Below are positions 1-64,000 of a stretch of 64,000 nucleotides of DNA, piece after piece. How positions within the stretch are numbered: the first letter of the stretch is position 1; every line of letters begins with the position of its first letter. Location of the stretch: the NCBI GenBank assembly GCA_017507805.1, contig JAFWAC010000014.1:1-64000 (forward strand), in the 5' to 3' direction. Under the pieces are notes generated by a model. The model was not told the DNA's origin and searched no databases. It saw only the letters and a program-made list of their open reading frames with translations. This DNA is from Clostridia bacterium (GTDB lineage: Bacteria; Bacillota; Clostridia; Oscillospirales; Acutalibacteraceae). The position numbers and the translations under genes are program-made.

Positions 1-1
1 T

Positions 2-412
2 ACCCGGTTTTCTTTGAAAAGTGTGGTGATGGCAAGAATGAGCGTTTTAGGCGTACTTGATTTCATTGTTTTAGTCTGTGCCATTCCATTGTGTTACACC
101 GGAAGCGGATTTTCTTTATTGCAAACAGGACTATATCTGCTTGTACCATATATGCTGACTGTCAACATCAGCTTATGGATCATTCGACGCTTCCAAGGCC
201 AAGAAACGGTTTATGTATGTATGAGTGTTGCAGCATTGATTGGCGGAGCTAATGTCGGACTGCATTTTATCACAGATCTTATATACCAAAATGCCAACAT
301 TGTCTGGTGGTTTATTCTATTAGTTCTCCTGTTCGCAGGAATGGCGCATGAGATATATTTAGCAATAAAACAAACGGAGGAATATACATGGAACTTGTCA
401 TTGACAGACTAA
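2..412 (+). CDS. Multi-pass membrane protein, 5' end outside window
   Basis: The frame is open to the left edge, so the true start probably lies upstream; TTG at 14 is the first possible start inside the window. The visible 130 or so residues contain about four hydrophobic segments (near residues 10-28, 33-57, 68-88 and 94-115) and no catalytic motif. It overlaps the start of the ABC ATPase by 25 bases, so it belongs to the same operon and is probably a further membrane component or the membrane part of an anti-sigma-like regulator of the exporter. I do not recognise the family. Confidence 0.6.
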   Translation, partial: TRFSLKSVVMARMSVLGVLDFIVLVCAIPLCYTGSGFSLLQTGLYLLVPYMLTVNISLWIIRRFQGQETVYVCMSVAALIGGANVGLHFITDLIYQNANIVWWFILLVLLFAGMAHEIYLAIKQTEEYTWNLSLTD

Positions 413-1092
413 CAAAGCAATTTCAAAACAAAATCGCAGTGGACCGTATCAGCCTGCGTTTGCATAGTGGAGTTTTTGGCCTTTTAGGCACCAACGGTGC
501 TGGGAAAACTACCCTTATGCGTATGCTCTGTGGGATCCTGCAGCCTACAGGCGGTACGATCGCTTTCGACGGTATGGACGTCCGTGAAGAAGGCTATCGT
601 GCAGTATTAGGGTACCTGCCTCAGGATTTTGGCTATTATCCTGAATTTACTGCTATGGATTTTCTGTTGTATATGGCGGCATTGAAGGGGCTGCCCAAGA
701 AGTCAGCGAAACGGCGAGCAAACGAACTTCTGGAATTGGTCGGTCTGCAAGACATGGGCCGCAAAAAGATTAAAACATTTTCGGGCGGTATGAAGCAGCG
801 ACTGGGGATCGCTCAAGCACTGCTGAACAACCCGAAGCTGCTGATCCTCGACGAACCCACCGCCGGATTGGACCCCAAAGAACGCGTGCGCTTCCGAAAC
901 CTTATCCAACAACTCGGTAAAGACAGCATCGTACTTCTGTCCACCCATATCGTTTCCGACATAGAGCATATTGCCGATGAGGTACTCATGATGAAAGATG
1001 GAACCTTGATTTATAACGGAACATGGGACGAACAAATGGGTGATTTAGAGAGATTCTATCTTGCACAATTCGAGGAGGGGAGCCATGAATAA
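388..1092 (+). CDS. ABC transporter ATP-binding protein
   Basis: This is the nucleotide-binding subunit of an ABC exporter, powering the permease encoded next. It has Walker A GTNGAGKT at residues 34-41, signature FSGGMKQR at 131-138 and Walker B LLILDEP at 151-157 followed by TAGLD; the Walker B glutamate is present. At 234 residues it is a normal length for a single-domain ATPase. GGAGG lies 8 bases before the ATG. It overlaps the membrane protein upstream and the permease downstream, indicating coupled translation. The family resembles the CcmA/BcrA-type peptide, antibiotic or lantibiotic exporters; the substrate cannot be read from the sequence. Confidence 0.95.
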   Translation: MELVIDRLTKQFQNKIAVDRISLRLHSGVFGLLGTNGAGKTTLMRMLCGILQPTGGTIAFDGMDVREEGYRAVLGYLPQDFGYYPEFTAMDFLLYMAALKGLPKKSAKRRANELLELVGLQDMGRKKIKTFSGGMKQRLGIAQALLNNPKLLILDEPTAGLDPKERVRFRNLIQQLGKDSIVLLSTHIVSDIEHIADEVLMMKDGTLIYNGTWDEQMGDLERFYLAQFEEGSHE

Positions 1093-2290
1093 TCTGTTTA
1101 CTCTATACGGCTATGAGCTTAAAAAGCTGATGCAGAAGAAGCTAGTTTGGATCGCTCTTTTTGTTTGTATGGCGGTCATTGCCTTTTCGATACTTTTTCC
1201 TTTAATGGGCAGTTATTCGGTAAACGGCACGTATGTAGGTACAAACTATGAAGAGCATCTAATCAATCAAGAATACCGCAAAGCACTTAGCGGCAAATCC
1301 ATAGACCAAGCTCTACTGGAGGAAACCATTGCCGCCTACAAGGATTTGCCCATAGACACCAACTATGTTTTAACTGAAGAATACCAGATCTATGCCCGTC
1401 CGTACAGCGATATCTTCAATTTGATCAGGTCATGGACCGGTATGGACAAAGGAACCGCCCAGCAGTGGTCTCCTGATGAAGCTGCGTTATATGCTGCCAT
1501 GAGAGAACGCTTTGAAGAATCGGCTGTTAAAAACTATCTGACTGAGGCTGAGATTTCATATTGGCAAAGTCATGCAGATAGTCTTGAAACTCCTGTTGTA
1601 TATCAGTTCCACGAAGGATACGGATGCATCTTAGAAACCTTTCTCACCGTAGGCTTTATGATGCTGATTTATGTCGCTATCACCCTTTCAAGTAGCTTTC
1701 CCGATGAGCATACTCACCGAACTGATCAGCTTGTTTTATGCACCTCGAACGGTAAAAAACGGCTCTATTGGGTCAAGCTGCTTTCAGGAATCACAGTTGG
1801 CTGTGTGGGTGCATTGCTTATGGCATTGCTGACCTGGGTGCTGAGTCTGCGGGTATACGGTTCGGAGGGTTTTGATGCCGCAATACAGCTATTTTATACC
1901 AGCTACGCTGGCAATATCACTATAGGACAAGCATGTCTTGTTGCATACGGATGTCTGATTGTGACTGCGATTTTTATCAGCGTATTCGTCATGCTTTTGT
2001 CCGAGCTTTTTAGTAGCAGTATTGCCGCAATGTCAGTTACCACAGGCATGATCCTTGCAGGAATGATTATTCAGATACCGGCACAGTATCGCATATTGGG
2101 ACAGTTATGGGATTATCTTCCTACCTGCTTTCTGTCCATGTGGAACACCTTTGATAGCCGTTTGATTTCTATGTTTGGAATGCACTTCACCTCATATCAA
2201 ATCGTTCCTTTGATCTACGTTGTCGTCGCATCGCTGCTGGCATTCCTCGGAAGCCGTATCTATTGCCGCTGTCAGATCAGCGGAAGATAA
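1085..2290 (+). CDS. ABC transporter permease (ABC-2-like)
   Basis: Predicted permease partner of the preceding ATPase, 401 residues. I use the ATG at 1085, which has GAGGAGGGG just upstream and overlaps the ATPase stop by 8 bases; an in-frame TTG at 1061 is less likely. It has one N-terminal membrane segment (about residues 18-38), a large extracytoplasmic loop of about 150 residues, then at least five more hydrophobic segments. This topology fits ABC-2 type permeases that export peptides or provide self-immunity. No substrate-specific motif is visible. Confidence 0.85.
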   Translation: MNNLFTLYGYELKKLMQKKLVWIALFVCMAVIAFSILFPLMGSYSVNGTYVGTNYEEHLINQEYRKALSGKSIDQALLEETIAAYKDLPIDTNYVLTEEYQIYARPYSDIFNLIRSWTGMDKGTAQQWSPDEAALYAAMRERFEESAVKNYLTEAEISYWQSHADSLETPVVYQFHEGYGCILETFLTVGFMMLIYVAITLSSSFPDEHTHRTDQLVLCTSNGKKRLYWVKLLSGITVGCVGALLMALLTWVLSLRVYGSEGFDAAIQLFYTSYAGNITIGQACLVAYGCLIVTAIFISVFVMLLSELFSSSIAAMSVTTGMILAGMIIQIPAQYRILGQLWDYLPTCFLSMWNTFDSRLISMFGMHFTSYQIVPLIYVVVASLLAFLGSRIYCRCQISGR

Positions 2291-2693
2291 ACGCATACCT
2301 GTTATAACAAGCAGTTGCATCACAACCACCTGACACAATTCCGCAGGCGATTTTGCAACTTTTTCTGCAACAAAAATTTTGATAAATGAAATAATGGGTG
2401 GAAAAACAGGTTCAAAATTGCCGTTTAGGATAATATTTAGGGCATAAATAAGCCAAAGAAGAACCACGAAAATGAGTGGGAATAAAATGAATTATTTCAG
2501 GGTAACCCCTCTCATCCTCAATTTCTTCCAAAAGGGTAAAAATTGATATCCTGAGAGAACCCAAGAAAATCGCGAAATCAACGACCTCATGTAACACGCA
2601 ATTACGTGTTACATGAGGTCGTTTTCTTATACTTATTTTTACCTTGCTTTATCCTCATATAATTAAAAATAAAACATCGTTGTTTTTGGAATA
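2291..2693. other. Intergenic stretch without a supported gene
   Basis: Open frames on the minus strand here have no convincing ribosome binding site, no recognisable family and overlap the terminator hairpin or the permease. The only clear element is the hairpin at 2582-2621. Confidence 0.5.
2582..2630 (+). terminator. Strong intrinsic terminator
   Basis: A perfect 17-bp inverted repeat (2582-2598 against 2605-2621, 6-base loop) is followed by TTTTCTTAT. It lies nearly 300 bases after the permease stop, so it either ends the exporter operon with a long 3' tail or a transcript I cannot identify. Confidence 0.8.
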
Positions 2694-2722
2694 TTGACAT
2701 TTGTTTGCAGTGAGTCTATAAT
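2694..2722 (+). promoter_or_regulatory. Consensus sigma-A promoter for the Cys-rich lipoprotein
   Basis: TTGACA (2694-2699), a 17-base spacer and TATAAT (2717-2722): a perfect consensus promoter 39 bases before the GTG start. Confidence 0.9.
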
Positions 2723-2761
2723 AATCCATAAGGATTTACCTTCTAATAAGGAGAAAAAGTA

Positions 2762-3306
2762 GTGAAAAAAATCTTATTGATTAGCTTGATGATTCTGTTT
2801 GCATTTACTTTATCTGCTTGTGTGAAAAAAGCAGCAAAAAGATTTGTGAAAAGGATTCCTGTGACAATCCCACTTTTAGCCGGTTCTGCGTGATTCATGA
2901 ATGTAGCGATACTAACTGTGAAAATTCTCGTATATCGAATGTAAATGGTGGGGTTGCTGGTTTTTGTGCCGAACATCAATGTAAAAAAAGCAATTGTAAT
3001 AATGAGAGAGTATCCCCATCTTCATATTGTTCATCACACACCTGCTTTACGACTGATTGTAATAATCCAGTGAATGAAGAAGGGGAAAATTGTTCTAAAC
3101 ATGCTTGCATTGAAAATTCTTGTAGCAACGCAAAATATAATTCAGATTATTGTATAAGTCACAAGTGTAGCATCGAAGCTTGCAACAATAAAAAAATTGA
3201 TACTTATGGAGCTAGATTTTGTTCTGAACACGAATGTGAAGATTTATATTGTTTAAATCAAAAACTTCCAGGTTCTAACTACTGTGATATTCACCCATAT
3301 CCCTAA
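2762..3306 (+). CDS. Cysteine/histidine-repeat lipoprotein, apparently frameshifted
   Basis: GTG at 2762, preceded by AAGGAG, begins a lipoprotein signal peptide (charged KK start, hydrophobic core, lipobox LSAC) in one frame. That frame stops soon after at about 2893. The adjacent frame, open from 2818 to 3306, encodes seven consecutive units of the form C-x4-C-x-N-x(6-14)-C-x2-H. Each unit could bind one zinc through three Cys and one His. The two frames join if one base is gained in the A6 run at 2825-2830. I infer one secreted, lipid-anchored metal-binding protein broken by a single-base indel, read through by slippage, or affected by a sequence error. An independent TTG start at 2818 would give a 162-residue protein without a signal peptide. 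Function unknown. Confidence 0.6.
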
Positions 3307-3384
3307 TGTTCGATAGCATATTAAAAGTAAAAAAGGTACAGGCAGAGTTGAGGAAAAAAGAAAAATATTGAGAAAAAAGGAGAA

Positions 3385-3444
3385 TACGGGGAATTGCCCT
3401 TTTGAGAATATTGGGTTTTACCTCGTAATAGGAAAGTCCCCGTA
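3385..3444. other. Inverted repeat of unknown role
   Basis: TACGGGGA at 3385-3392 is the exact reverse complement of TCCCCGTA at 3437-3444, enclosing 44 bases. It could fold the 3' untranslated region of the Cys-rich gene. It lacks a T-run, so it is not a typical terminator. Confidence 0.35.
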
Positions 3445-3473
3445 ATAGCATATAAAAACTATTCGTAAAAAAT

Positions 3474-3520
3474 AAAGAGCTGTTAGATTTCAGTTTGCAA
3501 ATCTAACAGCTCTTTTAATC
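3474..3520. terminator. Bidirectional terminator
   Basis: 17-bp inverted repeat 3474-3490 / 3499-3515 with an 8-base loop and T-rich flanks in both directions. It can end the plus-strand lipoprotein transcript and the minus-strand XRE gene, whose stop codon lies at its edge. Confidence 0.85.
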
Positions 3521-3745
3521 ATCCTCTAATAATTTAGAGGGAGATATATTTAATACTTTTGCCATTTTGAACAGGGTTTCAAGCGAAACGCCGCGGACAG
3601 TTCCCGTACCTTCAACCTGCCCCACAAAGCTGACACTCTTTCCGATGAGTTCGGCAAAGTATTCTTGCGTAAAGCCGGCTTTTCTGCGGTAATATGCAAT
3701 CTTTAAACCAAGCGTGATATATTTTTCTGAAAATTCTGTTTTCAT
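3515..3745 (-). CDS. Small XRE-family helix-turn-helix regulator
   Basis: A 76-residue protein made of one Cro/C1-type HTH domain: the pattern LGLKIAYYRRKAGFTQEYFA, then helices around LIGKSVSFVGQVE and LETLFKMAKVLNISP, is typical of XRE repressors. There is no effector or oligomerisation domain. The minus-strand ATG has AGAGGG upstream. It stands alone between a terminator and the divergent PadR operon. The roughly 200-base region between them could contain its operators, so it may regulate itself or that operon; this is inference. Confidence 0.9.
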   Translation of the reverse strand: MKTEFSEKYITLGLKIAYYRRKAGFTQEYFAELIGKSVSFVGQVEGTGTVRGVSLETLFKMAKVLNISPSKLLEDD

Positions 3746-3888
3746 TATTCCACCCTCTTTCTAATTATATTTTACCGAAAAAGCGAAACAAATATTATAA
3801 TGTTCAATTGCATATTTATTTACTTTGAGTTAATAATCGTTTATAATGAATAACAAATCTTTTACTTTTGAGGTAACGGAAAAAACTC

Positions 3889-3917
3889 TTGACAAAATTA
3901 ATACTTCGTGATATGAT
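3889..3917 (+). promoter_or_regulatory. Promoter of the PadR operon
   Basis: TTGACA (3889-3894), 17-base spacer, TATGAT (3912-3917), 24 bases before the PadR ATG. The short leader means that PadR bound at its own promoter could readily repress it. Confidence 0.85.
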
Positions 3918-3941
3918 GTATTGCACAAAGGGAGGTATTGT

Positions 3942-4262
3942 ATGGATAATCAGTTGAAGCGAGGTCTTTTGGATGTCTGTGTGTTGGCGGCAATCAGGAG
4001 CGAGGAAACCTACGGGTATAAGATTATTAAGGATATGAAGCCGTATATTGAAATGTCGGAGTCAACCCTTTACACCATTTTAAAGCGGCTGGAAACGGCA
4101 GAAATGCTTACCGTCCGTACAGCGGAGCATTGCGGCAGATTGCGGAAATATTACTGTATCACCGGCAATGGACTAAATCGCATTACGGAATTTAAAAATG
4201 AGTGGCAGGAAATTTTGGCTATATATAGGTTTGTGACCAAGGAGGATGATACGAATGACTAA
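3942..4262 (+). CDS. PadR-family transcriptional regulator
   Basis: 106 residues with the PadR winged-helix pattern: LKRGLLDVCVLAAI at the N-terminus, YGYKIIKDM, the recognition region STLYTILKRLE, and the wing with RKYYCIT. I chose ATG 3942 with GGGAGG at about 3930; an upstream in-frame start at 3921 lacks a site. PadR proteins of this size usually repress their own operon and respond to membrane or cell-wall stress or small ligands. It overlaps the DUF1700 gene by 8 bases, forming the conserved PadR-DUF1700-DUF4097 set found in many Firmicutes. Confidence 0.93.
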   Translation: MDNQLKRGLLDVCVLAAIRSEETYGYKIIKDMKPYIEMSESTLYTILKRLETAEMLTVRTAEHCGRLRKYYCITGNGLNRITEFKNEWQEILAIYRFVTKEDDTND

Positions 4263-4854
4263 ATTTGAGTTTCTTGAAGGTTTGCGCAAGGGAATGTCAG
4301 GCTTGCCGCAAGAGGATATAGAGGAGCAGGTTGCTTTTTACGGTGAAATGATTGACGACCGTGTGGAGGACGGAATTGCAGAGGAGGAAGCGGTTGCGCA
4401 GGTCGGAACGGTTGATGAAATTTTGACGCAGATTGTTTCGGAGATACCTCTTTCCAAGCTTGTAAAGGAAAAGGTAATACCCAAACGAAGGCTAAGGGCG
4501 TGGGAAATCATTTTGTTGGCATTGGGCTCACCGATATGGCTTTCGCTTTTGATTGCGGTATTTGCAGTGCTGCTGTCTGCCTATGCGGTTATCTGGTCTT
4601 TGCTTGTTTCTCTCTGGGCAGTTGAGGTGTCGCTTTGGAGCTGTGTATTGGGAGGAATTATCTCGGGAACGGCTTTGATTTTTTGCGGATATATTTCCAC
4701 CGGCTTTGTGACAATAGCGGCAGGCTTTATTTGTGCCGGATTTTCCGTTTTCCTGTTTTGGGGCTGTAAGGCGGCAACAAAAGGGACTTTGTTGCTTACA
4801 AAGGGAATGGCAATCGGGATAAAAAACTGTTTTATTAAAAAGGAGGCGGCGTGA
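4255..4854 (+). CDS. DUF1700 (HAAS-domain) membrane protein
   Basis: 199 residues. Residues 1-65 form the helical HAAS-type domain (start MTKFEFLEGLRKGMSGLP, then acidic EEEAVAQVG), followed by about three membrane segments between residues 85 and 185. The ATG at 4255, eight bases after AAGGAGG, is preferred to 4246. HAAS proteins accompany PadR regulators and DUF4097 proteins and are thought to work as membrane sensors or anti-regulators. It overlaps both neighbours by a few bases, so it is translationally coupled. Confidence 0.88.
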   Translation: MTKFEFLEGLRKGMSGLPQEDIEEQVAFYGEMIDDRVEDGIAEEEAVAQVGTVDEILTQIVSEIPLSKLVKEKVIPKRRLRAWEIILLALGSPIWLSLLIAVFAVLLSAYAVIWSLLVSLWAVEVSLWSCVLGGIISGTALIFCGYISTGFVTIAAGFICAGFSVFLFWGCKAATKGTLLLTKGMAIGIKNCFIKKEAA

Positions 4855-5819
4855 TGAGTAAAAAAATAAAAGCTTGGCTTATTATCGGAGCTTCACTTAT
4901 ATTGGTCGGATGCATAATTTTCGGAGGTGTGATGTCGGTGTTAAAATGGGATTTTAAGAAGCTGTCAACCGTTAAGCTTGAAACTAATAATTACGAGGAA
5001 GCTCAGGAATTTAACAGCATATTAATTGAAACAAATACTGCTGATATAACCTTTAAGAGGTCTGATGACGGGGTTTGCAGGGTAACCTGTTATGAGGAAA
5101 CGAAATTAAAGCATTCTGTTTCTGTGACAGACGGCAGTCTTGAAATCAAGCTTGAGGACACAAGAAAATGGTATGATCACATTGGCTTTTTTGCCTTTTC
5201 ATCGCCCAAAATAACGGTTTCTCTGCCCAAAACAGAGTATGCCGACCTTGTTATAAGGGCAAGCACAGGGAAGGTTGAAATACCAAAGGATTTTAAGTTT
5301 GAAAATGTTGAAACCACTGTGAGCACAGGTGATGTCAATTTCCTTGCTTCGGCATCCGAAGGGGTTAAAATAAAGACAAGTACAGGTGATATTAACATCG
5401 GGGATATGTCGGCAGAAAGCTTGGAGCTTTCTGTTTCGACCGGCAAAATAACCGCTAACGGCATAGCCTGCAACGGTGAGTTTAAGGTCGGTGTCAGCAC
5501 CGGCAGGGCAAGGCTTACGGATATTACCTGCAAAAGCATAACTTCAAGTGGGAATACGGGAGATATTTTTCTGGAGAATGTCCTTGTCACAGAAAAGCTT
5601 TCTATCAGGAGAAGCACAGGCGATGTGAGCCTTGTGAAATGTGATGCCGCTGAGCTTTGGATTAAAACCGATACGGGAGATGTCAAGGGAAGTCTGTTGT
5701 CCGAAAAGGTTTTTATTACCCAAAGCGATACGGGCAGCATTAAGGTTCCCAAAACCACAAACGGCGGCAAATGTGAAATCACAACCGATACGGGTGACAT
5801 TAAAATAGAAATCGAGTAA
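4854..5819 (+). CDS. DUF4097 beta-helix surface protein
   Basis: 321 residues: one N-terminal membrane segment (about residues 9-29), then an extracytoplasmic region in which the motif STGD/DTGD recurs about every 20 residues (STGKVEI, STGDVNF, STGDINI, STGRARL, NTGDIFL, STGDVSL, DTGDVKG, DTGSIKV, DTGDIKI). This spacing gives the right-handed beta-helix predicted for DUF4097/adhesin-like proteins. It is the last gene of the PadR operon (stop/start overlap TGATG) and is followed by a terminator. Ligand and role are unknown. Confidence 0.88.
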   Translation: MSKKIKAWLIIGASLILVGCIIFGGVMSVLKWDFKKLSTVKLETNNYEEAQEFNSILIETNTADITFKRSDDGVCRVTCYEETKLKHSVSVTDGSLEIKLEDTRKWYDHIGFFAFSSPKITVSLPKTEYADLVIRASTGKVEIPKDFKFENVETTVSTGDVNFLASASEGVKIKTSTGDINIGDMSAESLELSVSTGKITANGIACNGEFKVGVSTGRARLTDITCKSITSSGNTGDIFLENVLVTEKLSIRRSTGDVSLVKCDAAELWIKTDTGDVKGSLLSEKVFITQSDTGSIKVPKTTNGGKCEITTDTGDIKIEIE

Positions 5820-5829
5820 AAAAATCAAC

Positions 5830-5872
5830 GCACCGTTTTTAATTGGCTGTAATCAAAAACGGTGCATTTTGC
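5830..5872 (+). terminator. Terminator of the PadR operon
   Basis: 11-bp stem GCACCGTTTTT (5830-5840) / AAAAACGGTGC (5855-5865), then ATTTTGCG. It lies 10 bases after the DUF4097 stop. Confidence 0.8.
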
Positions 5873-5895
5873 GTTATATATTGTGGGGGGGTGGT

Positions 5896-6447
5896 ATGAT
5901 GCTGTCGGTTATACTTGCGGCGGTTGAAATGGAGCAAGCCGAAAGGAATAAATTTGAAGCCTTATACTATGAATATAAAAGCATACTTTATTATCATACC
6001 TTTCAGATGGTGAAAAATGAGGCGGATGCCGAGGATGTGCTGCAAAATGCCTTTATAAAGATAGCAAGAAATATCAAGGCTATACACGATATAAAGAGCA
6101 GGGAAACACTTTCCTTTCTATTGGTGATTACCAAAAATGCCGCTTTGGATTTTATCAGGAAAAACGCAAAAAACAACGGAATTTCGCTTGATGATGCCGA
6201 GCAAATTGCCGTTTCGGAGGATACCGCAGAAGCATTAGTGAGCAAGCTGGAATATGAGAAAATTGTGACGGTGATAAGAAATATTCCGGCTCCGTATAAC
6301 GAGGTTTTGTATCTTCATTATGTAAGGGATTATTCGATAAAGAAAACGGCGCAGCTGCTTGGCAGAAAATTTGAAACCGTTAAGGTACAGCTTGTGAGGG
6401 GCAAGAAAATTCTTGCCGAGAAATTATCGGAGGTGCTTTATGGGTAA
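5896..6447 (+). CDS. ECF-type RNA polymerase sigma factor
   Basis: 183 residues. Region 2 includes NEADAEDVLQNAFIKIARN and FLLVITKNAALDFIRK; region 4 includes YNEVLYLHYVRDYSIKKTAQ and LGRKFETVKVQLVRGKKIL, a normal sigma-70 region-4 HTH. The ATG at 5896 (or 5899) follows a G7 run that serves as the ribosome binding site. It overlaps the next gene by 8 bases, the usual sigma/anti-sigma arrangement. Its promoter targets cannot be told from the window. Confidence 0.92.
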   Translation: MMLSVILAAVEMEQAERNKFEALYYEYKSILYYHTFQMVKNEADAEDVLQNAFIKIARNIKAIHDIKSRETLSFLLVITKNAALDFIRKNAKNNGISLDDAEQIAVSEDTAEALVSKLEYEKIVTVIRNIPAPYNEVLYLHYVRDYSIKKTAQLLGRKFETVKVQLVRGKKILAEKLSEVLYG

Positions 6448-7624
6448 GACTGATGAAATTTTGAAGCGAGCCTTTATTGACGCGCAAATTGACCGCCTCG
6501 ACTGTCCGCCACACCGATTTTCTGCCGAATTTGAGCAAAAAATGCAGAGGCTTATCAGGTCGCAAAAAGGCGTGCTGAAATTGGTCAACACTGTTTATAA
6601 AAGGGTGGCTTGCGTTGCTTTGGCGGTGATAATCTGTCTTGCAACAACCGTTTTCAGTGTAGAAGCACTGCGGGAGCCCTTTATGGAAGCGGTTGAACAG
6701 GTGCTTGTGGCAGTAAAAGAAAGGCTTAAAGGCACAAGGGCTGACAATATCGCCGAATATTTTACCGATGATATAACCCAAATAGTAGCTACCAACTGTA
6801 TTACCTCTGTGCCCAAGGAGTATGTTATAGCTTCTCCGCAAAAAATCTCTGAATTTATAACCCTTTTATCCCAAACCTATTGGGGTGAGCCTTTGGATAA
6901 GCTTGAAAGCACAGAGCAGTATGTTAATTACAGGTTCGAGTTCAAGAGTGATAACAAAACGGTTACGGTAATTAATATGTGCGGCTGTTTTGGCGGGCTT
7001 TACGGGACTGCAGAAATAGTGACAGACAGCCACAGTATGTTTTTTAATATTTCCGAACGGACATATCTTGATATTCTCAGCTTCACCACCCAAAAATATT
7101 ATCTGCACAAATCGGATTTGGAAATGCCGGGGAAAGAGCGTTGTCTCGCGTGGCAGACAGGGGCGCTTGAGGGTTTGACGGGTAAAGAAAAAGAGAGCCT
7201 GTGCAAAACCTTCAGGGCATTGCATAATCACATCGAGGAATTTCTTTTGGGCAGAGTTTCAATTCTTAAAGAGCCCGACAGCATTTATTGGGGAATATTT
7301 GAGCTTGAACGGGACGAGGTTTTTGTTGATCCTATCACCGGAAGCCAAGGGATAGATAACACCTATCATATTATAAACGATTGCTTTGACAGTCTCATTG
7401 AAACGGCAAAGGCAGAGAAGCTCAAATCTGCAATAGCGATAATGAAAGCGGATTTTGAAAGGGCAATTAAAGGTCGGGATATAGGAAGTGTCTTTACGGT
7501 GCATGAGGTAATTCACGATTATGATTACTATGCGGTGAATTATCCTGTTTATTATGAGCTGCAGGCACCCGATTGGGGCGGAATTGATGAATATTTCGGA
7601 CATTTGGAAAATGCCTACAATTAA
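6440..7624 (+). CDS. Membrane protein, probable anti-sigma partner
   Basis: 394 residues; start ATG 6440 with GGAGG upstream, overlapping the sigma gene. Residues 1-50 are a charged cytoplasmic segment, residues 52-75 one membrane helix, and the rest a large extracytoplasmic domain with no family I recognise. This architecture beside an ECF sigma factor suggests an anti-sigma factor that binds the sigma inside and senses something outside. The zinc-binding HxxxCxxC motif of classical ZAS anti-sigma factors is absent, so the assignment rests on context and topology. Confidence 0.6.
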   Translation: MGKTDEILKRAFIDAQIDRLDCPPHRFSAEFEQKMQRLIRSQKGVLKLVNTVYKRVACVALAVIICLATTVFSVEALREPFMEAVEQVLVAVKERLKGTRADNIAEYFTDDITQIVATNCITSVPKEYVIASPQKISEFITLLSQTYWGEPLDKLESTEQYVNYRFEFKSDNKTVTVINMCGCFGGLYGTAEIVTDSHSMFFNISERTYLDILSFTTQKYYLHKSDLEMPGKERCLAWQTGALEGLTGKEKESLCKTFRALHNHIEEFLLGRVSILKEPDSIYWGIFELERDEVFVDPITGSQGIDNTYHIINDCFDSLIETAKAEKLKSAIAIMKADFERAIKGRDIGSVFTVHEVIHDYDYYAVNYPVYYELQAPDWGGIDEYFGHLENAYN

Positions 7625-7648
7625 AGAAGTATAAAAGATACATTGTAT

Positions 7649-7670
7649 GGGAGGGGTTTCCCCTCCCGAA
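7649..7670 (+). terminator. GC-rich hairpin after the sigma/anti-sigma pair
   Basis: GGGAGGGG-TTT-CCCCTCCC at 7649-7667. It has only a weak T/A tail, so it is a likely but imperfect terminator for the plus strand. Confidence 0.55.
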
Positions 7671-7675
7671 AAACA

Positions 7676-7708
7676 CCGAAAAATCAAAAGGGAGGCGAAA
7701 CGCCTCCC
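7676..7708 (-). terminator. Terminator of the metallophosphoesterase gene
   Basis: On the minus strand GGGAGGCG-TTT-CGCCTCCC (7690-7708) is followed by CTTTTGATTTTT, a typical intrinsic terminator 18 bases after the gene. Confidence 0.8.
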
Positions 7709-7725
7709 CTATAATTTAGATGTCT

Positions 7726-8418
7726 TTACTCCTTCGGCGGTATTGCGAGGGTTTCCCTGAAAACGCAGGTGTGCCTCGGAGTGATTACCCTGTCCTCATG
7801 CAAGGAGCCGAAATACCAATGTCTGAAATCGCAGGAATTTCCGATTTCCTGAAAATAACCGTTAAGCTTGTTGACGCGGTCACTGCTGCCGCGGCGCAAA
7901 AGAATTGCGCTTTTAACGAGTGACGGCGGCTCGTGCGTGATTATGTAATCAACCTTACACCCTGCTTCGTCAAGCCGCTTTGCGCCCTCTGCCATCTCAA
8001 ATGGGGTGGGCTCCTCCTCGCGCCACCAAAAGCCCTGCTCAAGCCGCATATCCTTGTCGGTGCTTTCACCTCCGCCAAAGGTAAAAAAGCTGTTACCCTC
8101 AATCTCAAAAATCTGTCCGCGCATAAGGTGAATAAGATTTCCCTTTATTCGGTGCACCATTCCGCCGTGCCAATAGGTCACTCTGGCGCGGTTGATTGTG
8201 TTCATATTATCGTGGGTGCCGTCTAAAAACGCGGTGACAAAGCGTCGTGTGGCGAGATAGTCAATAACCTGCTTCTCGGTTTTGCCGCCGTCAAAAATAT
8301 ATCCGAAATCACCGCATATTATAAGCACATCTCCGCTTTTTAGCCTTCTGAAGCCCTTGTCATAAAGCCTTTCAAGTGAGCCGTGCATATCGCCTGTTAC
8401 ATATACCGTTTCAAACAC
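7726..8418 (-). CDS. Metallophosphoesterase-like protein with altered ligand motifs
   Basis: 230 residues of the calcineurin-like phosphoesterase fold. GDMHG (residues 9-13) and GDFG (36-39) match the first two metal-binding motifs, and H162 lies in THEPP. The third motif, normally GNH[DE], reads GTHD (67-70), and the last, normally GHxH, reads GSLH (204-207), so an Asn and a His metal ligand are replaced. The activity may be altered or lost. A stop codon two codons upstream forces a GTG start at 8418 (or a later one), with AGAGG unusually close. The gene stands alone and converges with the anti-sigma gene. Confidence 0.8.
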   Translation of the reverse strand: MFETVYVTGDMHGSLERLYDKGFRRLKSGDVLIICGDFGYIFDGGKTEKQVIDYLATRRFVTAFLDGTHDNMNTINRARVTYWHGGMVHRIKGNLIHLMRGQIFEIEGNSFFTFGGGESTDKDMRLEQGFWWREEEPTPFEMAEGAKRLDEAGCKVDYIITHEPPSLVKSAILLRRGSSDRVNKLNGYFQEIGNSCDFRHWYFGSLHEDRVITPRHTCVFRETLAIPPKE

Positions 8419-8523
8419 CTCTTTTTAATGTAAAAATTTATAAATAATGCTTTTATTTTTTGTAAAAATGTGTTAGAATAAGTTTACTGATTTATATACT
8501 AACATATTTTTAGGGAGATTTCT

Positions 8524-9867
8524 ATGCTAAAACGCATTTTTTCCATTATTTTTACAATTTTTTTAATTTTTGCACTCTTAAGCTCTCCGCTTACAGCCTC
8601 TGCCTATGAGGTTACAGGCTTTGACATAACCGCCAAGGCGGGTATGCTTGTGTCAATGGATACAGGGGAAATTCTTTACGAAAATAACATCGACCAAAGG
8701 GTATATCCTGCGTCCATCACAAAAATAATGACCGTCACCCTGATGCTTGAAAGTGAGAAATTCGATCCTGAGGGCAAAATCGCCATGACCGAAAGCGCGC
8801 TCAAGCTTGTGCTCGGAACGGGAAGCTCGGTTTCACACATGGTTGCAGGTGATGAATTCACACAGCTTGACCTTGTGTATCTTGTACTTATGTCCTCCTT
8901 CGGTGACTGTACCTATCTTGCGGCGGAGTACTATGCCGACAGTGTGGATGCATTTGTGGCAATGATGAACGATAAGGCAGTCGAGCTTGGGCTTACAGGG
9001 ACAAGCTATGCCAATCCGGTAGGGCTTCACGATGAAAATAACTATACCACCGTCCGCGATATTCACAAGCTCACCCTTTATGCCCTTAAAAACGATATTT
9101 TTAAGGAGGTTTGCGCAACCTCGCGGTATAAAATGACCGCAAGCATTTCGGGACAGCGCACCCTTTCCACAACAAACTTTCTGCAGGACACAACCACCAA
9201 CTATTATTATCAGTATGCCAAGGGTGTGAAAACAGGCTTTACCGATGAGGCGGGCAGATGTCTTGTAAGCACAGCTTCATATAACGGATATAATTATATG
9301 TGTATACTTATGGGCTGTCCTGTGGGCGCGGCAAAGCGATATGAGTTTGAGGACAGTGCCGAGCTTTACCGTTGGGCTTTTAACAGCTTTTCCTTTAAAG
9401 AGGTGGCAAATTCCTCCGAGCCTGTTTGCGAAATGCCGATTGAGCTTTCCTTAGACACGGATTTTGTTCCCCTTTATTTTAAGGAGCCCTTTGTTTCGGT
9501 TTTGCCCAATGAAGCAAATGCTTCAACAATTGTGGTAAAAACCTATCTTAATTCGGAAAGTGTGGAGGCACCCGTTAAAAAGGGCACTGTGTTAGGCAAA
9601 GCAGAAATTATTTATGCTGAAAAAATAATCGGCACAGTAGAGCTTGTTGCCGGCAACGATGTTGAGGCAAGCGGACTTTTGGTGCTTGTGAAGCATATCA
9701 AGGGGATTTTCACCTCGGTTTATATGAAAATTCTTATAGCAATTTGTGTGATTGCTGTTATAATATTTATAATAATGTGTATTCGCCTTAATATGGCACG
9801 CATAAAAAAGCGCAAGGTAAGATATATACCCTACGGAAAAGGAGAGAGGAAAAACCGTGATGAATAA
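8524..9867 (+). CDS. D-alanyl-D-alanine carboxypeptidase-like protein (DacF/PBP5 type)
   Basis: 447 residues: signal peptide 1-27, serine peptidase domain, C-terminal beta domain and a C-terminal membrane helix (about 400-423) with a basic tail. The active-site SxxK is S64-I-T-K67 and the KTG box is K236-T-G. The middle SxN motif reads S125-F-G-D, so the usual catalytic Asn is Gly. The family trims peptidoglycan pentapeptides at the outer face of the membrane. GGGAG precedes the ATG. It overlaps the cyclophilin gene by 8 bases, starting a run dacF-like, cyclophilin, pflB, pflA. Confidence 0.88.
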   Translation: MLKRIFSIIFTIFLIFALLSSPLTASAYEVTGFDITAKAGMLVSMDTGEILYENNIDQRVYPASITKIMTVTLMLESEKFDPEGKIAMTESALKLVLGTGSSVSHMVAGDEFTQLDLVYLVLMSSFGDCTYLAAEYYADSVDAFVAMMNDKAVELGLTGTSYANPVGLHDENNYTTVRDIHKLTLYALKNDIFKEVCATSRYKMTASISGQRTLSTTNFLQDTTTNYYYQYAKGVKTGFTDEAGRCLVSTASYNGYNYMCILMGCPVGAAKRYEFEDSAELYRWAFNSFSFKEVANSSEPVCEMPIELSLDTDFVPLYFKEPFVSVLPNEANASTIVVKTYLNSESVEAPVKKGTVLGKAEIIYAEKIIGTVELVAGNDVEASGLLVLVKHIKGIFTSVYMKILIAICVIAVIIFIIMCIRLNMARIKKRKVRYIPYGKGERKNRDE

Positions 9868-10459
9868 AATTACAGCATTGCTTTTAAGTCTGCTTTTGGC
9901 TGTCGGTCTTGTCGGCTGCGGAGGAAATCCGGACAAGGCAAAACCTGCTGAAAAATACGGATACCACCAAGCGGTTATAACTATTGAGAATTACGGTGAA
10001 ATTCATCTTGAGCTGGACGGGGACACCGCGCCCATAACGGTTAAAAATTTTGTGGAGCTTGCAAAAGCAGGCTTTTATGACGGCTTGACCATTCACAGGG
10101 TAGCTCCGAATTTTGTTATTCAGGGTGGAGACCCTGACGGTGACGGCACAGGCGGCAGCGGAAAGCCGATAGTGGGAGAGTTCAGCTCCAACGGCTATGA
10201 GAATGATATTTCCCACAAAAGGGGAGTGATTTCCATGGCAAGGCTTAGTAACGACCCTAATTCTGCAACCTCGCAGTTCTTTATTATGCTGGAGGAGGAT
10301 ACCCGTCTGGACGGTGACTATGCCGCTTTCGGCAGGGTGACAGCGGGTATGGATATAGTCGATAAAATCGCCAAGGAGACACCTGTTTCGGATTCTTATT
10401 CGGGATTGGTTGAAAAGTCAAAACAGCCGATAATTAAATCGGTGGTTATTGAGGAATAA
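9860..10459 (+). CDS. Peptidyl-prolyl cis-trans isomerase lipoprotein (cyclophilin)
   Basis: 199 residues. Residues 1-20 are a lipoprotein signal with lipobox VGLVGC, then a complete cyclophilin domain: FYDGLTIHRVAPNFVIQGGD, GTGGSG, ISMAR, NSATSQFFI and AAFGRVTAGMDIVD. It should catalyse proline isomerisation during folding of exported proteins at the outside of the membrane. I use ATG 9860; the GTG just before is possible. GGAGAGAGG lies upstream. It overlaps the carboxypeptidase gene and is followed after 15 bases by pflB. Confidence 0.95.
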   Translation: MNKITALLLSLLLAVGLVGCGGNPDKAKPAEKYGYHQAVITIENYGEIHLELDGDTAPITVKNFVELAKAGFYDGLTIHRVAPNFVIQGGDPDGDGTGGSGKPIVGEFSSNGYENDISHKRGVISMARLSNDPNSATSQFFIMLEEDTRLDGDYAAFGRVTAGMDIVDKIAKETPVSDSYSGLVEKSKQPIIKSVVIEE

Positions 10460-10474
10460 GGCAGAGGTATAAAA

Positions 10475-12706
10475 ATGAAGCATAAAAATTGGGAAGGCTT
10501 TGTCGGGGGAGCTTGGCAAAGTGAAATAAATGTAAGAGATTTTATTCAAAAAAATTACAATGAGTATGTTGGGGACAGTAGCTTCCTGGCAGGTCCTACA
10601 CAGCGCACAAACGACCTTATGAAAAAGGTTAATTCGCTGTTTGCGTTGGAAAAGCAGTTTGGCGGTGTGCTGGATATTGACACTGCCACCGTTTCCTCCC
10701 TCACAAGCTATTCACCGGGATATATTGACAAGGATAACGAGCTTATAGTGGGTATGCAGACCAACCGCCCTCTGAAAAGAGGTATTAATCCCTTTGGCGG
10801 TATGCGTATGGCACATCAGGCTTGCGAGGCTTACGGATACAAGGTAAGCTCAAAAATTGTAAACGAATTTCAGTACCGCACCACGCATAATGACGGTGTT
10901 TACCGCGCTTATACCGATGAAATGCGCCTTGCACGCAGATGCCATGTTATAACCGGTTTGCCCGATGCTTACGGCAGAGGCAGAATAATCGGAGACTATC
11001 GCCGCGTTGCGCTTTACGGCATAGACCGCCTTGTTGAGGAAAAGAAAAAGGATAAGGCAAACTTGGCAAAGGGCGATTTCAAGACCGAGACCATAAGACT
11101 TGATGAGGAGCTTTTCCAACAGATAACCTTTTTGGGATATATGAAGGAAATGGCTGCAATGTACGGCTTTGATATAAGCCAGCCCGCCGCCAATACAAAA
11201 GAGGCAATTCAGTGGACCTATTTCGGCTATCTTGCCGCTATTAAGGAGCAAAACGGCGCCGCAATGTCCTTGGGCAGAGTGAGTACATTTTTTGATATTT
11301 ATATCGAGCGCGATATTAAGGCAGGTATTCTCACGGAGGAGACTGCACAGGAGCTTGTTGACGATTTTGTTATTAAGCTTCGCATAGCAAGACATTTGAG
11401 AACACCTGAGTATAACGAGCTTTTCGGCGGCGACCCCATGTGGATTACCGAGGCTGTCGGAGGAATGGGCGAGGACGGCAGAACACTCGTTACCAAGAGC
11501 AGTTACAGAATACTCAACACCCTTTACACACTCGGCTCCTCACCTGAGCCTAATCTTACCGTGCTTTGGGCGCAGGGCTTGCCTGAGGGCTTTAAAAGCT
11601 TCTGTGCCAAGGTGTCGATTGATACCGATTCCATACAGTATGAAAACGATGATGTAATGCGTCCTATCTACGGTGACGATTATGCCATTGCCTGCTGTGT
11701 TTCGGCAATGAAGGTCGGCAAGCAGATGCAGTTTTTCGGCGCAAGATGCAACATAGCAAAGCTGTTGCTTATAGCAATCAACGGCGGTTACGACACCACA
11801 AGCGGTATCAACATAGGCCCTCAGGAGGATGTGCTTTCGGGCGATGTTCTTGATTACGATAGGGTGGTGGAGCGCTTTGACAGATATCTGGCATGGCTTT
11901 CCAAGCTTTATGTAAACACAATGAATGTTATTCACTATATGCACGATAAGTATGCCTACGAAAAGTCACAGATGGCTTTGCACGATACCGATGTCGGCAG
12001 ATTTATGGCATTCGGCATAGCAGGTCTTTCGGTTGTGGCAGACTCCCTGAGTGCTATTAAATATGCCAAGGTAACCCCATTGAAGGATTCGCAAGGATAT
12101 ATAGTCGGCTTTGAAACCGAGGGTGATTTCCCGAAATTCGGCAATGACGATGACCGTGTTGACCTTATTGCCAAAGAGCTTACACACAAAACCATAACTG
12201 AGCTTCGCAAAACCTCTACATACCGCAATGCTGAGCATACACTTTCGGTGCTTACCATTACATCAAATGTTATGTACGGCAAAAATACCGGCGCCACACC
12301 TGACGGCAGAGCCGCAGGCGCCGCCTTTGCACCCGGCGCTAACCCGATGCACAACCGCGAGGAAAACGGCGCGCTGGCTTCCCTCAACTCGGTGGCAAAG
12401 CTAAGCTTTGATGATTGCCGTGACGGTATTTCAAACACATTCTCAATTGCACCGCAGGCATTGGGTAAAACTGATGACGAGCGTAGCGCAAACCTTGTGG
12501 CAATACTCAACGGTTATTTTGCCAAAAAGGCACACCATATAAATGTGAATGTGCTAAACCGCGAAACCTTGATTGAGGCATATAACAATCCCGAGGCTTA
12601 TCCTAACCTTACAATCCGTGTTTCGGGCTATGCAGTTAATTTCCACAAGCTTTCACGCGAGCAACAGCGTGAGGTTATAAGCCGTACCTTCCATATAGCT
12701 ATGTGA
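10475..12706 (+). CDS. pflB: Formate C-acetyltransferase (pyruvate formate-lyase)
   Basis: 743 residues, full length. A glycyl-radical enzyme converting pyruvate and CoA to acetyl-CoA and formate in the anaerobic cytoplasm. The adjacent active-site cysteines are C407-C408 ([12 protein letters not shown]) and the radical glycine is G718 in RVSGYAVNF, with the normal C-terminal tail [12 protein letters not shown]. The ATG is preceded by a modest GAGG. The activase gene follows at once. Together with PEP carboxykinase downstream it implies mixed-acid fermentation. Confidence 0.98.
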
Positions 12707-12708
12707 TT

Positions 12709-13437
12709 ATGGAAAATTCGGTTGTTACGGGACGGATAAGCTCTATCCAAAGCCTTGGTACGGTGGACGGTCCGGGTGTGAGATTTGTTGTGTTTATGCA
12801 GGGCTGTCCTTTAAGGTGCGGCTGCTGTCATAACCCCGAAACCCAAGGGATGGAGGGCGGCACCGAATATACTCCAAAGGAAATAGCCGAAAGGGCAGAA
12901 AAATATAAGGAGTATTTCGGAAGTAAGGGCGGTATAACCGTTTCGGGCGGTGAGCCCTTGCTTCAGGCAGAATTTGTTGCCGAGCTTTTTAAGGAGTGCC
13001 GTAAAAAAGGGATTAACACCTGCCTTGATACAAGCGGCTGTATTTTAAATGACAGTGTTAAGGAGCTTTTGAAGTATACCGACCTTGTGCTTTTGGACAT
13101 CAAATATACCGAGCAGGAGCAATACAGGAATTTTGTCGGTTGTGAAATGTCGGCACCGTTGCGATTTTTGGAATATTTGAACGGTATTGAAAAGGCAACG
13201 GTTATCCGTCAGGTTGTTATACCTACCCTTAACGATAACAGTGAAAATATTTTGCGACTTGCTGAGATAGTTAAAAAATATCCTTGTATAGAAAAAACCG
13301 AGCTTTTACCCTTTAAAAAGCTGTGTGAGGAAAAATATTCGGGTCTTAAAAGGGATTTCCCCTTTGCCCACCTGCCCGAGCCTACTGAGCAAAAAATGGC
13401 AGATCTTTGGGAACGGTTTAACTTAGAAATCAAATAA
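12709..13437 (+). CDS. pflA: Pyruvate formate-lyase activating enzyme
   Basis: 242 residues, a radical SAM enzyme that installs the glycyl radical on PflB. The cluster motif Cx3Cx2C is C33-PLR-C37-GC-C40, and the SAM-binding GGEPL is present (VSGGEPLLQ). The start is ATG 12709, two bases after the pflB stop; a GTG at 12703 overlapping that stop is an alternative. No good ribosome binding site is visible, so translation is probably coupled to pflB. A terminator follows at 13585. Confidence 0.97.
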   Translation: MENSVVTGRISSIQSLGTVDGPGVRFVVFMQGCPLRCGCCHNPETQGMEGGTEYTPKEIAERAEKYKEYFGSKGGITVSGGEPLLQAEFVAELFKECRKKGINTCLDTSGCILNDSVKELLKYTDLVLLDIKYTEQEQYRNFVGCEMSAPLRFLEYLNGIEKATVIRQVVIPTLNDNSENILRLAEIVKKYPCIEKTELLPFKKLCEEKYSGLKRDFPFAHLPEPTEQKMADLWERFNLEIK

Positions 13438-13490
13438 TATATCGTAGGGGCGACCCTTTGCGGCAATATCATTAAGTTAAGAGTTCAAAT

Positions 13491-13554
13491 GTAGGGAACA
13501 ACCTATGTGTTGTTCCGAAAAAACAGGCGGAATGACACACAGGTCATTCCCTAC
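13491..13554. repeat. Composite palindromic element
   Basis: 64 bases beginning GTAGGGAA and ending TTCCCTAC. Inside are two hairpins, GGAACAAC/GTTGTTCC and GGAATGAC/GTCATTCC. It has the form of a small non-autonomous repeat (REP/MITE-like). Confidence 0.65.
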
Positions 13555-13584
13555 AAAATATCAATTTCTTTGCGTGTGAAATAG

Positions 13585-13618
13585 CAAGCCCGCCGAATTG
13601 CCGGCGGGCTTGTTTCCT
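13585..13618 (+). terminator. Terminator of pflBA
   Basis: 11-bp GC-rich stem CAAGCCCGCCG (13585-13595) / CGGCGGGCTTG (13602-13612), 6-base loop, then TTTCCTTATT. Confidence 0.85.
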
Positions 13619-13766
13619 TATTCCCTATGTGGGCAGGTTGATGTGGTAGCCTATATAGTATTTCTTATATTCTCACCTCGCGTTCTATTGCGATTTTAAC
13701 ACAAAAGAAAACAAAGGTGGGAATTTAGACGAACTTCGGCTAATATTTTGGCTTTTTATTCGGTTC

Positions 13767-13800
13767 GTAGGGTGGGGGCTTGCTCCCACCGAAGCATTGC
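13767..13800. repeat. GTAGGGTGGG repeat, copy 1
   Basis: 34 bases identical to 14131-14164. The core GGTGGG-GGCTTGCT-CCCACC is a hairpin. Shorter copies lie at 50786-50810 and 54218-54244, and a degenerate one at 50623-50649. Confidence 0.8.
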
Positions 13801-13879
13801 AGCAACAAGGCGGCTATTCAAGCCAAATCCTTATTATCCTTTAAATTATAGTTTGTCGCACTAATTTAATTGACCTTTC

Positions 13880-14033
13880 GTAGGGGACGATGGGTCTCGT
13901 TGCGGCTCGGTCACTTTTTGGCTCTGACAGTCCACCGGACTGTCATTCACTACCAAAAAGCCGCTTCGCTACCCACATCGTCCCGTTGGGTTTCTGCAAA
14001 TTTTAGCGGGACGATGTGGGCATCGTCCCCTAC
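13880..14033. mobile_element. MITE-like element with 13-bp terminal inverted repeats
   Basis: 154 bases bounded by GTAGGGGACGATG (13880-13892) and its exact reverse complement CATCGTCCCCTAC (14021-14033). It contains an inner hairpin GACAGTCC/GGACTGTC and no real gene (the small open frame across it is an artefact). No transposase is visible. Confidence 0.7.
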
Positions 14034-14130
14034 AATTAATCCCAATAAACTATAATTTAGATGTATTTATACTATCGGGGTGCAAATGTATCTTAATTAT
14101 AGTTCAGTGTAGAGATGAAAATAAGATTTC

Positions 14131-14164
14131 GTAGGGTGGGGGCTTGCTCCCACCGAAGCATTGC
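14131..14164. repeat. GTAGGGTGGG repeat, copy 2
   Basis: Direct copy of 13767-13800, same orientation, 364 bases away. Confidence 0.8.
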
Positions 14165-14190
14165 GGCAAAATTTATCTAAATTAACGGAC

Positions 14191-14276
14191 AGTCGAGGAC
14201 GAAGACTCCCTCACAGTGTGAGAAAGATGTCGCGAAGCGACAGAGGGAGACGGGCTGTCAGCCTGTCCCTACAAAT
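14191..14276. repeat. CTCCCTC...GAGGGAG palindromic element
   Basis: Contains ACTCCCTC and GAGGGAGA as inverted ends around the GTCGC-GAA-GCGAC hairpin, then ends in CTGTCCCTAC. It is related to the CTCTCCCTC-bounded elements near 51159 and 53920. Confidence 0.5.
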
Positions 14277-14304
14277 GCTAATTTAATTATGTATATCACA
14301 TTTT

Positions 14305-14327
14305 ATGGGAGGGCTTTGCTCTCCCAT
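14305..14327. repeat. Short hairpin upstream of rpoB
   Basis: ATGGGAG / CTCCCAT with a 9-base loop (GGCTTTGCT). It could be a weak terminator or another palindromic repeat. With the elements listed from 13491 it accounts for most of the structure in the pflA-rpoB gap. Confidence 0.45.
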
Positions 14328-14419
14328 TTCTGTTTTAGCGCCGTTTAAAGAGAATTTTGTCAAAATTTAAACTTAAAATCGAAAATTTCTAAAATTTTCA
14401 AATTTTTTCAAAATAGGGC

Positions 14420-14448
14420 TTGACTATTCAAAAAAAGCGGTATATAAT
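14420..14448 (+). promoter_or_regulatory. Promoter of rpoBC
   Basis: TTGACT (14420-14425), 17-base spacer, TATAAT (14443-14448). The start site would be near 14455, giving a leader of about 130 bases before rpoB. Its presence shows that rpoBC has its own promoter here. Confidence 0.85.
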
Positions 14449-14587
14449 AGTACATTACTAATGATGATGGGATATTGTGCGCTTGTTGACCTTTTCGGTC
14501 GGTATAAAAACCGCAATATCTGTCATTAAAAGCTTTTTCTCAGGCATATTTTGTGCCGAAATTTTGTGGAGGAGTGATTGTAAACCT

Positions 14588-17500
14588 ATGGAGTCAACTT
14601 CAATGGTAAAGCCTGTAAAGCTGGGCGGCAATACCCGTATGACCTTTTCAAAAATCAAAGAGGTCATTGATATGCCCAACCTTATTGAGATTCAGAAGGA
14701 CTCGTACAAGTGGTTTGTTGAGGAAGGACTGAAGGAAGTATTCAGAGATATGTCGGCTATTACCGACTATAGCGGAAATCTGCAATTAAGCTTTGTTGAT
14801 TACCGTCTTGATGATACTCCCAAGTACGATGTTACCGAATGTAAGGCGCGCGACACGACATACGCGGCGCCGCTTCGCGTAATTGCCCGTCTCATCAACA
14901 ACGAAACAGGCGAGATTAAGGAAAGCGAGGTTTCAATGGGAGATTTCCCGCTGATGACCGAGTCCGGTACATTCGTTATTAACGGTGCCGAGCGTGCTGT
15001 TGTTTCACAGCTTGTTCGTTCACCCGGTGTTTATTATGCCGAAAAAGTCGATGAAAAAACCGGTAAAAGGCTCTTTTCCTCCACCATCATCCCCAACCGC
15101 GGAGCCTGGCTTGAATATGAAACCTCTGTTTCGGATGTTCTTTATGTAAGAATTGATAAAAACCGTAAGCTGCCTGTCACCACATTTATCCGCGCCCTCG
15201 GCGTGGCTTCAAACGAGCTTATGCGTGAGCTTTTCGGTGAGGACGAGCGTCTTGCCGCAACCCTCGATGCGGACGATACAAAGTCTGTTGAGGAGGCTCT
15301 TGTTGAGGTTTATAAAAAGCTTCGCCCCAGCGAGCCTGTTACAATTGAGGGTGCAAAGAGCTATTTGGAGCAGCTTTTCTTTGACCCCCACCGTTATGAT
15401 ATTTCACGCGTGGGCCGTTATAAATATAATAAGAAGCTCAGCATCGGCGCCCGTATAAGGGGTGCAGTTTTGTCGCGCCCTGTTGTTGACCCGATGACCG
15501 GTGAGCTTTTAGCAGAGCCTGACACCACCGTTTCCAAGGAGCTTGCAGCCGAAATCGAGCGCAAGGGTGTTAATTCTGCCTATATAACCGTTACCGATAA
15601 TGAGGGTAATATTTCCGAGGTTAAGGTGCTTTCCAACGGAATGGTAGAGCTTGCAGATTTTGTTGACTTTACCGCCGAGGAATTGGCAGAGCTTGACAGC
15701 CTTGGTGTTAATGAGAAGGTTTCCTTCAAGGTGTTAAAGGAAATTCTTGAAGCCAACGAAACCAAGGAGGATATCCGCAACGCAATTTTGGAAAATGTTA
15801 CTGCCCTTATCCCCAACCACATCACTGCTGACGATATTTTTGCAACCTTCAGCTATTTCCTCGGTCTGCCCCACAATGTGGGTACGGTTGACGATATCGA
15901 CCACTTGGGTAACCGCCGTATACGCTCTGTCGGAGAGCTTTTGCAGAATCAGTTCCGCATCGGTATCTCCAGAATGGAGAGGGTAGTGCGCGAGAAAATG
16001 ACACTTCAGGCTCAGGATCCTGACAGTATCACTCCGCAATCTCTGATTAATATCCGTCCCGTTGTGGCGGCTATTAAGGAGTTTTTCGGTTCCTCGCCCC
16101 TTTCGCAGTTTATGGATCAGACTAACCCCCTGTCTGAGCTTACACATAAGCGCCGCTTATCAGCGCTTGGTCCCGGCGGTCTTTCGCGTGACCGCGCATC
16201 CTTCGAGGTTCGTGACGTTCACTACACCCACTATGGCCGTATGTGTCCTATTGAGACACCCGAAGGTCCGAACATCGGTCTTATTTCCTACCTTGCAACC
16301 TTTGCAAGAATTAATAAGTACGGCTTTATTGAGACACCCTTCCGCAAGGTTGACCCCGATACCGGCAGAGTTCTTGATGAGGTTGAGTATATGACTGCTG
16401 ACGAAGAGGACGATTTCATTGTAGCTCAGGCAAACGAGCCTTTGGACGAAAACGGATACTTTGTGCGCAAAAAGGTCAGCGCCCGTTACCGTGACGGCTT
16501 TCAGGAGGTTGAGGTTTCCAATGCCGAGTATATGGATGTTTCGCCTAAGATGGTTGTGTCTGTTGCCACCGCAATGATACCCTTCCTTGAGAATGACGAT
16601 ACCAACCGTGCGCTCATGGGCTCTAACATGCAGAAGCAGGCTGTTCCGCTTCTGCGTCCCGAAAATCCGATTGTTGCCACAGGTATGGAATATAAGGCTG
16701 CAATCGATTCGGGTGTTGTTGTTCTTGCAAAGCGCGCCGGTGAGGTTACCTTTGTTTGCGCTGACAGTATTCGTGTTCGCGCGACCAACGGTGAAATTGA
16801 TGAATATAAGCTTATCAAATTCCTGCGTTCCAACCACGGCACCTGTATTAACCAGAAGCCTGTTGTTACCCTTGGTCAAAAGGTTAGCGAGGGCGAGGTT
16901 ATTGCCGATGGCCCTGCTACCTCAAACGGCGAAATTTCACTTGGCAGAAATGCTCTTATCGGCTTTATGACCTGGGAAGGCTATAACTATGAGGACGCGG
17001 TTTTAATTAACGAGCGTCTGGTACGCGATGATATTTACACCTCAATTCATATCGAGGAGTATGAGCTTGAGTCGAGAGACACCAAGCTTGGCCCCGAGGA
17101 GATTACAAGGGATATCCCCAATGTTGGTGACGATGCCCTTAAAGACCTTGACGAGCGCGGTATTATCCGCATCGGTGCGGAGGTTACCGCGGGTGACATA
17201 CTTGTAGGTAAGGTAACACCTAAGGGTGAAACCGAGCTTACCGCCGAGGAACGACTGCTTCGCGCAATATTCGGTGAGAAGGCACGCGAGGTAAGAGACA
17301 CCTCTCTGCGTGTTCCCCACGGTGAATACGGTACAATCGTAGATGTTAAGGTATTCACAAGAGAAAATTCCTCAGAACTCAGCCCCGGCGTTAATGTGGT
17401 GGTTCGCTGCTATATCGCACAGAAGCGTAAGATTTCTGTGGGTGATAAGATGGCAGGCCGTCACGGTAACAAGGGTGTTGTATCGAGAATTCTCCCCAGC

Positions 17501-18397
17501 GAGGATATGCCGTTCTTACCGGACGGTACACCTTTGGATATAGTTCTTAACCCCTTGGGTGTTCCTTCGCGTATGAATATCGGTCAGGTGCTTGAGGTAC
17601 ACCTTGGCTATGCTGCCAGGGCGCTTGGCTGGAATATCTGTACCCCTGTTTTTGACGGCGCACACGAGGAGGATATCCGCGAGTGCTTCCGTATGGCAGA
17701 GGAGGCAACCAAGGCTGAGGATTACGAGTTTAAGGACAGCGCTAAGCTTGACTTCTCCAAAATCCCACTCAGAGAGGATGCCAAAACTCAGCTCTTTGAC
17801 GGACGCACCGGCGAACCCTTTGATAACCCCGTAACGGTAGGTTATATGTATTATCTCAAGCTGCATCACCTTGTAGACGATAAGATTCACGCCCGTTCAA
17901 CCGGTCCTTATTCATTAGTGACACAGCAACCTCTGGGCGGTAAAGCTCAGTTCGGCGGTCAGCGTTTCGGTGAGATGGAGGTTTGGGCGCTCGAGGCTTA
18001 CGGTGCGGCATACACCTTGCAGGAAATTCTTACAGTTAAGTCGGACGATGTTGTGGGCCGTGTTAAGACCTATGAGTCAATAGTTAAGGGACAGAATATT
18101 CCTAAAGCCGGCGTACCGGAGTCCTTTAAGGTTCTTATCAAGGAATTGCAGTCATTAGGTCTTGATGTTAAGGTGCTTGATGAGTTTGAGGAGGAAATCG
18201 ACCTCAAGCAATCCTTTGAGGATGATGACGATATAGGTCTCGGAACACCTGCAATCCCCGAAAACGAGGATTTCTATCCCGAAGAAACCACCGCTTCTGA
18301 GGCTGACTTTGTGGGCTTTGGCTTTGAGGATGAAAACGGCGATCCAATCGAGTCTGACGATTACGATTTTTCAGATGACAGTGACGACCAAGAATAA
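14588..18397 (+). CDS. rpoB: DNA-directed RNA polymerase subunit beta
   Basis: 1269 residues from ATG 14588, full length for a Firmicute beta subunit. It carries the N-terminal [13 protein letters not shown] and [12 protein letters not shown] segments, the rifampicin region [26 protein letters not shown], and the C-terminal clamp segment [27 protein letters not shown] lies 14 bases before the ATG, a long spacing; ATG 14603 is an alternative. The C-terminus ends in an acidic tail of about 80 residues. rpoC follows after 12 bases. Confidence 0.99.
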
Positions 18398-18409
18398 CGG
18401 AGGGCGAAT

Positions 18410-21400
18410 ATGGCAGAAATCGAATTTGAATCAATAAAAATCGGACTTGCTTCCCCCGAACAGATAAGAAGCTGGTCATACGGCGAGGTAACAAAGCCTG
18501 AAACGATTAATTACCGTACTTTAAAGCCTGAGCAGGGCGGTCTTTTCTGCGAACGTATTTTCGGGCCGCAAAAGGATTGGGAATGTCATTGCGGTAAGTA
18601 TAAAAGAATTCGTTATAAGGGCAAGATTTGTGAACGCTGCGGCGTTGAGGTTACCCGCGCCAAGGTGCGCCGTGAGCGTATGGGCTCTATCGAGCTTGCG
18701 GCTCCCGTTTCGCACATCTGGTACTTCAAGACCATTCCCTCTAAAATGGGCTTGGTGCTTGATGTAACACCCAAGGCTTTGGAGCAGGTGCTCTATTTCT
18801 CGCAGTATATAGTTACCGACCCCGGTACCACACCGCTTGAAAAGAAGCAACTGCTTAATGAAAAGCAGTATCGCGATATGCGCGAAAAATACGAAAACGA
18901 CTTTGAGGCAGGCATGGGTGCCGAGGCTATAAAGAAGCTTCTTTGCGAAATTGACCTTGATGCCACCTGCAACGAGCTTCGTGAGGAGCTTGAAACCGCT
19001 TCAGGTCAGAAAAGAGTAAGAACCTTAAAGCGCTTAGAGGTGCTTGAGGCATTCAGACAGTCGGGCAACCGTCCCGAGTGGATGATTCTGGATGTTATTC
19101 CGGTAATCCCGCCCGACCTTCGTCCTATGGTACAGCTTGACGGTGGCCGTTTTGCGACCAGCGACCTTAATGACCTTTACAGAAGGGTTATTAACCGCAA
19201 TAACCGTCTTAAGAGACTTCTTGAGCTTCGCGCTCCCGATATAATCGTAAGAAATGAGAAGCGTATGCTTCAAGAGGCTGTGGACGCCTTGATAGACAAC
19301 GGTCGCCGTGGCAAGCCGGTTACGGGTCCTAACAACCGCGCCCTCAAGTCCCTTTCGGATATGCTTAAGGGTAAGCAGGGACGCTTCCGTCAGAACTTGC
19401 TCGGTAAGCGTGTTGACTATTCCGGCCGTTCGGTTATCGTTGTCGGTCCTGAGCTTAAGATGTATCAGTGCGGTTTGCCAAAGGAAATGGCATTGGAGCT
19501 TTTCAAGCCCTTTGTAATGAAGCGTCTTGTTGAAACCAAGGCAGTTGTTAATATTAAGTCGGCAAGAAAAATGGTTGAGCGCGCCTCCACCGAGATTTGG
19601 GACGCACTTGAAATGGTTATTAAGGAGCACCCCGTTCTGCTTAACCGTGCGCCCACACTTCACCGCTTGGGTATTCAGGCATTTGAGCCGGTGCTTGTTG
19701 AGGGTAAGGCATTGAAGCTTCATCCTCTGGTTTGTACCGCTTACAATGCTGACTTTGACGGTGACCAGATGGCTGTCCATGTTCCTCTGTCGGCAGAGGC
19801 ACAGGCAGAGGCACGCTTCCTTATGCTTGCCGCTAATAACCTCCTCAAGCCTTCGGACGGTAAGCCTGTTACGGTTCCTACGCAGGATATGGTTCTCGGC
19901 GCTTATTATCTGACACTTGTAAAGACAGAGGAGCCCGGCACAAACAAGGTGTTCAAGGATACCAATGAGGCTATAATGGCTTATAATGACGGTGTTGTCG
20001 GCTTGCATGCTCCGATTCGTGTTCGTATGACAAACAGCGAGGGGCTTTCCAAGCTCGTTTGGTGCACCGTTGGCTTCATCCTCTTTAATGAGGCAATTCC
20101 TCAGGATCTGGGCTTTATTAACAGGGCTGACCCCGATGCCGCTTTAGACCTTGAGTGGTGCTTTAAGCTTAAGGACCCCACAAAGAATGTTGTTGAGAGT
20201 AATGACGATATTATTCAGAACAAGGTTGGCAAAAAGCAGCTCGGTAAAATTATCGATAAGTGCATAACTGTTCACGGCACAAGCAAATCTGCAATCGTGC
20301 TTGATAATGTTAAGTCATTGGGCTTCAAATATTCCACAAAGGGCGCTATTACCGTTGCGGTTATAGATGCCGTTATTCCGCCCACAAAGAAGGAAATCCT
20401 TGCCGATGCCGAAAAACAGATTGATATGGTTACACGCGACTATCGCCGCGGTTTTATTAACAATGACGAGCGCAGCCGTCATGTAATTGAAATCTGGAAT
20501 AAGGCAACAGAGGATGTTGCCGATGCCCTAAAGGGCAACCTTGATGAATTTAACCCCATCTTTATGATGGCGGATTCCGGTGCGCGTGGCTCGATGAGCC
20601 AGATAAGACAGCTTGCAGGTATGCGCGGACTTATCGCAAATACTGCAGGTAAGGTTATCGAGGTACCCATCCGTGCTAACTACCGTGAGGGACTTAATGT
20701 TCAGGAATATTTTATTTCCTCCCGTGGTGCGCGTAAGGGTCTTGCCGATACAGCGCTCCGTACCGCTGACTCGGGTTATCTTACCCGCCGTCTGGTTGAT
20801 GTTGCGCAGGATGTTATCGTTCGTGAGGATGATTGCGGCACCGAGGAAGGTCTCACTGTCTTTGATATTAAGGACGGCAACCACATCTTAGAGCCGCTTG
20901 TTGAGCGTCTTGAGGGACGTTATCTGCTCAATGATGCAGTTCACCCCGAAACCGGTGAGGTTATCTGGTCTAAGGAGGACCTCATCACAGGTGATGCGGC
21001 AGAGAAAATTGTTGCCTCAGGAATTACCTCAATCGAAATCCGTTCAGTGCTTACCTGTCACAGCCACCACGGTGTCTGCAAGAAGTGCTACGGCAGAAAC
21101 CTTGCAACCGCTAAGCCTGTTACCACCGGCGAGGCAGTAGGTATTGTGGCAGCTCAGTCCATCGGTGAGCCGGGTACTCAGCTTACAATGAGAACCTTCC
21201 ACACCGGCGGTATCGCAAGTACCGAGGATATTACACAGGGTCTTCCCCGCGTTGAGGAGCTGTTTGAGGCAAGACGCCCCAAGCGTTGCGGTCTTATCGC
21301 TAAGATAGACGGTACTGTTCGTATAACCGAGGAAAAGAAGAGTAATGTTCTTATTATAACCAACGATGAGCTTAAAACCGAGGAAAAGGTTACCATACCT

Positions 21401-22039
21401 TACGGTATCCGTTGCCTGGTTAATGACGGTGACTATGTTCATGCGGGCGATATGCTTATCCCCGGTGCGAAGTATCCACAGGATATTTTGGAGGCTCAGG
21501 GCCCCGAGGCTGTTCAGCAGTATATCATCGCTGAAATTCAGAATGCTTACCGCACACAGGGTGTTGACATCAACGATAAGCACATCGAAGTTATCGTTCG
21601 TCAGATGATGCGCAAGCTTCGCGTTACTGATCCGGGCTCTACCGACCTGTTGCAGAATGTAAGCTGTGAATATAAGGAAATTGCCGATGCTAACGCCGCC
21701 GTACAGGCTCGTATCGATGCCGGTGAGGAGGGCTTGCAGAAGGCAACCTATCAGGCAACCTTGCTTGGTATTACCAAGGCATCCCTTGCCACCGAATCCT
21801 TCCTTTCAGCCGCCTCCTTCCAGGAGACCACCCGTGTTCTCACAGAGGCTGCTATTAAGGGTAAGGTTGACCCATTGTTCGGTCTTAAGGAGAATGTTAT
21901 TATCGGTAAGCTTGTACCTGCAGGTACAGGTATGAAGTGTGAGGAAATCAATCCCACCGATTATGACGAGTCCGCGGCAGAGAAAACTGATGACGGTTTT
22001 ATCGCTGAGGAAACAGCAGACGCAGCGGCTAACGAATAA
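18410..22039 (+). CDS. rpoC: DNA-directed RNA polymerase subunit beta'
   Basis: 1209 residues. The N-terminal zinc ribbon (CHCGKYKR...CERCGVEV), the catalytic NADFDGDQM with D448, D450 and D452, and the second zinc site ([13 protein letters not shown]) are all present, as is the trigger-loop region ([16 protein letters not shown]). GGAGGGC lies just before the ATG. It is cotranscribed with rpoB and followed by a terminator. The ribosomal protein genes that usually follow (rpsL, rpsG) are not here. Confidence 0.99.
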
Positions 22040-22046
22040 TGCTGAA

Positions 22047-22080
22047 AAACGACCAAGCCAAGCTTGGTCGTTTCTGTTTA
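22047..22080 (+). terminator. Terminator of rpoBC
   Basis: 12-bp perfect stem AAACGACCAAGC (22047-22058) / GCTTGGTCGTTT (22062-22073), 3-base loop, then CTGTTTA. Confidence 0.85.
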
Positions 22081-22120
22081 CAGACAAAATAATTGAAATT
22101 CGTTCTGTTTTAACACAGAA

Positions 22121-22158
22121 AAATTTGAGCCGACCTCACCAAATAAGTGAGGTCGGCT
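22121..22158 (-). terminator. Terminator of the 3D-domain gene
   Basis: 12-bp stem AGCCGACCTCAC / GTGAGGTCGGCT (22128-22158, 7-base loop). On the minus strand it is followed by CAAATTTTT; on the plus strand the tail is weak. Confidence 0.75.
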
Positions 22159-22210
22159 TTGCAATACGGTTTGGTTATAATGATTTTATTAATCGTTGAT
22201 AACTTGGATA

Positions 22211-23287
22211 TTATTCTAAAATATAAATCTCCATATTACGCACACCGAAATTTGTGCAGGCGCTTTGGGTGGTCATAAAAAGGTCAATTCCATTGGGGTA
22301 TTTTTTTATAAATCCACCTGTGTCGGCTGCAACGGCATAGCCGTAAATGATTTTACCGTCAGGAGACTTGATATACATTTTTGTGCCATAGGGGATAACC
22401 TTGGGATTAACCGCGATATATCCGGGCTTTGGGGCAACACCGGTTGAACAGTTGTTGCCGGTATAGGTATAGGCTGTGGCACGGACAACCTTCTTTGATT
22501 TATAGTTGACAGGGTTTCCGTTTTTATCTAACTCGATAGTAAAAGAGGGGGAGAGCACCGAAATGGATTTCACATCTGCGCTGGTGGTAACGGTTTTAGC
22601 CGCTTCCTTTGTTCCTACTATCTTCTTGGCATTTACAGCCTTTGTTACAACGGAGGTTGCTGTGACGGTCTTTCCGGAGGATACACCGTTTACAAGCTTT
22701 TCGGTGTAGCTTACGAGCTGTACGCCCTCACTGCCCTTTTCAAGCTTACTTGTGCCCTTTGCCATCTTGTCCGAATAAACGGTCTCTGTGGAATAGGGGA
22801 TAGCTTCGGTGTAGCTTCCGTCAACATAAGAAATGTCAGTATAATCTATATATACCGTCTCTGTAATCTTAGTGTCAGCCTCAGGCTCAACAAAATCAAA
22901 CTCATCAAGTGTGAAGCCGGCGGCAGAAATTGCATCTGCCACAGTTCCGCCGGTGAATGTAACCTCAACCGTTTTATCACCGCAGGTGACATAAACAGGG
23001 TAATTATAGGCTATCTCAACCGAGGTTGTTTTTCCTGTAACGGTGGTTTTTTCAATGCTGTAATTCTCAGACTCTAATTTAAGACCTGAAAGCACACCGG
23101 TTACGCTGTTACTTAATGTGCGTACTGTATAGGTATTTTTACCGTCAAAAATATTTACTGTGTAAATGGAGCTTCCAAGTAAAGTAACAGCCGCAACGGT
23201 TACTGCAAGCATTATAGCCAAACCGCTTATGCGCATTTGTCTGCAGGAAATAATCCTCGACAAATGATACTTTATTTTTTCAATCAT
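22211..23287 (-). CDS. G5 and 3D domain cell-wall protein
   Basis: 358 residues. A short cytoplasmic start and a membrane helix (about residues 21-41) are followed by DUF348-type ubiquitin-like segments (about 45-150), a G5 domain (about 155-235) and a C-terminal 3D domain. The 3D domain shows ATAYTY, PYGTKMYI and the aspartate motif AVAADTGG...NGIDLF. 3D domains are the catalytic fold of MltA/YabE/Rpf-like muralytic enzymes, so this is probably a secreted peptidoglycan-cleaving factor. AAGGAG lies 7 bases before the ATG. Confidence 0.9.
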   Translation of the reverse strand: MIEKIKYHLSRIISCRQMRISGLAIMLAVTVAAVTLLGSSIYTVNIFDGKNTYTVRTLSNSVTGVLSGLKLESENYSIEKTTVTGKTTSVEIAYNYPVYVTCGDKTVEVTFTGGTVADAISAAGFTLDEFDFVEPEADTKITETVYIDYTDISYVDGSYTEAIPYSTETVYSDKMAKGTSKLEKGSEGVQLVSYTEKLVNGVSSGKTVTATSVVTKAVNAKKIVGTKEAAKTVTTSADVKSISVLSPSFTIELDKNGNPVNYKSKKVVRATAYTYTGNNCSTGVAPKPGYIAVNPKVIPYGTKMYIKSPDGKIIYGYAVAADTGGFIKKYPNGIDLFMTTQSACTNFGVRNMEIYILE

Positions 23288-23378
23288 CCAATAACTCCTT
23301 TGTTCGACAAAATAAATTATGTCTTTTTTTGTCCCCTCTGGATATTAGCCAACAGATACATTTTTTGTCAGCTTTGCC

Positions 23379-23407
23379 ATTATAACCGATAAATTAAGGT
23401 ATGTCAA
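23379..23407 (-). promoter_or_regulatory. Consensus promoter of the 3D-domain gene
   Basis: On the minus strand: TTGACA (23407-23402), 17 bases, TATAAT (23384-23379), with a leader of about 85 bases before the ATG. I looked for a cyclic-di-AMP (ydaO-type) riboswitch, common before such genes, and did not recognise one. Confidence 0.88.
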
Positions 23408-23744
23408 AGGATTGAAAAAGTGGGATTTTGTACCCTTTGACTAAAAAAATCCGGCAAATTTAAAAAGTTACAAAGCTGTAACCTTTTTAAGCGCAACAAA
23501 ATGTCAGAAAATGTCATTTTGCTTGTGCATATCACCGAATTTGCCACCGGAATGGGGATATATCGACCTTATAAGCCCCTTTTTCTACAAAAAGTAGTGC
23601 ATTTTTTGAGTTGTCAAACGGGGAAACCACAAAATATCGTGGATAACTTTTTAATATTTTTTGCGCAAAAAAGTATTTTATTACATTATATGGAATGTAT
23701 TTTATAAATATTACATTTTCTTTATATACATATATATAATAAAA
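23408..23744. other. Intergenic region with a hairpin, no gene seen
   Basis: AT-rich. Holds a hairpin AAAAAGTTAC / GTAAC-C-TTTTT at 23462-23488 that could terminate minus-strand transcripts coming from upstream, and a weak symmetrical GGGG...CCCC structure near 23553-23578. Short open frames here lack ribosome binding sites. Confidence 0.5.
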
Positions 23745-23766
23745 GGGAACAGGCTCGCCTGTTCCC
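23735..23766 (-). terminator. Terminator of nadE
   Basis: 10-bp repeat GGGAACAGGC (23745-23754) / GCCTGTTCCC (23757-23766), followed on the minus strand by TTTTATTAT. Confidence 0.8.
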
Positions 23767-23780
23767 TAACTGTTCAGATA

Positions 23781-25688
23781 TTAAATTTCTATTTTTTCAA
23801 GCTCCTTAAGCCACAAAGCCGCCGATGCATCGGAGGGCATTAGCAAACCGCTTCGCGGAGAAAGTGAGATTTCACACACCTTGGGACCGTCAGGCAGGCA
23901 GGAACGCTTGAATTGCTGGGTGAAAAATCTCCTTATGAAAACAGTCAGCCATTTTAAAACGGTTTGTTTACTGTACTCAGGGAAAGCAATCACTGCCATG
24001 CGGAATATTTTTTGCGGAGCCGCGTTATATCTCAATATATGGTATAAAAAGAAATCGTGCAGCTCGTATGGACCGACCAAATCCTCGGTCTTTTGGGCAA
24101 TCTCTCCCTTACTGTCTGCCGGTAAAAGCTCGGGGGAGACGGGTGTGTCAAGAATATCGCACAAAACCTTACCTAACCTTTCGGGGGCATTTGCGGCTTC
24201 ATAGGCAACGATGTGCCTTATAAGGGTTTTAGGGACGCCGCTGTTTACACTATACATTGACATATGGTCGCCGTTGTAGGTTGCCCAGCCCAAAGCCAAT
24301 TCCGAAAGGTCGCCTGTGCCGATAACGATACCGTTTTCCTTATTTGCCAAATCCATAAGCACCTGTGTGCGCTCTCTTGCCTGAGAATTTTCATAGGTTA
24401 CATCAAAATCGGCTTGGCTTTGACCTATATCCTCAAAATGTTGCTTTACTGCCGCCGCGATATTGATTTCTCTGAAGCTCACGCCAAGCTCCTGACACAG
24501 AAGCTCGGAGTTTGAACGGGTGCGGCTTGTAGTTCCGAAGCAGGGCATTGTCACGGCTAAAATATCTGTCAGGGGGCGAGAAAGCAGCCTCATTGCCCTG
24601 ACAGCAACTAAAAGCGCAAGGGTGCTGTCAAGACCGCCCGAAATGCCGATTACTGCCGTTTTGGAACGGGTGTGTTCAAGTCGCTTTGCTAATGCGTGAG
24701 ACTGAATCTGCAATATTTCCTCTGCAAGACTGTCAATGCTTTTGTTATTGGGTATAAAGGGATTTTTTGCTACGGTGCGGGTAAGCTCCGTAACAGCTTC
24801 GGTTTGCGAAATCGGAATTTCCCTTAACTCTGTAACGGGCACAAAGCTTGTGTTTTTGCGCCGTTCTGCAGACAATAGACCTACATCAATTTCGGATATA
24901 ATAATATCGTGTTTGCCAAAGGGCGGGTTTTCGGCAAGTATTTGTCCGTTTTCGGCAATTACCGCATGACCGGCAAAAACGGTATCTGTAACCGATTCGT
25001 TGCCGCCGCCGGATGCCAGAATATAGCCGCAGTGCAGTCTTTCGGATGCATTGGTAATTAAGCTTTTGCAATAGTCCGCCTTGCCGATTATCTGAGTGCA
25101 GGCGGCAAGGTTTACAATTATCTGTGCGCCGCCCAAGGCAAGCCTCTGGTTAAGAGGAATAGGGGCGAACAAATCCTCGCAGATTTCCACTGCAAAACGG
25201 TAGTCTTGGTGGGTGAAAAGCAAATCGTTGCCAAATTCTACACAGCAAACGGTTTCGTCACTGAAAAATGCTCCCGGAGGAACACTGCGCCCTGTTTCAA
25301 AATAACGCTTTTCGTTGAATTCGGAATGGTCAGGGATGAAGGTTTTGGGAACAATTCCTTTGATTTCGCCGCCCTGCAAAACAGCCGCGCAGTTATAAAG
25401 CTTGTTGCCATATACCATGGGAAGCCCCACGACCGCGGCAACCTGCTTTTCTTCCGTAAATTCCGCAAGCTCAAAAAGAGCCTGCTTAGCACCCTTTACC
25501 AGCGCATCGTTAAAAAACAAATCTCCGCAGGTGTAGCCGGTGATGCAAAGCTCGGGCAAAACCAAAAGCTGAACCCCTGCCGCCTCTGCTCTGCAAATCA
25601 ATTCCTTTGCGGCGGCGACATTATTTTCAATATCTGCCGTTTTTATCTGCGGAATACCCGCCGCAACCTTTATAAAACCGTCTTTCAT
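23781..25688 (-). CDS. nadE: Glutamine-dependent NAD+ synthetase
   Basis: 635 residues. The N-terminal nitrilase-type glutaminase domain has its triad E46 (LPELCITGY), K115 (IVPKTFIPD) and C170 (VEICEDLF). The C-terminal synthetase domain has the P-loop SGGLDS at 350-355. It amidates nicotinic acid adenine dinucleotide to NAD+ using ATP and glutamine, the last step of NAD biosynthesis in the cytoplasm. GGGGGAT precedes the ATG. It is a single-gene unit with its own promoter and terminator. Confidence 0.97.
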   Translation of the reverse strand: MKDGFIKVAAGIPQIKTADIENNVAAAKELICRAEAAGVQLLVLPELCITGYTCGDLFFNDALVKGAKQALFELAEFTEEKQVAAVVGLPMVYGNKLYNCAAVLQGGEIKGIVPKTFIPDHSEFNEKRYFETGRSVPPGAFFSDETVCCVEFGNDLLFTHQDYRFAVEICEDLFAPIPLNQRLALGGAQIIVNLAACTQIIGKADYCKSLITNASERLHCGYILASGGGNESVTDTVFAGHAVIAENGQILAENPPFGKHDIIISEIDVGLLSAERRKNTSFVPVTELREIPISQTEAVTELTRTVAKNPFIPNNKSIDSLAEEILQIQSHALAKRLEHTRSKTAVIGISGGLDSTLALLVAVRAMRLLSRPLTDILAVTMPCFGTTSRTRSNSELLCQELGVSFREINIAAAVKQHFEDIGQSQADFDVTYENSQARERTQVLMDLANKENGIVIGTGDLSELALGWATYNGDHMSMYSVNSGVPKTLIRHIVAYEAANAPERLGKVLCDILDTPVSPELLPADSKGEIAQKTEDLVGPYELHDFFLYHILRYNAAPQKIFRMAVIAFPEYSKQTVLKWLTVFIRRFFTQQFKRSCLPDGPKVCEISLSPRSGLLMPSDASAALWLKELEKIEI

Positions 25689-25732
25689 AGTAAATCCCCC
25701 GAATCGGCATATACTTTATATATAACATATAT

Positions 25733-25761
25733 AGTTTAAAGCTTTTTTGGTTTGCTGTCAA
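25733..25761 (-). promoter_or_regulatory. Promoter of nadE
   Basis: Minus strand: TTGACA (25761-25756), 17 bases, TAAACT (25738-25733). Confidence 0.7.
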
Positions 25762-25816
25762 GTATATATAGTATTAACCGATTAATAAAATATTGTTAAT
25801 TTTTTTACAATCTGTA

Positions 25817-25845
25817 TTGATTTTTTTCTTGTTATAGGATATAAT
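25817..25845 (+). promoter_or_regulatory. Promoter of pckG
   Basis: TTGATT (25817-25822), 17 bases, TATAAT (25840-25845), about 44 bases before the ATG. Confidence 0.8.
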
Positions 25846-25888
25846 GTAAAAGGAAAAAATTTGAATTTATTTTAAAGGAGAAACCAAA

Positions 25889-27673
25889 ATGACTGCTAAT
25901 GTAACAGTTAACAAGTGGCTTGATGAAATGAAAGAGCTTCTCACTCCCGACAGTGTTGTTTGGATTGACGGTACTGACGAACAGCGCGAGGAGCTTCGTG
26001 CAGAGGCTGTAAAGTCAGGCGAGCTTTACAAGCTTAATCAGGAAAAGCTTCCCGGTTGCTATCTGCACCGCACAAACCCCAACGATGTTGCCCGTGTTGA
26101 GGACCGTACCTTTATCTGCTCCAAGACAAAGGAAAATGCCGGTCCCACAAATAATTGGTGCGACCCGGCTGAGATGTATGAAAAGCTTTATAAAATAGCT
26201 CGCGGAAGCTATAAGGGCCGTACAATGTATATCATCCCTTATTCGATGGGCCCCATCGGCTCACCCCTTGCAAAGGTTGGTATTGAGATTACAGATTCTA
26301 TCTATGTTGTACTCAATATGCTTATCATGACCAGAGTAAGCCTCAAGGTGCTTGAGGTTTTGGGTGACAGCAACGATTGGGTAAGAGGCTTACATTCAAG
26401 ATGTGATATCGACCCCGAAAACCGTTATATCTGCCACTTCCCTGAGGATAATACCATTATCTCTGTAAACTCCGGCTACGGCGGAAATGTTCTTTTGGGC
26501 AAAAAGTGCTTTGCACTCAGAATTGCTTCCTATCAGGGCTGGAAGGAAGGCTGGATGGCTGAGCATATGCTTATCTTAGGTCTTGAAAATCCCAAGGGCG
26601 AGATTAAGTATATTGCGGCTGCTTTCCCCTCTGCTTGCGGTAAGACTAACCTGGCAATGCTTATTCCGCCTGAGTATTTGCGCAAGAAGGGCTATAAAAT
26701 CTGGACTGTCGGTGATGATATTGCCTGGATGAAGATAGGTCCCGATGGCAGACTTTATGCTATTAACCCCGAAAACGGCTTCTTTGGTGTTGCTCCCGGT
26801 ACTAATGAGCATTCTAACTTTAACGCACTCGAAAGCACAAAGAAGGACACCATATTCACAAATGTTGCGCTTGATCTTAATGATGACACCGTTTGGTGGG
26901 AAGGTCTTAATAAAAACCTGCCCCAGAATGCTATTGATTGGTTAGGCAAGCCTTGGGATGCTTCCAAGTTTAACAAGGCAGATAAATCTACCTGCGCCGC
27001 AAACCCCAACTCCCGCTTTACTGCACCTGCAGAAAACTGCCCCTGCATTTCTGATGAGTTCAACAAGGGTACCGGTGTTCCGATTTCTGCAATCGTGTTC
27101 GGCGGTCGCCGCGCTAAGTGCGCTCCGCTTGTATATCAATCAAAGGATTGGGTGAACGGTGTATTCGTTGGCTCTGCAATGGCTTCCGAAACCACCGCCG
27201 CTGCAGCAGGCGCTGTCGGCGTTGTTCGCCGTGACCCCATGGCTATGCTTCCGTTCTGCGGTTATCACATGGGTGATTATTTCAGACATTGGCTTGAAAT
27301 GGGCGAAAAGCTTGGCGACAAGGCTCCCAAGATTTTCAATGTCAACTGGTTCCGTACCGATGATGAGGGTAACTTCCTGTGGCCCGGCTTTGGTGACAAT
27401 ATGCGTGTTCTCAATTGGATTATTGACCGTTGCGAGGGCAAGGCTGATGCAACCGAAACTGCAATCGGTTATGTACCCAAGCCTGAGGACATTGACCTTA
27501 CAGACCTTGATATGGATATGGATACCTTAAAGTCCATTCTTAAGGTTGATAAGGATGTTTGGACCAAGGAAGCTGCCGAAATTGAGGAGCATTACAAGAA
27601 ATTTGGTGACAGACTTCCCGAGGAGCTTAAAGGTCAGCTTGAAAACCTTAAGGCTGCACTTGCAAAAATGTAA
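25889..27673 (+). CDS. pckG: Phosphoenolpyruvate carboxykinase (GTP)
   Basis: 594 residues, the length of GTP-type PEPCK. The P-loop-like ACGKTN is at residues 249-254 (FPSACGKTNLAM). Other family signatures are NSGYGGN, TVGDDIAWM, and FGGRRAKCAPLVYQ with the reactive cysteine. It interconverts oxaloacetate and PEP with GTP/GDP; in fermenters it often runs toward oxaloacetate, fixing CO2 for succinate or propionate formation. AAAGGAG precedes the ATG. It is monocistronic. Confidence 0.98.
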   Translation: MTANVTVNKWLDEMKELLTPDSVVWIDGTDEQREELRAEAVKSGELYKLNQEKLPGCYLHRTNPNDVARVEDRTFICSKTKENAGPTNNWCDPAEMYEKLYKIARGSYKGRTMYIIPYSMGPIGSPLAKVGIEITDSIYVVLNMLIMTRVSLKVLEVLGDSNDWVRGLHSRCDIDPENRYICHFPEDNTIISVNSGYGGNVLLGKKCFALRIASYQGWKEGWMAEHMLILGLENPKGEIKYIAAAFPSACGKTNLAMLIPPEYLRKKGYKIWTVGDDIAWMKIGPDGRLYAINPENGFFGVAPGTNEHSNFNALESTKKDTIFTNVALDLNDDTVWWEGLNKNLPQNAIDWLGKPWDASKFNKADKSTCAANPNSRFTAPAENCPCISDEFNKGTGVPISAIVFGGRRAKCAPLVYQSKDWVNGVFVGSAMASETTAAAAGAVGVVRRDPMAMLPFCGYHMGDYFRHWLEMGEKLGDKAPKIFNVNWFRTDDEGNFLWPGFGDNMRVLNWIIDRCEGKADATETAIGYVPKPEDIDLTDLDMDMDTLKSILKVDKDVWTKEAAEIEEHYKKFGDRLPEELKGQLENLKAALAKM

Positions 27674-27687
27674 TTTATAAGCTTACT

Positions 27688-27727
27688 AAAAAGCGGCTGT
27701 TCCGTAAATCGGACAGCCGCTTTTTTT
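27688..27727. terminator. Bidirectional terminator between pckG and plsC
   Basis: AAGCGGCTG...CAGCCGCTT hairpin (one bulged base) with A-rich and T-rich flanks, so it works for both converging genes. Confidence 0.85.
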
Positions 27728-27738
27728 GAAGCAGAAGG

Positions 27739-28566
27739 TTATTTTTTATTTCTTATATCATCTAATGCATTTTGCATTTGGGTATGTATTATTTCGCCGA
27801 GCTGTGCTGTGTTCATATCCTCAAAGCTTTCGGGAGAAATTATGTCAAGAACGCGGAAATCCACAACCGTTTTGCGGCGGAACATATTTTTTTGTATTTG
27901 CGGGGTATTGTCAAGCACGCACACCACAATCGGAGCCTGAGATTTAATTGCAACCTTAAGTGAGCCGTTTCTGAGTGGCTGAAGCTCTCCGGCTTTGTTT
28001 GCATAGCCCTCGGGGAAAAGCGCAACCGAAGCCTCATCGTCCTTTATAAGCTTTATTGCCTTTATTATGGTTTTTGCCGCCTCGCGGTCATTTTCGCGGT
28101 CAATCGGCAGGGATTTAAGTCTGTGCATAGCCTTGGCGATAAACGGCATAGTAGTGTAAATTTCCTTTTTACCAATAAATGCAAGCTCTGCATCAGGAAA
28201 GGCATAGAGCATTATCACACAGTCAAAATTATGCTGATGGTTGCAAACGAATAACATTCTGCCGCCAGGTGGCACCTTGTCAAGTCCTTGTGCATTAAAC
28301 CGCACACCTGCCGCCTTAACAATTATCGGCAGAGAATACTTTAAAAGGAAGCGGAAAAGCTTTCCGTTGCCCTTTAACGGTTTTTTGACATCGGTGGTTA
28401 ATATTATGAGAATGACCGCCGCAAACTGTATGATATAAAAAACTGCAACAAGACCTATCAATAACAGCGGCGCCAACCACCATGAATAGGGCCCGCGCAT
28501 AATATTTATGAAATTATTGCCTATAAGTATAAGCGCTGCACTCACAGTAAGATAAATATAAAACAT
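27739..28566 (-). CDS. plsC: 1-acyl-sn-glycerol-3-phosphate acyltransferase family protein
   Basis: 275 residues: two N-terminal membrane helices (about 4-20 and 31-57), then the acyltransferase domain with the catalytic HX4D box H110-QHNF-D115 and the substrate-binding FPEG at 184-187. It should acylate lysophosphatidic acid in phospholipid synthesis at the cytoplasmic membrane face. GAGGTGC precedes the ATG. It is the last gene of the trkA-trkH-lysozyme-DUF6472-plsC operon, 9 bases after the DUF6472 stop. Confidence 0.92.
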   Translation of the reverse strand: MFYIYLTVSAALILIGNNFINIMRGPYSWWLAPLLLIGLVAVFYIIQFAAVILIILTTDVKKPLKGNGKLFRFLLKYSLPIIVKAAGVRFNAQGLDKVPPGGRMLFVCNHQHNFDCVIMLYAFPDAELAFIGKKEIYTTMPFIAKAMHRLKSLPIDRENDREAAKTIIKAIKLIKDDEASVALFPEGYANKAGELQPLRNGSLKVAIKSQAPIVVCVLDNTPQIQKNMFRRKTVVDFRVLDIISPESFEDMNTAQLGEIIHTQMQNALDDIRNKK

Positions 28567-28575
28567 TTAAGCACC

Positions 28576-28752
28576 TCAATTTTGCTTTCGCACAATTCTG
28601 TATTCGTCATCAAGGCTGAAATATGGACAGTTAAAGGTTTGCGAGGTCATAAAACGGCACATTTCATCCTCATCGAGCGCGGCATCACAGCAATAGCACT
28701 CACTTTGGTCATCGTAAATATAATTTGCACAGCTTTCACAGTTGGTTTTCAT
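28576..28752 (-). CDS. Small cysteine-rich DUF6472-like protein
   Basis: 58 residues, too short for usual length filters. The minus-strand ATG at 28752 has GAGGAG upstream and overlaps the lysozyme stop as ATGA. It begins MKTNCESCANYIYDDQ and holds seven cysteines (CESC, CYCC, C32, C42), with the ending DEYRIVRKQN. I recognise the pattern of the small DUF6472 proteins widespread in Clostridia; the cysteines suggest a zinc-ribbon-like metal site. No function is known. Confidence 0.85.
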   Translation of the reverse strand: MKTNCESCANYIYDDQSECYCCDAALDEDEMCRFMTSQTFNCPYFSLDDEYRIVRKQN

Positions 28753-30362
28753 TGCTTCTCCTCTAAATAACTCGTAATGGCATAAACGGTCTGCCCGTTA
28801 TATATAAGCTTTGACCATCCGCTTGCAGTATTTATTCCTATACGGGTGATATATTCACCGTTTTTCAGGGTGTAAACAACAGTATTACTATCCTTACTGC
28901 TCGGGACGGTGCGCAGATTGGTTTCGTTTTTTGCAGTGACCTGTTCATTCACCTCGGTGAAGCCGTCACTCGGCGGCTCCGGCTCGGATATTACCGGCGG
29001 CTTATAGCTTAAATCGGTGGTAAGATAGCTTGAAACGGCGTAAACGGTCTGCCCGTTAAGCAACAGCCTTGACCAGCCATTGTTGCCAACGGCAGTGCGG
29101 GTTAATGTCTCACCGTTTTTGAGCTGTCCCACAATTTGAGCGCTTGTACCGGCGGCACTTCGCAAATTGACAACCTCTTTGGCGGTGACCTGCTCGTTGA
29201 CAGGGGTGTAGCCGTCATTTTGCGGCGGAGGGGTATGACTAAGGTCGGTGGTAAGATAGCTTGAGATTGCGTATACCGTTTTGCCGTTGAGCAGCAGTCT
29301 TGACCAACCGTTACTGCCAACACCTGTACGGGTAAGAGTCTCTCCGTTTTTAAGGCTTCCGACTATGTTGGATTTTGTCGAGGCGCTGTCCCTTAAGTTT
29401 ACTATTTCCTTTGCTGTGACCGCCTCGTTTACCGCGGTATAGGTGCTGTCTTCCGTAACGGGAGGCTTTGCGACCTCTAATTTTATATTAGCCTTGGGTG
29501 AGGCTTTCGTCCTTGTGAAATACGAAATAACCATATCGGTATTTCCCTCGACACCCGAAACCTTTCCCATATTGGTATACTGCCACATATCATACCTTCC
29601 GCCGTAATCGGGATTTTTGCGGTCGGGGTATGTGTCGGCAGGGTAGTGTGCAACCCAAATCCTAAAGCGTGAGGCTATTCTTTCGGTATCCCATGCCGAG
29701 GAATTTTCAAGCTCTGCTTTCGGGGCATAGAACATTCCATCGTAGCCCGCGCTTTCTATATATGAAAGAAAAGCGAGTGCATTGTCGGTACGGGCAGAGC
29801 TGTCAAGGCAATACATTCGGCTTGTCGGGGTGGTAAAGCCCTCGCAGTCATAAACAACGGGGTAGGAAATGGGATAACCCTTTATTACTTCGGCTGTCCA
29901 TTTCGCCTCCTCCTCGGCTTCGGCGGCGCTTGTTGCGGTAGAGAAAAAGTAAACACCGATTAGCAAGCCGGCTTTATCTGCCTGCTGGAGATTATAATCG
30001 GCATAAGGGTCCTTGTATATCGTGCCGTTTTCTGCGCGATAGCCCACACGGATTACGGCAAAATCCAAGCCCTGCCTTTTAACCGCGTTCCAATCGATTT
30101 TTCCCTGCCATTTTGAAACATCTATTCCGTGGGCTTTTCCCTCCTGAACGGTAAGCCTGTCGGTTTCAACCACAGTGCCTGTGCCGTTTGGGTTTTCGGT
30201 ATTTTCGGGATCGGTCAAATCCTCACCCACAACAACCGAAGGCTCTGGTTGGGATGATGAATTTTCCGTTTGATTACTCGGCTCGGCTTCCTTACAACCG
30301 GCAACACTTGCGGTAAGAATTAAAGCTGAGAACAGAAAAGACAGGATGCGGTGTTTAATCAA
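28749..30362 (-). CDS. GH25 lysozyme lipoprotein with three SH3 repeats
   Basis: 537 residues: lipoprotein signal with lipobox SVAGC (C23), Ser/Pro-rich linker, a GH25 muramidase domain (about 75-300) and three bacterial SH3 domains (about 315-380, 385-450 and 465-535). GH25 residues D81 (HGIDVSKWQG) and D172/E174 (VYDCEGF) match the catalytic acidic cluster. It should cleave the N-acetylmuramic acid linkage of peptidoglycan outside the membrane while the SH3 repeats bind the wall. The first possible start is TTG 30362 with AAGGAAG upstream, 7 bases after trkH. Confidence 0.93.
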   Translation of the reverse strand: MIKHRILSFLFSALILTASVAGCKEAEPSNQTENSSSQPEPSVVVGEDLTDPENTENPNGTGTVVETDRLTVQEGKAHGIDVSKWQGKIDWNAVKRQGLDFAVIRVGYRAENGTIYKDPYADYNLQQADKAGLLIGVYFFSTATSAAEAEEEAKWTAEVIKGYPISYPVVYDCEGFTTPTSRMYCLDSSARTDNALAFLSYIESAGYDGMFYAPKAELENSSAWDTERIASRFRIWVAHYPADTYPDRKNPDYGGRYDMWQYTNMGKVSGVEGNTDMVISYFTRTKASPKANIKLEVAKPPVTEDSTYTAVNEAVTAKEIVNLRDSASTKSNIVGSLKNGETLTRTGVGSNGWSRLLLNGKTVYAISSYLTTDLSHTPPPQNDGYTPVNEQVTAKEVVNLRSAAGTSAQIVGQLKNGETLTRTAVGNNGWSRLLLNGQTVYAVSSYLTTDLSYKPPVISEPEPPSDGFTEVNEQVTAKNETNLRTVPSSKDSNTVVYTLKNGEYITRIGINTASGWSKLIYNGQTVYAITSYLEEKQ

Positions 30363-30369
30363 TGGGTTT

Positions 30370-31833
30370 TCACTTCCTTGAAAAGCTTTTATTTTTAATC
30401 CACACCGTAGGTGCGAACAGTAAAATCATTGGCAAGATTTCTAATCTTCCAAAAAGCATACCTGCCGAAAGTGTCCATTTTGAAAGTGTGGAAAATTCTG
30501 CAAAGTTGCTTGCAGGACCCACCTGTCCAAAGCCGGGACCTACATTGTTAAAGCATGCTGATACGGCGGTAATATTGGTCTCAAGGTCAAAAGGATCGGC
30601 AATGCAAAGAATAATAAACATTGCGGAAAAGCAAAGGAAATAAAGCGCGAAATATGCCGTAACATTCGTGGCAGTGGCGTTATCCACCGTTTTGCCTTCA
30701 AAACGCAGGGTATCAACCGAACGGGAATGAAGCATATGCTTTAAATTTGAACGGATGTGTCTGAAAAGCAGAATAATTCTTGAAACCTTAAGTCCGCCCG
30801 CTGTAGAGCCGGCACAGGCACCGCTGAACATTAAGAGAAATAAAATTCCCTTTGAAAGTGTGGGCCATAAATTGAAATCTGCGGTGGCAAAGCCTGTGGT
30901 TGTGATAATCGTTACAACCTGAAAGGCAGAAGCGCGCACAGCCTCCGAAAGATCCTTATATATGGGGTAAATGTCGATTGTGATTGCAACAATTGAAACA
31001 GCTACTATACTTATATAAACGAAAAGCTCCTCACTTTTGAATACAGCCTTGGCTTTTCTTATGAGTAAAAGATAATAAAGATTAAAGTTAATGCCAAACA
31101 GAAACATAAATACTACTATTACCCACTGAATATATGGGCTGTATCCTGCAACGCTGTCTGCCTTTGTACCGAAACCGCCGGTTCCTGCTGTGCCGAAGGT
31201 ATGGAGCAGACTGTCAAAAAGTGACATATCTCCGCAGAGCAACAGTATCACCTGAATTGCGGTCATGACTATATATATAAGGTAGAGTATTTTTGCGGTG
31301 CTTTTAACCCTCGGTACCAATTTTCCTACTATTGGTCCGGGCATCTCTGCACGCATTATATGAATGGTTCTGCCCGAATCGTTGGGAACTATTGCCATCA
31401 TAAGCACAAGCACACCCATACCGCCTATCCAATGGGTGAAGCTGCGCCAGAAAAGCAAGCCCTTTGACATTGCTTCAACATCCTTTAATATTGAGGCACC
31501 CGTTGTTGTAAATCCGCTGACGGTTTCAAAAAAGGCATCGGTGTAGGAGGGGATTTCTCCGCTTATTACAAAGGGAAGCGCTCCTATCGCCGAAAGCGCA
31601 ACCCATGCAAGGGCTACTATTACAAAGCCCTCCCTTGCAAATATGGTTTTATCCTTAGGCTTGTTTAATAATGTAAGAGTAAAGCCCAAAATCAATGCAA
31701 CAGCAATCGTTATTAAAAAGGGAATAAGACCGTTGTCCCTGTAAATAAGCGAGCAAACAACAGCAGGTGCCATGAGAACGGCCTCAAGCTTGATGATGTT
31801 TCCAAGCATATAAAAAACCATTTTTCTGTTCAT
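30370..31833 (-). CDS. trkH: TrkH/KtrB-type potassium uptake protein
   Basis: 487 residues with about ten membrane segments and the repeated pore-loop signature around [27 protein letters not shown] and FNNVGPGF. It forms the K+ channel of the Trk/Ktr system in the cytoplasmic membrane, gated by the TrkA ring encoded 4 bases upstream. AAAGGG precedes the ATG. Confidence 0.95.
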
Positions 31834-31837
31834 AGCA

Positions 31838-33202
31838 TTAACCCTTTTTCAATATATCGGAAAGTGTGTTTATCCTTTGGTTGGCGGCAAGCACGATAAC
31901 CCTGTCCCCTGCGAGCAGCATATCATCACCGGACGGAATTATGGTTTTGCGGTCGCGCATAATACCGGCAACAAGGGTGTTGGGCTTGGTTTCCAACTGC
32001 TTAAAGGGAATGCCTAACCTCTCAAAGTCGTCCTTAACGCGGAATTCCAATGCCTCGACCTTGTCGTCCATAAGCTTATAAAGGGTTTCCATACTGCTTC
32101 CGGCGGAATTTTCCAGAGCGCGCGCATATTGAACAAGTATGTCGGCGATAAGCTTTTTGGGTGACACAATACAGTCAAGCCCCCAATGCTCAGCCAACGG
32201 AATGAGCTCATCGCGGTTTACCTTGGCTATCACCTTGGGCACATTGTGTGATTGCGCAAAGGAGGACACCAAAATATTTTCCTCATCAATACCGGTCAGT
32301 GCAACAAAGGCGTCAATGGAGTGTAAGCCCTCCTCGAGCAAAAGCTCCTGCTGGGCACCGTCTCCGTTTATTATAACCGCCTTTGGCAGTGCTTCGGAAA
32401 GAGCTTCGCATATAGCGCGTTCCTTTTCAATTACCGTTACTGAAATTCCGGCGTTGCCGAGCTTTTTGGCAAGGTAAAAGGCGGTGCGGCTGCCTCCCAA
32501 AATCATTATGTTGCGCGCCTGCTTCTGTAAAATTGAAAGCTCCTTTAAAAGCTTGGTGATTTCGGCTGGCGAAGCGGTAAGCCCGATTTTATCACCGCTT
32601 TTAAGCACAAAATTACCGTCAGGAATATAAGCCTCCTCATCGCGTTGAACGGCACAGATAAGGAAATTGGCTTTAAATTTTGCGCGCATATCTATAATGC
32701 GCATACCGTCCAAAAGCGAGTCGGGCTTAAGTCTGAGCTCAATCATTTCGAAATTGCGCATCGAAAAGGTTTCGATTTTTGCCGCGGAGGGCAGCTTCAA
32801 AATATTGTAAAGGGCGTGAGCCGCCAGAAGCTCGGGGTTCATCGCAAGTGAAATGTCGAGCTGCTTGCGCATAAAGTTTATACTGCGTTCATTGTATTCC
32901 GGATTTCTTATTCTTGCAACGGTGTGCTGAGCGCCCATACGCTTTGCCAGAAAGCAGCTCAGCATATTAAGCTCGTCAGAGCCGGTGGCGGAAATCACAA
33001 GCTCGGTATCGGCAACCCCTGCCTCCTCCAATGCCTCTGAATCGGCACCGTTGCCGCAAACAGCCATAACATCATATATATTGGTTATTTCGGTTATAAC
33101 TGCTGGATTATTGTCTATAACAGTAACATCATGCCCCTCTGCCACAAGATTGGCTAAAAGGGTGGTGCCTATTTTACCGCAACCCACAATAATTATATTC
33201 AT
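31838..33202 (-). CDS. trkA: Trk system potassium uptake regulator TrkA
   Basis: 454 residues made of two RCK repeats. Each has a Rossmann nucleotide fold (IIIVGCGKIGTTL...VIDNN; MILGGSRTAFYLAKKL...VIEKE) followed by a RCK_C domain. It binds NAD(H) or ATP and gates TrkH from the cytoplasm. It is the first gene of the five-gene minus-strand operon. A possible promoter (TTGTAA-17-TAAAAT) lies in the gap before it, divergent from rpmG. Confidence 0.96.
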   Translation of the reverse strand: MNIIIVGCGKIGTTLLANLVAEGHDVTVIDNNPAVITEITNIYDVMAVCGNGADSEALEEAGVADTELVISATGSDELNMLSCFLAKRMGAQHTVARIRNPEYNERSINFMRKQLDISLAMNPELLAAHALYNILKLPSAAKIETFSMRNFEMIELRLKPDSLLDGMRIIDMRAKFKANFLICAVQRDEEAYIPDGNFVLKSGDKIGLTASPAEITKLLKELSILQKQARNIMILGGSRTAFYLAKKLGNAGISVTVIEKERAICEALSEALPKAVIINGDGAQQELLLEEGLHSIDAFVALTGIDEENILVSSFAQSHNVPKVIAKVNRDELIPLAEHWGLDCIVSPKKLIADILVQYARALENSAGSSMETLYKLMDDKVEALEFRVKDDFERLGIPFKQLETKPNTLVAGIMRDRKTIIPSGDDMLLAGDRVIVLAANQRINTLSDILKKG

Positions 33203-33328
33203 AATTAAAACCCCGATTTATGATAACATATTTTAAAATATTTTAACACTTTTACTCGGCTTTTACAATACTATTTTTATATACGAGGGCGCAAAAACGC
33301 ATTTCCGAAATAATCGAATAAAAAATAC

Positions 33329-33357
33329 TTGACCTGCGGATTAAGGTGTGATATAAT
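33329..33357 (+). promoter_or_regulatory. Promoter of rpmG-secE-nusG-rplKA
   Basis: TTGACC (33329-33334), 17 bases, TATAAT (33352-33357). Confidence 0.85.
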
Positions 33358-33363
33358 ATCTCT

Positions 33364-33556
33364 ACCTCTGAAGGTTCTTTTTTTTTGTAAGGAAAAGGGA
33401 ACCGTTAATTTGACCGCCGGTGAGGTTGTGCGGTGCTTTTCGTTTTGTGTGTTGCAAAACGGCACAATTCATCGGGTTAATTTGAGGGAGGCGTTTACTT
33501 TTACAATAGTTTGAGTAAAAGCAAAAATAATTTCCGTAAAGCGGGAGGTGCCGTTA
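33364..33556 (+). promoter_or_regulatory. Long structured leader of rpmG
   Basis: About 190 untranslated bases between the promoter and rpmG. They include hairpins such as CGTTTTG/CAAAACG (about 33439-33460) and CTTTTAC/GTAAAAG (about 33494-33517). No open frame with a ribosome binding site, no T-run and no riboswitch I recognise. GGGAGGTG near 33543 serves rpmG. Confidence 0.4.
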
Positions 33557-33706
33557 ATGAGAGTAAAAATTACACTCGCTTGCACAGAGTGCAAACAACG
33601 CAATTACAACACAATGAAAAACAAGAAAAACGATCCGGACAGGCTTGAAATGAACAAGTATTGTAGGTTCTGCAAGAAGCACACCCTACACAAGGAAACA
33701 AAGTAG
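33557..33706 (+). CDS. rpmG: 50S ribosomal protein L33
   Basis: 49 residues, start ATG 33557 after GGGAGGTG. It has the zinc-binding pair C9-x2-C12 (CTEC) and C36-x2-C39 (CRFC), so it is the zinc-binding (C+) L33 form, with the family pattern [20 protein letters not shown]. It is part of the 50S subunit. It heads the secE-nusG-rplK-rplA run, as in other Firmicutes. Confidence 0.97.
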
Positions 33707-33718
33707 GGAGGTAAAGAG

Positions 33719-34408
33719 ATGAAAACTGTTAATAAGATTTGCCGCGTGTTGGTAGCTGTTTTCGGTTTGGCTTCGCTTGTACTTTTCTTTACTGACTTTG
33801 CAACCATCGTTACAAACGGTGTTGAAAAGAACCTTGTGGGTGCTCAGTTGGCTTTCGGCAGCAAGGTTACTGTTGAGGGTGTTGAGTATGACATGGCAAA
33901 GTCGGCAGACATTCTTTTGTGCTTCTGGCTCACAGCCATCGCTTTCGTAATGAGCGTTTTCTCCTTCAAATCCAAGAAGCTGCGCTTTGCAGTGCCCGGA
34001 TTTGGCATTGTGACTTCGGTTTACATGCTGGTTATCGCTCTTTCGGACGATTGGAAGTTTGTGGACAAACGTCCCCTTCAGAATGTTTCCGATATCAAGC
34101 TCACCCCATTCGTACTTATAGCTGCTCTGGCTTTGGTTGTTTTCACAATCCTTGCTGTTGCCTACCTTTTGTTGGATGACTACCTTGAGGTAGCGGCTTC
34201 CAAGGGCGCAAAGCTTACAATACCCAAGCGTGTTGTTCGCTTCATCAGAGACTATAAGAGTGAAGCAAAGAAAATCGTATGGCCCGGCATAAAGGACGTT
34301 GTAAAGAATACAGTTATCGTTCTGATAATGTGTTTGCTTGCAGGTATTTTAATCTGGCTTGTAGATTTCGGTCTCGGTCAGCTACTCAACCTTGTTTTGG
34401 GTAAATAA
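33719..34408 (+). CDS. secE: SecE with a long N-terminal membrane extension
   Basis: 229 residues against the usual 60-80. Residues 172-229 are a normal SecE: amphipathic FIRDYKSEAKKIVWPG then one membrane helix. SecE is the essential subunit of the SecYEG translocase. The first 165 residues carry about four more membrane segments (7-27, 65-83, 90-107, 128-152) with no family I recognise. The start ATG 33719 has GGGAGG upstream and no internal start near the SecE part has a good site, so the fusion appears real. nusG follows after 17 bases. Confidence 0.88.
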   Translation: MKTVNKICRVLVAVFGLASLVLFFTDFATIVTNGVEKNLVGAQLAFGSKVTVEGVEYDMAKSADILLCFWLTAIAFVMSVFSFKSKKLRFAVPGFGIVTSVYMLVIALSDDWKFVDKRPLQNVSDIKLTPFVLIAALALVVFTILAVAYLLLDDYLEVAASKGAKLTIPKRVVRFIRDYKSEAKKIVWPGIKDVVKNTVIVLIMCLLAGILIWLVDFGLGQLLNLVLGK

Positions 34409-34425
34409 CCCACCGGAGGTAAACA

Positions 34426-34956
34426 ATGTCTGAAACAAATGAAGCGAGATGGTATGTAGTTCATACCTACTCGGGCTATGAGAATAAGGTAGCAAGCGAT
34501 CTTGCAACCATGGTGGAAAGCCGCGGTATGCAGGAGCTTATACAGGAAATCAAAATCCCTACCGAAACGGTTACAGAAATCAAGGAGGATAAAAAGCGCG
34601 AGGTTGAGCGCAAAATTTTCCCCGGTTATGTTCTTATCAAGATGATTGTAACCGATGACAGCTGGTATGTTGTAAGAAATATACGCGGATGTACCGGCTT
34701 TGTGGGACCGGCTTCAAAGCCCGTTCCCCTTACCGATGATGAGGTTGCGGCCTTGGGCGTTGAAAAGCACAGCGTTACAGTGGGCTACAATGAAGGCGAT
34801 AATGTTAAAATCATCAGCGGTCCCCTTGAGGGCTATGCAGGTGTTGTTAAGACGATTGATACTGATAACAACAGCGTATGTGTAGTTCTTTCGATGTTTG
34901 GCAGAGAAACTCCGGTTGAGTTAGAGCTTGATCAGATTTCTTTGGCAGACGATTAA
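34426..34956 (+). CDS. nusG: Transcription termination/antitermination factor NusG
   Basis: 176 residues: NGN domain (WYVVHTYSGYENKVA, FPGYVLI, VRNIRGCTGFVG) and a C-terminal KOW domain (GDNVKIISGPLEGYAGVV). It binds the RNA polymerase clamp and modulates pausing and Rho action. GGAGG precedes the ATG. Confidence 0.98.
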   Translation: MSETNEARWYVVHTYSGYENKVASDLATMVESRGMQELIQEIKIPTETVTEIKEDKKREVERKIFPGYVLIKMIVTDDSWYVVRNIRGCTGFVGPASKPVPLTDDEVAALGVEKHSVTVGYNEGDNVKIISGPLEGYAGVVKTIDTDNNSVCVVLSMFGRETPVELELDQISLADD

Positions 34957-35089
34957 TTTCAGTTAATACGCAATTTTGCTTATTAAGCCCCGACACAGGC
35001 TTTGTGTCACGGTGGGAGGGACGGAATATGACCGTTCCGCCAGGTGTTTTTAAAAACACTGTTACCACGAATATTGGAGGTGCAAATAA
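34957..35089 (+). promoter_or_regulatory. rplK leader, candidate L1 autoregulatory site
   Basis: 133 bases with hairpins GACACA/TGTGTC (34992-35008), CGGAA/TTCCG (about 35022-35039) and the palindrome GTGTTTTT-AAAAACAC (35044-35059), then GGAGGTG before rplK. The pattern GGTGGGAGG...TTACCACG is typical of the leader before rplK in Firmicutes, where ribosomal protein L1 is thought to bind. That regulatory role is inferred from family knowledge. Confidence 0.55.
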
Positions 35090-35515
35090 ATGGCTCAGAA
35101 AATCACAGGTTACATTAAGCTTCAAATCCCTGCAGGTAAGGCTACACCGGCTCCCCCGGTAGGACCTGCTCTCGGTCAGCACGGCGTCAACATTATGGCG
35201 TTCACAAAGGAGTTTAACGAAAGAACAAAGAATGATGCGGGTCTTATTATTCCGGTTGTAATCACCGTATATGCAGACCGTTCCTTCAGCTTCATCACAA
35301 AAACTCCGCCTGCCGCTGTTCTTATTAAAAAGGCTTGCGGTATAGAGAGTGCTTCGGGCACACCTAACAAAACAAAGGTTGCCAAGATCACCAGAGAGCA
35401 AATTAAGAAAATCGCAGAAACCAAAATGCCTGACCTTAATGCAGCAAACATTGAGACCGCTATGAGTATGATAGCCGGTACTGCTCGCAGCATGGGCGTA
35501 GAAGTAGTCGATTAA
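35090..35515 (+). CDS. rplK: 50S ribosomal protein L11
   Basis: 141 residues, full length. The N-terminal domain [20 protein letters not shown] and the C-terminal RNA-binding domain ([28 protein letters not shown]) are present. It forms the ribosome stalk base. Confidence 0.99.
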
Positions 35516-35568
35516 TTCTCTCTTGTGGGAGGAAAATTCCGATTTAACCACTTATTGGGAGGTAAACA

Positions 35569-36264
35569 ATGAAACACGGTAAAAAGTATAATGAAAGCGC
35601 AAAGCTTATTGAAACCGGTAAGCTTTACGATGTAAATGAAGCAGTTGAGGTTGCTGTTAAAACCGGTACTGCTAAATTTGATGAAACGGTTGAAATCCAT
35701 GTTCGTTTGGGTGTTGACTCTCGCCATGCTGACCAGCAGGTTCGCGGCGCTGTTGTTCTTCCTAACGGAACAGGTAAAACCGTTAGAACCCTTGTATTTG
35801 CTAAGGGTGACAATGCAAAGGCAGCTGAGGAAGCAGGCTCCGATTATGTAGGTGCTGAGGAATTGGTTGCTAAAATCCAGAACGAAAACTGGATGGATTT
35901 TGATGTTGTAATTGCAACACCTGATATGATGGGCGTTGTAGGTCGTCTCGGTAAGGTTTTAGGTCCCCGCGGACTTATGCCTACACCCAAGGCAGGTACC
36001 GTTACACCTGATGTAGCAAGGGCTGTTACCGAAGCTAAAGCAGGTAAGATTGAGTACCGTCTTGACAAGACAAACATCATTCACTGCCCCATCGGTAAGG
36101 TTTCCTTCGGTGCAGAGAAGCTTCAGGAGAACTTTGATGCACTTATGGGCGCTATCGTTAAGGCAAAGCCGGCAGCAGCTAAGGGTCAGTACATTAAGTC
36201 TTGCGTTATTGCAACCACAATGGGCCCCGGCATAAAGCTTAATGTTGCTAAATTCGGCGTTTAA
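35569..36264 (+). CDS. rplA: 50S ribosomal protein L1
   Basis: 231 residues, full length. Signatures: [40 protein letters not shown] and [11 protein letters not shown]. It builds the L1 stalk and probably represses translation of its own operon. GGGAGG precedes the ATG. The operon ends right after it with a terminator; rplJ and rplL, its usual followers, are absent. Confidence 0.99.
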
Positions 36265-36284
36265 TTAAAAATCTGATTTTTTTG

Positions 36285-36316
36285 ACAGCAGTCTGAAAAG
36301 ACTGCTGTTTTTTTAT
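36285..36316 (+). terminator. Terminator after rplA
   Basis: ACAGCAGTCT-GAAA-AGACTGCTGT (36285-36308) then a run of seven or more T. A textbook intrinsic terminator. Confidence 0.95.
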
Positions 36317-36590
36317 ATATATTGCTGTGACGGCTTAAAACCGCAATTTAAAAATATAAGAATTTTTTGTCATTATTTCAATATTTTAGAAAAAAATTAG
36401 TTATTTATGCACAAATAACTAAATTATTGGCAGCACAGGGGAATTATGGTTGTTATCAATTCACAAAAAAAGCAAAAAAAATAAAAAAACTTGCAATATT
36501 TTTATATAAGTAAATATTGAATAGTAGTAAAATTATGATGTAAGTATGGTAGCTTGCAAAAGTTGTTTATAAAAATACGGGGGATTAGAT
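36317..36590. other. AT-rich gap upstream of the GH35 gene
   Basis: Very A/T-rich with no gene. It must hold the promoter of the sugar cluster, but I see no clear -35/-10 pair with normal spacing (TATGAT at 36534-36539 has no good partner), which would suit an activator-dependent promoter. Confidence 0.4.
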
Positions 36591-38339
36591 ATGAAAACTC
36601 TCAAAATTAAAGACGGTGATTTTTATCTTAAGGGAGAAAAGCTTCAAATAATATCAGGCGCAATTCATTATTTCAGGATTGTTCCCGAATATTGGGAGGA
36701 TAGATTAAAAAAGCTTAAAAAATGCGGATTTAATACGGTTGAGACCTATATCCCGTGGAATATACACGAGCCTCGCGAGGGTGAATTCTGTTTTGACGGT
36801 ATTTGTGATATTGAGCGATTTATAAGACTTGCTCAAAATTTGGGGCTTCATGTTATAGTGCGCCCTGCACCTTATATATGTGCCGAGTGGGAATTTGGCG
36901 GCTTTCCTTATTGGTTGCTTAAATATCCCGATATGAGACTGCGTTGCTGTGATGAATTATATCTTCAAAAGGTTGATAATTTTTTCTCAGTATTAATGCC
37001 AAAGCTTAAGGCGCTCACCATTGCGGAGGGTGGTCCCATTATCGCAATGCAGGTTGAGAACGAATACGGTAGCTACGGCAACGATAAAAACTATATTCCC
37101 AGACTCAAGGCAATGATGGAAAAATACGGTGTGGAAACATTTTTCTTCACGGCGGACGGTACTAACAATCACATGATAAAAGGCGGTTTTGTGGATGGAG
37201 TTTATGCCGCTGCCAATTTCGGAAGTAATCCCGAGAAGGCCTTTGCAAAGTTTGATGAGGTGCGTCCCGGTCAACCGCATACCTGTATGGAATATTGGTG
37301 CGGATGGTTGGAGCATTGGGGCGAGGAGCTCAATAACCGTCCTGCCGAAGATGCTGTTGGAGGAATAAGAAAGATGCTTGAAAGAGGGGATTCTTTCAAT
37401 ATATATATGTTTTGCGGCGGTACTAATTTTGCATTCTATAACGGTTCGAATAATTTTGGCAAGACCGAGCCTACCGTAACCAACTATTGCTCCAATGGAT
37501 TTTTAACCGAAAACGGTGACTATACCGAAAGATATTATCTTACACAGCAGGCAATATCAAAATATTATCCTATCCCTGAGGTTGAAATAGAGGATATTCC
37601 TGTAAAGGCTTACGGTAGCATCAAGCTTACACACTCTGCAAAGCTGTTTGACAATCTTGATAACATAAGCACTCCTGTAAAATCACCCTATGTAAAGAGC
37701 TTTGAGGAGCTTGACTTGGATTACGGATTTATGCTTTACCGAACTGAGGTTTTACATCCAACAGAAGGTGCTATGACTCTTAATATCAATGATGTTGAGG
37801 ACCGCGCGCTTATTTACAAGGACGAAAAATTCGCAGGAATTAAAGACAATATGAAGCGCCGCGATGATAATATAACCGTTTTGGCAACCGATAAAAATGT
37901 TCAGCTTGACATTCTTGTTGAAAATCTGGGCAGAGCAAATTACGGACAGTATATGCGCAGACGCAAGGGTATAACCGAGGGTGTTTATCTACATATACAG
38001 CACCAGTATAATTACACGATGTATCCGTTGTCACTTAAGGATTTATCGGGACTTGAATTTAAAGAGGGCTTTGTGAAATCGGATACACCTGTATTCTACC
38101 GAGGCATATTGAATGTTGACGAATGTGCGGATACCTTCATTGATATGAGCAAATTTACAAAGGGTAATGTTTTCGTAAACGGCTTCAACCTTGGCAGATA
38201 TTGGAATATCGGTCCATATTATGATTTATATATTCCTGCACCGTTGCTTCATAAGGGTGAAAATGAAATTATAATATTTGAGCTTGAGGGAGCAACCGAG
38301 GATACCGTAACCTTTAACGATACAAGGGTTTTAAAATAA
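36591..38339 (+). CDS. GH35 beta-galactosidase
   Basis: 582 residues, no signal peptide, so cytoplasmic. The family signature GGPIIAMQVENEYGSYG includes the acid/base E158; the nucleophile is E234 in MEYWCGW. The C-terminal beta domains end with FVNGFNLGRYWNIGP, typical of GH35. It releases terminal beta-linked galactose, probably from oligosaccharides delivered by the ABC importers that follow. The ATG lacks a strong AGGAGG (GGGGGAT upstream). It is the first gene of the 36.6-50.6 kb cluster, 29 bases before the large binding protein. Confidence 0.95.
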   Translation: MKTLKIKDGDFYLKGEKLQIISGAIHYFRIVPEYWEDRLKKLKKCGFNTVETYIPWNIHEPREGEFCFDGICDIERFIRLAQNLGLHVIVRPAPYICAEWEFGGFPYWLLKYPDMRLRCCDELYLQKVDNFFSVLMPKLKALTIAEGGPIIAMQVENEYGSYGNDKNYIPRLKAMMEKYGVETFFFTADGTNNHMIKGGFVDGVYAAANFGSNPEKAFAKFDEVRPGQPHTCMEYWCGWLEHWGEELNNRPAEDAVGGIRKMLERGDSFNIYMFCGGTNFAFYNGSNNFGKTEPTVTNYCSNGFLTENGDYTERYYLTQQAISKYYPIPEVEIEDIPVKAYGSIKLTHSAKLFDNLDNISTPVKSPYVKSFEELDLDYGFMLYRTEVLHPTEGAMTLNINDVEDRALIYKDEKFAGIKDNMKRRDDNITVLATDKNVQLDILVENLGRANYGQYMRRRKGITEGVYLHIQHQYNYTMYPLSLKDLSGLEFKEGFVKSDTPVFYRGILNVDECADTFIDMSKFTKGNVFVNGFNLGRYWNIGPYYDLYIPAPLLHKGENEIIIFELEGATEDTVTFNDTRVLK

Positions 38340-38368
38340 TTTCTTATTTTTTACGAGGAAGATGAATA

Positions 38369-41206
38369 ATGAACCAACTTAAAAGATATGTATCGACAGT
38401 TTTAGTTGCTTGCTTTTGTTTGTCTGTCTTTGCGGGAATATCCGTAAGGGCGGAGGGGCAGAGCCTGTCAGATAACCTAAGCGGTACATATTCCGCCTCT
38501 GTTTCCACCTATGAGCAGTATCTTGCGGAAATTTCGGATAAAGATGCCTTGACAGAGGAGATAAAGCTCGATTTGTCAACAGCAGAGCTTTCGGGCGAAG
38601 GTGTTGCAAAAACTGACGGGGGCATTGAATGGAGACAAAGCGGCAATAAAGCGACCTTCCGTTTTTCGGTAAAAACAGCAGGAAATGCAAATATAAATGT
38701 GATTTACAGTAATATATCAGAAATTAATGTTAATAAAATCACCTTTGATGTTTATCTTGACGGAGAGCAGCTTTTCAATACTATGGCAGGTGTGGTTTTT
38801 CCGCGCTGGTTTGAATCCTCCGAAATCACTCAGGACGAAAGAGGAAACGATATTTCGGAAGAGCTTACCGTTAATAAAGCTGATATGGAGGAAAGGGTTT
38901 ACGCTTCCGACCTGTATCAGCCCGACCCGATGCTTCTCTATTTTTCGGCAGGGGAGCACACCTTGACCTTTGTTGGTGATAATACCGATGTGCTGATAAA
39001 GGAAATCACAGTTTGCCCGCCTGAAAAGCCTGACAACTATGAGGATGTTTTGAAGAAGCATCAAAATAACGGCGTTAAAATTGTGGAGGATTATTTCGAT
39101 AAAATTCAGGGTGAAAATACATATCTTGTCTCCTCGCAAAATCTTATTGCCGGAATGGATAGGGGAGACAGCTCCTCTGAGCCTAACGATTATTATGCCT
39201 TAAAGCTTAATATGATAGGCGGTTCTACCTGGAAATCTAACCGCGAGACCGTTAAATGGATGGTTAATGCGGACAGGGAAGGGCTTTATAGGCTTACCTT
39301 TAAAAGCCGTCAAAATCAAAAGGACGGTTTCATATCCTCTCGCAGACTCAGAATTAACGGGGAAATTCCCTTTGAGGAATGTAGATCAATTACTTTTTCT
39401 TACAATACCGATTGGGAAATGAAAACCTTGGGTGACAGTGAGGGTAATCCTTACTATTTCTACCTCAGAGAGGGCGAAAATATTATTTCTCTTGAAACGG
39501 TTCCCGGTGAGCTTTCAGAGTTTGCTTACGAGGTTGACGAGATAGTTCTCAGCCTCAACAAGGTTTACCGCCAGATTATTATGGTTGTGGGAACTAATAT
39601 TGACAAATACCGTGACTATGACCTGTTTAAAGAAATTCCCGGTATAGAGGAAATTTTTAAGGAAAATCTGGCGAGGGTTAAAGAGGTCAGAAGGAAAATA
39701 GGCGAAGCAGGTGTTCAAACCGGTAGTGAAATGGTTGTGTTTGACAGTGTTATAACCCTGCTTGAGCTGTTTTTGGCTGATGACGAAAATATCCCCTCCC
39801 GCGTAGAAACGCTTAATTCCTATGCGGCGGATTTGGCTACCTGGAGCTTTGAAACGGTTGAACAGCCCTTGGCAATCGATTACTTTTTGTTTACAGGCAA
39901 GGAAAACGAATTGCCCAAGGCAAACGCCGGCTTCTTTAAAAATCTCAAATATGAGTTTTTGAAGCTTTTGGCATCCTTCCAAAGTGATTACGGAGTTGTA
40001 GGCGATTTGTCCGATTCAGAGGATAAGCTTCTTGTATGGGTTGGCTCAGGCAGTGAACAGATGTCAATACTCAAAAATATGGCAAGCTCTGAATTCACAG
40101 CTAAAACAGGAATAGAGGTTGAGGTTGCCCTTGCCGGAACGAGCGTTTCAAGAGCCCTGATGGCTGATAAGGCACCCGATGTTGCCCTGCAGCAGGCAGG
40201 TGACCTTCCTATGGATTTAGGGTACAGAAATTCTGCCATTGACTTAACTCAGTTTGAGGATTTCAAGGAGGTAGAGGGCTGGTTTATGCCGGGCTCATTA
40301 GTGCCTTATATGATAGGTGATGCCTGCTACGGTCTGCCTTGTACACAAAGTTTCGAAATGCTGTTTGTAAGAACCGATGTGTTTGAAAGTCTGGGACTTA
40401 AGGTTCCGACAACCTGGGATGAATTTTATGCTATCCTGCCTATACTGCAATTTAACAATTTTGAAATAGGTCTGGGCGGCGGTTCAACCACATTTTCGAG
40501 CCTTTTAAAGCAGAATGATTTGTCACTTTTCAAGGCAGACCGTACAGGTACTGATGTTGCAAGTGATTTGGCTGCAACTGTTTGTCGCCAATGGACAGAA
40601 TTCTTTACCAAGTACGATTTTCCGCTTACACTTAATTTTTATAACCGCTTCAGAAGCGGTGAGGTGCCCATAGGAACCTCGGTTTATACTTTAGCCGCCC
40701 AGCTTGATACGCTTGCTCCCGAAATCAGGGGAATGTGGGCGATGTATCCGATGATTGGTACCGTTAAAGAGGACGGCACTGTTGATAACAGTCAGGCTCC
40801 GTTAGGTGACGGCTACGGTTCAACCGCCGTTTTACTTAACGAGGAAAGCAAAGAGCAATCGTGGGAGTTTTTAAAGTGGTTCCTTTCGGAGGATACTCAG
40901 GCAGAGTACGGTAATAAAATCGAGGCGCGCTTAGGCGTTGTTGACCGAGTTCCAACCTCAAATGTTGCCGCCTTTAAGAGACTTGGATGGTCGGCGGAAA
41001 CCCGTGAGGTGCTTTTGGAGCAATGGTCAAAGCAAAGACCAACGGTTGTGGTTCCGGGTCACTACTATGTTACAAGGCATCTTAACAATGCCTTCCGTGC
41101 GATAGTTTACAGCAACGAAAATCCCACACACACCTTAAAAATTTACAGCCAGAAAATAGATCGGGAAATAAAGCGGAAACTCCAAGAGTTTTCCATTTAT
41201 CAATAA
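38369..41206 (+). CDS. Very large ABC sugar-binding protein with N-terminal beta domains
   Basis: 945 residues, about twice the usual size. A signal peptide (1-28, no lipobox) is followed by two carbohydrate-binding-module-like beta regions (about 80-215 and 255-395), a helical segment (about 395-540), and from about residue 552 a family-1 solute-binding domain: LLVWVGSG, TGIEVEV, YGLPCTQSFEMLFVRTDVF and PTTWDEF. It presumably binds a glycan outside and hands it to the two permeases encoded next. With no lipobox, how it stays at the surface is unclear. Confidence 0.85.
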   Translation: MNQLKRYVSTVLVACFCLSVFAGISVRAEGQSLSDNLSGTYSASVSTYEQYLAEISDKDALTEEIKLDLSTAELSGEGVAKTDGGIEWRQSGNKATFRFSVKTAGNANINVIYSNISEINVNKITFDVYLDGEQLFNTMAGVVFPRWFESSEITQDERGNDISEELTVNKADMEERVYASDLYQPDPMLLYFSAGEHTLTFVGDNTDVLIKEITVCPPEKPDNYEDVLKKHQNNGVKIVEDYFDKIQGENTYLVSSQNLIAGMDRGDSSSEPNDYYALKLNMIGGSTWKSNRETVKWMVNADREGLYRLTFKSRQNQKDGFISSRRLRINGEIPFEECRSITFSYNTDWEMKTLGDSEGNPYYFYLREGENIISLETVPGELSEFAYEVDEIVLSLNKVYRQIIMVVGTNIDKYRDYDLFKEIPGIEEIFKENLARVKEVRRKIGEAGVQTGSEMVVFDSVITLLELFLADDENIPSRVETLNSYAADLATWSFETVEQPLAIDYFLFTGKENELPKANAGFFKNLKYEFLKLLASFQSDYGVVGDLSDSEDKLLVWVGSGSEQMSILKNMASSEFTAKTGIEVEVALAGTSVSRALMADKAPDVALQQAGDLPMDLGYRNSAIDLTQFEDFKEVEGWFMPGSLVPYMIGDACYGLPCTQSFEMLFVRTDVFESLGLKVPTTWDEFYAILPILQFNNFEIGLGGGSTTFSSLLKQNDLSLFKADRTGTDVASDLAATVCRQWTEFFTKYDFPLTLNFYNRFRSGEVPIGTSVYTLAAQLDTLAPEIRGMWAMYPMIGTVKEDGTVDNSQAPLGDGYGSTAVLLNEESKEQSWEFLKWFLSEDTQAEYGNKIEARLGVVDRVPTSNVAAFKRLGWSAETREVLLEQWSKQRPTVVVPGHYYVTRHLNNAFRAIVYSNENPTHTLKIYSQKIDREIKRKLQEFSIYQ

Positions 41207-41222
41207 AAGGAGGAAAGGTTAA

Positions 41223-42134
41223 ATGCGCAAGGATTTGTTTTTGCACAATCTGAAAAAGGCAAGAGACAACAAGGTTTGCTATTTGATGGTATTTCCTTTC
41301 CTGCTTTTCTTTCTCGCTTTCACAATTATACCGGTTGTAGCTTCGTTTTTTCTGAGCTTTACCAATTACAATATGCTTGAGTCCGCAAGATTTGTGGGCA
41401 TTGAAAACTACATAAGAATGTTTCTTGACGATGATGTATTTATAAAGGCATTGTCAAATACAATTATATTCGCAGTTGTAACAGGCCCTATAAGCTATTT
41501 TGCATGTCTTATTTTTGCATGGCTTATTAATGAGCTTTCTCCCACTGTCAGGGCAATTTTGACCTTCGTGTTTTATGCCCCCACAATGTCCGGCTCACTT
41601 TATGTTATATGGGCATTTATTTTCAGCGGCGACTCCTATGGCTTGCTTAATTCCTTTTTGCAAACATTGGGTGTTGTCTCAGAGCCGGTTCAATGGCTTA
41701 CCGATACCAAAACACTCGTTACCTGTGTAATGGTGGTTTCTGTCTGGGCAAGCCTGGGCGCCTCCTTCCTGTCATTTATAGCCGGCTTCCAGACGATTGA
41801 CACCTCTGTTTATGAGGCTGCCGCTATTGACGGAATACGCAACCGTGTTGAGGAGCTTGTGCGTATAACCCTGCCGCTGATGGGACCTCAGCTTATGTTC
41901 GGTGCGGTTATGCAAATAGCTGGCGCATTCGGCGCAGGCGGTATTTCACAGGCATTGTGCGGATATCCCACGACCGATGACGCGGGTACGACCTTGGTGC
42001 TTTTGATAAGTGATTTGGGTACCGAGCGTTATGAAATGGGTTATGCGTGCGCTATGTCGTTTGTTCTGTTTGCCCTTATGATTTTGGTAAACAATATCAT
42101 ACAAACCGTCATCAGGAAGCACGCAAGCACTTAA
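41223..42134 (+). CDS. Sugar ABC transporter permease (MalF/UgpA type)
   Basis: 303 residues, six membrane segments, and the EAA loop YEAAAIDGIRNRVEELVRITLP that docks the ATPase. It pairs with the permease encoded next to form the membrane channel of the first importer. AGGAGG precedes the ATG. Confidence 0.93.
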   Translation: MRKDLFLHNLKKARDNKVCYLMVFPFLLFFLAFTIIPVVASFFLSFTNYNMLESARFVGIENYIRMFLDDDVFIKALSNTIIFAVVTGPISYFACLIFAWLINELSPTVRAILTFVFYAPTMSGSLYVIWAFIFSGDSYGLLNSFLQTLGVVSEPVQWLTDTKTLVTCVMVVSVWASLGASFLSFIAGFQTIDTSVYEAAAIDGIRNRVEELVRITLPLMGPQLMFGAVMQIAGAFGAGGISQALCGYPTTDDAGTTLVLLISDLGTERYEMGYACAMSFVLFALMILVNNIIQTVIRKHAST

Positions 42135-42150
42135 AAGGAGGGTAAACAGT

Positions 42151-43023
42151 ATGCGTATTCGTCTTTCAAAGGAAAAGTCGGGTTCGGGTGTAATCCGTTC
42201 CGGCGGCGGAAGTGCTGTGGTTTTTATAATACTGTTAGTCAGCGCGCTGTTTATGCTGCTGCCCTTCTATTATGCAATCGTGCAGTCACTCAAACCTATG
42301 CAGGAAATTTTCGCTTTTCCACCTAAATTTTATGTAAGAAATCCAACCCTTAGCAATTATAAAAGCTTAATGCAGCTTACAAACAGTATGTGGATACCCT
42401 TTTGGCGTTATGTTTTCAACAGTGTATCCCAAACAGCAATAGGAACTGTGCTTATTATTATAATTTCCTCTTTGGCGGCTTTCCCTTTGGCAAAGTGCGA
42501 CTTTCCGGGAAGAAATCTCATATTTAAAACGGTAGTAACCTCACTGCTTTTTGTGGGTCCCATTACAGCCGTTCCGGCATTTATCGTTATAGCCAAATTA
42601 GGTCTTTATAATACATATCTTGCCTTGATCGTTCCATCACTTGCTTCCTCGCTGGGACTGTTCCTGATGAAAAACTTTATGGAACAGCTTAACGATTCTC
42701 TTATCGAGTCGGCTAAGATTGACGGCGCAGGGTTAGTTACGATTTATTACAGAATAGTAATGCCGCTTACAAAGCCTGCCTGGATTACGGTTATGATACT
42801 GACCATTCAAAGCCTTTGGGGCGGTGCAGGTAACGGATATATATATGACGAGCAGTTAAAATCATTGCCTGTGGCTTTAAGTCAGATAACCGCATCCGGT
42901 ATGGCGCGTTCGGGCGCGAGTGCCGCTGCGGGCGTGGTTTTGATGATACCGCCCTTTATATTCTTTGTTCTCTCACAAAGAAATGTTGTTCAGACGATGG
43001 CAAATGCCGGAATTAAGGAATGA
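42151..43023 (+). CDS. Carbohydrate ABC transporter permease (MalG type)
   Basis: 290 residues, six membrane segments, EAA loop IESAKIDGAGLVTIYYRIVM. Second channel subunit of the first importer. GGAGGG precedes the ATG. No ATPase gene is present in the cluster, so a shared MsmX-type ATPase encoded elsewhere is likely. Confidence 0.93.
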   Translation: MRIRLSKEKSGSGVIRSGGGSAVVFIILLVSALFMLLPFYYAIVQSLKPMQEIFAFPPKFYVRNPTLSNYKSLMQLTNSMWIPFWRYVFNSVSQTAIGTVLIIIISSLAAFPLAKCDFPGRNLIFKTVVTSLLFVGPITAVPAFIVIAKLGLYNTYLALIVPSLASSLGLFLMKNFMEQLNDSLIESAKIDGAGLVTIYYRIVMPLTKPAWITVMILTIQSLWGGAGNGYIYDEQLKSLPVALSQITASGMARSGASAAAGVVLMIPPFIFFVLSQRNVVQTMANAGIKE

Positions 43024-43033
43024 GGTGTAATTC

Positions 43034-44482
43034 TTGAAAAAATCAATAATTACGGTTTTGGTGCTTTGCCTGTGCCTGATTACTCCTGTAACTGCAAGCG
43101 CCGCGCCCTACACCTCATATTCCTATAACTCCCGGATAGGTGCGGTTGCGGCACCGAATTCGTTTGATGTTGACCGTGTTGTAAGGCTTCAGGATTACGG
43201 CTTCACAGCACTTAAAGCCGCAAAGGACTTTTATATGTCGGATGACGGCGTGCTTTATATTCTTGATTCCGGAAACAACCGACTGATAATCACCGACAGT
43301 GAGTTTTCATCCTTTACCGAGATTTCGCAGCTTAGCGGTAACAGCGAAAAGCTGACCTTTAAGGACGCATCGGGAATTTATGTCCGCAATAAAGAAAGTA
43401 TTTATATTGCTGACAGCGGAAACCGCCGTGTTATAGAGATTAACTCAAGGGGTGAGATTTTAAAGGAAATCACAAAGCCCACCTCTGCAACCTTTTCACA
43501 GACCATAGAGTTTATACCGAACAAGCTGGCAGGCGATGCGATTGATAACCTGTATGTCACCTGTACCGGTGTGTACGAAGGTGCGGTTATGTTTGATGCC
43601 GCCGGAGATTTTATGGGATATTACGGTGCGGCTAATGTTAATACAACAAGTAATGTTTTGCTCGATTACTTCTGGAAACAGTTTATGACTACCGAGCAAA
43701 AGGATGCAATGTCAAAGTATGTTCCTGCCGAGCTTTCCAGCCTTGATATAACCCCAAGCGGCTTTATCTTTTCAATAACCAACTCGGCGGTAAATTCTAT
43801 TACCGGACTTCGTGAGTCTATGGACACCGTATCCAAGCTCAATCCTAAGGGTAAAAATATTCTTAAGGCAACCATGACCGAAAAGGCAATGAAATTTCTG
43901 GCAGAGGACGGTAAATCTTTGAGATTTGTGGACGTTGTGGCAGACCAAGACCTTTTCTTTTATGTTTTGGATGACCAGCTTTGCCGTGTTTTGCAGTACG
44001 ATTCGGATATGAATTTGCTGAGCGCCTTTGGAGGTCAGGGCTTTGCGGAGGGACTTTTCAGAAAGCCCTCAGCAATTGAGCAGTTTGATGACCGGCTTTA
44101 TGTTTTAGACAGTGAAAAAAATTCCATAACAGTGCTTTGCGAGACCAAATTCGGCTCGACAGTGAGAGAGGCTGTAACCATATATCAAAACGGCAGCTAT
44201 GAAGCGGCAATTGAACCCTTTACAAAGGTTCTGGCAATGGATAATAACTACGAATTGGCGTATGTGGGTATAGGAAGTGCCCTTTACGGTCAGGGCGAGT
44301 ATAAAGAGGCTATGGAATACTTTAAAAAAGGGTATGACAGCGAGAAATACAATCAAGCCTTTGCAGAGTACCGCGTGGAGCTTATAAGAAATAATTTCAT
44401 ATATGTTGTTATCGCATTTGTTGCTTTGGCGCTGGCAATTATATTCGGCGGTATCCGAAAGCGAAAGAAAGGGAGAGGGTAG
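43034..44482 (+). CDS. Secreted NHL-type beta-propeller with TPR and membrane anchor
   Basis: 482 residues: signal peptide (1-23), NHL-like repeats (LYILDSGNNRLIIT, IYIADSGNRRVIEI, LYVLDSEKNSITVL), two TPR units (about 385-455), a C-terminal membrane helix (about 455-475) and a basic tail. The start is TTG 43034 with GAGGTG upstream. The propeller and TPR point to protein or glycan scaffolding on the outside of the membrane. Such proteins accompany DUF5696/Yip1/sugar-ABC clusters; their role there is unknown. Confidence 0.75.
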   Translation: MKKSIITVLVLCLCLITPVTASAAPYTSYSYNSRIGAVAAPNSFDVDRVVRLQDYGFTALKAAKDFYMSDDGVLYILDSGNNRLIITDSEFSSFTEISQLSGNSEKLTFKDASGIYVRNKESIYIADSGNRRVIEINSRGEILKEITKPTSATFSQTIEFIPNKLAGDAIDNLYVTCTGVYEGAVMFDAAGDFMGYYGAANVNTTSNVLLDYFWKQFMTTEQKDAMSKYVPAELSSLDITPSGFIFSITNSAVNSITGLRESMDTVSKLNPKGKNILKATMTEKAMKFLAEDGKSLRFVDVVADQDLFFYVLDDQLCRVLQYDSDMNLLSAFGGQGFAEGLFRKPSAIEQFDDRLYVLDSEKNSITVLCETKFGSTVREAVTIYQNGSYEAAIEPFTKVLAMDNNYELAYVGIGSALYGQGEYKEAMEYFKKGYDSEKYNQAFAEYRVELIRNNFIYVVIAFVALALAIIFGGIRKRKKGRG

Positions 44483-44485
44483 ACA

Positions 44486-45109
44486 ATGAATCGTAAAAAA
44501 TGGGTTTACCCCTTCTATAACATTCTGCATCCCTTTGAGGGTGTGGAGGAAATGCATTATTACCGCAGGCAATCTTTACCCATAGCGATTGTGATTTTCC
44601 TGTTTTATATGTTTATAGATATTTTTGCCGTGTGGTTCACAGGCCCTCAGTTTGACATTCAAAGCAGGGACGATATTAACCTTTTGAAAATTTTTGTGTT
44701 GAAAATAGCCCCTATTTTGCTTTGGTCGATTGCAAATTGGGCAATGTGTGTTCTCAATGAGGGAAAGGCAAAGTTTGTTGAAATTATTACGATTACAATG
44801 TATGCCTTTGTGCCGTATATAATAACGAAGTATGCCTACATAATATTTACCAACTTTCTCCTTGTGGAGGAGGGGACATTTATCACATGGATGGTGTTCG
44901 TGGGAATAGGCTTGAGTGTTATTATAATGGCAACCGAGCTTATGTATTACCATGAATATTCACTTTCCAAGGTGGTAGGCTCATCCCTGCTCACGGTTAT
45001 CGGCATGGTAATCATACTTTTCCTTGCATTCCTGCTGTTTACACTTTTCCAGCAAATAATCACAACCGTTCTCACGGTTTATAACGAAATATCAATTAGA
45101 CTTAAATAG
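44486..45109 (+). CDS. Yip1-family membrane protein
   Basis: 207 residues with five membrane segments (about 31-50, 70-90, 100-122, 130-152 and 165-195) and the Yip1-like start NILHPFEGVEEMHYYRR. It follows the propeller gene after 3 bases and precedes the DUF5696 gene, a repeated arrangement that suggests one membrane complex. Function unknown. Confidence 0.75.
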   Translation: MNRKKWVYPFYNILHPFEGVEEMHYYRRQSLPIAIVIFLFYMFIDIFAVWFTGPQFDIQSRDDINLLKIFVLKIAPILLWSIANWAMCVLNEGKAKFVEIITITMYAFVPYIITKYAYIIFTNFLLVEEGTFITWMVFVGIGLSVIIMATELMYYHEYSLSKVVGSSLLTVIGMVIILFLAFLLFTLFQQIITTVLTVYNEISIRLK

Positions 45110-45123
45110 AAAGGATGGTTGCT

Positions 45124-47265
45124 TTGAAGCGTATAATATTGTGCTTTGCGGTTATTGCGGCAATTGTTCTTTCTGTGACGGTTGCCGCCGTACCGGTATA
45201 CGGCGCGGGTGATTACACCCTTGAAAACGAAAGCTTTGTGCTTGACTTTGACGAGGAAAGCTGCGGCTTCACCGTGACCTCCAAGAAAAACGGGCTTGTG
45301 TGGTATAGCTCACCTGTGGATGCTTCGGGCTCTAAAGAGGATGAGATGCGGTCACTTATAGTGGTTGATTATACCGACACCGATACCTTTGAGCCGTATT
45401 CCTTAGACTCCTATTCGGAATGTGTTTTAATGGGGGATTACAGTGTTAAAAAGGCGGATAATTGCCTTACCGTTACTCTGAAGTTTGACTCCATTGATAT
45501 GACCGTTCCGCTTAAAATTTCCTTGGCCGAAGACGGCTTCAGATTTTCCCTTTTGACAGAGGAAATTGAAATCAAAGAAGAAAATGTTTGCATCAGATAT
45601 ATTTCTGTATTGCCCTATTTCGAGGCGGCGGCTCCCGAAACGGACGGTTACCTCTTTATTCCGGACGGCTCAGGCGCGCTAATCAGCTTTGCAGAAATTC
45701 CCGGAAGCACCAAGAATTACTCTGCCGAGGTTTACGGAACAGATTATGCCTACGAAAACCAAAACACAATGAAATTTGAAAATATCACCATGCCGGTATT
45801 CGGCGCAAAGCTTGGTGATAAAGCATATCTTGCGATTATTGAGGACGGCGCTGCAGAGTGCAGCCTTGAGGCGTATGCCAACAATCAGCGCACCAAATAC
45901 GCAAATGCCTACGCAAGGCTTTTGGTGGGTAAAACAGTAGATTTCAACATCAGCATTAATTCCACAACGGTTTTTGAAAAGCTACCGATTAAAAATTCAA
46001 ATGTAACTGTTTTTTATAATCTTTTAAGCGGTGACAATGCCGATTATACGGGTATGGCACTTTGCTACAGGGATTATCTTGAAGCAGAAGGCGGCTTTAC
46101 CGCAAAAAAAGACAGTGACACTGCGGTTTACCTTGATGTATATGCCGGTACAGTTACCAAAAAATCTGCATTTTTCTTTACCTATAACGGTTACACCGCG
46201 CTTACTACCGTTGATGAGTTAGCGGGTATGATTGAAAAGCTTCAGAAAAACGGAACTAAGGATATAAAAATAAGATACCTTAATTCCAATAAGAGTGAGG
46301 CATTTTCTAAAATAACAAGTAAAATTAAATTCGTAGGCGGTTTGAAGGGCGATATTTCCGATTTGGATGCCCTTAATAAAATCGATGGAGTTACGGTTTA
46401 TCCCGCCATCTCCAATCTCTGCACCTACACTAATGAAAATTATATTTTTTCCAAGGCTTCAAAGGGCGTGGAGGACCTTGCCGAAATAACCGTCCGCAAG
46501 TCGTTAAAGCTTAATGCCTTCGGAGATGTTTCGGGTGAGTCGGCTTATTTCTTAAAGCCCCGCCTTGTCAGCGCAAACCTTGAAAAAATATTCAGTCAGT
46601 TAAAGAAAAAGAATGTTTCGGGTATTGCTTTTTCAGATGTCGGAAACAGACTTTACACCGATTACAGCGGTAACGGCTGTAAAAAAGAAAAATTCAAAAA
46701 TTCTTTGACCGAGATTTTTGAAAATGCCTCCAAGAATACAAAGCTCTGCTTTGAGGACCCCAATATTTATGCCGCTAAATATGCTTCTGATATTGTGGGC
46801 GCGCCGGTTTCCTCCTCGGGCTACGATATATTTGACACCGATGTGCCCTTCTGGCAGATAGTAATGAGTAGGTTTAACACCTATTCCGGCGAGCTTTTAA
46901 ATGGTGTTTACACAAAGAAAAGCTTGCTAAAGGCGATTGAAACCAATACTAATCCCCGTTTTGTTGCAATGGAGAGGTATAACGATGTTCCTGCAAGCTC
47001 CGATTTGACTAAGTTTTACAGTGCTTCTTTAGACGCGCAAACCGAAGCTATTTCCGAGCTTTACACCGCGCTTTGTGAGCTTAACGCTAAAACAGAGGGC
47101 TCTGTCATAGCAGGTCATAGCTGTGTTGCCAAGCAGGTATTCTGCACCGAGTATGAAAACGGTACGGCTGTGTATGTAAACTATTCAGAAAAGGACTTCA
47201 CCTTGGCAGACGGAGCAACCGTTCCCGGCGGAGATTATACGGTAAAGGCGGTGGATAACAGATGA
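45124..47265 (+). CDS. Secreted DUF5696 protein, possible glycoside hydrolase relative
   Basis: About 713 residues from TTG 45124 (AAAGG eight bases upstream); ATG 45115 is the other choice but its site is too close. A signal peptide is followed by an N-terminal beta domain with YLFIPDGSGALISF. A middle region looks like a TIM barrel (YNGYTALTTVDELAGMI, ISGIAFSDVGNRLYTDY-like, FDTDVPFWQIVMS), and a C-terminal beta domain has ENGTAVYVNYSEKDF. That order resembles retaining glycosidases, but no catalytic pair can be named with certainty. It overlaps the next permease gene as ATGA. Confidence 0.7.
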   Translation: MKRIILCFAVIAAIVLSVTVAAVPVYGAGDYTLENESFVLDFDEESCGFTVTSKKNGLVWYSSPVDASGSKEDEMRSLIVVDYTDTDTFEPYSLDSYSECVLMGDYSVKKADNCLTVTLKFDSIDMTVPLKISLAEDGFRFSLLTEEIEIKEENVCIRYISVLPYFEAAAPETDGYLFIPDGSGALISFAEIPGSTKNYSAEVYGTDYAYENQNTMKFENITMPVFGAKLGDKAYLAIIEDGAAECSLEAYANNQRTKYANAYARLLVGKTVDFNISINSTTVFEKLPIKNSNVTVFYNLLSGDNADYTGMALCYRDYLEAEGGFTAKKDSDTAVYLDVYAGTVTKKSAFFFTYNGYTALTTVDELAGMIEKLQKNGTKDIKIRYLNSNKSEAFSKITSKIKFVGGLKGDISDLDALNKIDGVTVYPAISNLCTYTNENYIFSKASKGVEDLAEITVRKSLKLNAFGDVSGESAYFLKPRLVSANLEKIFSQLKKKNVSGIAFSDVGNRLYTDYSGNGCKKEKFKNSLTEIFENASKNTKLCFEDPNIYAAKYASDIVGAPVSSSGYDIFDTDVPFWQIVMSRFNTYSGELLNGVYTKKSLLKAIETNTNPRFVAMERYNDVPASSDLTKFYSASLDAQTEAISELYTALCELNAKTEGSVIAGHSCVAKQVFCTEYENGTAVYVNYSEKDFTLADGATVPGGDYTVKAVDNR

Positions 47266-48152
47266 AAAAGAAAAAAAGCGAATTAGCAGTGAGACAGGCT
47301 CGCAAGGGCTACGGCTTTATCGGTCTTTGGCTTTTCGGTATAATTTTCCTTTTCGGAATTCCGATAATTCAGTCCATGATTTACAGCTTTTCCGATGTAG
47401 GTATTGAGGTAGGCTATGTTGATGTTCAGTTTGTCGGTCTTGAAAATTACAAAAAGCTGTTATTCAAAAATACCGAGTATATTCCCGCCTTTTTCCCCAC
47501 GATAGGCAATGTTTTGATTGAGACGCCCATGATTATTTTCTTTAGCCTGTTTATGGCAATAATGCTCAACCAGAAATTCAAAGGCAGAATATTTTTCAGA
47601 GCAGTATTTTTCCTTCCTGTAATTATTGCGGGCGGTGTTGTTATGAATATCATCACTAATGACAGCTATTCGACCTCAATAGTTTCGGGTGCCCGTTCAT
47701 CTATGATGTTCCAATCGGTCGGTGTTGAGCAACTGCTTGGTAATCTGAATTTAAACAGTACCATCACAGAGCTTATTATCGAATATGTAAACGGAATATT
47801 CAACCTTGCGTGGCGCTCGGGAATACAGATGCTTATATTCCTTGCGGCGTTGCAGTCGGTACCGCCTCAGCTTTATGAGGTTTGTAAGGTTGAGGGCGCA
47901 AATTCCTGGGAAACCTTCTGGAAGGTTACCTTCCCGATGATTTCCTCAATGGTTCTGGTAAATGTAACCTATACCTTGGTCGATTTGTTCGGAGATTACT
48001 CTAACGAGATTTTGCAAATGATAACCTCCGCTTCGGAAAAAAGTCAGGTTGGTAACGCTTCGGCAATGGCATGGCTTTATTTCATGGTTTCATTCATCAT
48101 AATTATCGTTACATATTTCCTTATCAACCGCAAGGTTTGCTGGATGGATTAG
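47262..48152 (+). CDS. Sugar ABC transporter permease, second importer
   Basis: 296 residues, six membrane segments, EAA-like loop YEVCKVEGANSWETFWKVTFP. MalF-type partner of the permease encoded next. The start ATG overlaps the DUF5696 stop. Confidence 0.92.
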   Translation: MKKKKSELAVRQARKGYGFIGLWLFGIIFLFGIPIIQSMIYSFSDVGIEVGYVDVQFVGLENYKKLLFKNTEYIPAFFPTIGNVLIETPMIIFFSLFMAIMLNQKFKGRIFFRAVFFLPVIIAGGVVMNIITNDSYSTSIVSGARSSMMFQSVGVEQLLGNLNLNSTITELIIEYVNGIFNLAWRSGIQMLIFLAALQSVPPQLYEVCKVEGANSWETFWKVTFPMISSMVLVNVTYTLVDLFGDYSNEILQMITSASEKSQVGNASAMAWLYFMVSFIIIIVTYFLINRKVCWMD

Positions 48153-48163
48153 GAGGTGCCGCT

Positions 48164-49102
48164 ATGAGTAAAATTAAACCCCAAAATATTTTATCCAAGG
48201 TGTTTGTTTATATAATGGTGTGCGCCGTTGCCTTTATAATACTTTATCCCATGATTTATATGGTGAGTATGGCAATCCGCGAAGCGGACGATATGCTCGA
48301 CCCTGCAGTTATCTGGATACCAAAGCACCTGACCTCGGAAAATTTCAAGCTTGCTTTTGAAGCCCTTGATTACGGTACATCGGTATTCAGAACGGCATTT
48401 TTAACCCTTGCCTGCTCACTTTTGCAGTGCTTTTCAACAGCGCTCGTGGGCTACGGCTTTGCAAGATTTAAGTTTAAAGGAAATAATCTGCTGTTTATGA
48501 TAGTGCTGTTTACCTTTATGGTGCCCACACAGATTATTTCAATGCCGCTGTTTCTGACCTACCGCAATTTTGATTTTGCAGGGCTTGGCGGCTTGCTTGA
48601 AAGGCTCACAGGCACAGGCTTTTCCTTTAACTTTATAAACACTCCTGTTCCTATGATGGCTTCGGCATTTTTCGGAACGGGTATAAGGGCGGGCTTGTTT
48701 ATCTATATATTCAGACAGTCCTTTAAAAACGCACCGCGTGAGCTTGAGGAAGCGGCTTCTATTGACGGCTGCGGCAGTGTGGCAACCTTCTTTAAGATTA
48801 TGATACCAAATTCTCTTGCAATTTTGCTGGTTGCCTTCCTTTTCTCGCTTGTGTGGTATTGGAACGATTATTTCTATTCCGCAATATTCTATAACCAATC
48901 GAGACCTTTGTCTGTAACGCTTGCCAATCTTAATATAGATTTCAGTGATTCCAGCAAGGGCGGCACAACCATTTTCGTAAATGATATTTTAGTTGTTAAG
49001 CAGGCGGCTGCACTGCTTTACATAGCGCCGATTTTAACTTTATATCTTTTCCTGCAAAAATATTTTGTTGAGAGTATAGAGCGAATCGGTATCGTAGGTT
49101 AA
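48164..49102 (+). CDS. Carbohydrate ABC transporter permease, second importer
   Basis: 312 residues from ATG 48164, which has AGGAGGTG upstream; the longer open frame from 48071 overlaps the preceding gene and is rejected. Six membrane segments and the EAA loop LEEAASIDGCGSVATFFKIM. MalG-type channel subunit. Confidence 0.93.
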   Translation: MSKIKPQNILSKVFVYIMVCAVAFIILYPMIYMVSMAIREADDMLDPAVIWIPKHLTSENFKLAFEALDYGTSVFRTAFLTLACSLLQCFSTALVGYGFARFKFKGNNLLFMIVLFTFMVPTQIISMPLFLTYRNFDFAGLGGLLERLTGTGFSFNFINTPVPMMASAFFGTGIRAGLFIYIFRQSFKNAPRELEEAASIDGCGSVATFFKIMIPNSLAILLVAFLFSLVWYWNDYFYSAIFYNQSRPLSVTLANLNIDFSDSSKGGTTIFVNDILVVKQAAALLYIAPILTLYLFLQKYFVESIERIGIVG

Positions 49103-49126
49103 AAAAATTTTTAAGGAGGATTTTTT

Positions 49127-50554
49127 ATGAAAAAAAGATTGTTTTGCTTGGCACTTGCGATTGTAATGCTCTTTGCAGTTGCAGGCTGCGGAAACAACGG
49201 CGGTGGCTCCGGCAGTAAAGACGGAGACAAGGACACCCATCAGGGCTTTGAGCTTACAGAAGCGGACGGTGTTTCGGGTGATATTTACTCGATTGCCAAG
49301 CCTACCCGTAAGCTGGACAGTAAAAAGCTCACATTTTACACATGGGTTGATGAGGAGTCGGTTTTCTCATCTATTCCCGAATTACCAAGCGTTGCCGATA
49401 TTATGACTGATGAATTTGGCGTTGAAATCACAGTAAACACCGTTTCACAGAGTAACTATTGGCAAAACCTTGCAACCCTTATCGCAGGCGGCAGCTCGCC
49501 CGATTTGGTGCAGGTTCCTAACTGGGATTATTATCCCGTTGGTATCACAAGCGGATGCTTGCAGCCCCTTGACGATATCATCAATTTTGATAAGCCCCTT
49601 TGGGAGCAGGGTAAGGAAGCCCGCGAATCCATCAGATGGATAGACGGCAAAATCTATTATCCTACAAGCAGCTCGGGCAGTGTTCAGAAATGGCTTTTCT
49701 TTAATAAGGCACTCTTTAAAGAGGTTGGTCTTAAAACTCCTTATGAGCATTTCCAGGAGGGTACATGGTGCTTTGATACCCTTAAGGATATGTGCGTGAA
49801 GCTTAAAAAGGAGGAAAACGGCGAGGTTACACAGTGGCCATTGCTTATTCAGTCCAACTCACTCATAGCTTCTGCAGGCGTTGAGATTGTTGAGCTTGAC
49901 CGTGAGAACAAGACCTACAAACTTAATCTCCGCCATGAAAATGTTGCTAAGGTTATGAACTTCTTGCACGAACTCGGCAGAGGCGGTCTTAATGTTTTGG
50001 GCGGCACACCCTCCGACTTCCGTCAGCAGAGACTTGCCATGATTACCACCGACTATTGGTGCGCTACATCTGAATTTAACAAAATCCGTCTTGCAGGAAA
50101 CCTTGGTTGGGTTCCCATGCCTTCTATTGAAAAGGGCGGTCAGGTTTATCAGCTTACCACCGCACCCGGCGCCGGTATAGCAATGGTTAAGGGCGCTAAG
50201 AATGTAAACGAGGCAGCACTTTACATTGAACTCAGTGCTTGGAAGGGGCTCAGCAACAGCAAATACGGCGTTCCTATGTATATTGATTATGATAAGCCCT
50301 ATTACCGTGCTTATGAAGGCTCGGCTGAGGCTGACCAACCTGATAAGAGCAAGTGGTTTACCGATGAGGAAGCAGAGATGACTAAGACAATGGGGCTTGA
50401 CAAGCTTCCCCATGTAACCTTCGGCTTCCAGAGCTGGCTTGGCACCTCTGAGCTTGGTCAGATTAAGGTTACTGACTACGGTCAGCAATGGTCTGCTGTG
50501 CTTGAGGAATTAGAGCCAACCTTCAAGTCAACCTGTGATTCTTATTTTGAATAG
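49127..50554 (+). CDS. Sugar-binding lipoprotein of the second ABC importer
   Basis: 475 residues: lipoprotein signal with lipobox AVAGC, Gly/Ser linker, then a family-1 solute-binding domain (FYTWVDEESVF, EFGVEITVN, SSPDLVQVPNWDYYPV, YYPTSSSGSVQKWLFFNKALF). It captures an oligosaccharide outside for the two preceding permeases. AAGGAGG precedes the ATG. It closes the importer cluster; no clear terminator follows. Confidence 0.93.
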   Translation: MKKRLFCLALAIVMLFAVAGCGNNGGGSGSKDGDKDTHQGFELTEADGVSGDIYSIAKPTRKLDSKKLTFYTWVDEESVFSSIPELPSVADIMTDEFGVEITVNTVSQSNYWQNLATLIAGGSSPDLVQVPNWDYYPVGITSGCLQPLDDIINFDKPLWEQGKEARESIRWIDGKIYYPTSSSGSVQKWLFFNKALFKEVGLKTPYEHFQEGTWCFDTLKDMCVKLKKEENGEVTQWPLLIQSNSLIASAGVEIVELDRENKTYKLNLRHENVAKVMNFLHELGRGGLNVLGGTPSDFRQQRLAMITTDYWCATSEFNKIRLAGNLGWVPMPSIEKGGQVYQLTTAPGAGIAMVKGAKNVNEAALYIELSAWKGLSNSKYGVPMYIDYDKPYYRAYEGSAEADQPDKSKWFTDEEAEMTKTMGLDKLPHVTFGFQSWLGTSELGQIKVTDYGQQWSAVLEELEPTFKSTCDSYFE

Positions 50555-50785
50555 TTTTCAATTAGGCTCAGGAACGGCTACCGCGCCGGCACCCGTATGA
50601 TAAGATAAAGTCAAATACTTTGGTAGGGCAGGGGCTTGCTTCTATCCCCGTTATTGCGATGAACACAGCGACTAAGCAATCTGCAAATACCCCAAAAGGC
50701 TTGTCACCTGTGTTAACAACACCTTCGTAATGACAAGAAAAAGGTAACGGCTTCTCTTATCAAACGCGAAAACAATGCGGCTTTG

Positions 50786-50810
50786 GTAGGGTGGGGGCTT
50801 GCTCCCACCG
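50786..50810. repeat. GTAGGGTGGG repeat, copy 3
   Basis: The first 25 bases match those of the copies at 13767 and 14131 exactly. Confidence 0.75.
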
Positions 50811-51158
50811 GAAATTCGGAAATTGCGCAAAGCCTCTGTGTCTGTCATTGTGAGGAACGAGAAATCCCTCCACCGCCATACGGCGGTCCCCCTCCTGACG
50901 GGAGCCGTCCCCTCTGTCCTACGGACATCTCCCCACACTGTGGGGAGTCACCCTTTAGGCAAGGGAGGCGAGTCCGAAGCAATCCGTAAATCTCTTAAAA
51001 GAAAAACGGATTGCCGCGCTTGCGCTCGCAATGACAAGAGGTGAACTTTTGTTACAAATGTTCACCTTGTAGACAAAGCTTGTTGTAGGCTCCCCTTGTC
51101 AGGGGAGCTGGCTGCGCAAGCAGACTGAGGGGTAGTAAAACGGGTTATACCACGTTTT

Positions 51159-51268
51159 CTCTCCCTCCGTCTCGACTTTGTCGAGCCACTGTCTTGCCTG
51201 CCGGCTCGGTTGGTGCTTACTTCTCGCAGAGGTGTCCACCGAACACCCGCACCCTCATCAGAGGGAGG
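51159..51268. repeat. 110-bp element bounded by CTCTCCCTC and GAGGGAGG, left copy
   Basis: Closely similar to the reverse complement of 53920-54030. Shared stretches are GGCTCGGT-TGGTGCTT, GCAGAGGTGT and the end ACACCCGCACCCTC. Short terminal inverted repeats and no coding capacity make it MITE-like. Confidence 0.7.
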
Positions 51269-51483
51269 CAAGTCCGATGCAATGACAGTTACGGTGATTT
51301 GTGTGGCGCTGCTTCTGTGCCTTGCCCGAAAGGGTATATTGAAAAGGCTCGAACCGCGAGCTTGCTTTGCAATGCGCGGGACCCCTTGCAAAACATATCA
51401 TTATTCTGTGCGGCAGTTACAGAGTATTTGGTATTTCCACGCGGTCTGGCGACCGCAAAAACAAATTGTAAAGGAGTATTTTT

Positions 51484-53832
51484 ATGAAATTAAACAAATT
51501 AGTTTCCCTTGTTCTGGCACTTGCAATGGTACTTACCATGTTCTGTGGTATAAGCCTCACGCCTTCTGCCGAAGGTGACACCGAGGCGGCTACCGCTACA
51601 ACCGTTAAGGCTTATCAGACATATAATTCAGCAAAATATACTGAGCATACTACTAATTTTGATATTTATAATTCCATTTGGGATTTAGAAGATGTTGCCG
51701 AGCTTGAGGGTATGAATCATGTGTATTTCTACATTAAGGGCGCAACAAATAACGAGATTAAATTCGGTCTTAATGACGCTGACGGCACATTCTGGTGTCC
51801 AAATAATGTGACACCTATAAATGTTACAACCGTAAGCTCCACAGGCACAGTAGGTACTGACTCTGCTAAAACATTCGATGGTCTGGGAGTTAGGCTTTCA
51901 ACAGACTTTGAGGGCTATGTAGTTTTAAGCTTTACAGACGATATGCTAAACCACCCCGGTTATACCAGTAATACAATAGAAGGCTTTGATATAACAACAA
52001 TTCAGAATATTAAGGTTTTTGGTTTCAACGCTGAAAAATACGGTGATTTCGGCTTTGCCGCAAGCAAGGGCGATGCTGTAAATGCTATTCTTACCAAGCT
52101 TGGCAAGGGCGAGCTTAACAGCACCTACAGCAGTGAAATTATTCCGATGAATATTGAATTGAATACTGCTGTTAGTAATGAAATTGGTGGTGGATGGTCC
52201 AATTATGCCAATTATCAGGCAGGTAATGAGAAACTTGCGGATGCAAAGTTTATAGGCTTCCGTCTTAAGGCTGACACAGCTTATAATTTTAATTTCCAGC
52301 TTCAGGCAGGAGAAACTCGAATTTTCTTGAACTCGGGTGAGCGTTTGCAATACAATTTATCTGCAGATGGTACACTTGTTGATTATACTGCACCGAATAC
52401 TGCGACCTATGGTGATTCTTTTGACGGTTGGGTAATTCTCCCGATTGGCACTTTTGATTGGACCGTATCGGTAGCTGACCTTAACAAGGTATTTATTCAA
52501 AATCAAACAACAGATACATTTACAATCGGTGACTTTGCAATTTCCACCACAACAGTTGATGCTCTTGCCGCATATTACACCGTTGCTGAGTCTGGTGCTG
52601 CTTCTACTGCCATTGCAGCAAATAAAATCGGCGGAACCATTAATATGCTTGAGGACACAACCGTTCTTGAAGGCAAGAAATGGTTTGGCTTAAAGCTTGC
52701 ATCAACAGACGCATCTGACCAGACTGTTAAATTGGGTATAAATATTTCCTCTGTAACAAATAACTATGCTTTGCATATTGCGGCTGGTTCTAACTATTAT
52801 TTGGTTACTGATGATGGCACAGCTACCAGAAAGACCGCTGATGGTTATGCCGATTTGAGTGTTCCTGCCGGCTTTAATGGCTATGTTTTTATAGAAAAGA
52901 ATTCATTAGGCTCTGTATGGGGTACTGCCACTGCTGATCAGATTGATGAATATTTAAACATTGGCTTCTTTAGTGGTACTTATACCAATATTACCGCAAA
53001 CACCCCTGTATTTGCAGATACCTTTAAAGCCCTTTATGATGAGTATGCCGCACTTGCAGCGGACGATTACAAGGATAATACCTATCTTATAAACAAGAAT
53101 GACATTGCTGTACCTGCTTCAAGTGCGAATGGTAATGAAATTGTAAGATTAGACAGACTTAAGGCTGCTACCGGTGATGCTTTAGGTATGCAGTGGCTCG
53201 GCTTCCGCTTAAAGACTACCGGCTCAAATAACTACTTCCAATTCTATCTTTATGAGAATGACAGATTGGCAGTGGATGAATATGGTGACATCGTAATTGA
53301 TGAGACAACCGGCTACCCCACCTTCCTGAACGAAAATTATTGGACAAATAACACACCCTATTATCTTGTAAACAAGGATGGTACAATAACTGAGGGTAGG
53401 CTTGCCGCGAACGGTCAGCTTTGGGCACGTGAAGGTGCTGCTTTTGACGGTTATGTGGTTATTCCGCTTTCCTCTTTTGTTGAGCACCCGGCAAGTAATA
53501 CCGTCAATGGAGAGCTTAATCCTGAGCTGATTTCGTATGTAGGCTTCAATGCTTCCTCTTATGGTCTCACTGCAGAGCGTTTTGCAATGGCAAAGACCCG
53601 CAACGAGCTTATTGAATACCTTGCTAATGCCGAGATGCTTTACAGCTGGGAAAACCGCGGTGATGTTACCGGCAATGGTGCAATTGATATTCTTGACCTT
53701 GTTCGTTACAAGAAGTATGCTGCCGATGATACGGTTGAAGTGGTAATCGAAAATCTGGATGCTAACGGCGATGAGGACATTGATTTCTCAGTTGAGCTTG
53801 TAGCTCTTGTTCAGCTTATTTTAGATAAGTAA
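51484..53832 (+). CDS. Secreted multi-module protein with C-terminal dockerin-like domain
   Basis: 782 residues: signal peptide (1-30), four copies of a beta-rich module (about 40-215, 220-365, 365-525 and 530-715), and a dockerin-like pair of calcium loops at about 725-782 (DVTGNGAIDILDLVRYKKY and DANGDEDIDFSVELVALVQL). Each module has a core like WLGFRLKTTGSNN, a GYVVIPL strand and often an FAMAKT-like end. I infer a non-catalytic glycan-binding or scaffold-docked surface protein; no catalytic motif is seen. AAAGGAG precedes the ATG. Confidence 0.8.
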   Translation: MKLNKLVSLVLALAMVLTMFCGISLTPSAEGDTEAATATTVKAYQTYNSAKYTEHTTNFDIYNSIWDLEDVAELEGMNHVYFYIKGATNNEIKFGLNDADGTFWCPNNVTPINVTTVSSTGTVGTDSAKTFDGLGVRLSTDFEGYVVLSFTDDMLNHPGYTSNTIEGFDITTIQNIKVFGFNAEKYGDFGFAASKGDAVNAILTKLGKGELNSTYSSEIIPMNIELNTAVSNEIGGGWSNYANYQAGNEKLADAKFIGFRLKADTAYNFNFQLQAGETRIFLNSGERLQYNLSADGTLVDYTAPNTATYGDSFDGWVILPIGTFDWTVSVADLNKVFIQNQTTDTFTIGDFAISTTTVDALAAYYTVAESGAASTAIAANKIGGTINMLEDTTVLEGKKWFGLKLASTDASDQTVKLGINISSVTNNYALHIAAGSNYYLVTDDGTATRKTADGYADLSVPAGFNGYVFIEKNSLGSVWGTATADQIDEYLNIGFFSGTYTNITANTPVFADTFKALYDEYAALAADDYKDNTYLINKNDIAVPASSANGNEIVRLDRLKAATGDALGMQWLGFRLKTTGSNNYFQFYLYENDRLAVDEYGDIVIDETTGYPTFLNENYWTNNTPYYLVNKDGTITEGRLAANGQLWAREGAAFDGYVVIPLSSFVEHPASNTVNGELNPELISYVGFNASSYGLTAERFAMAKTRNELIEYLANAEMLYSWENRGDVTGNGAIDILDLVRYKKYAADDTVEVVIENLDANGDEDIDFSVELVALVQLILDK

Positions 53833-53919
53833 TGCAGGGGATATGTTCCCATCTCACACCCTATTGGGATAATTAATTGCAGGGGACTGTTTCACTAAAT
53901 GCGTTTTGGACAATTCTTT

Positions 53920-54030
53920 CCTCCCTCTGACGAGGGTGCGGGTGTCCTGCGAACACCTCTGCGCAAGCAGAAGCACCGACCGAGCCGACAGGCGAGACGG
54001 TGGCACGGCGTAGCCGTGACGGAGGGAGAG
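53920..54030. repeat. 111-bp element, right copy, inverted relative to 51159-51268
   Basis: Begins CCTCCCTCTGACGAGGGTGC and ends GGAGGGAGAG; its reverse complement aligns along the left copy. The two copies flank the dockerin-bearing gene. Confidence 0.7.
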
Positions 54031-54064
54031 AAGAGGTGAAAATTCTACAATTATGGTAGTTTTT

Positions 54065-54113
54065 CTCTCCCTCAGTCTTGTTTCACTCGACAGCTCCCTC
54101 GTCAGAGGGAGCC
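54065..54113. repeat. Short relative of the CTCTCCCTC element
   Basis: Starts CTCTCCCTCAGTC and ends TCAGAGGGAGCC; an internally deleted version of the 110-bp element. Confidence 0.5.
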
Positions 54114-54217
54114 AACGTGGAAAGCAATGCCGGGAGTTGTGCATTTCACCCTTAGTGAGACAGCCTCTTGCGGGGAAACGATGCCTTTATCCATCCTTTC
54201 AAAAAAGACGGATTTTT

Positions 54218-54244
54218 GTAGGGTGGGGGCTTGCTCCCACCGAA
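54218..54244. repeat. GTAGGGTGGG repeat, copy 4
   Basis: 27 bases identical to the start of the copies at 13767 and 14131. Confidence 0.75.
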
Positions 54245-54343
54245 ATTTCCTATGATAAGCTGATAACATTTGTTATAAACATTTTATCCTTCTTTTTTGA
54301 GGGGATGGTAGAAATCACTTTAAAAAGGAATAGTGACATAAAA

Positions 54344-57300
54344 ATGCGAAAAAGAAAAATTATTGCCTTAATGCTAACGGTGGTGCTTGCGCTTGCTGTT
54401 TTTCCGTTTAATATCGGCAGTGTCTTTGCCGCGGAAGCCGCGCAAAGCGTTGCAGCCTCCGATGCGGATTTTCTCATAGCAAACAACACCGTTACGGTAA
54501 CGCTTGATCCCACTGTTGTTAATGCGGAACACTCTGTTTCAAATGCGGCATATAAAAATTCTGCGCTTGATGAAATGGAGTGGCTTGGCTTCAAGGTGAA
54601 CACAGCTGATTCAGCCGGTCATTTTTGCATGGCGCTTGAGGAATCAAACGGTGCGCGGTATGCCCCGGAAGCTAAGCACAAACAAATCTATCTGATGGAT
54701 AAAACGGGCAAGATGACCGAATTTACGAGCTACAATAGCGGTAATTATCGCCTTTGGCTTGACGGAAATTTTGATGGCTATGTTATTTTAAATATTCAAG
54801 AGTTTTTTTCAACAACACATACAGCCTATCCCGATAGTGACGGTCAGCTTACCCTTTCTGATATAACAGCGATAAAATTATGGCATTTGGTAGATTCAAC
54901 ATCTGATTGGACGGTTGAAAATTTTGTATTTGCAAAAACAAAAAGCGATTTTGCAGGCTGCTTCCTTGAAATGGACATATATGCCGATATTAATGCAGAC
55001 AGGGAAATAAATGTTATTGATTTAGTTCGCTTTAAGAGGTATAATACAGATAAAAGCATTTCAATTGCCAAAAACAATGCAGACCTTGTTTTTGACAGTG
55101 CTATTGATGCATTGGATTTGGCAGAGCTTAGCAAATACCTTTTAAGCGGTGCTTATGCCAACGATAAAGAGGGGCTTTATTTCAAAACCCTGCGTGAGCC
55201 CGACACCGAATTTATAACAGACGGAAGGCTCTATGTAATATTAGATAAAACAATGCCGCAGGCGCTGTTTTATAAAACGGCTGACGGTCGTTACATATTC
55301 GGAGCAGGGGATATAACTCAGGAAACACTTGAAAACAGCTACATTATAAACGGCAGTACATATTCTCCTGCTAATGTTACCTTTGAGAAAACGGGTGACA
55401 GCACTGCTCAGTACAGTGTTACTATAAAAAGTGTTGCTTTAAGCAGCAGTGTTACATCCAACATATCCTTTACATACCGCTATACCGTTAAGGACGGTGA
55501 GCTTGTGAAGGAAATGCTGTCCCTTACGGGTGACGATAAAAACATCCCACTCAGCATTGAGGAAACCGCCCCTGTGTTAAAGGTATATGACACAATGGCA
55601 GGCGCAGGAATTGCCGCATCGTCTACCGAGTTTGATAAAAATGTGGGATATGTGGGCGAGGAGATGATAGGCACCCTTGCCGAGCTTTCAAGTGGAGACT
55701 CTATAAGCGACAGCAGCTTTTCCTTCGTGTGGAACGATAATTTAGCGGCTTCGATTTACACGGAATCAGCATTCCATAATCCTTACACCGCTAAGGTGAG
55801 CACACAAAGCTTGGGCAAAGCGGGTGAGCTTTATGCAGGTGTTTACTATCACCGTCTGCTTGGCGGTGAGCGTGTTCAAAGCGAGGACGAAAACGGCAAA
55901 ATCACCGATGTGCTTTATAAATCGGTTATAGGCTTCTCTGCCGACTGCAACTCCACCGAAACAGTCGATTGGCAGGACGCCGCGGTATGGCTGAGAGGCA
56001 GAATACCTCAGATGTCCACCGCTTTAAGAGCCTATTTGAATCAGGGCGATTGGGCACAGACACAGGCGGCTTTCCCACAAAGCAAGGCTACTTCAGAGGA
56101 AGTAAACAATCCTGCGATTGATGTCCGTGGAACCTACGGACAGTATTTGTCCCGCCAGAAAAATGTTTATAACCTTACCGATAAGGTTGGTAAATTTGCA
56201 TACTGTATGGTAGGCTGGCAGGGTAGAGGTCACGATTATAATTGGCCTGATTTGACCGACCAGATACTTAATCCTGCTTTGCTCGGCAGTCTTGATGAGC
56301 TTTTGGAATACAAGGAGCAGTTTGCAGATGTGGGCGGTGTGCTTTCCTTCCATATAAATCAGAGTGATATAAGCGAGGGAAGCAAGGCTTATGCCGATCA
56401 CGGCTCTGAGGTTACAGTGACCACGGGTGATGTTGTCTCAAGCTTTGGCTGGAATATTTATCCTATGTCACACTATTTTGACTTTACGGGCGGTTATGCC
56501 ACCCAAAGGCAGGATGCCTTTGCTGAGGAAATCTATGCTCCGTTTATTATGTATAGTGATGTTATGCTCGACACTGCGGCTTATGCCGGCACCTTTAAAG
56601 GGCTTACTGCTGTTGAGGAGCAATATGCCAAAGCTCGTGAGGTACAGCATTGGCGCGCATTGGGCACCAATATTGCTACCGAAAATTACAGTCAGGAGAA
56701 ATACCTCAACGGTCAGTTCCTGTTTAATTTCTTAGCCTTCCCAACGGTTATTGACCAATTTATGACGGCAGGCAATATCCGTATATATAACTCGCGTTTA
56801 AGTCATAAATTTGCAGAGGAGGACCGCGGCATTTATACCTCGGATTATATTTGGGGTATGGTTTCGGGTTATCTGAATGTTGAAGACCCTTACACCGAGG
56901 CTTCATTCTTATATAGCGGCGACTATGTTTCTGCTGCTAAAAAGCTTGCCTACAATGTTTTCAGAGGCGGCTTTGTAAACGGTATGATGGGAAGCGCAGG
57001 TATCCTTTCGTATAAAGAAACCGATACAGGCTATGAAACGGTTTGGAATAACGGTATTTCCGCTGTTTATGACAGGGAAACCGATACCGTAAAGATTTGG
57101 AATGATGGTGTGCTTGTGGCGGATGGTGACAGCGTGTTTATTGCTTCACCTGACGGTGAGGAAAAAATCCTTGCATATACAATTTCGGCAACCACTCTTA
57201 CACGCAAGCTACCCGAAGCCTTTAGAGGCTACAGCGCCCTTTCGCTTTACCGCCTTTCGGAGGATGGCAGGGTGTATATAGGGGAGGTTGCAGTTCAAAA

Positions 57301-58000
57301 CGGTGAAGTAAGCTTTGAAACCGAAGCCTACACCTCTTATGTGCTCTTACCAAACGGTGCCAAAGCCTCTGTCAAGGAAAATGTGATGACCAAGGTTTCA
57401 AAGGCAGTAGGAACCTCCAAAAACGCGAATAGCTATGATTGGTACACAATCTATGATTTCCGCACAAGGGGCGGCAGTAAGCCACTGAGCATTGCAAAGG
57501 CGCTTTCACCCGATAATGATTGGCTTACAACCTTTAATAATCAGTTAGAGGATTATATGCTTGATTCGTCAGGTAATCTGCTTTGTGAATATCCTGCAAA
57601 CCCATTCTGCACCATTGACGGCGATATTAATACCTATTGGGAGCCGGCAACCAACATAAATACCGATTCTTCACCGGACGATGGCAGTGAAAATGATATG
57701 GCAGCGAACAAGGCGTATATTACTTATAATTTCAAATCGGAACAGAAGGTTAAATATATAAAAATAACCGAGGCCTCCGAAGCTGATTCAGAGGTTCTGG
57801 ACTTTGGTATTGCTTATTGGAAGGATGGAAAATTTAATGTATGCTATCGCTCTACCAACGGAATACCTGACACCGAAATAGATATTTCGGATTATTTGAC
57901 GGATGTAACGGACATTTCAACAACTGCGCTGAAGCTGACAATCAATACAGCGGAAAGCAATACCCCACGCATTGCTGAAATAGCTGTTTATTCAAAATAA
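54344..58000 (+). CDS. Secreted GH101-like glycosidase with internal dockerin-like domain
   Basis: 1218 residues from ATG 54344 (AAAAAGGAA upstream; ATG 54305 is possible). Order: signal peptide (1-28), one shared beta-rich module (about 35-205), a dockerin-like segment (about 210-270, DINADREINVIDLVRFKRY), a beta-sandwich, a TIM-barrel region (about 545-860), and a C-terminal F5/8-type C domain (about 1075-1218). The barrel resembles GH101 endo-alpha-N-acetylgalactosaminidases: WQGRGHDYNWPD, LSFHINQSD, GWNIYPMS, MYSDVML with candidate nucleophile D739, and IATEN with candidate acid/base E780. Likely attacks O-linked mucin-type glycans; similarity is distant. Confidence 0.65.
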   Translation: MRKRKIIALMLTVVLALAVFPFNIGSVFAAEAAQSVAASDADFLIANNTVTVTLDPTVVNAEHSVSNAAYKNSALDEMEWLGFKVNTADSAGHFCMALEESNGARYAPEAKHKQIYLMDKTGKMTEFTSYNSGNYRLWLDGNFDGYVILNIQEFFSTTHTAYPDSDGQLTLSDITAIKLWHLVDSTSDWTVENFVFAKTKSDFAGCFLEMDIYADINADREINVIDLVRFKRYNTDKSISIAKNNADLVFDSAIDALDLAELSKYLLSGAYANDKEGLYFKTLREPDTEFITDGRLYVILDKTMPQALFYKTADGRYIFGAGDITQETLENSYIINGSTYSPANVTFEKTGDSTAQYSVTIKSVALSSSVTSNISFTYRYTVKDGELVKEMLSLTGDDKNIPLSIEETAPVLKVYDTMAGAGIAASSTEFDKNVGYVGEEMIGTLAELSSGDSISDSSFSFVWNDNLAASIYTESAFHNPYTAKVSTQSLGKAGELYAGVYYHRLLGGERVQSEDENGKITDVLYKSVIGFSADCNSTETVDWQDAAVWLRGRIPQMSTALRAYLNQGDWAQTQAAFPQSKATSEEVNNPAIDVRGTYGQYLSRQKNVYNLTDKVGKFAYCMVGWQGRGHDYNWPDLTDQILNPALLGSLDELLEYKEQFADVGGVLSFHINQSDISEGSKAYADHGSEVTVTTGDVVSSFGWNIYPMSHYFDFTGGYATQRQDAFAEEIYAPFIMYSDVMLDTAAYAGTFKGLTAVEEQYAKAREVQHWRALGTNIATENYSQEKYLNGQFLFNFLAFPTVIDQFMTAGNIRIYNSRLSHKFAEEDRGIYTSDYIWGMVSGYLNVEDPYTEASFLYSGDYVSAAKKLAYNVFRGGFVNGMMGSAGILSYKETDTGYETVWNNGISAVYDRETDTVKIWNDGVLVADGDSVFIASPDGEEKILAYTISATTLTRKLPEAFRGYSALSLYRLSEDGRVYIGEVAVQNGEVSFETEAYTSYVLLPNGAKASVKENVMTKVSKAVGTSKNANSYDWYTIYDFRTRGGSKPLSIAKALSPDNDWLTTFNNQLEDYMLDSSGNLLCEYPANPFCTIDGDINTYWEPATNINTDSSPDDGSENDMAANKAYITYNFKSEQKVKYIKITEASEADSEVLDFGIAYWKDGKFNVCYRSTNGIPDTEIDISDYLTDVTDISTTALKLTINTAESNTPRIAEIAVYSK

Positions 58001-58028
58001 AAAATTTATTTTAAAGGAGAAATGAAAA

Positions 58029-59405
58029 ATGAAAAAAATCATCAGCTTGCTCGTGGTTGCAGTTTTGGTTTTGACACTTGCTTTTGCCGGTGTTGTTACC
58101 GTAAGTGCAGACACAGCTACCAACACAGACGTTCTCGTTTTAACCGGTGAGCAGTCTAAAACATCATTGGCAGGCACAACCGATGAGCATCATTTCACCA
58201 ATGAGCTTTATCAGGATGCCAATACTGATTATACCGGTATGGAGTGGATTGGTTTCCGTCTTAAGACAACCGGTAAGGGTGGTTCAATCGTTATCGCTCT
58301 TAATCAGGATGATAACGGTCTTTATTGGCCGACACCTCAATCCCACATAAACTACCTTATCACCACTGAGGGTGTTGAATCAAGCTTCACTCTTCTTGAG
58401 CAGGGACGCGTATACTGCGACAAGGAGAATTTTGACGGTTATGTGCTTATAAGCCTTAAGGATTATTTCGTTTGTCATCCGGGTTATACTGCTAATGATG
58501 CAGACGGCAAATTAAACCTTGATCAGATACCTGTTATCCGTTTCTGGCACAATACTTCTACCTCTGATTGGACTATCAGTGGTGTAACTCTTGCAAAGAC
58601 CAAGGATGCTTTCCTTGCACATTATGATCTTTTACCCGATAGCGGTGACGGCAATGGTAACGGCACAGGAACAGGCACCGGTACAGGTACGGGAACAGGA
58701 ACAGGTACGGGAACAGGTACAGGTACGGGAACAGGTACAGGTGCAGGTGCAGGCGCTGAAAAGGAAGAAAGCAAGGTTAAGGGCAATGATAATGTTATCG
58801 TTGCTAACGATGACACCGTTCTTGTTCAGCCTGCAAATGACACATCAACAAAAACAGCAGAAAGCTATGCTTTAGGTCTTAAAAAGGCTGATAATATGAA
58901 ATATTTCGGTTTCTATATCAAGACCGAAGCAGGCGGTTCTATTTGTATTGGTTTGCGTGAGAAAGACGGTTCGCTTTATTGGCCTAAAACCGGCCCTAAA
59001 ACCGGTTATCTTATCGCCAAGGACGGCACAGAGGCTGTATTCAGCATTGAGGATCAGGGCAGAGTTAAGTTCAACACCGCAATGGAGGGATATATAGTTG
59101 TTGCATTGGATGATTATATGACCATTCATCCTGGTCATAAGCCAGATGCCAGCGGTAAGCTTGAACTTTCAAATATTGAGAAGTTCGAAATCTGGCACTC
59201 TGTTTGCAATTCCGATGTTACAATCAGTCATTTTACCTTTGCAAAGACCAAGGATGATTTCATCAATTATTATTTGAATGGCGGTAACGGTGGTGCTATT
59301 CCTTCCACCGGTGACAACAGCAATGTAGTAGTTGTATCTGTTGTTTCTGTTATAGCTTTGCTTTCGGTTGCTTTTGTAACCTTAAAGCTTAGAAAAGCTA
59401 ACTGA
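58029..59405 (+). CDS. Sortase-anchored surface protein with two shared modules
   Basis: 458 residues: signal peptide (1-27), module 1 (about 35-205), a linker of 13 Gly-Thr pairs and three Gly-Ala pairs (211-243), module 2 (about 255-420), then IPSTG at 424-428, a membrane helix and the tail KLRKAN. IPSTG is an LPXTG-type sorting signal, so a sortase should attach it to the wall. Both modules end in an FAKTKDDF-like strand, as in the neighbours. AAAGGAG precedes the ATG; it lies 28 bases after the GH101-like gene, probably in one operon. Confidence 0.8.
   Translation: MKKIISLLVVAVLVLTLAFAGVVTVSADTATNTDVLVLTGEQSKTSLAGTTDEHHFTNELYQDANTDYTGMEWIGFRLKTTGKGGSIVIALNQDDNGLYWPTPQSHINYLITTEGVESSFTLLEQGRVYCDKENFDGYVLISLKDYFVCHPGYTANDADGKLNLDQIPVIRFWHNTSTSDWTISGVTLAKTKDAFLAHYDLLPDSGDGNGNGTGTGTGTGTGTGTGTGTGTGTGTGTGAGAGAEKEESKVKGNDNVIVANDDTVLVQPANDTSTKTAESYALGLKKADNMKYFGFYIKTEAGGSICIGLREKDGSLYWPKTGPKTGYLIAKDGTEAVFSIEDQGRVKFNTAMEGYIVVALDDYMTIHPGHKPDASGKLELSNIEKFEIWHSVCNSDVTISHFTFAKTKDDFINYYLNGGNGGAIPSTGDNSNVVVVSVVSVIALLSVAFVTLKLRKAN
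58662..58757 (+). repeat. 6-bp tandem repeat encoding Gly-Thr/Gly-Ala
   Basis: Sixteen in-frame hexamers of the form GGNACN or GGNGCN, lying within the surface-protein gene. Copy-number change would alter linker length in steps of two residues without shifting frame. Long open frames on the opposite strand here are by-products. Confidence 0.85.
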
Positions 59406-59435
59406 TAGAGTATATCTAATTAGGAGAAATTAAGT

Positions 59436-60449
59436 ATGAAAAAGATAATCACATTATTGATAGCATTTGTGCTGTTAATGTCTTTTGCAGTGATTCCTGC
59501 CTCTGCGGCAGACGACCTTACCCTGCTCAATCCCTGCGGTGATGGTGATTTTACTGCAAGCTCTCCCATGGTTTTCGAAGTTTCCGATGAGTCTCCTGAC
59601 GGTGTTTGTGCTTCGATTGAATATGACACAGCAGGTCCGGTTGCAAGCTTTGGAAGCAAAGTCCCCGAAACCGAGCGTGCAGCAGATGCTAATAAAAACT
59701 ATCTCTGTTTTTGGATTAAGACACCTTATACAGAATGTGACAGTGGTATTTTCGTAGGACTTTTTGAGACGACCATTGCGGGTCAGGAAATGATTTGGAA
59801 CGGTCATGAGAAAACACAGGTTAGTTACAGCGGTCAAATTGTTACAATTGATAAGAACGGTGAAAAGGCATATATTGATGCTACCCGTCTGCTTATTTTG
59901 AAGCCCGGCTTTGAAGGCTATGTTGCGATTCCTTTAGAGGGTGCAATGCATATTCATAGCGGATGGAAAAAGGACGGCGTGTTTGATAAAAGCAAAATAA
60001 GCGGTGTTCAGATTTGGTTTGACGGCAGTCACACCGCTTGGGATGAAAGATATTGTTTTGACAATTTTACCCTCGCTAAGGATGAGGCATCCTTTGTTTC
60101 GATGGTTGAGGCTACAGGTTTGTCGGTTAAGACTGCTACTACCACGCCTGTAGAGGATGACACCCCTGACGATACCTCCTCTGACGACAAAACAAGCTCT
60201 GTTACAGACAGCAGTACTGACACAAGCTCTGATACTACTGTTGGCAGCACCAATACAGACAACGAAAATACAAATACCGGCACAACAAACGGCGGTGACA
60301 ACAGAATAGGTATACTTATTCTTATCATAGTTATCGTTTTATTGCTTGCTGCGGTTGCTATTATCTTTATCTACAAGCCTGCATTTCTTTTCGGTAAAAA
60401 GGAAGAGAAGGTAGCTGAGGAAACCACAGAAACTAAATCTGAGGAATAA
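59436..60449 (+). CDS. Membrane-anchored surface protein with one shared module
   Basis: 337 residues: signal peptide (1-24), one module of the shared type (about 28-225; LCFWIKTPYTECD, FEGYVAIPLEGAM, FDNFTLAKDEASF), a Ser/Thr/Asp-rich stalk (about 230-285), a membrane helix (about 289-312) and a charged cytoplasmic tail (KKEEKVAEETTETKSEE). Unlike its neighbour it has no sorting signal, so it stays in the membrane. AGGAG precedes the ATG. Last gene of the surface-protein group. Confidence 0.8.
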   Translation: MKKIITLLIAFVLLMSFAVIPASAADDLTLLNPCGDGDFTASSPMVFEVSDESPDGVCASIEYDTAGPVASFGSKVPETERAADANKNYLCFWIKTPYTECDSGIFVGLFETTIAGQEMIWNGHEKTQVSYSGQIVTIDKNGEKAYIDATRLLILKPGFEGYVAIPLEGAMHIHSGWKKDGVFDKSKISGVQIWFDGSHTAWDERYCFDNFTLAKDEASFVSMVEATGLSVKTATTTPVEDDTPDDTSSDDKTSSVTDSSTDTSSDTTVGSTNTDNENTNTGTTNGGDNRIGILILIIVIVLLLAAVAIIFIYKPAFLFGKKEEKVAEETTETKSEE

Positions 60450-60453
60450 AATC

Positions 60454-60492
60454 AAACGGTGGATGGCAAAGCCCATCCACCGTTTGTTTCTT
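60454..60492. terminator. Terminator of the surface-protein operon
   Basis: 13-bp stem AAACGGTGGATGG / CCATCCACCGTTT (60454-60485, 7-base loop), then GTTTC. It may serve both strands, since the GH39-like gene converges on it. Confidence 0.75.
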
Positions 60493-60532
60493 GGTGTATT
60501 TCTTTATCATTCAAGCTTATATGATTTACTTG

Positions 60533-62014
60533 CTATTTTTCAGCAAGTATCAAATATGTGCAGTTGGGAGTCAGCGTTAATGTAAGGGGTTCATTTCCTT
60601 TTTGAACGCTTACGGGCTTTAACCTACCTTCCTTGCGTAAGGCTTTTAGCATATCCTCGGTCATTTCAGGCTTACCTGCGCGCTCCCACATACGGTAAGG
60701 ATTATTATTGTTTTTATCGATGCAGTAGATGGTGAGCGTCATATCCGAAATATCGTCAGAAAAGCTTATTTCCTCTGTGATTGCAGGCAAATCCTCCTCA
60801 AAATGCTTGGAGCAATAGGTCAACAATACAGAATAGTTATCAGCTTCATCCTTGGTAGGAACTGTAAAAATATTTTCGTTTTCACATGTGACGCCAACCA
60901 GATAATCTCCCATCTTGGAGGTCATAAGATGGGCATTATATATCGGTTTGGTGATGAAATTCAGGGTAAAGAAATTGCGGAAACCCGAAAAATCGGTTAC
61001 CATTTCATGCTGTCCCGAAAGGCATATCATCATTTTTGAGATATTGATACCCGACTCGATTAGTTGATATATTAACTTTGCGAAATACGAGGAATATACC
61101 TCGTTCTCTCGGAATATCAGCAAAGGACATTCCTCAATATTGTAAAAGCCGTGAGTGGAAGCACCCCATTCGTCTAAGATAAGCTCGGTATTCTCAAAAC
61201 CGTACTTTTTGAGAACCGCCATATATGGATCAATTCTGAATACAAAATGATTCTCAGTAGCCAAAGGTGTCGATCCGTCATTTAACATGCGCACATCCGT
61301 ACCGTAAGTATGCAATGCTACATAATTCATTTCTACACCGGTCTTTTTGACATGCGCCAAAAATTGATCAAGAAAATCTACATTATACGAAATTGCGGGA
61401 CCGCCCACAGGGATACCCTTAGATGCTCTGCGTACACCTCTTACAAAAGCATCGTACAGCTTGCAGTATTCTGCACTCTTTACAGCGCAATCTTCTTCCC
61501 CTAAATTACTCATCCAGAAAGTACAGTCAGGCTCATTGTGGCATTGGCAATGCCATCCTGCTACGGTGTCCTCACCGTAGCGTTCAACCAAATGTTTTGT
61601 GTATTCATAGCATATTTCCTCCCAAACTGCATAATCCTTTGGTGGTGAGGAGTTCCACATCTTTCCTTTGTAACGGGTATTATTTTTGGAAGAGCCATTC
61701 AAATAAAGTATAGATTCAGCAACGCAATCAGGCATAGCACCATAGGCGAGCAGAAGGTCAAAGCCTTTCTCTAACAGATAGTCTATGCGAAGGTCGCTTA
61801 TACGGAAATCATAGCAAATCTCTCCGTCCTCACCTATGTAAACGATATCCTCAAACATAGAATAAATTCGAATTGTTTTTATGGCGCCATCTGCTGCCAT
61901 ACGATCCAGAATACGCCTTCCCCAAGGATCTTCAACGGCATCGGTGGGGTGGAATAGTGCATGATTCCAGAATTTGGGTTGTTTTTTTAAAGTTGTATTT
62001 TGGATTTTAATCAT
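60533..62014 (-). CDS. GH39-like glycosidase (beta-xylosidase family)
   Basis: 493 residues from the minus-strand ATG at 62014, which has AGGGAGG upstream; the longer open frame to 62149 is rejected. No signal peptide, so cytoplasmic. The acid/base is E161 in WHCQCHNEPD and the nucleophile E282 in LILDEWG, matching GH39 (beta-xylosidase/alpha-iduronidase) spacing. The C-terminal beta domain ends in TLTPNCTYLILAE. Divergent from an AraC regulator that probably controls it. Confidence 0.85.
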   Translation of the reverse strand: MIKIQNTTLKKQPKFWNHALFHPTDAVEDPWGRRILDRMAADGAIKTIRIYSMFEDIVYIGEDGEICYDFRISDLRIDYLLEKGFDLLLAYGAMPDCVAESILYLNGSSKNNTRYKGKMWNSSPPKDYAVWEEICYEYTKHLVERYGEDTVAGWHCQCHNEPDCTFWMSNLGEEDCAVKSAEYCKLYDAFVRGVRRASKGIPVGGPAISYNVDFLDQFLAHVKKTGVEMNYVALHTYGTDVRMLNDGSTPLATENHFVFRIDPYMAVLKKYGFENTELILDEWGASTHGFYNIEECPLLIFRENEVYSSYFAKLIYQLIESGINISKMMICLSGQHEMVTDFSGFRNFFTLNFITKPIYNAHLMTSKMGDYLVGVTCENENIFTVPTKDEADNYSVLLTYCSKHFEEDLPAITEEISFSDDISDMTLTIYCIDKNNNNPYRMWERAGKPEMTEDMLKALRKEGRLKPVSVQKGNEPLTLTLTPNCTYLILAEK

Positions 62015-62120
62015 AATTTGCCTCCCTTTATAGCATCTAAAATTCCTTTTAAGTATCCAATAGCGAAAAGTCTGCCTATTGTGGTGTATCCCGCAACTGC
62101 AGTATCCCCGCCTTTTGGAG

Positions 62121-62149
62121 TTGACATATTTATACGGATATTGTATCAT
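62121..62149 (+). promoter_or_regulatory. Promoter of the AraC-type regulator
   Basis: TTGACA (62121-62126), 17 bases, TATCAT (62144-62149), with a 75-base leader. The roughly 210-base region shared with the divergent GH39-like gene presumably holds the operator. Confidence 0.8.
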
Positions 62150-62224
62150 TACATTAACGGTTGCGCAATTGATTATTCAATTATATATATATGCTATTCG
62201 TTAATTTTCAGGGAGGTAACTGTT

Positions 62225-62971
62225 ATGGTCGATGTTTGCTTCAACGAAAAAATAGAGCATATGATAGATACCATTGGGTTTATAAGCGTAATGAGAAACG
62301 AGGGCTATACATTCAAATATAAAAACGGTAAAGAAAAGTATTCTTTAATTTATGTGGAAAACGGAGAGCTTGAATATTATTTTCCATCAACCAATCAATG
62401 CCTGCGTATTACAAAGGGAGCTGTTCTCTATATCCCCAAATTACTGCCATACGAAACTATGTATTTACAGGATAATACTATTATAAAAATACTCGTTTTT
62501 GATATTGCCGATTGTGGGATTCCGAAAAATCTTTCACTGCCTATTATTAAAAAAAACACAGCAGCAGCTTCCGTTTTTAATTCGATTGCGTACTTTAATA
62601 TGAATAATACTCTGTTTTTAGTGTCGAAAGCATACGAAATGCTTTCGCTCCTGCAAAAAGACAGCAGTGAGATTCCGCTAAAGTATCAAAAGCTACTTCC
62701 TGCAATCAGAGAAATCAAAGAAAAATTTTTTGAAAACAAAAAAGTATCTTATTATGCTGACCTGTGCAATATGTGCGAATCTAATTTCAGGATACTTTTT
62801 AAGGAATTAACAGGAAAGTCCTTTATAGATTATAGAAATTATATTCGTATATTCGAAGCAAAAAAGATGATTGACAGCGGCGAAACCACTGTAACCGAGG
62901 CGGCATATCTGACGGGTTTTAATAATATGGCTTTTTTTTATAAGATTTATAATCGATATAAAAACGGTTGA
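62225..62971 (+). CDS. AraC-family transcriptional regulator
   Basis: 248 residues from ATG 62225 with AGGGAGG upstream; the longer frame from 62000 is rejected. An N-terminal cupin-like sensor domain (about 20-130) is followed by two C-terminal HTH motifs (about 160-245; YADLCNMCESNFRILFKELT and VTEAAYLTGFNNMAFFYKIY). It probably senses a sugar and activates the divergent GH39-like gene; the effector is unknown. Confidence 0.92.
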   Translation: MVDVCFNEKIEHMIDTIGFISVMRNEGYTFKYKNGKEKYSLIYVENGELEYYFPSTNQCLRITKGAVLYIPKLLPYETMYLQDNTIIKILVFDIADCGIPKNLSLPIIKKNTAAASVFNSIAYFNMNNTLFLVSKAYEMLSLLQKDSSEIPLKYQKLLPAIREIKEKFFENKKVSYYADLCNMCESNFRILFKELTGKSFIDYRNYIRIFEAKKMIDSGETTVTEAAYLTGFNNMAFFYKIYNRYKNG

Positions 62972-63013
62972 GCATTATATGATGCAATAGAAGTTTTTTC
63001 TTTCCGTTTGGTT

Positions 63014-63160
63014 TATAATGTTTGGGTAATCCGGTCTATCCTGCTTTGACAAAAAACAGCACTGATTAAAGCGTGTTATCCTTAACGGAGAAATACGCAA
63101 ACCGAGTAGGATGACAGAAAATACAGTATGGTCGTAATTGGCTATACTGTATTTTCGCTC
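63014..63160 (+). ncRNA. Candidate small structured RNA with its own terminator
   Basis: TATAAT at 63014-63019 (no good -35) could start a transcript near 63026. The next 80 bases can fold as a closing stem GTC-ATCCTGC (about 63034-63044) against GTAGGATGAC (about 63105-63114), around an inner hairpin GCGTGTT/AATACGC (about 63072-63099). A terminator-like hairpin AAAATACAGTAT/ATACTGTATTTT follows at 63118-63155. I recognise no known family; it may instead be the 3' end of the AraC transcript. Confidence 0.35.
63118..63156 (+). terminator. Hairpin terminator upstream of the ATPase promoter
   Basis: 12-bp stem AAAATACAGTAT / ATACTGTATTTT, then CGCTCTGCT. It ends either the AraC transcript or the candidate small RNA. 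Confidence 0.55.
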
Positions 63161-63257
63161 TGCTCATAATTTGGTGCATGAATACTTGTACTTTGGGGAC
63201 AATTCTCAAAAGTCATAATTGAAATTGAATTTTTTGTGTCTTTGCTATTCTAAAGTC

Positions 63258-63286
63258 TTGACGAAATAAAAAAAGTATGTTATAAT
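63258..63286 (+). promoter_or_regulatory. Promoter of the V-type ATPase operon
   Basis: TTGACG (63258-63263), 17 bases, TATAAT (63281-63286). The start site would be near 63293. Confidence 0.85.
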
Positions 63287-63317
63287 ATTATAAAATTAGA
63301 TAATTGTAACAATATTT

Positions 63318-63366
63318 AATGGATCCAGCTGTCTGCAGAGGAAGCTGGATCCATTTTGTTTTTTGC
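63318..63366 (+). terminator. Terminator inside the leader of the V-type ATPase operon
   Basis: 13-bp perfect stem AATGGATCCAGCT (63318-63330) / AGCTGGATCCATT (63343-63355), 12-base loop, then TTGTTTTTT. It lies after the promoter and before the first gene, so it may act as an attenuator. Confidence 0.75.
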
Positions 63367-63402
63367 AGCAAAATTGACTAAATATAAAAAGGAGATAGCA
63401 TT

Positions 63403-64000
63403 ATGGAAGTACAACTCCAAGAACTGATTGACCAAATTAAAAAGGAAGGTGTAGAGGCTGCTGAAACAGAGGCGGCAGCTATACTTAAATCCGCAAAAGA
63501 AAATGCGGAACAAATTATTGCTGATGCACAGGCACAGGCAGATAAAATCTTGAGCCTTGCAAGAACTGAAACCGAGCGAATGACGAAATCAAGCGAGGAT
63601 GCTATTCGTCAGGCGGGTCGCAATCTGCTTATTTCTTTCAGAGAAAGTGTAACAAGAGAACTTAGGGCTATCGTTAGCGAAAATGTTACTGCTGTATATT
63701 CATCGGATGCATTCAAAGGGCTGATTATCAGCATTGTTGAAAATTGGGCAAACAAGCCGGATGCAGAAGATATCGCGGTAATTTTGAATACTCAAGACCT
63801 TAATAAATTGGAAGAAACCTTACTGGCGGCGCTTAAAGAAAAAACGATAAAGGGCATCACTTTGAAGGCGAATGATAATTTTGACGGAGGTTTCCGCATT
63901 GCTGTAAAGGGCGGCAGTGCATATTACGATTATTCAGCAGAGACGGTTGTGGATATGCTTTCAAATTATCTTAGTCCTAAGGTGACCGAGCTTTTGAAAG
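63403..64000 (+). CDS. atpE: V-type ATP synthase subunit E, 3' end outside window
   Basis: 199 residues visible, open to the right edge. A long Ala/Glu-rich helix (about residues 1-75; KSAKENAEQIIADAQAQADK) followed by a C-terminal globular part (LKANDNFDGGFRIAVKGGSAYYDYS) is the subunit E pattern. With subunit H/G it forms the peripheral stalk linking the catalytic head to the membrane sector. AAAAAGGAG precedes the ATG. More V-ATPase genes probably follow beyond the window. Confidence 0.88.
   Translation, partial: MEVQLQELIDQIKKEGVEAAETEAAAILKSAKENAEQIIADAQAQADKILSLARTETERMTKSSEDAIRQAGRNLLISFRESVTRELRAIVSENVTAVYSSDAFKGLIISIVENWANKPDAEDIAVILNTQDLNKLEETLLAALKEKTIKGITLKANDNFDGGFRIAVKGGSAYYDYSAETVVDMLSNYLSPKVTELLK

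Follow-up and report, generated by a model that had tools for sequence, protein, structure and literature searches.

The mucinolysome of Limousia (PMC12997984) brings together dockerin-borne GH101-type enzymes and cohesin-bearing proteins. The part of that report available to us names CBM32 and no module of the kind described here. Another family of sugar-binding modules, CBM11 (PF03425), has been linked to beta-1,3-1,4-glucan (PMC5686792). Here we describe four consecutive genes (A to D) that share a module. Like the Limousia system, the genome that carries them encodes dockerin-borne GH101-type enzymes and cohesin-bearing proteins. Our best reading, from sequence comparison, is that the module represents a new CBM11-like beta-sandwich family, which would be distant kin of the known sugar-binding modules.

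Eight copies of a module in four secreted proteins

The initial annotation of the window (the whole stretch of 64,000 nucleotides that we analyzed) had proposed that four consecutive secreted proteins contain about eight copies of a module, in the order four, one, two and one. This was confirmed: profiles built from the other seven copies recovered each of the eight, with 24.4–126.5 bits (Table 1). As controls, each copy was shuffled 500 times, which gave top scores of 6.1–10.0 bits, and reversed copies scored at most 5.1 bits; together with the leave-one-out scores, these rule out chance similarity. An iterated profile found the same eight places and no others among the window's 120 frames of at least 100 amino acids (domain E up to 0.1). 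The coordinates for the four-gene stretch were correct, and so were the differing attachments: dockerins on A and B, a sortase-type end on C, and a membrane helix on D.

Table 1. Features of genes A to D and their flank. Scores of modules are from leave-one-out profiles.
Feature	Position	Strand	Details
Gene A	51484..53832	+	782 aa; signal peptide (by eye), 4 modules, C-terminal type I dockerin
Module A1	51571..52104	+	44.9 bits
Module A2	52111..52569	+	25.1 bits
Module A3	52567..53049	+	31.6 bits
Module A4	53032..53625	+	71.3 bits
Type I dockerin of A	53659..53784	+	PF00404 (Dockerin_1), 27.0 bits; cut-off 22.9
Gene B	54344..58000	+	1218 aa from preferred start; signal peptide (by eye)
Module B1	54449..54964	+	103.6 bits
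Type I dockerin of B	54980..55144	+	PF00404, 36.7 bits; cut-off 22.9
Gal_mutarotas_3 domain of B	55214..55972	+	PF18080, 47.1 bits; cut-off 27
Presumed GH101-like barrel of B	55976..57133	+	without PF12905 match
D739, candidate catalytic residue of B	56558-56560	+	
E780, candidate catalytic residue of B	56681-56683	+	
F5/8 type C-like domain of B	57608..57952	+	24.6 bits, under Pfam cut-off of 28.2
Gene C	58029..59405	+	458 aa; signal peptide (by eye), 2 modules, sortase-type C-terminus
Module C1	58107..58625	+	120.1 bits
Tandem repeat, Gly-Thr linker joining C1 to C2	58665..58753	+	
Module C2	58755..59279	+	126.5 bits
IPSTG, presumed sortase-type motif of C	59298..59312	+	read directly
Gene D	59436..60449	+	337 aa; signal peptide (by eye), 1 module, Ser/Thr-rich linker, membrane helix
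Module D1	59520..60107	+	24.4 bits
C-terminal membrane helix of D	60306..60374	+	read directly from translation
Terminator-like stem just past D	60453..60486	listed on both	14 pairs, T-rich tail

Protein A has no catalytic domain according to Pfam. At the C-terminus of C, IPSTG, which we take to be a sortase-type motif, is followed by a hydrophobic stretch and then a basic tail (all read directly). On C, the model for LPXTG-class sortase substrates (TIGR01167) reaches 11.4 bits, which is under its cut-off of 15.9.

Gene B encodes a divergent GH101-like protein

B had been described as a GH101-like catalytic region plus a dockerin-like domain. Both parts are present, but the dockerin precedes the GH101-like part: it comes directly after the module, and the F5/8C-like part is last. 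The gene probably starts at 54344, as a signal-peptide-like stretch lies directly after this position (by eye); the first listed ATG (54053) is upstream.

The GH101-like part begins with a Gal_mutarotas_3 domain, which we take to be the N-terminal domain of GH101-type enzymes. The putative catalytic residues D739 and E780 are tentatively assigned by motif and spacing. Both are invariant in B and its four paralogues from the same genome (5/5), as are several other Asp or Glu residues. B aligns to EngBF (2zxq) at the N-terminal and C-terminal domains, with a whole-sequence E value of 4e-9 (the stretches shown have E values of 0.015 and 0.0025). Unlike the GH101 endo-alpha-N-acetylgalactosaminidases (2zxq; 3ecq, 5a55-5a5a), B has no match to the catalytic barrel PF12905 (E up to 1), and its match to Glyco_hyd_101C, at 18.4 bits, is under the cut-off of 25. 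PF12905 is found in two of the genome's own paralogues, L129:4340-6388 (31.6 bits) and L129:1468-4098 (29.5 bits; cut-off 25), the second of which matches EngBF with E = 1.9e-13.

A large and divergent family in the same genome

The family extends well beyond the eight modules of the window: in the covered parts of the same genome we counted at least 47, spread over 16 proteins (480 shuffled proteins scored at most 7.8 bits). The modules are accompanied by GH16, GH29-like, GH101-like (in B) or DUF4874/DUF4832 domains, or by anchors alone. Identity between the 47 modules is low (median 15.9% over 1081 pairs), and, among the aromatic columns listed, just the F and the Y/F of the G-F-x-G-Y core are conserved in their alignment. 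In a tree, the window copies cluster with a module from another locus, L070; the single exception is A3, which falls outside the window clade. The L070 module is also the nearest relative of D1 (49.4% identity). Pattern searches of a collection of genome contigs gave 65 matches and no relatives with A2, and 79 matches with five relatives at four loci with A5.

The idea that these are interchangeable parts, put forward in the initial annotation, proved stronger than claimed. Two dockerin proteins have four modules each, in the same order, and one has a GH29-like domain while the other does not. Matched modules of these two proteins are 36.1–48.8% identical, and unmatched modules are 16.0–31.8% identical.

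A probable distant relationship to CBM11

Searches of Pfam, NCBIfam and PDB sequences gave no convincing match to the module, and our literature searches did not find it described; it is in relation to these four sources that we call it undescribed. (The part of PMC10076258 available to us gave no link.) Pfam's CBM_11 (PF03425) and CBM_4_9 (PF02018) match none of the eight window modules and none of 27 other modules (for CBM_11, with E up to 1), and CBM_11 has no match in the genome itself. The earlier view that no named CBM family covers the module holds for Pfam and NCBIfam as scanned here, but comparing whole-family profiles points to kinship with CBM11.

A family profile of 112 modules matched the CBM11 profile at 94.9% (E = 4.7e-8, for one comparison). 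Removing the single duplicate and realigning gave 93.8%. The match was 87.3% for the 47 modules of the genome, 38.4% for the window's eight alone, 34.6% for A4, 1.7% for set A7, and 0.2–2.5% for the four subgroups other than the window's. The CBM11 profile was built from five sequences (Neff 1.9), from five of eight loci; L170-L172 were partial matches and were dropped. As decoys, column-shuffled profiles reached at most 0.7% (large profiles; 0.6% for the whole family) or 2.8% (window eight), and reversed profiles at most 1.4%. Circularly permuted profiles gave 42–44% (best six listed), but they are no control because a local alignment survives permutation.

The alignment is in register over 99–100 columns; it begins with the I-x-F-x-I-K strand, includes the I-P-F strand and ends with the last I-D-D/N-I strand. 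Unlike CBM11, the module has a G-F-D-G-Y-V segment, which falls at a gap of CBM11.

A profile of CBM4/9 (23 of 30 loci, without L144, L152, L154, L160-L162 and L164; 48 places listed) matched five subgroups at 0.2–4.8% and set A7 at 32.8%. Its match to the whole family was 2.3%, rising to 12.1% after de-duplication and realignment. The profiles did not support kinship to F5/8C domains (at most 0.2%, with a profile of five C-terminal ends that were delimited by position and not with a model) or to cohesins (at most 0.7%, with a profile from 8 of 10 places). We also set aside DUF7679, which matched one of the eight window modules (E = 0.0013; 17.8 bits, cut-off 27). Pfam matches of the other modules were single and weak, such as that of one module in 27 to the Lar_0958 mucus adhesin model (E = 0.0044). 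In the PDB sequence search, the match to virginiamycin B lyase (E = 0.0015) spans just 35 profile positions, and FGF and further matches were short and unconvincing.

Gene neighborhoods and proposed role

The window's subfamily is also found in a second cluster, that of L070, beside genes for GH20, two GH101-like proteins, GH95 and GH35. This set of enzymes suggests mucin-type O-glycans as the target of the subfamily. In the window, and likewise at C22, C31 and C13, module genes have ABC permease genes a short way upstream (of the two permease-like genes at C13, one lacks a Pfam match). Of 10 cohesin places in the genome, 9 pass the cut-off; of 37 dockerin places, 31 do, two of them only together with neighbors. 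We found one sortase gene. This set resembles the published Limousia mucinolysome, as far as the available part of that report goes (PMC12997984). In contrast to that system, we saw no large multi-cohesin scaffoldin here (at most two cohesins per frame).

We propose that genes A to D form the surface-display arm of a locus for glycan foraging, with CBM11-like glycan-binding modules and mucin-type O-glycans as the likely target; we consider this probable. The module would fold as a jelly-roll beta-sandwich similar to CBM11, and single and tandem copies would bind glycans, with the rest of each protein setting where the binding sites are placed. A and B would be drawn into cohesin-bearing complexes by their dockerins, C would be fixed to the wall via its sortase motif, and D would be held in the membrane by its helix. 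B would carry a divergent GH101-type enzyme to the bound glycan, and neighboring ABC importers would take up the products. Judging by genomic association, mucin-type O-glycans are the likely target of the window's subfamily. In short, the modules probably hold enzymes and the cell on the sugar chains that are used.

Alternatively, the sugars bound might belong to polysaccharides from plants or the diet, and not to host mucin. Neither GH35 nor GH39 is specific to mucin, and GH16 accompanies other copies of the module. CBM11 itself is tied to beta-1,3-1,4-glucan (PMC5686792). However, two clusters contain the window's subfamily together with GH101-like genes, and in one of them GH20, GH95 and GH35 are present as well; we consider a plant or dietary target unlikely.

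We also considered that the modules might bind no sugar and serve as spacers or protein contacts, governing distance and geometry within the complex. Long proteins with many tandem copies, the high divergence of the family (median pair identity of 15.9%, 1081 pairs), and the lack of a family-wide aromatic column outside the core would fit this. But in D and L070, which are small and anchored, a single module is present without any enzyme that needs spacing. Furthermore, the window copies group with L070 and share GH101-type neighborhoods with it, and the remote match to CBM11 also argues against spacers; we find this explanation doubtful. It is very unlikely that the modules fasten proteins to the wall polymer of the bacterium itself, as tandem copies and a surface location might suggest, given that C and D are already anchored and A and B bear dockerins.

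If the modules bind glycans, they would constitute a new CBM family in an uncharacterized and probably clostridial lineage. They would also account for the way in which many of its long, unannotated secreted proteins attach to sugar chains of the host or the diet. A clear first candidate for the ligand comes from the two clusters in which the window's subfamily is paired with GH101-type genes. More tentatively, and with somewhat less than even confidence, we suggest that this lineage-restricted CBM11-like family, with at least 47 copies in a 2.3 Mb genome, serves a cellulosome-like surface system as its general kit for recognizing glycans. Entire arrays of modules would be copied, some joined to enzymes and others not, and given varying anchors, and subfamilies would be tuned to their loci, with the window's tuned to mucin O-glycans.

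Other observations

A match to PDB 8smq (E = 0.021, domain E = 0.22) was kept as a lead only; 8smq is a secreted protein of unknown function from C. difficile (PMC10792529). A plasmid search with C gave no match, and nothing reached gathering scores in an Rfam scan of 48000-62500. The region has 19 terminator-like consensus sites, as compared to 9.5 expected.

One module in four successive secreted proteins

Genes A–D follow one another on the plus strand, separated by gaps of 511, 28 and 30 bases if B starts at 54344, and immediately 3' of D lies a terminator-like stem. By eye, each protein begins with a signal-peptide-like stretch. The initial annotation had proposed that one repeated module occurs four times in A, once in B, twice in C and once in D. 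Pairwise BLASTP joins most of these copies, for example C with B at 1e-22 and with D at 1e-6. By this search A2 is weakly linked (best 3e-4) and A3 is missed. Leave-one-out profiles recovered all eight modules: A1–A4 at 44.9, 25.1, 31.6 and 71.3 bits, B1 at 103.6, C1 and C2 at 120.1 and 126.5, and D1 at 24.4 bits, while the best of 500 shuffles per module scored 6.1–10.0 bits. The repeated module is real, and the finding is larger than was reported. We also noticed dispersed intergenic repeats: an inverted pair flanks gene A, and the gaps contain three copies of a direct repeat of 36 bases (Table).

The module family in this genome

A profile of the eight copies matched 31 places in the genome at E up to 0.1. 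Iteration yielded at least 47 modules in 16 proteins at E up to 1e-3. This number is a minimum rather than a full count, because the 108 proteins that were iterated over were A–D together with the ORFs from 15 stretches picked by module, cohesin or dockerin matches. The top score among 480 shuffled copies of the proteins was 7.8 bits. In a midpoint-rooted tree of the 47 modules, with modest supports, seven of the eight window copies cluster with the single module of a D-type protein from a second cluster (L070), and A3 falls outside.

Two dockerin proteins (from stretches L071 and L073) each have four modules in collinear order, and only one of them has a GH29-like domain. Matched modules are 36.1–48.8% identical, versus 16.0–31.8% for unmatched modules, which suggests block-wise copying or movement of these arrays.

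Table. Features of the module family and its surroundings (own genome except L120)
Feature	Location	Length	Description
DUF5696 and permeases	window 45115-49102
DUF5696 and permeases	L072:473-4870
DUF5696 and permeases	L084:3-2927
DUF5696 and permeases	L120:664-5056
Inverted repeat pair	window 51122-51272 / 53916-54078		82-88% alike
Direct repeat, three copies	window 50619-50654, 50782-50817, 54214-54249	36 bases	67-92% to reference copy
Dockerin protein, four modules	L071:2909-7006
Dockerin protein, four modules	L073:4994-8170
Module protein	C22	1742 aa	GH16 and membrane helix
Module protein	C22	1365 aa	GH29-like and dockerin; PF01120 25.8 bits (cut-off 25.2)
Module protein	C5	1058 aa	dockerin, no other Pfam domain
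Module protein	C7	1002 aa	dockerin, no other Pfam domain
Module proteins	C31 and C7		DUF4874/DUF4832 partner
Module protein	C31	1888 aa	SGNH-type-looking stretch by eye, without Pfam match
Module protein	C13		probable lipoprotein (by eye)
Module protein	C7		C-terminus of IPTTG type (by eye)
Frame at contig start	L128:2-1471		GH20 by Pfam
Frame at contig start	L129:2-1471
Further GH101 barrel match	G000:C7:54131-54514		30.2 bits (cut-off 25)

Relationship to known folds

Pfam and NCBIfam scans gave no convincing name for any module, and a sequence search of PDB gave no convincing match. In profile comparisons, five subgroups of modules scored 85.5–98.3% against each other. We also compared the modules to profiles that we built from other genomes' sequences. 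An alignment of 112 modules (47 from this genome and 65 from others) scored 94.9% against CBM11, whose profile has five sequences only (E = 4.7e-8 for one comparison, with 99 columns in register), versus 2.3% for CBM4/9, 0.1% for F5/8C and 0.3% for cohesin; none of 40 column-shuffled decoys exceeded 0.6%, and the reversed profile scored 1.4%. With one duplicate removed and the rest realigned, these values were 93.8%, 12.1%, 0.0% and 0.7% (at most 0.4% for 40 decoys). The window's eight copies alone scored 38.4% against CBM11, the four other subgroups 0.2–2.5%, and another module alignment (set A7) 1.7%, versus 32.8% for CBM4/9. For scale, our CBM4/9 profile scored 55.2% against our CBM11 profile; both are jelly-roll CBMs. 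The module is probably a remote relative of CBM11-type jelly rolls and not a member of that family, a putative fold that rests on profile comparison.

A 27-module profile also touched PDB 8smq, a protein secreted by C. difficile that has a strand-swapped beta-barrel and no known function. This match is not significant (E = 0.021, domain E = 0.22), but 8smq is a candidate for structural comparison.

Surface attachment

Cohesin models matched 10 places in the genome (9 over the cut-off). Dockerin models matched 37 places, of which 31 pass the cut-off, two of them only together with neighbours. The genome also has one sortase gene. Among 14 control genomes, the same models matched cohesin in two, dockerin in two and sortase in three. 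No frame in this genome has more than two cohesins. A second module protein with a sorting-type end (on contig C7) has IPTTG followed by a hydrophobic stretch, which makes IPxTG a possible sorting motif in this genome.

Likely ligand

The enzyme part of B carries the GH101 N-terminal domain, aligns with EngBF at both ends, and has two close paralogues in this genome (48 and 49% identical). One paralogue sits in a cluster on contig C18. Its neighbours there are a GH20 gene truncated where the contig begins, another GH101-like gene, GH95 and GH35 genes, and the gene of a D-type protein, whose module shares 49.4% identity with the module of D. Near A–D are GH35, DUF5696, two ABC importer gene sets and GH39. 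Fucosidases, hexosaminidases, beta-galactosidases and endo-GalNAcases together fit the breakdown of mucin O-glycans. We infer that the module binds glycans; by association with these genes, its probable ligand would be mucin O-glycans. Within the window subfamily (the eight copies and L070), candidate ligand contacts are the positions of C2-W389 (W/F in 7/9), C2-H367 (H in 5/9) and C2-Y317 (W/Y/F in 7/9).

Two contigs of this genome (L128 and L129) open inside frames that share their first 60 residues, and in both a pair of GH101-like genes comes next. A repeated gene block probably broke the assembly there. There is also a further GH101 barrel match (Table).

Published systems and other genomes

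The closest published system that we found is the Limousia mucinolysome (PMC12997984). The passages that we compared describe GH101 dockerin enzymes and CBM32, and no module resembling ours. Literature searches by term found no account of the module. Judged against Pfam, NCBIfam, PDB sequences and these searches, the modules are a promising candidate for a new family of CBM-like domains.

At 1e-6, a profile of the window copies matched 5 of 198 relatives. A 33-module profile at 1e-5 matched 14 out of 300 genomes from the organism's own family; both counts include this genome. In a class-wide draw, the 33-module profile at 1e-6 matched 1 of 391 genomes, which was this one. Named records with related arrays (four loci) are from two uncultured Clostridia MAGs and Ruminococcaceae bacterium UBA5905. 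Two records from other genomes, L119 and L120, have the order permease, permease, six-module protein, further gene. DUF5696 precedes the permeases in L120, where that gene was scanned; the corresponding gene in L119 is cut. Contig C22 shows this gene order too. The gene after the six-module protein was scanned at C22 and in L119, and is fucosidase-like in both (68.4 and 39.9 bits).

A literature search found no paper naming DUF5696. Upstream of module genes at three loci in this genome and in one other MAG record (Table) there is a DUF5696 gene together with two ABC permease genes, and the permeases are likewise present in L119. At L084, DUF5696 is truncated and one of the permease-like genes lacks a Pfam match.
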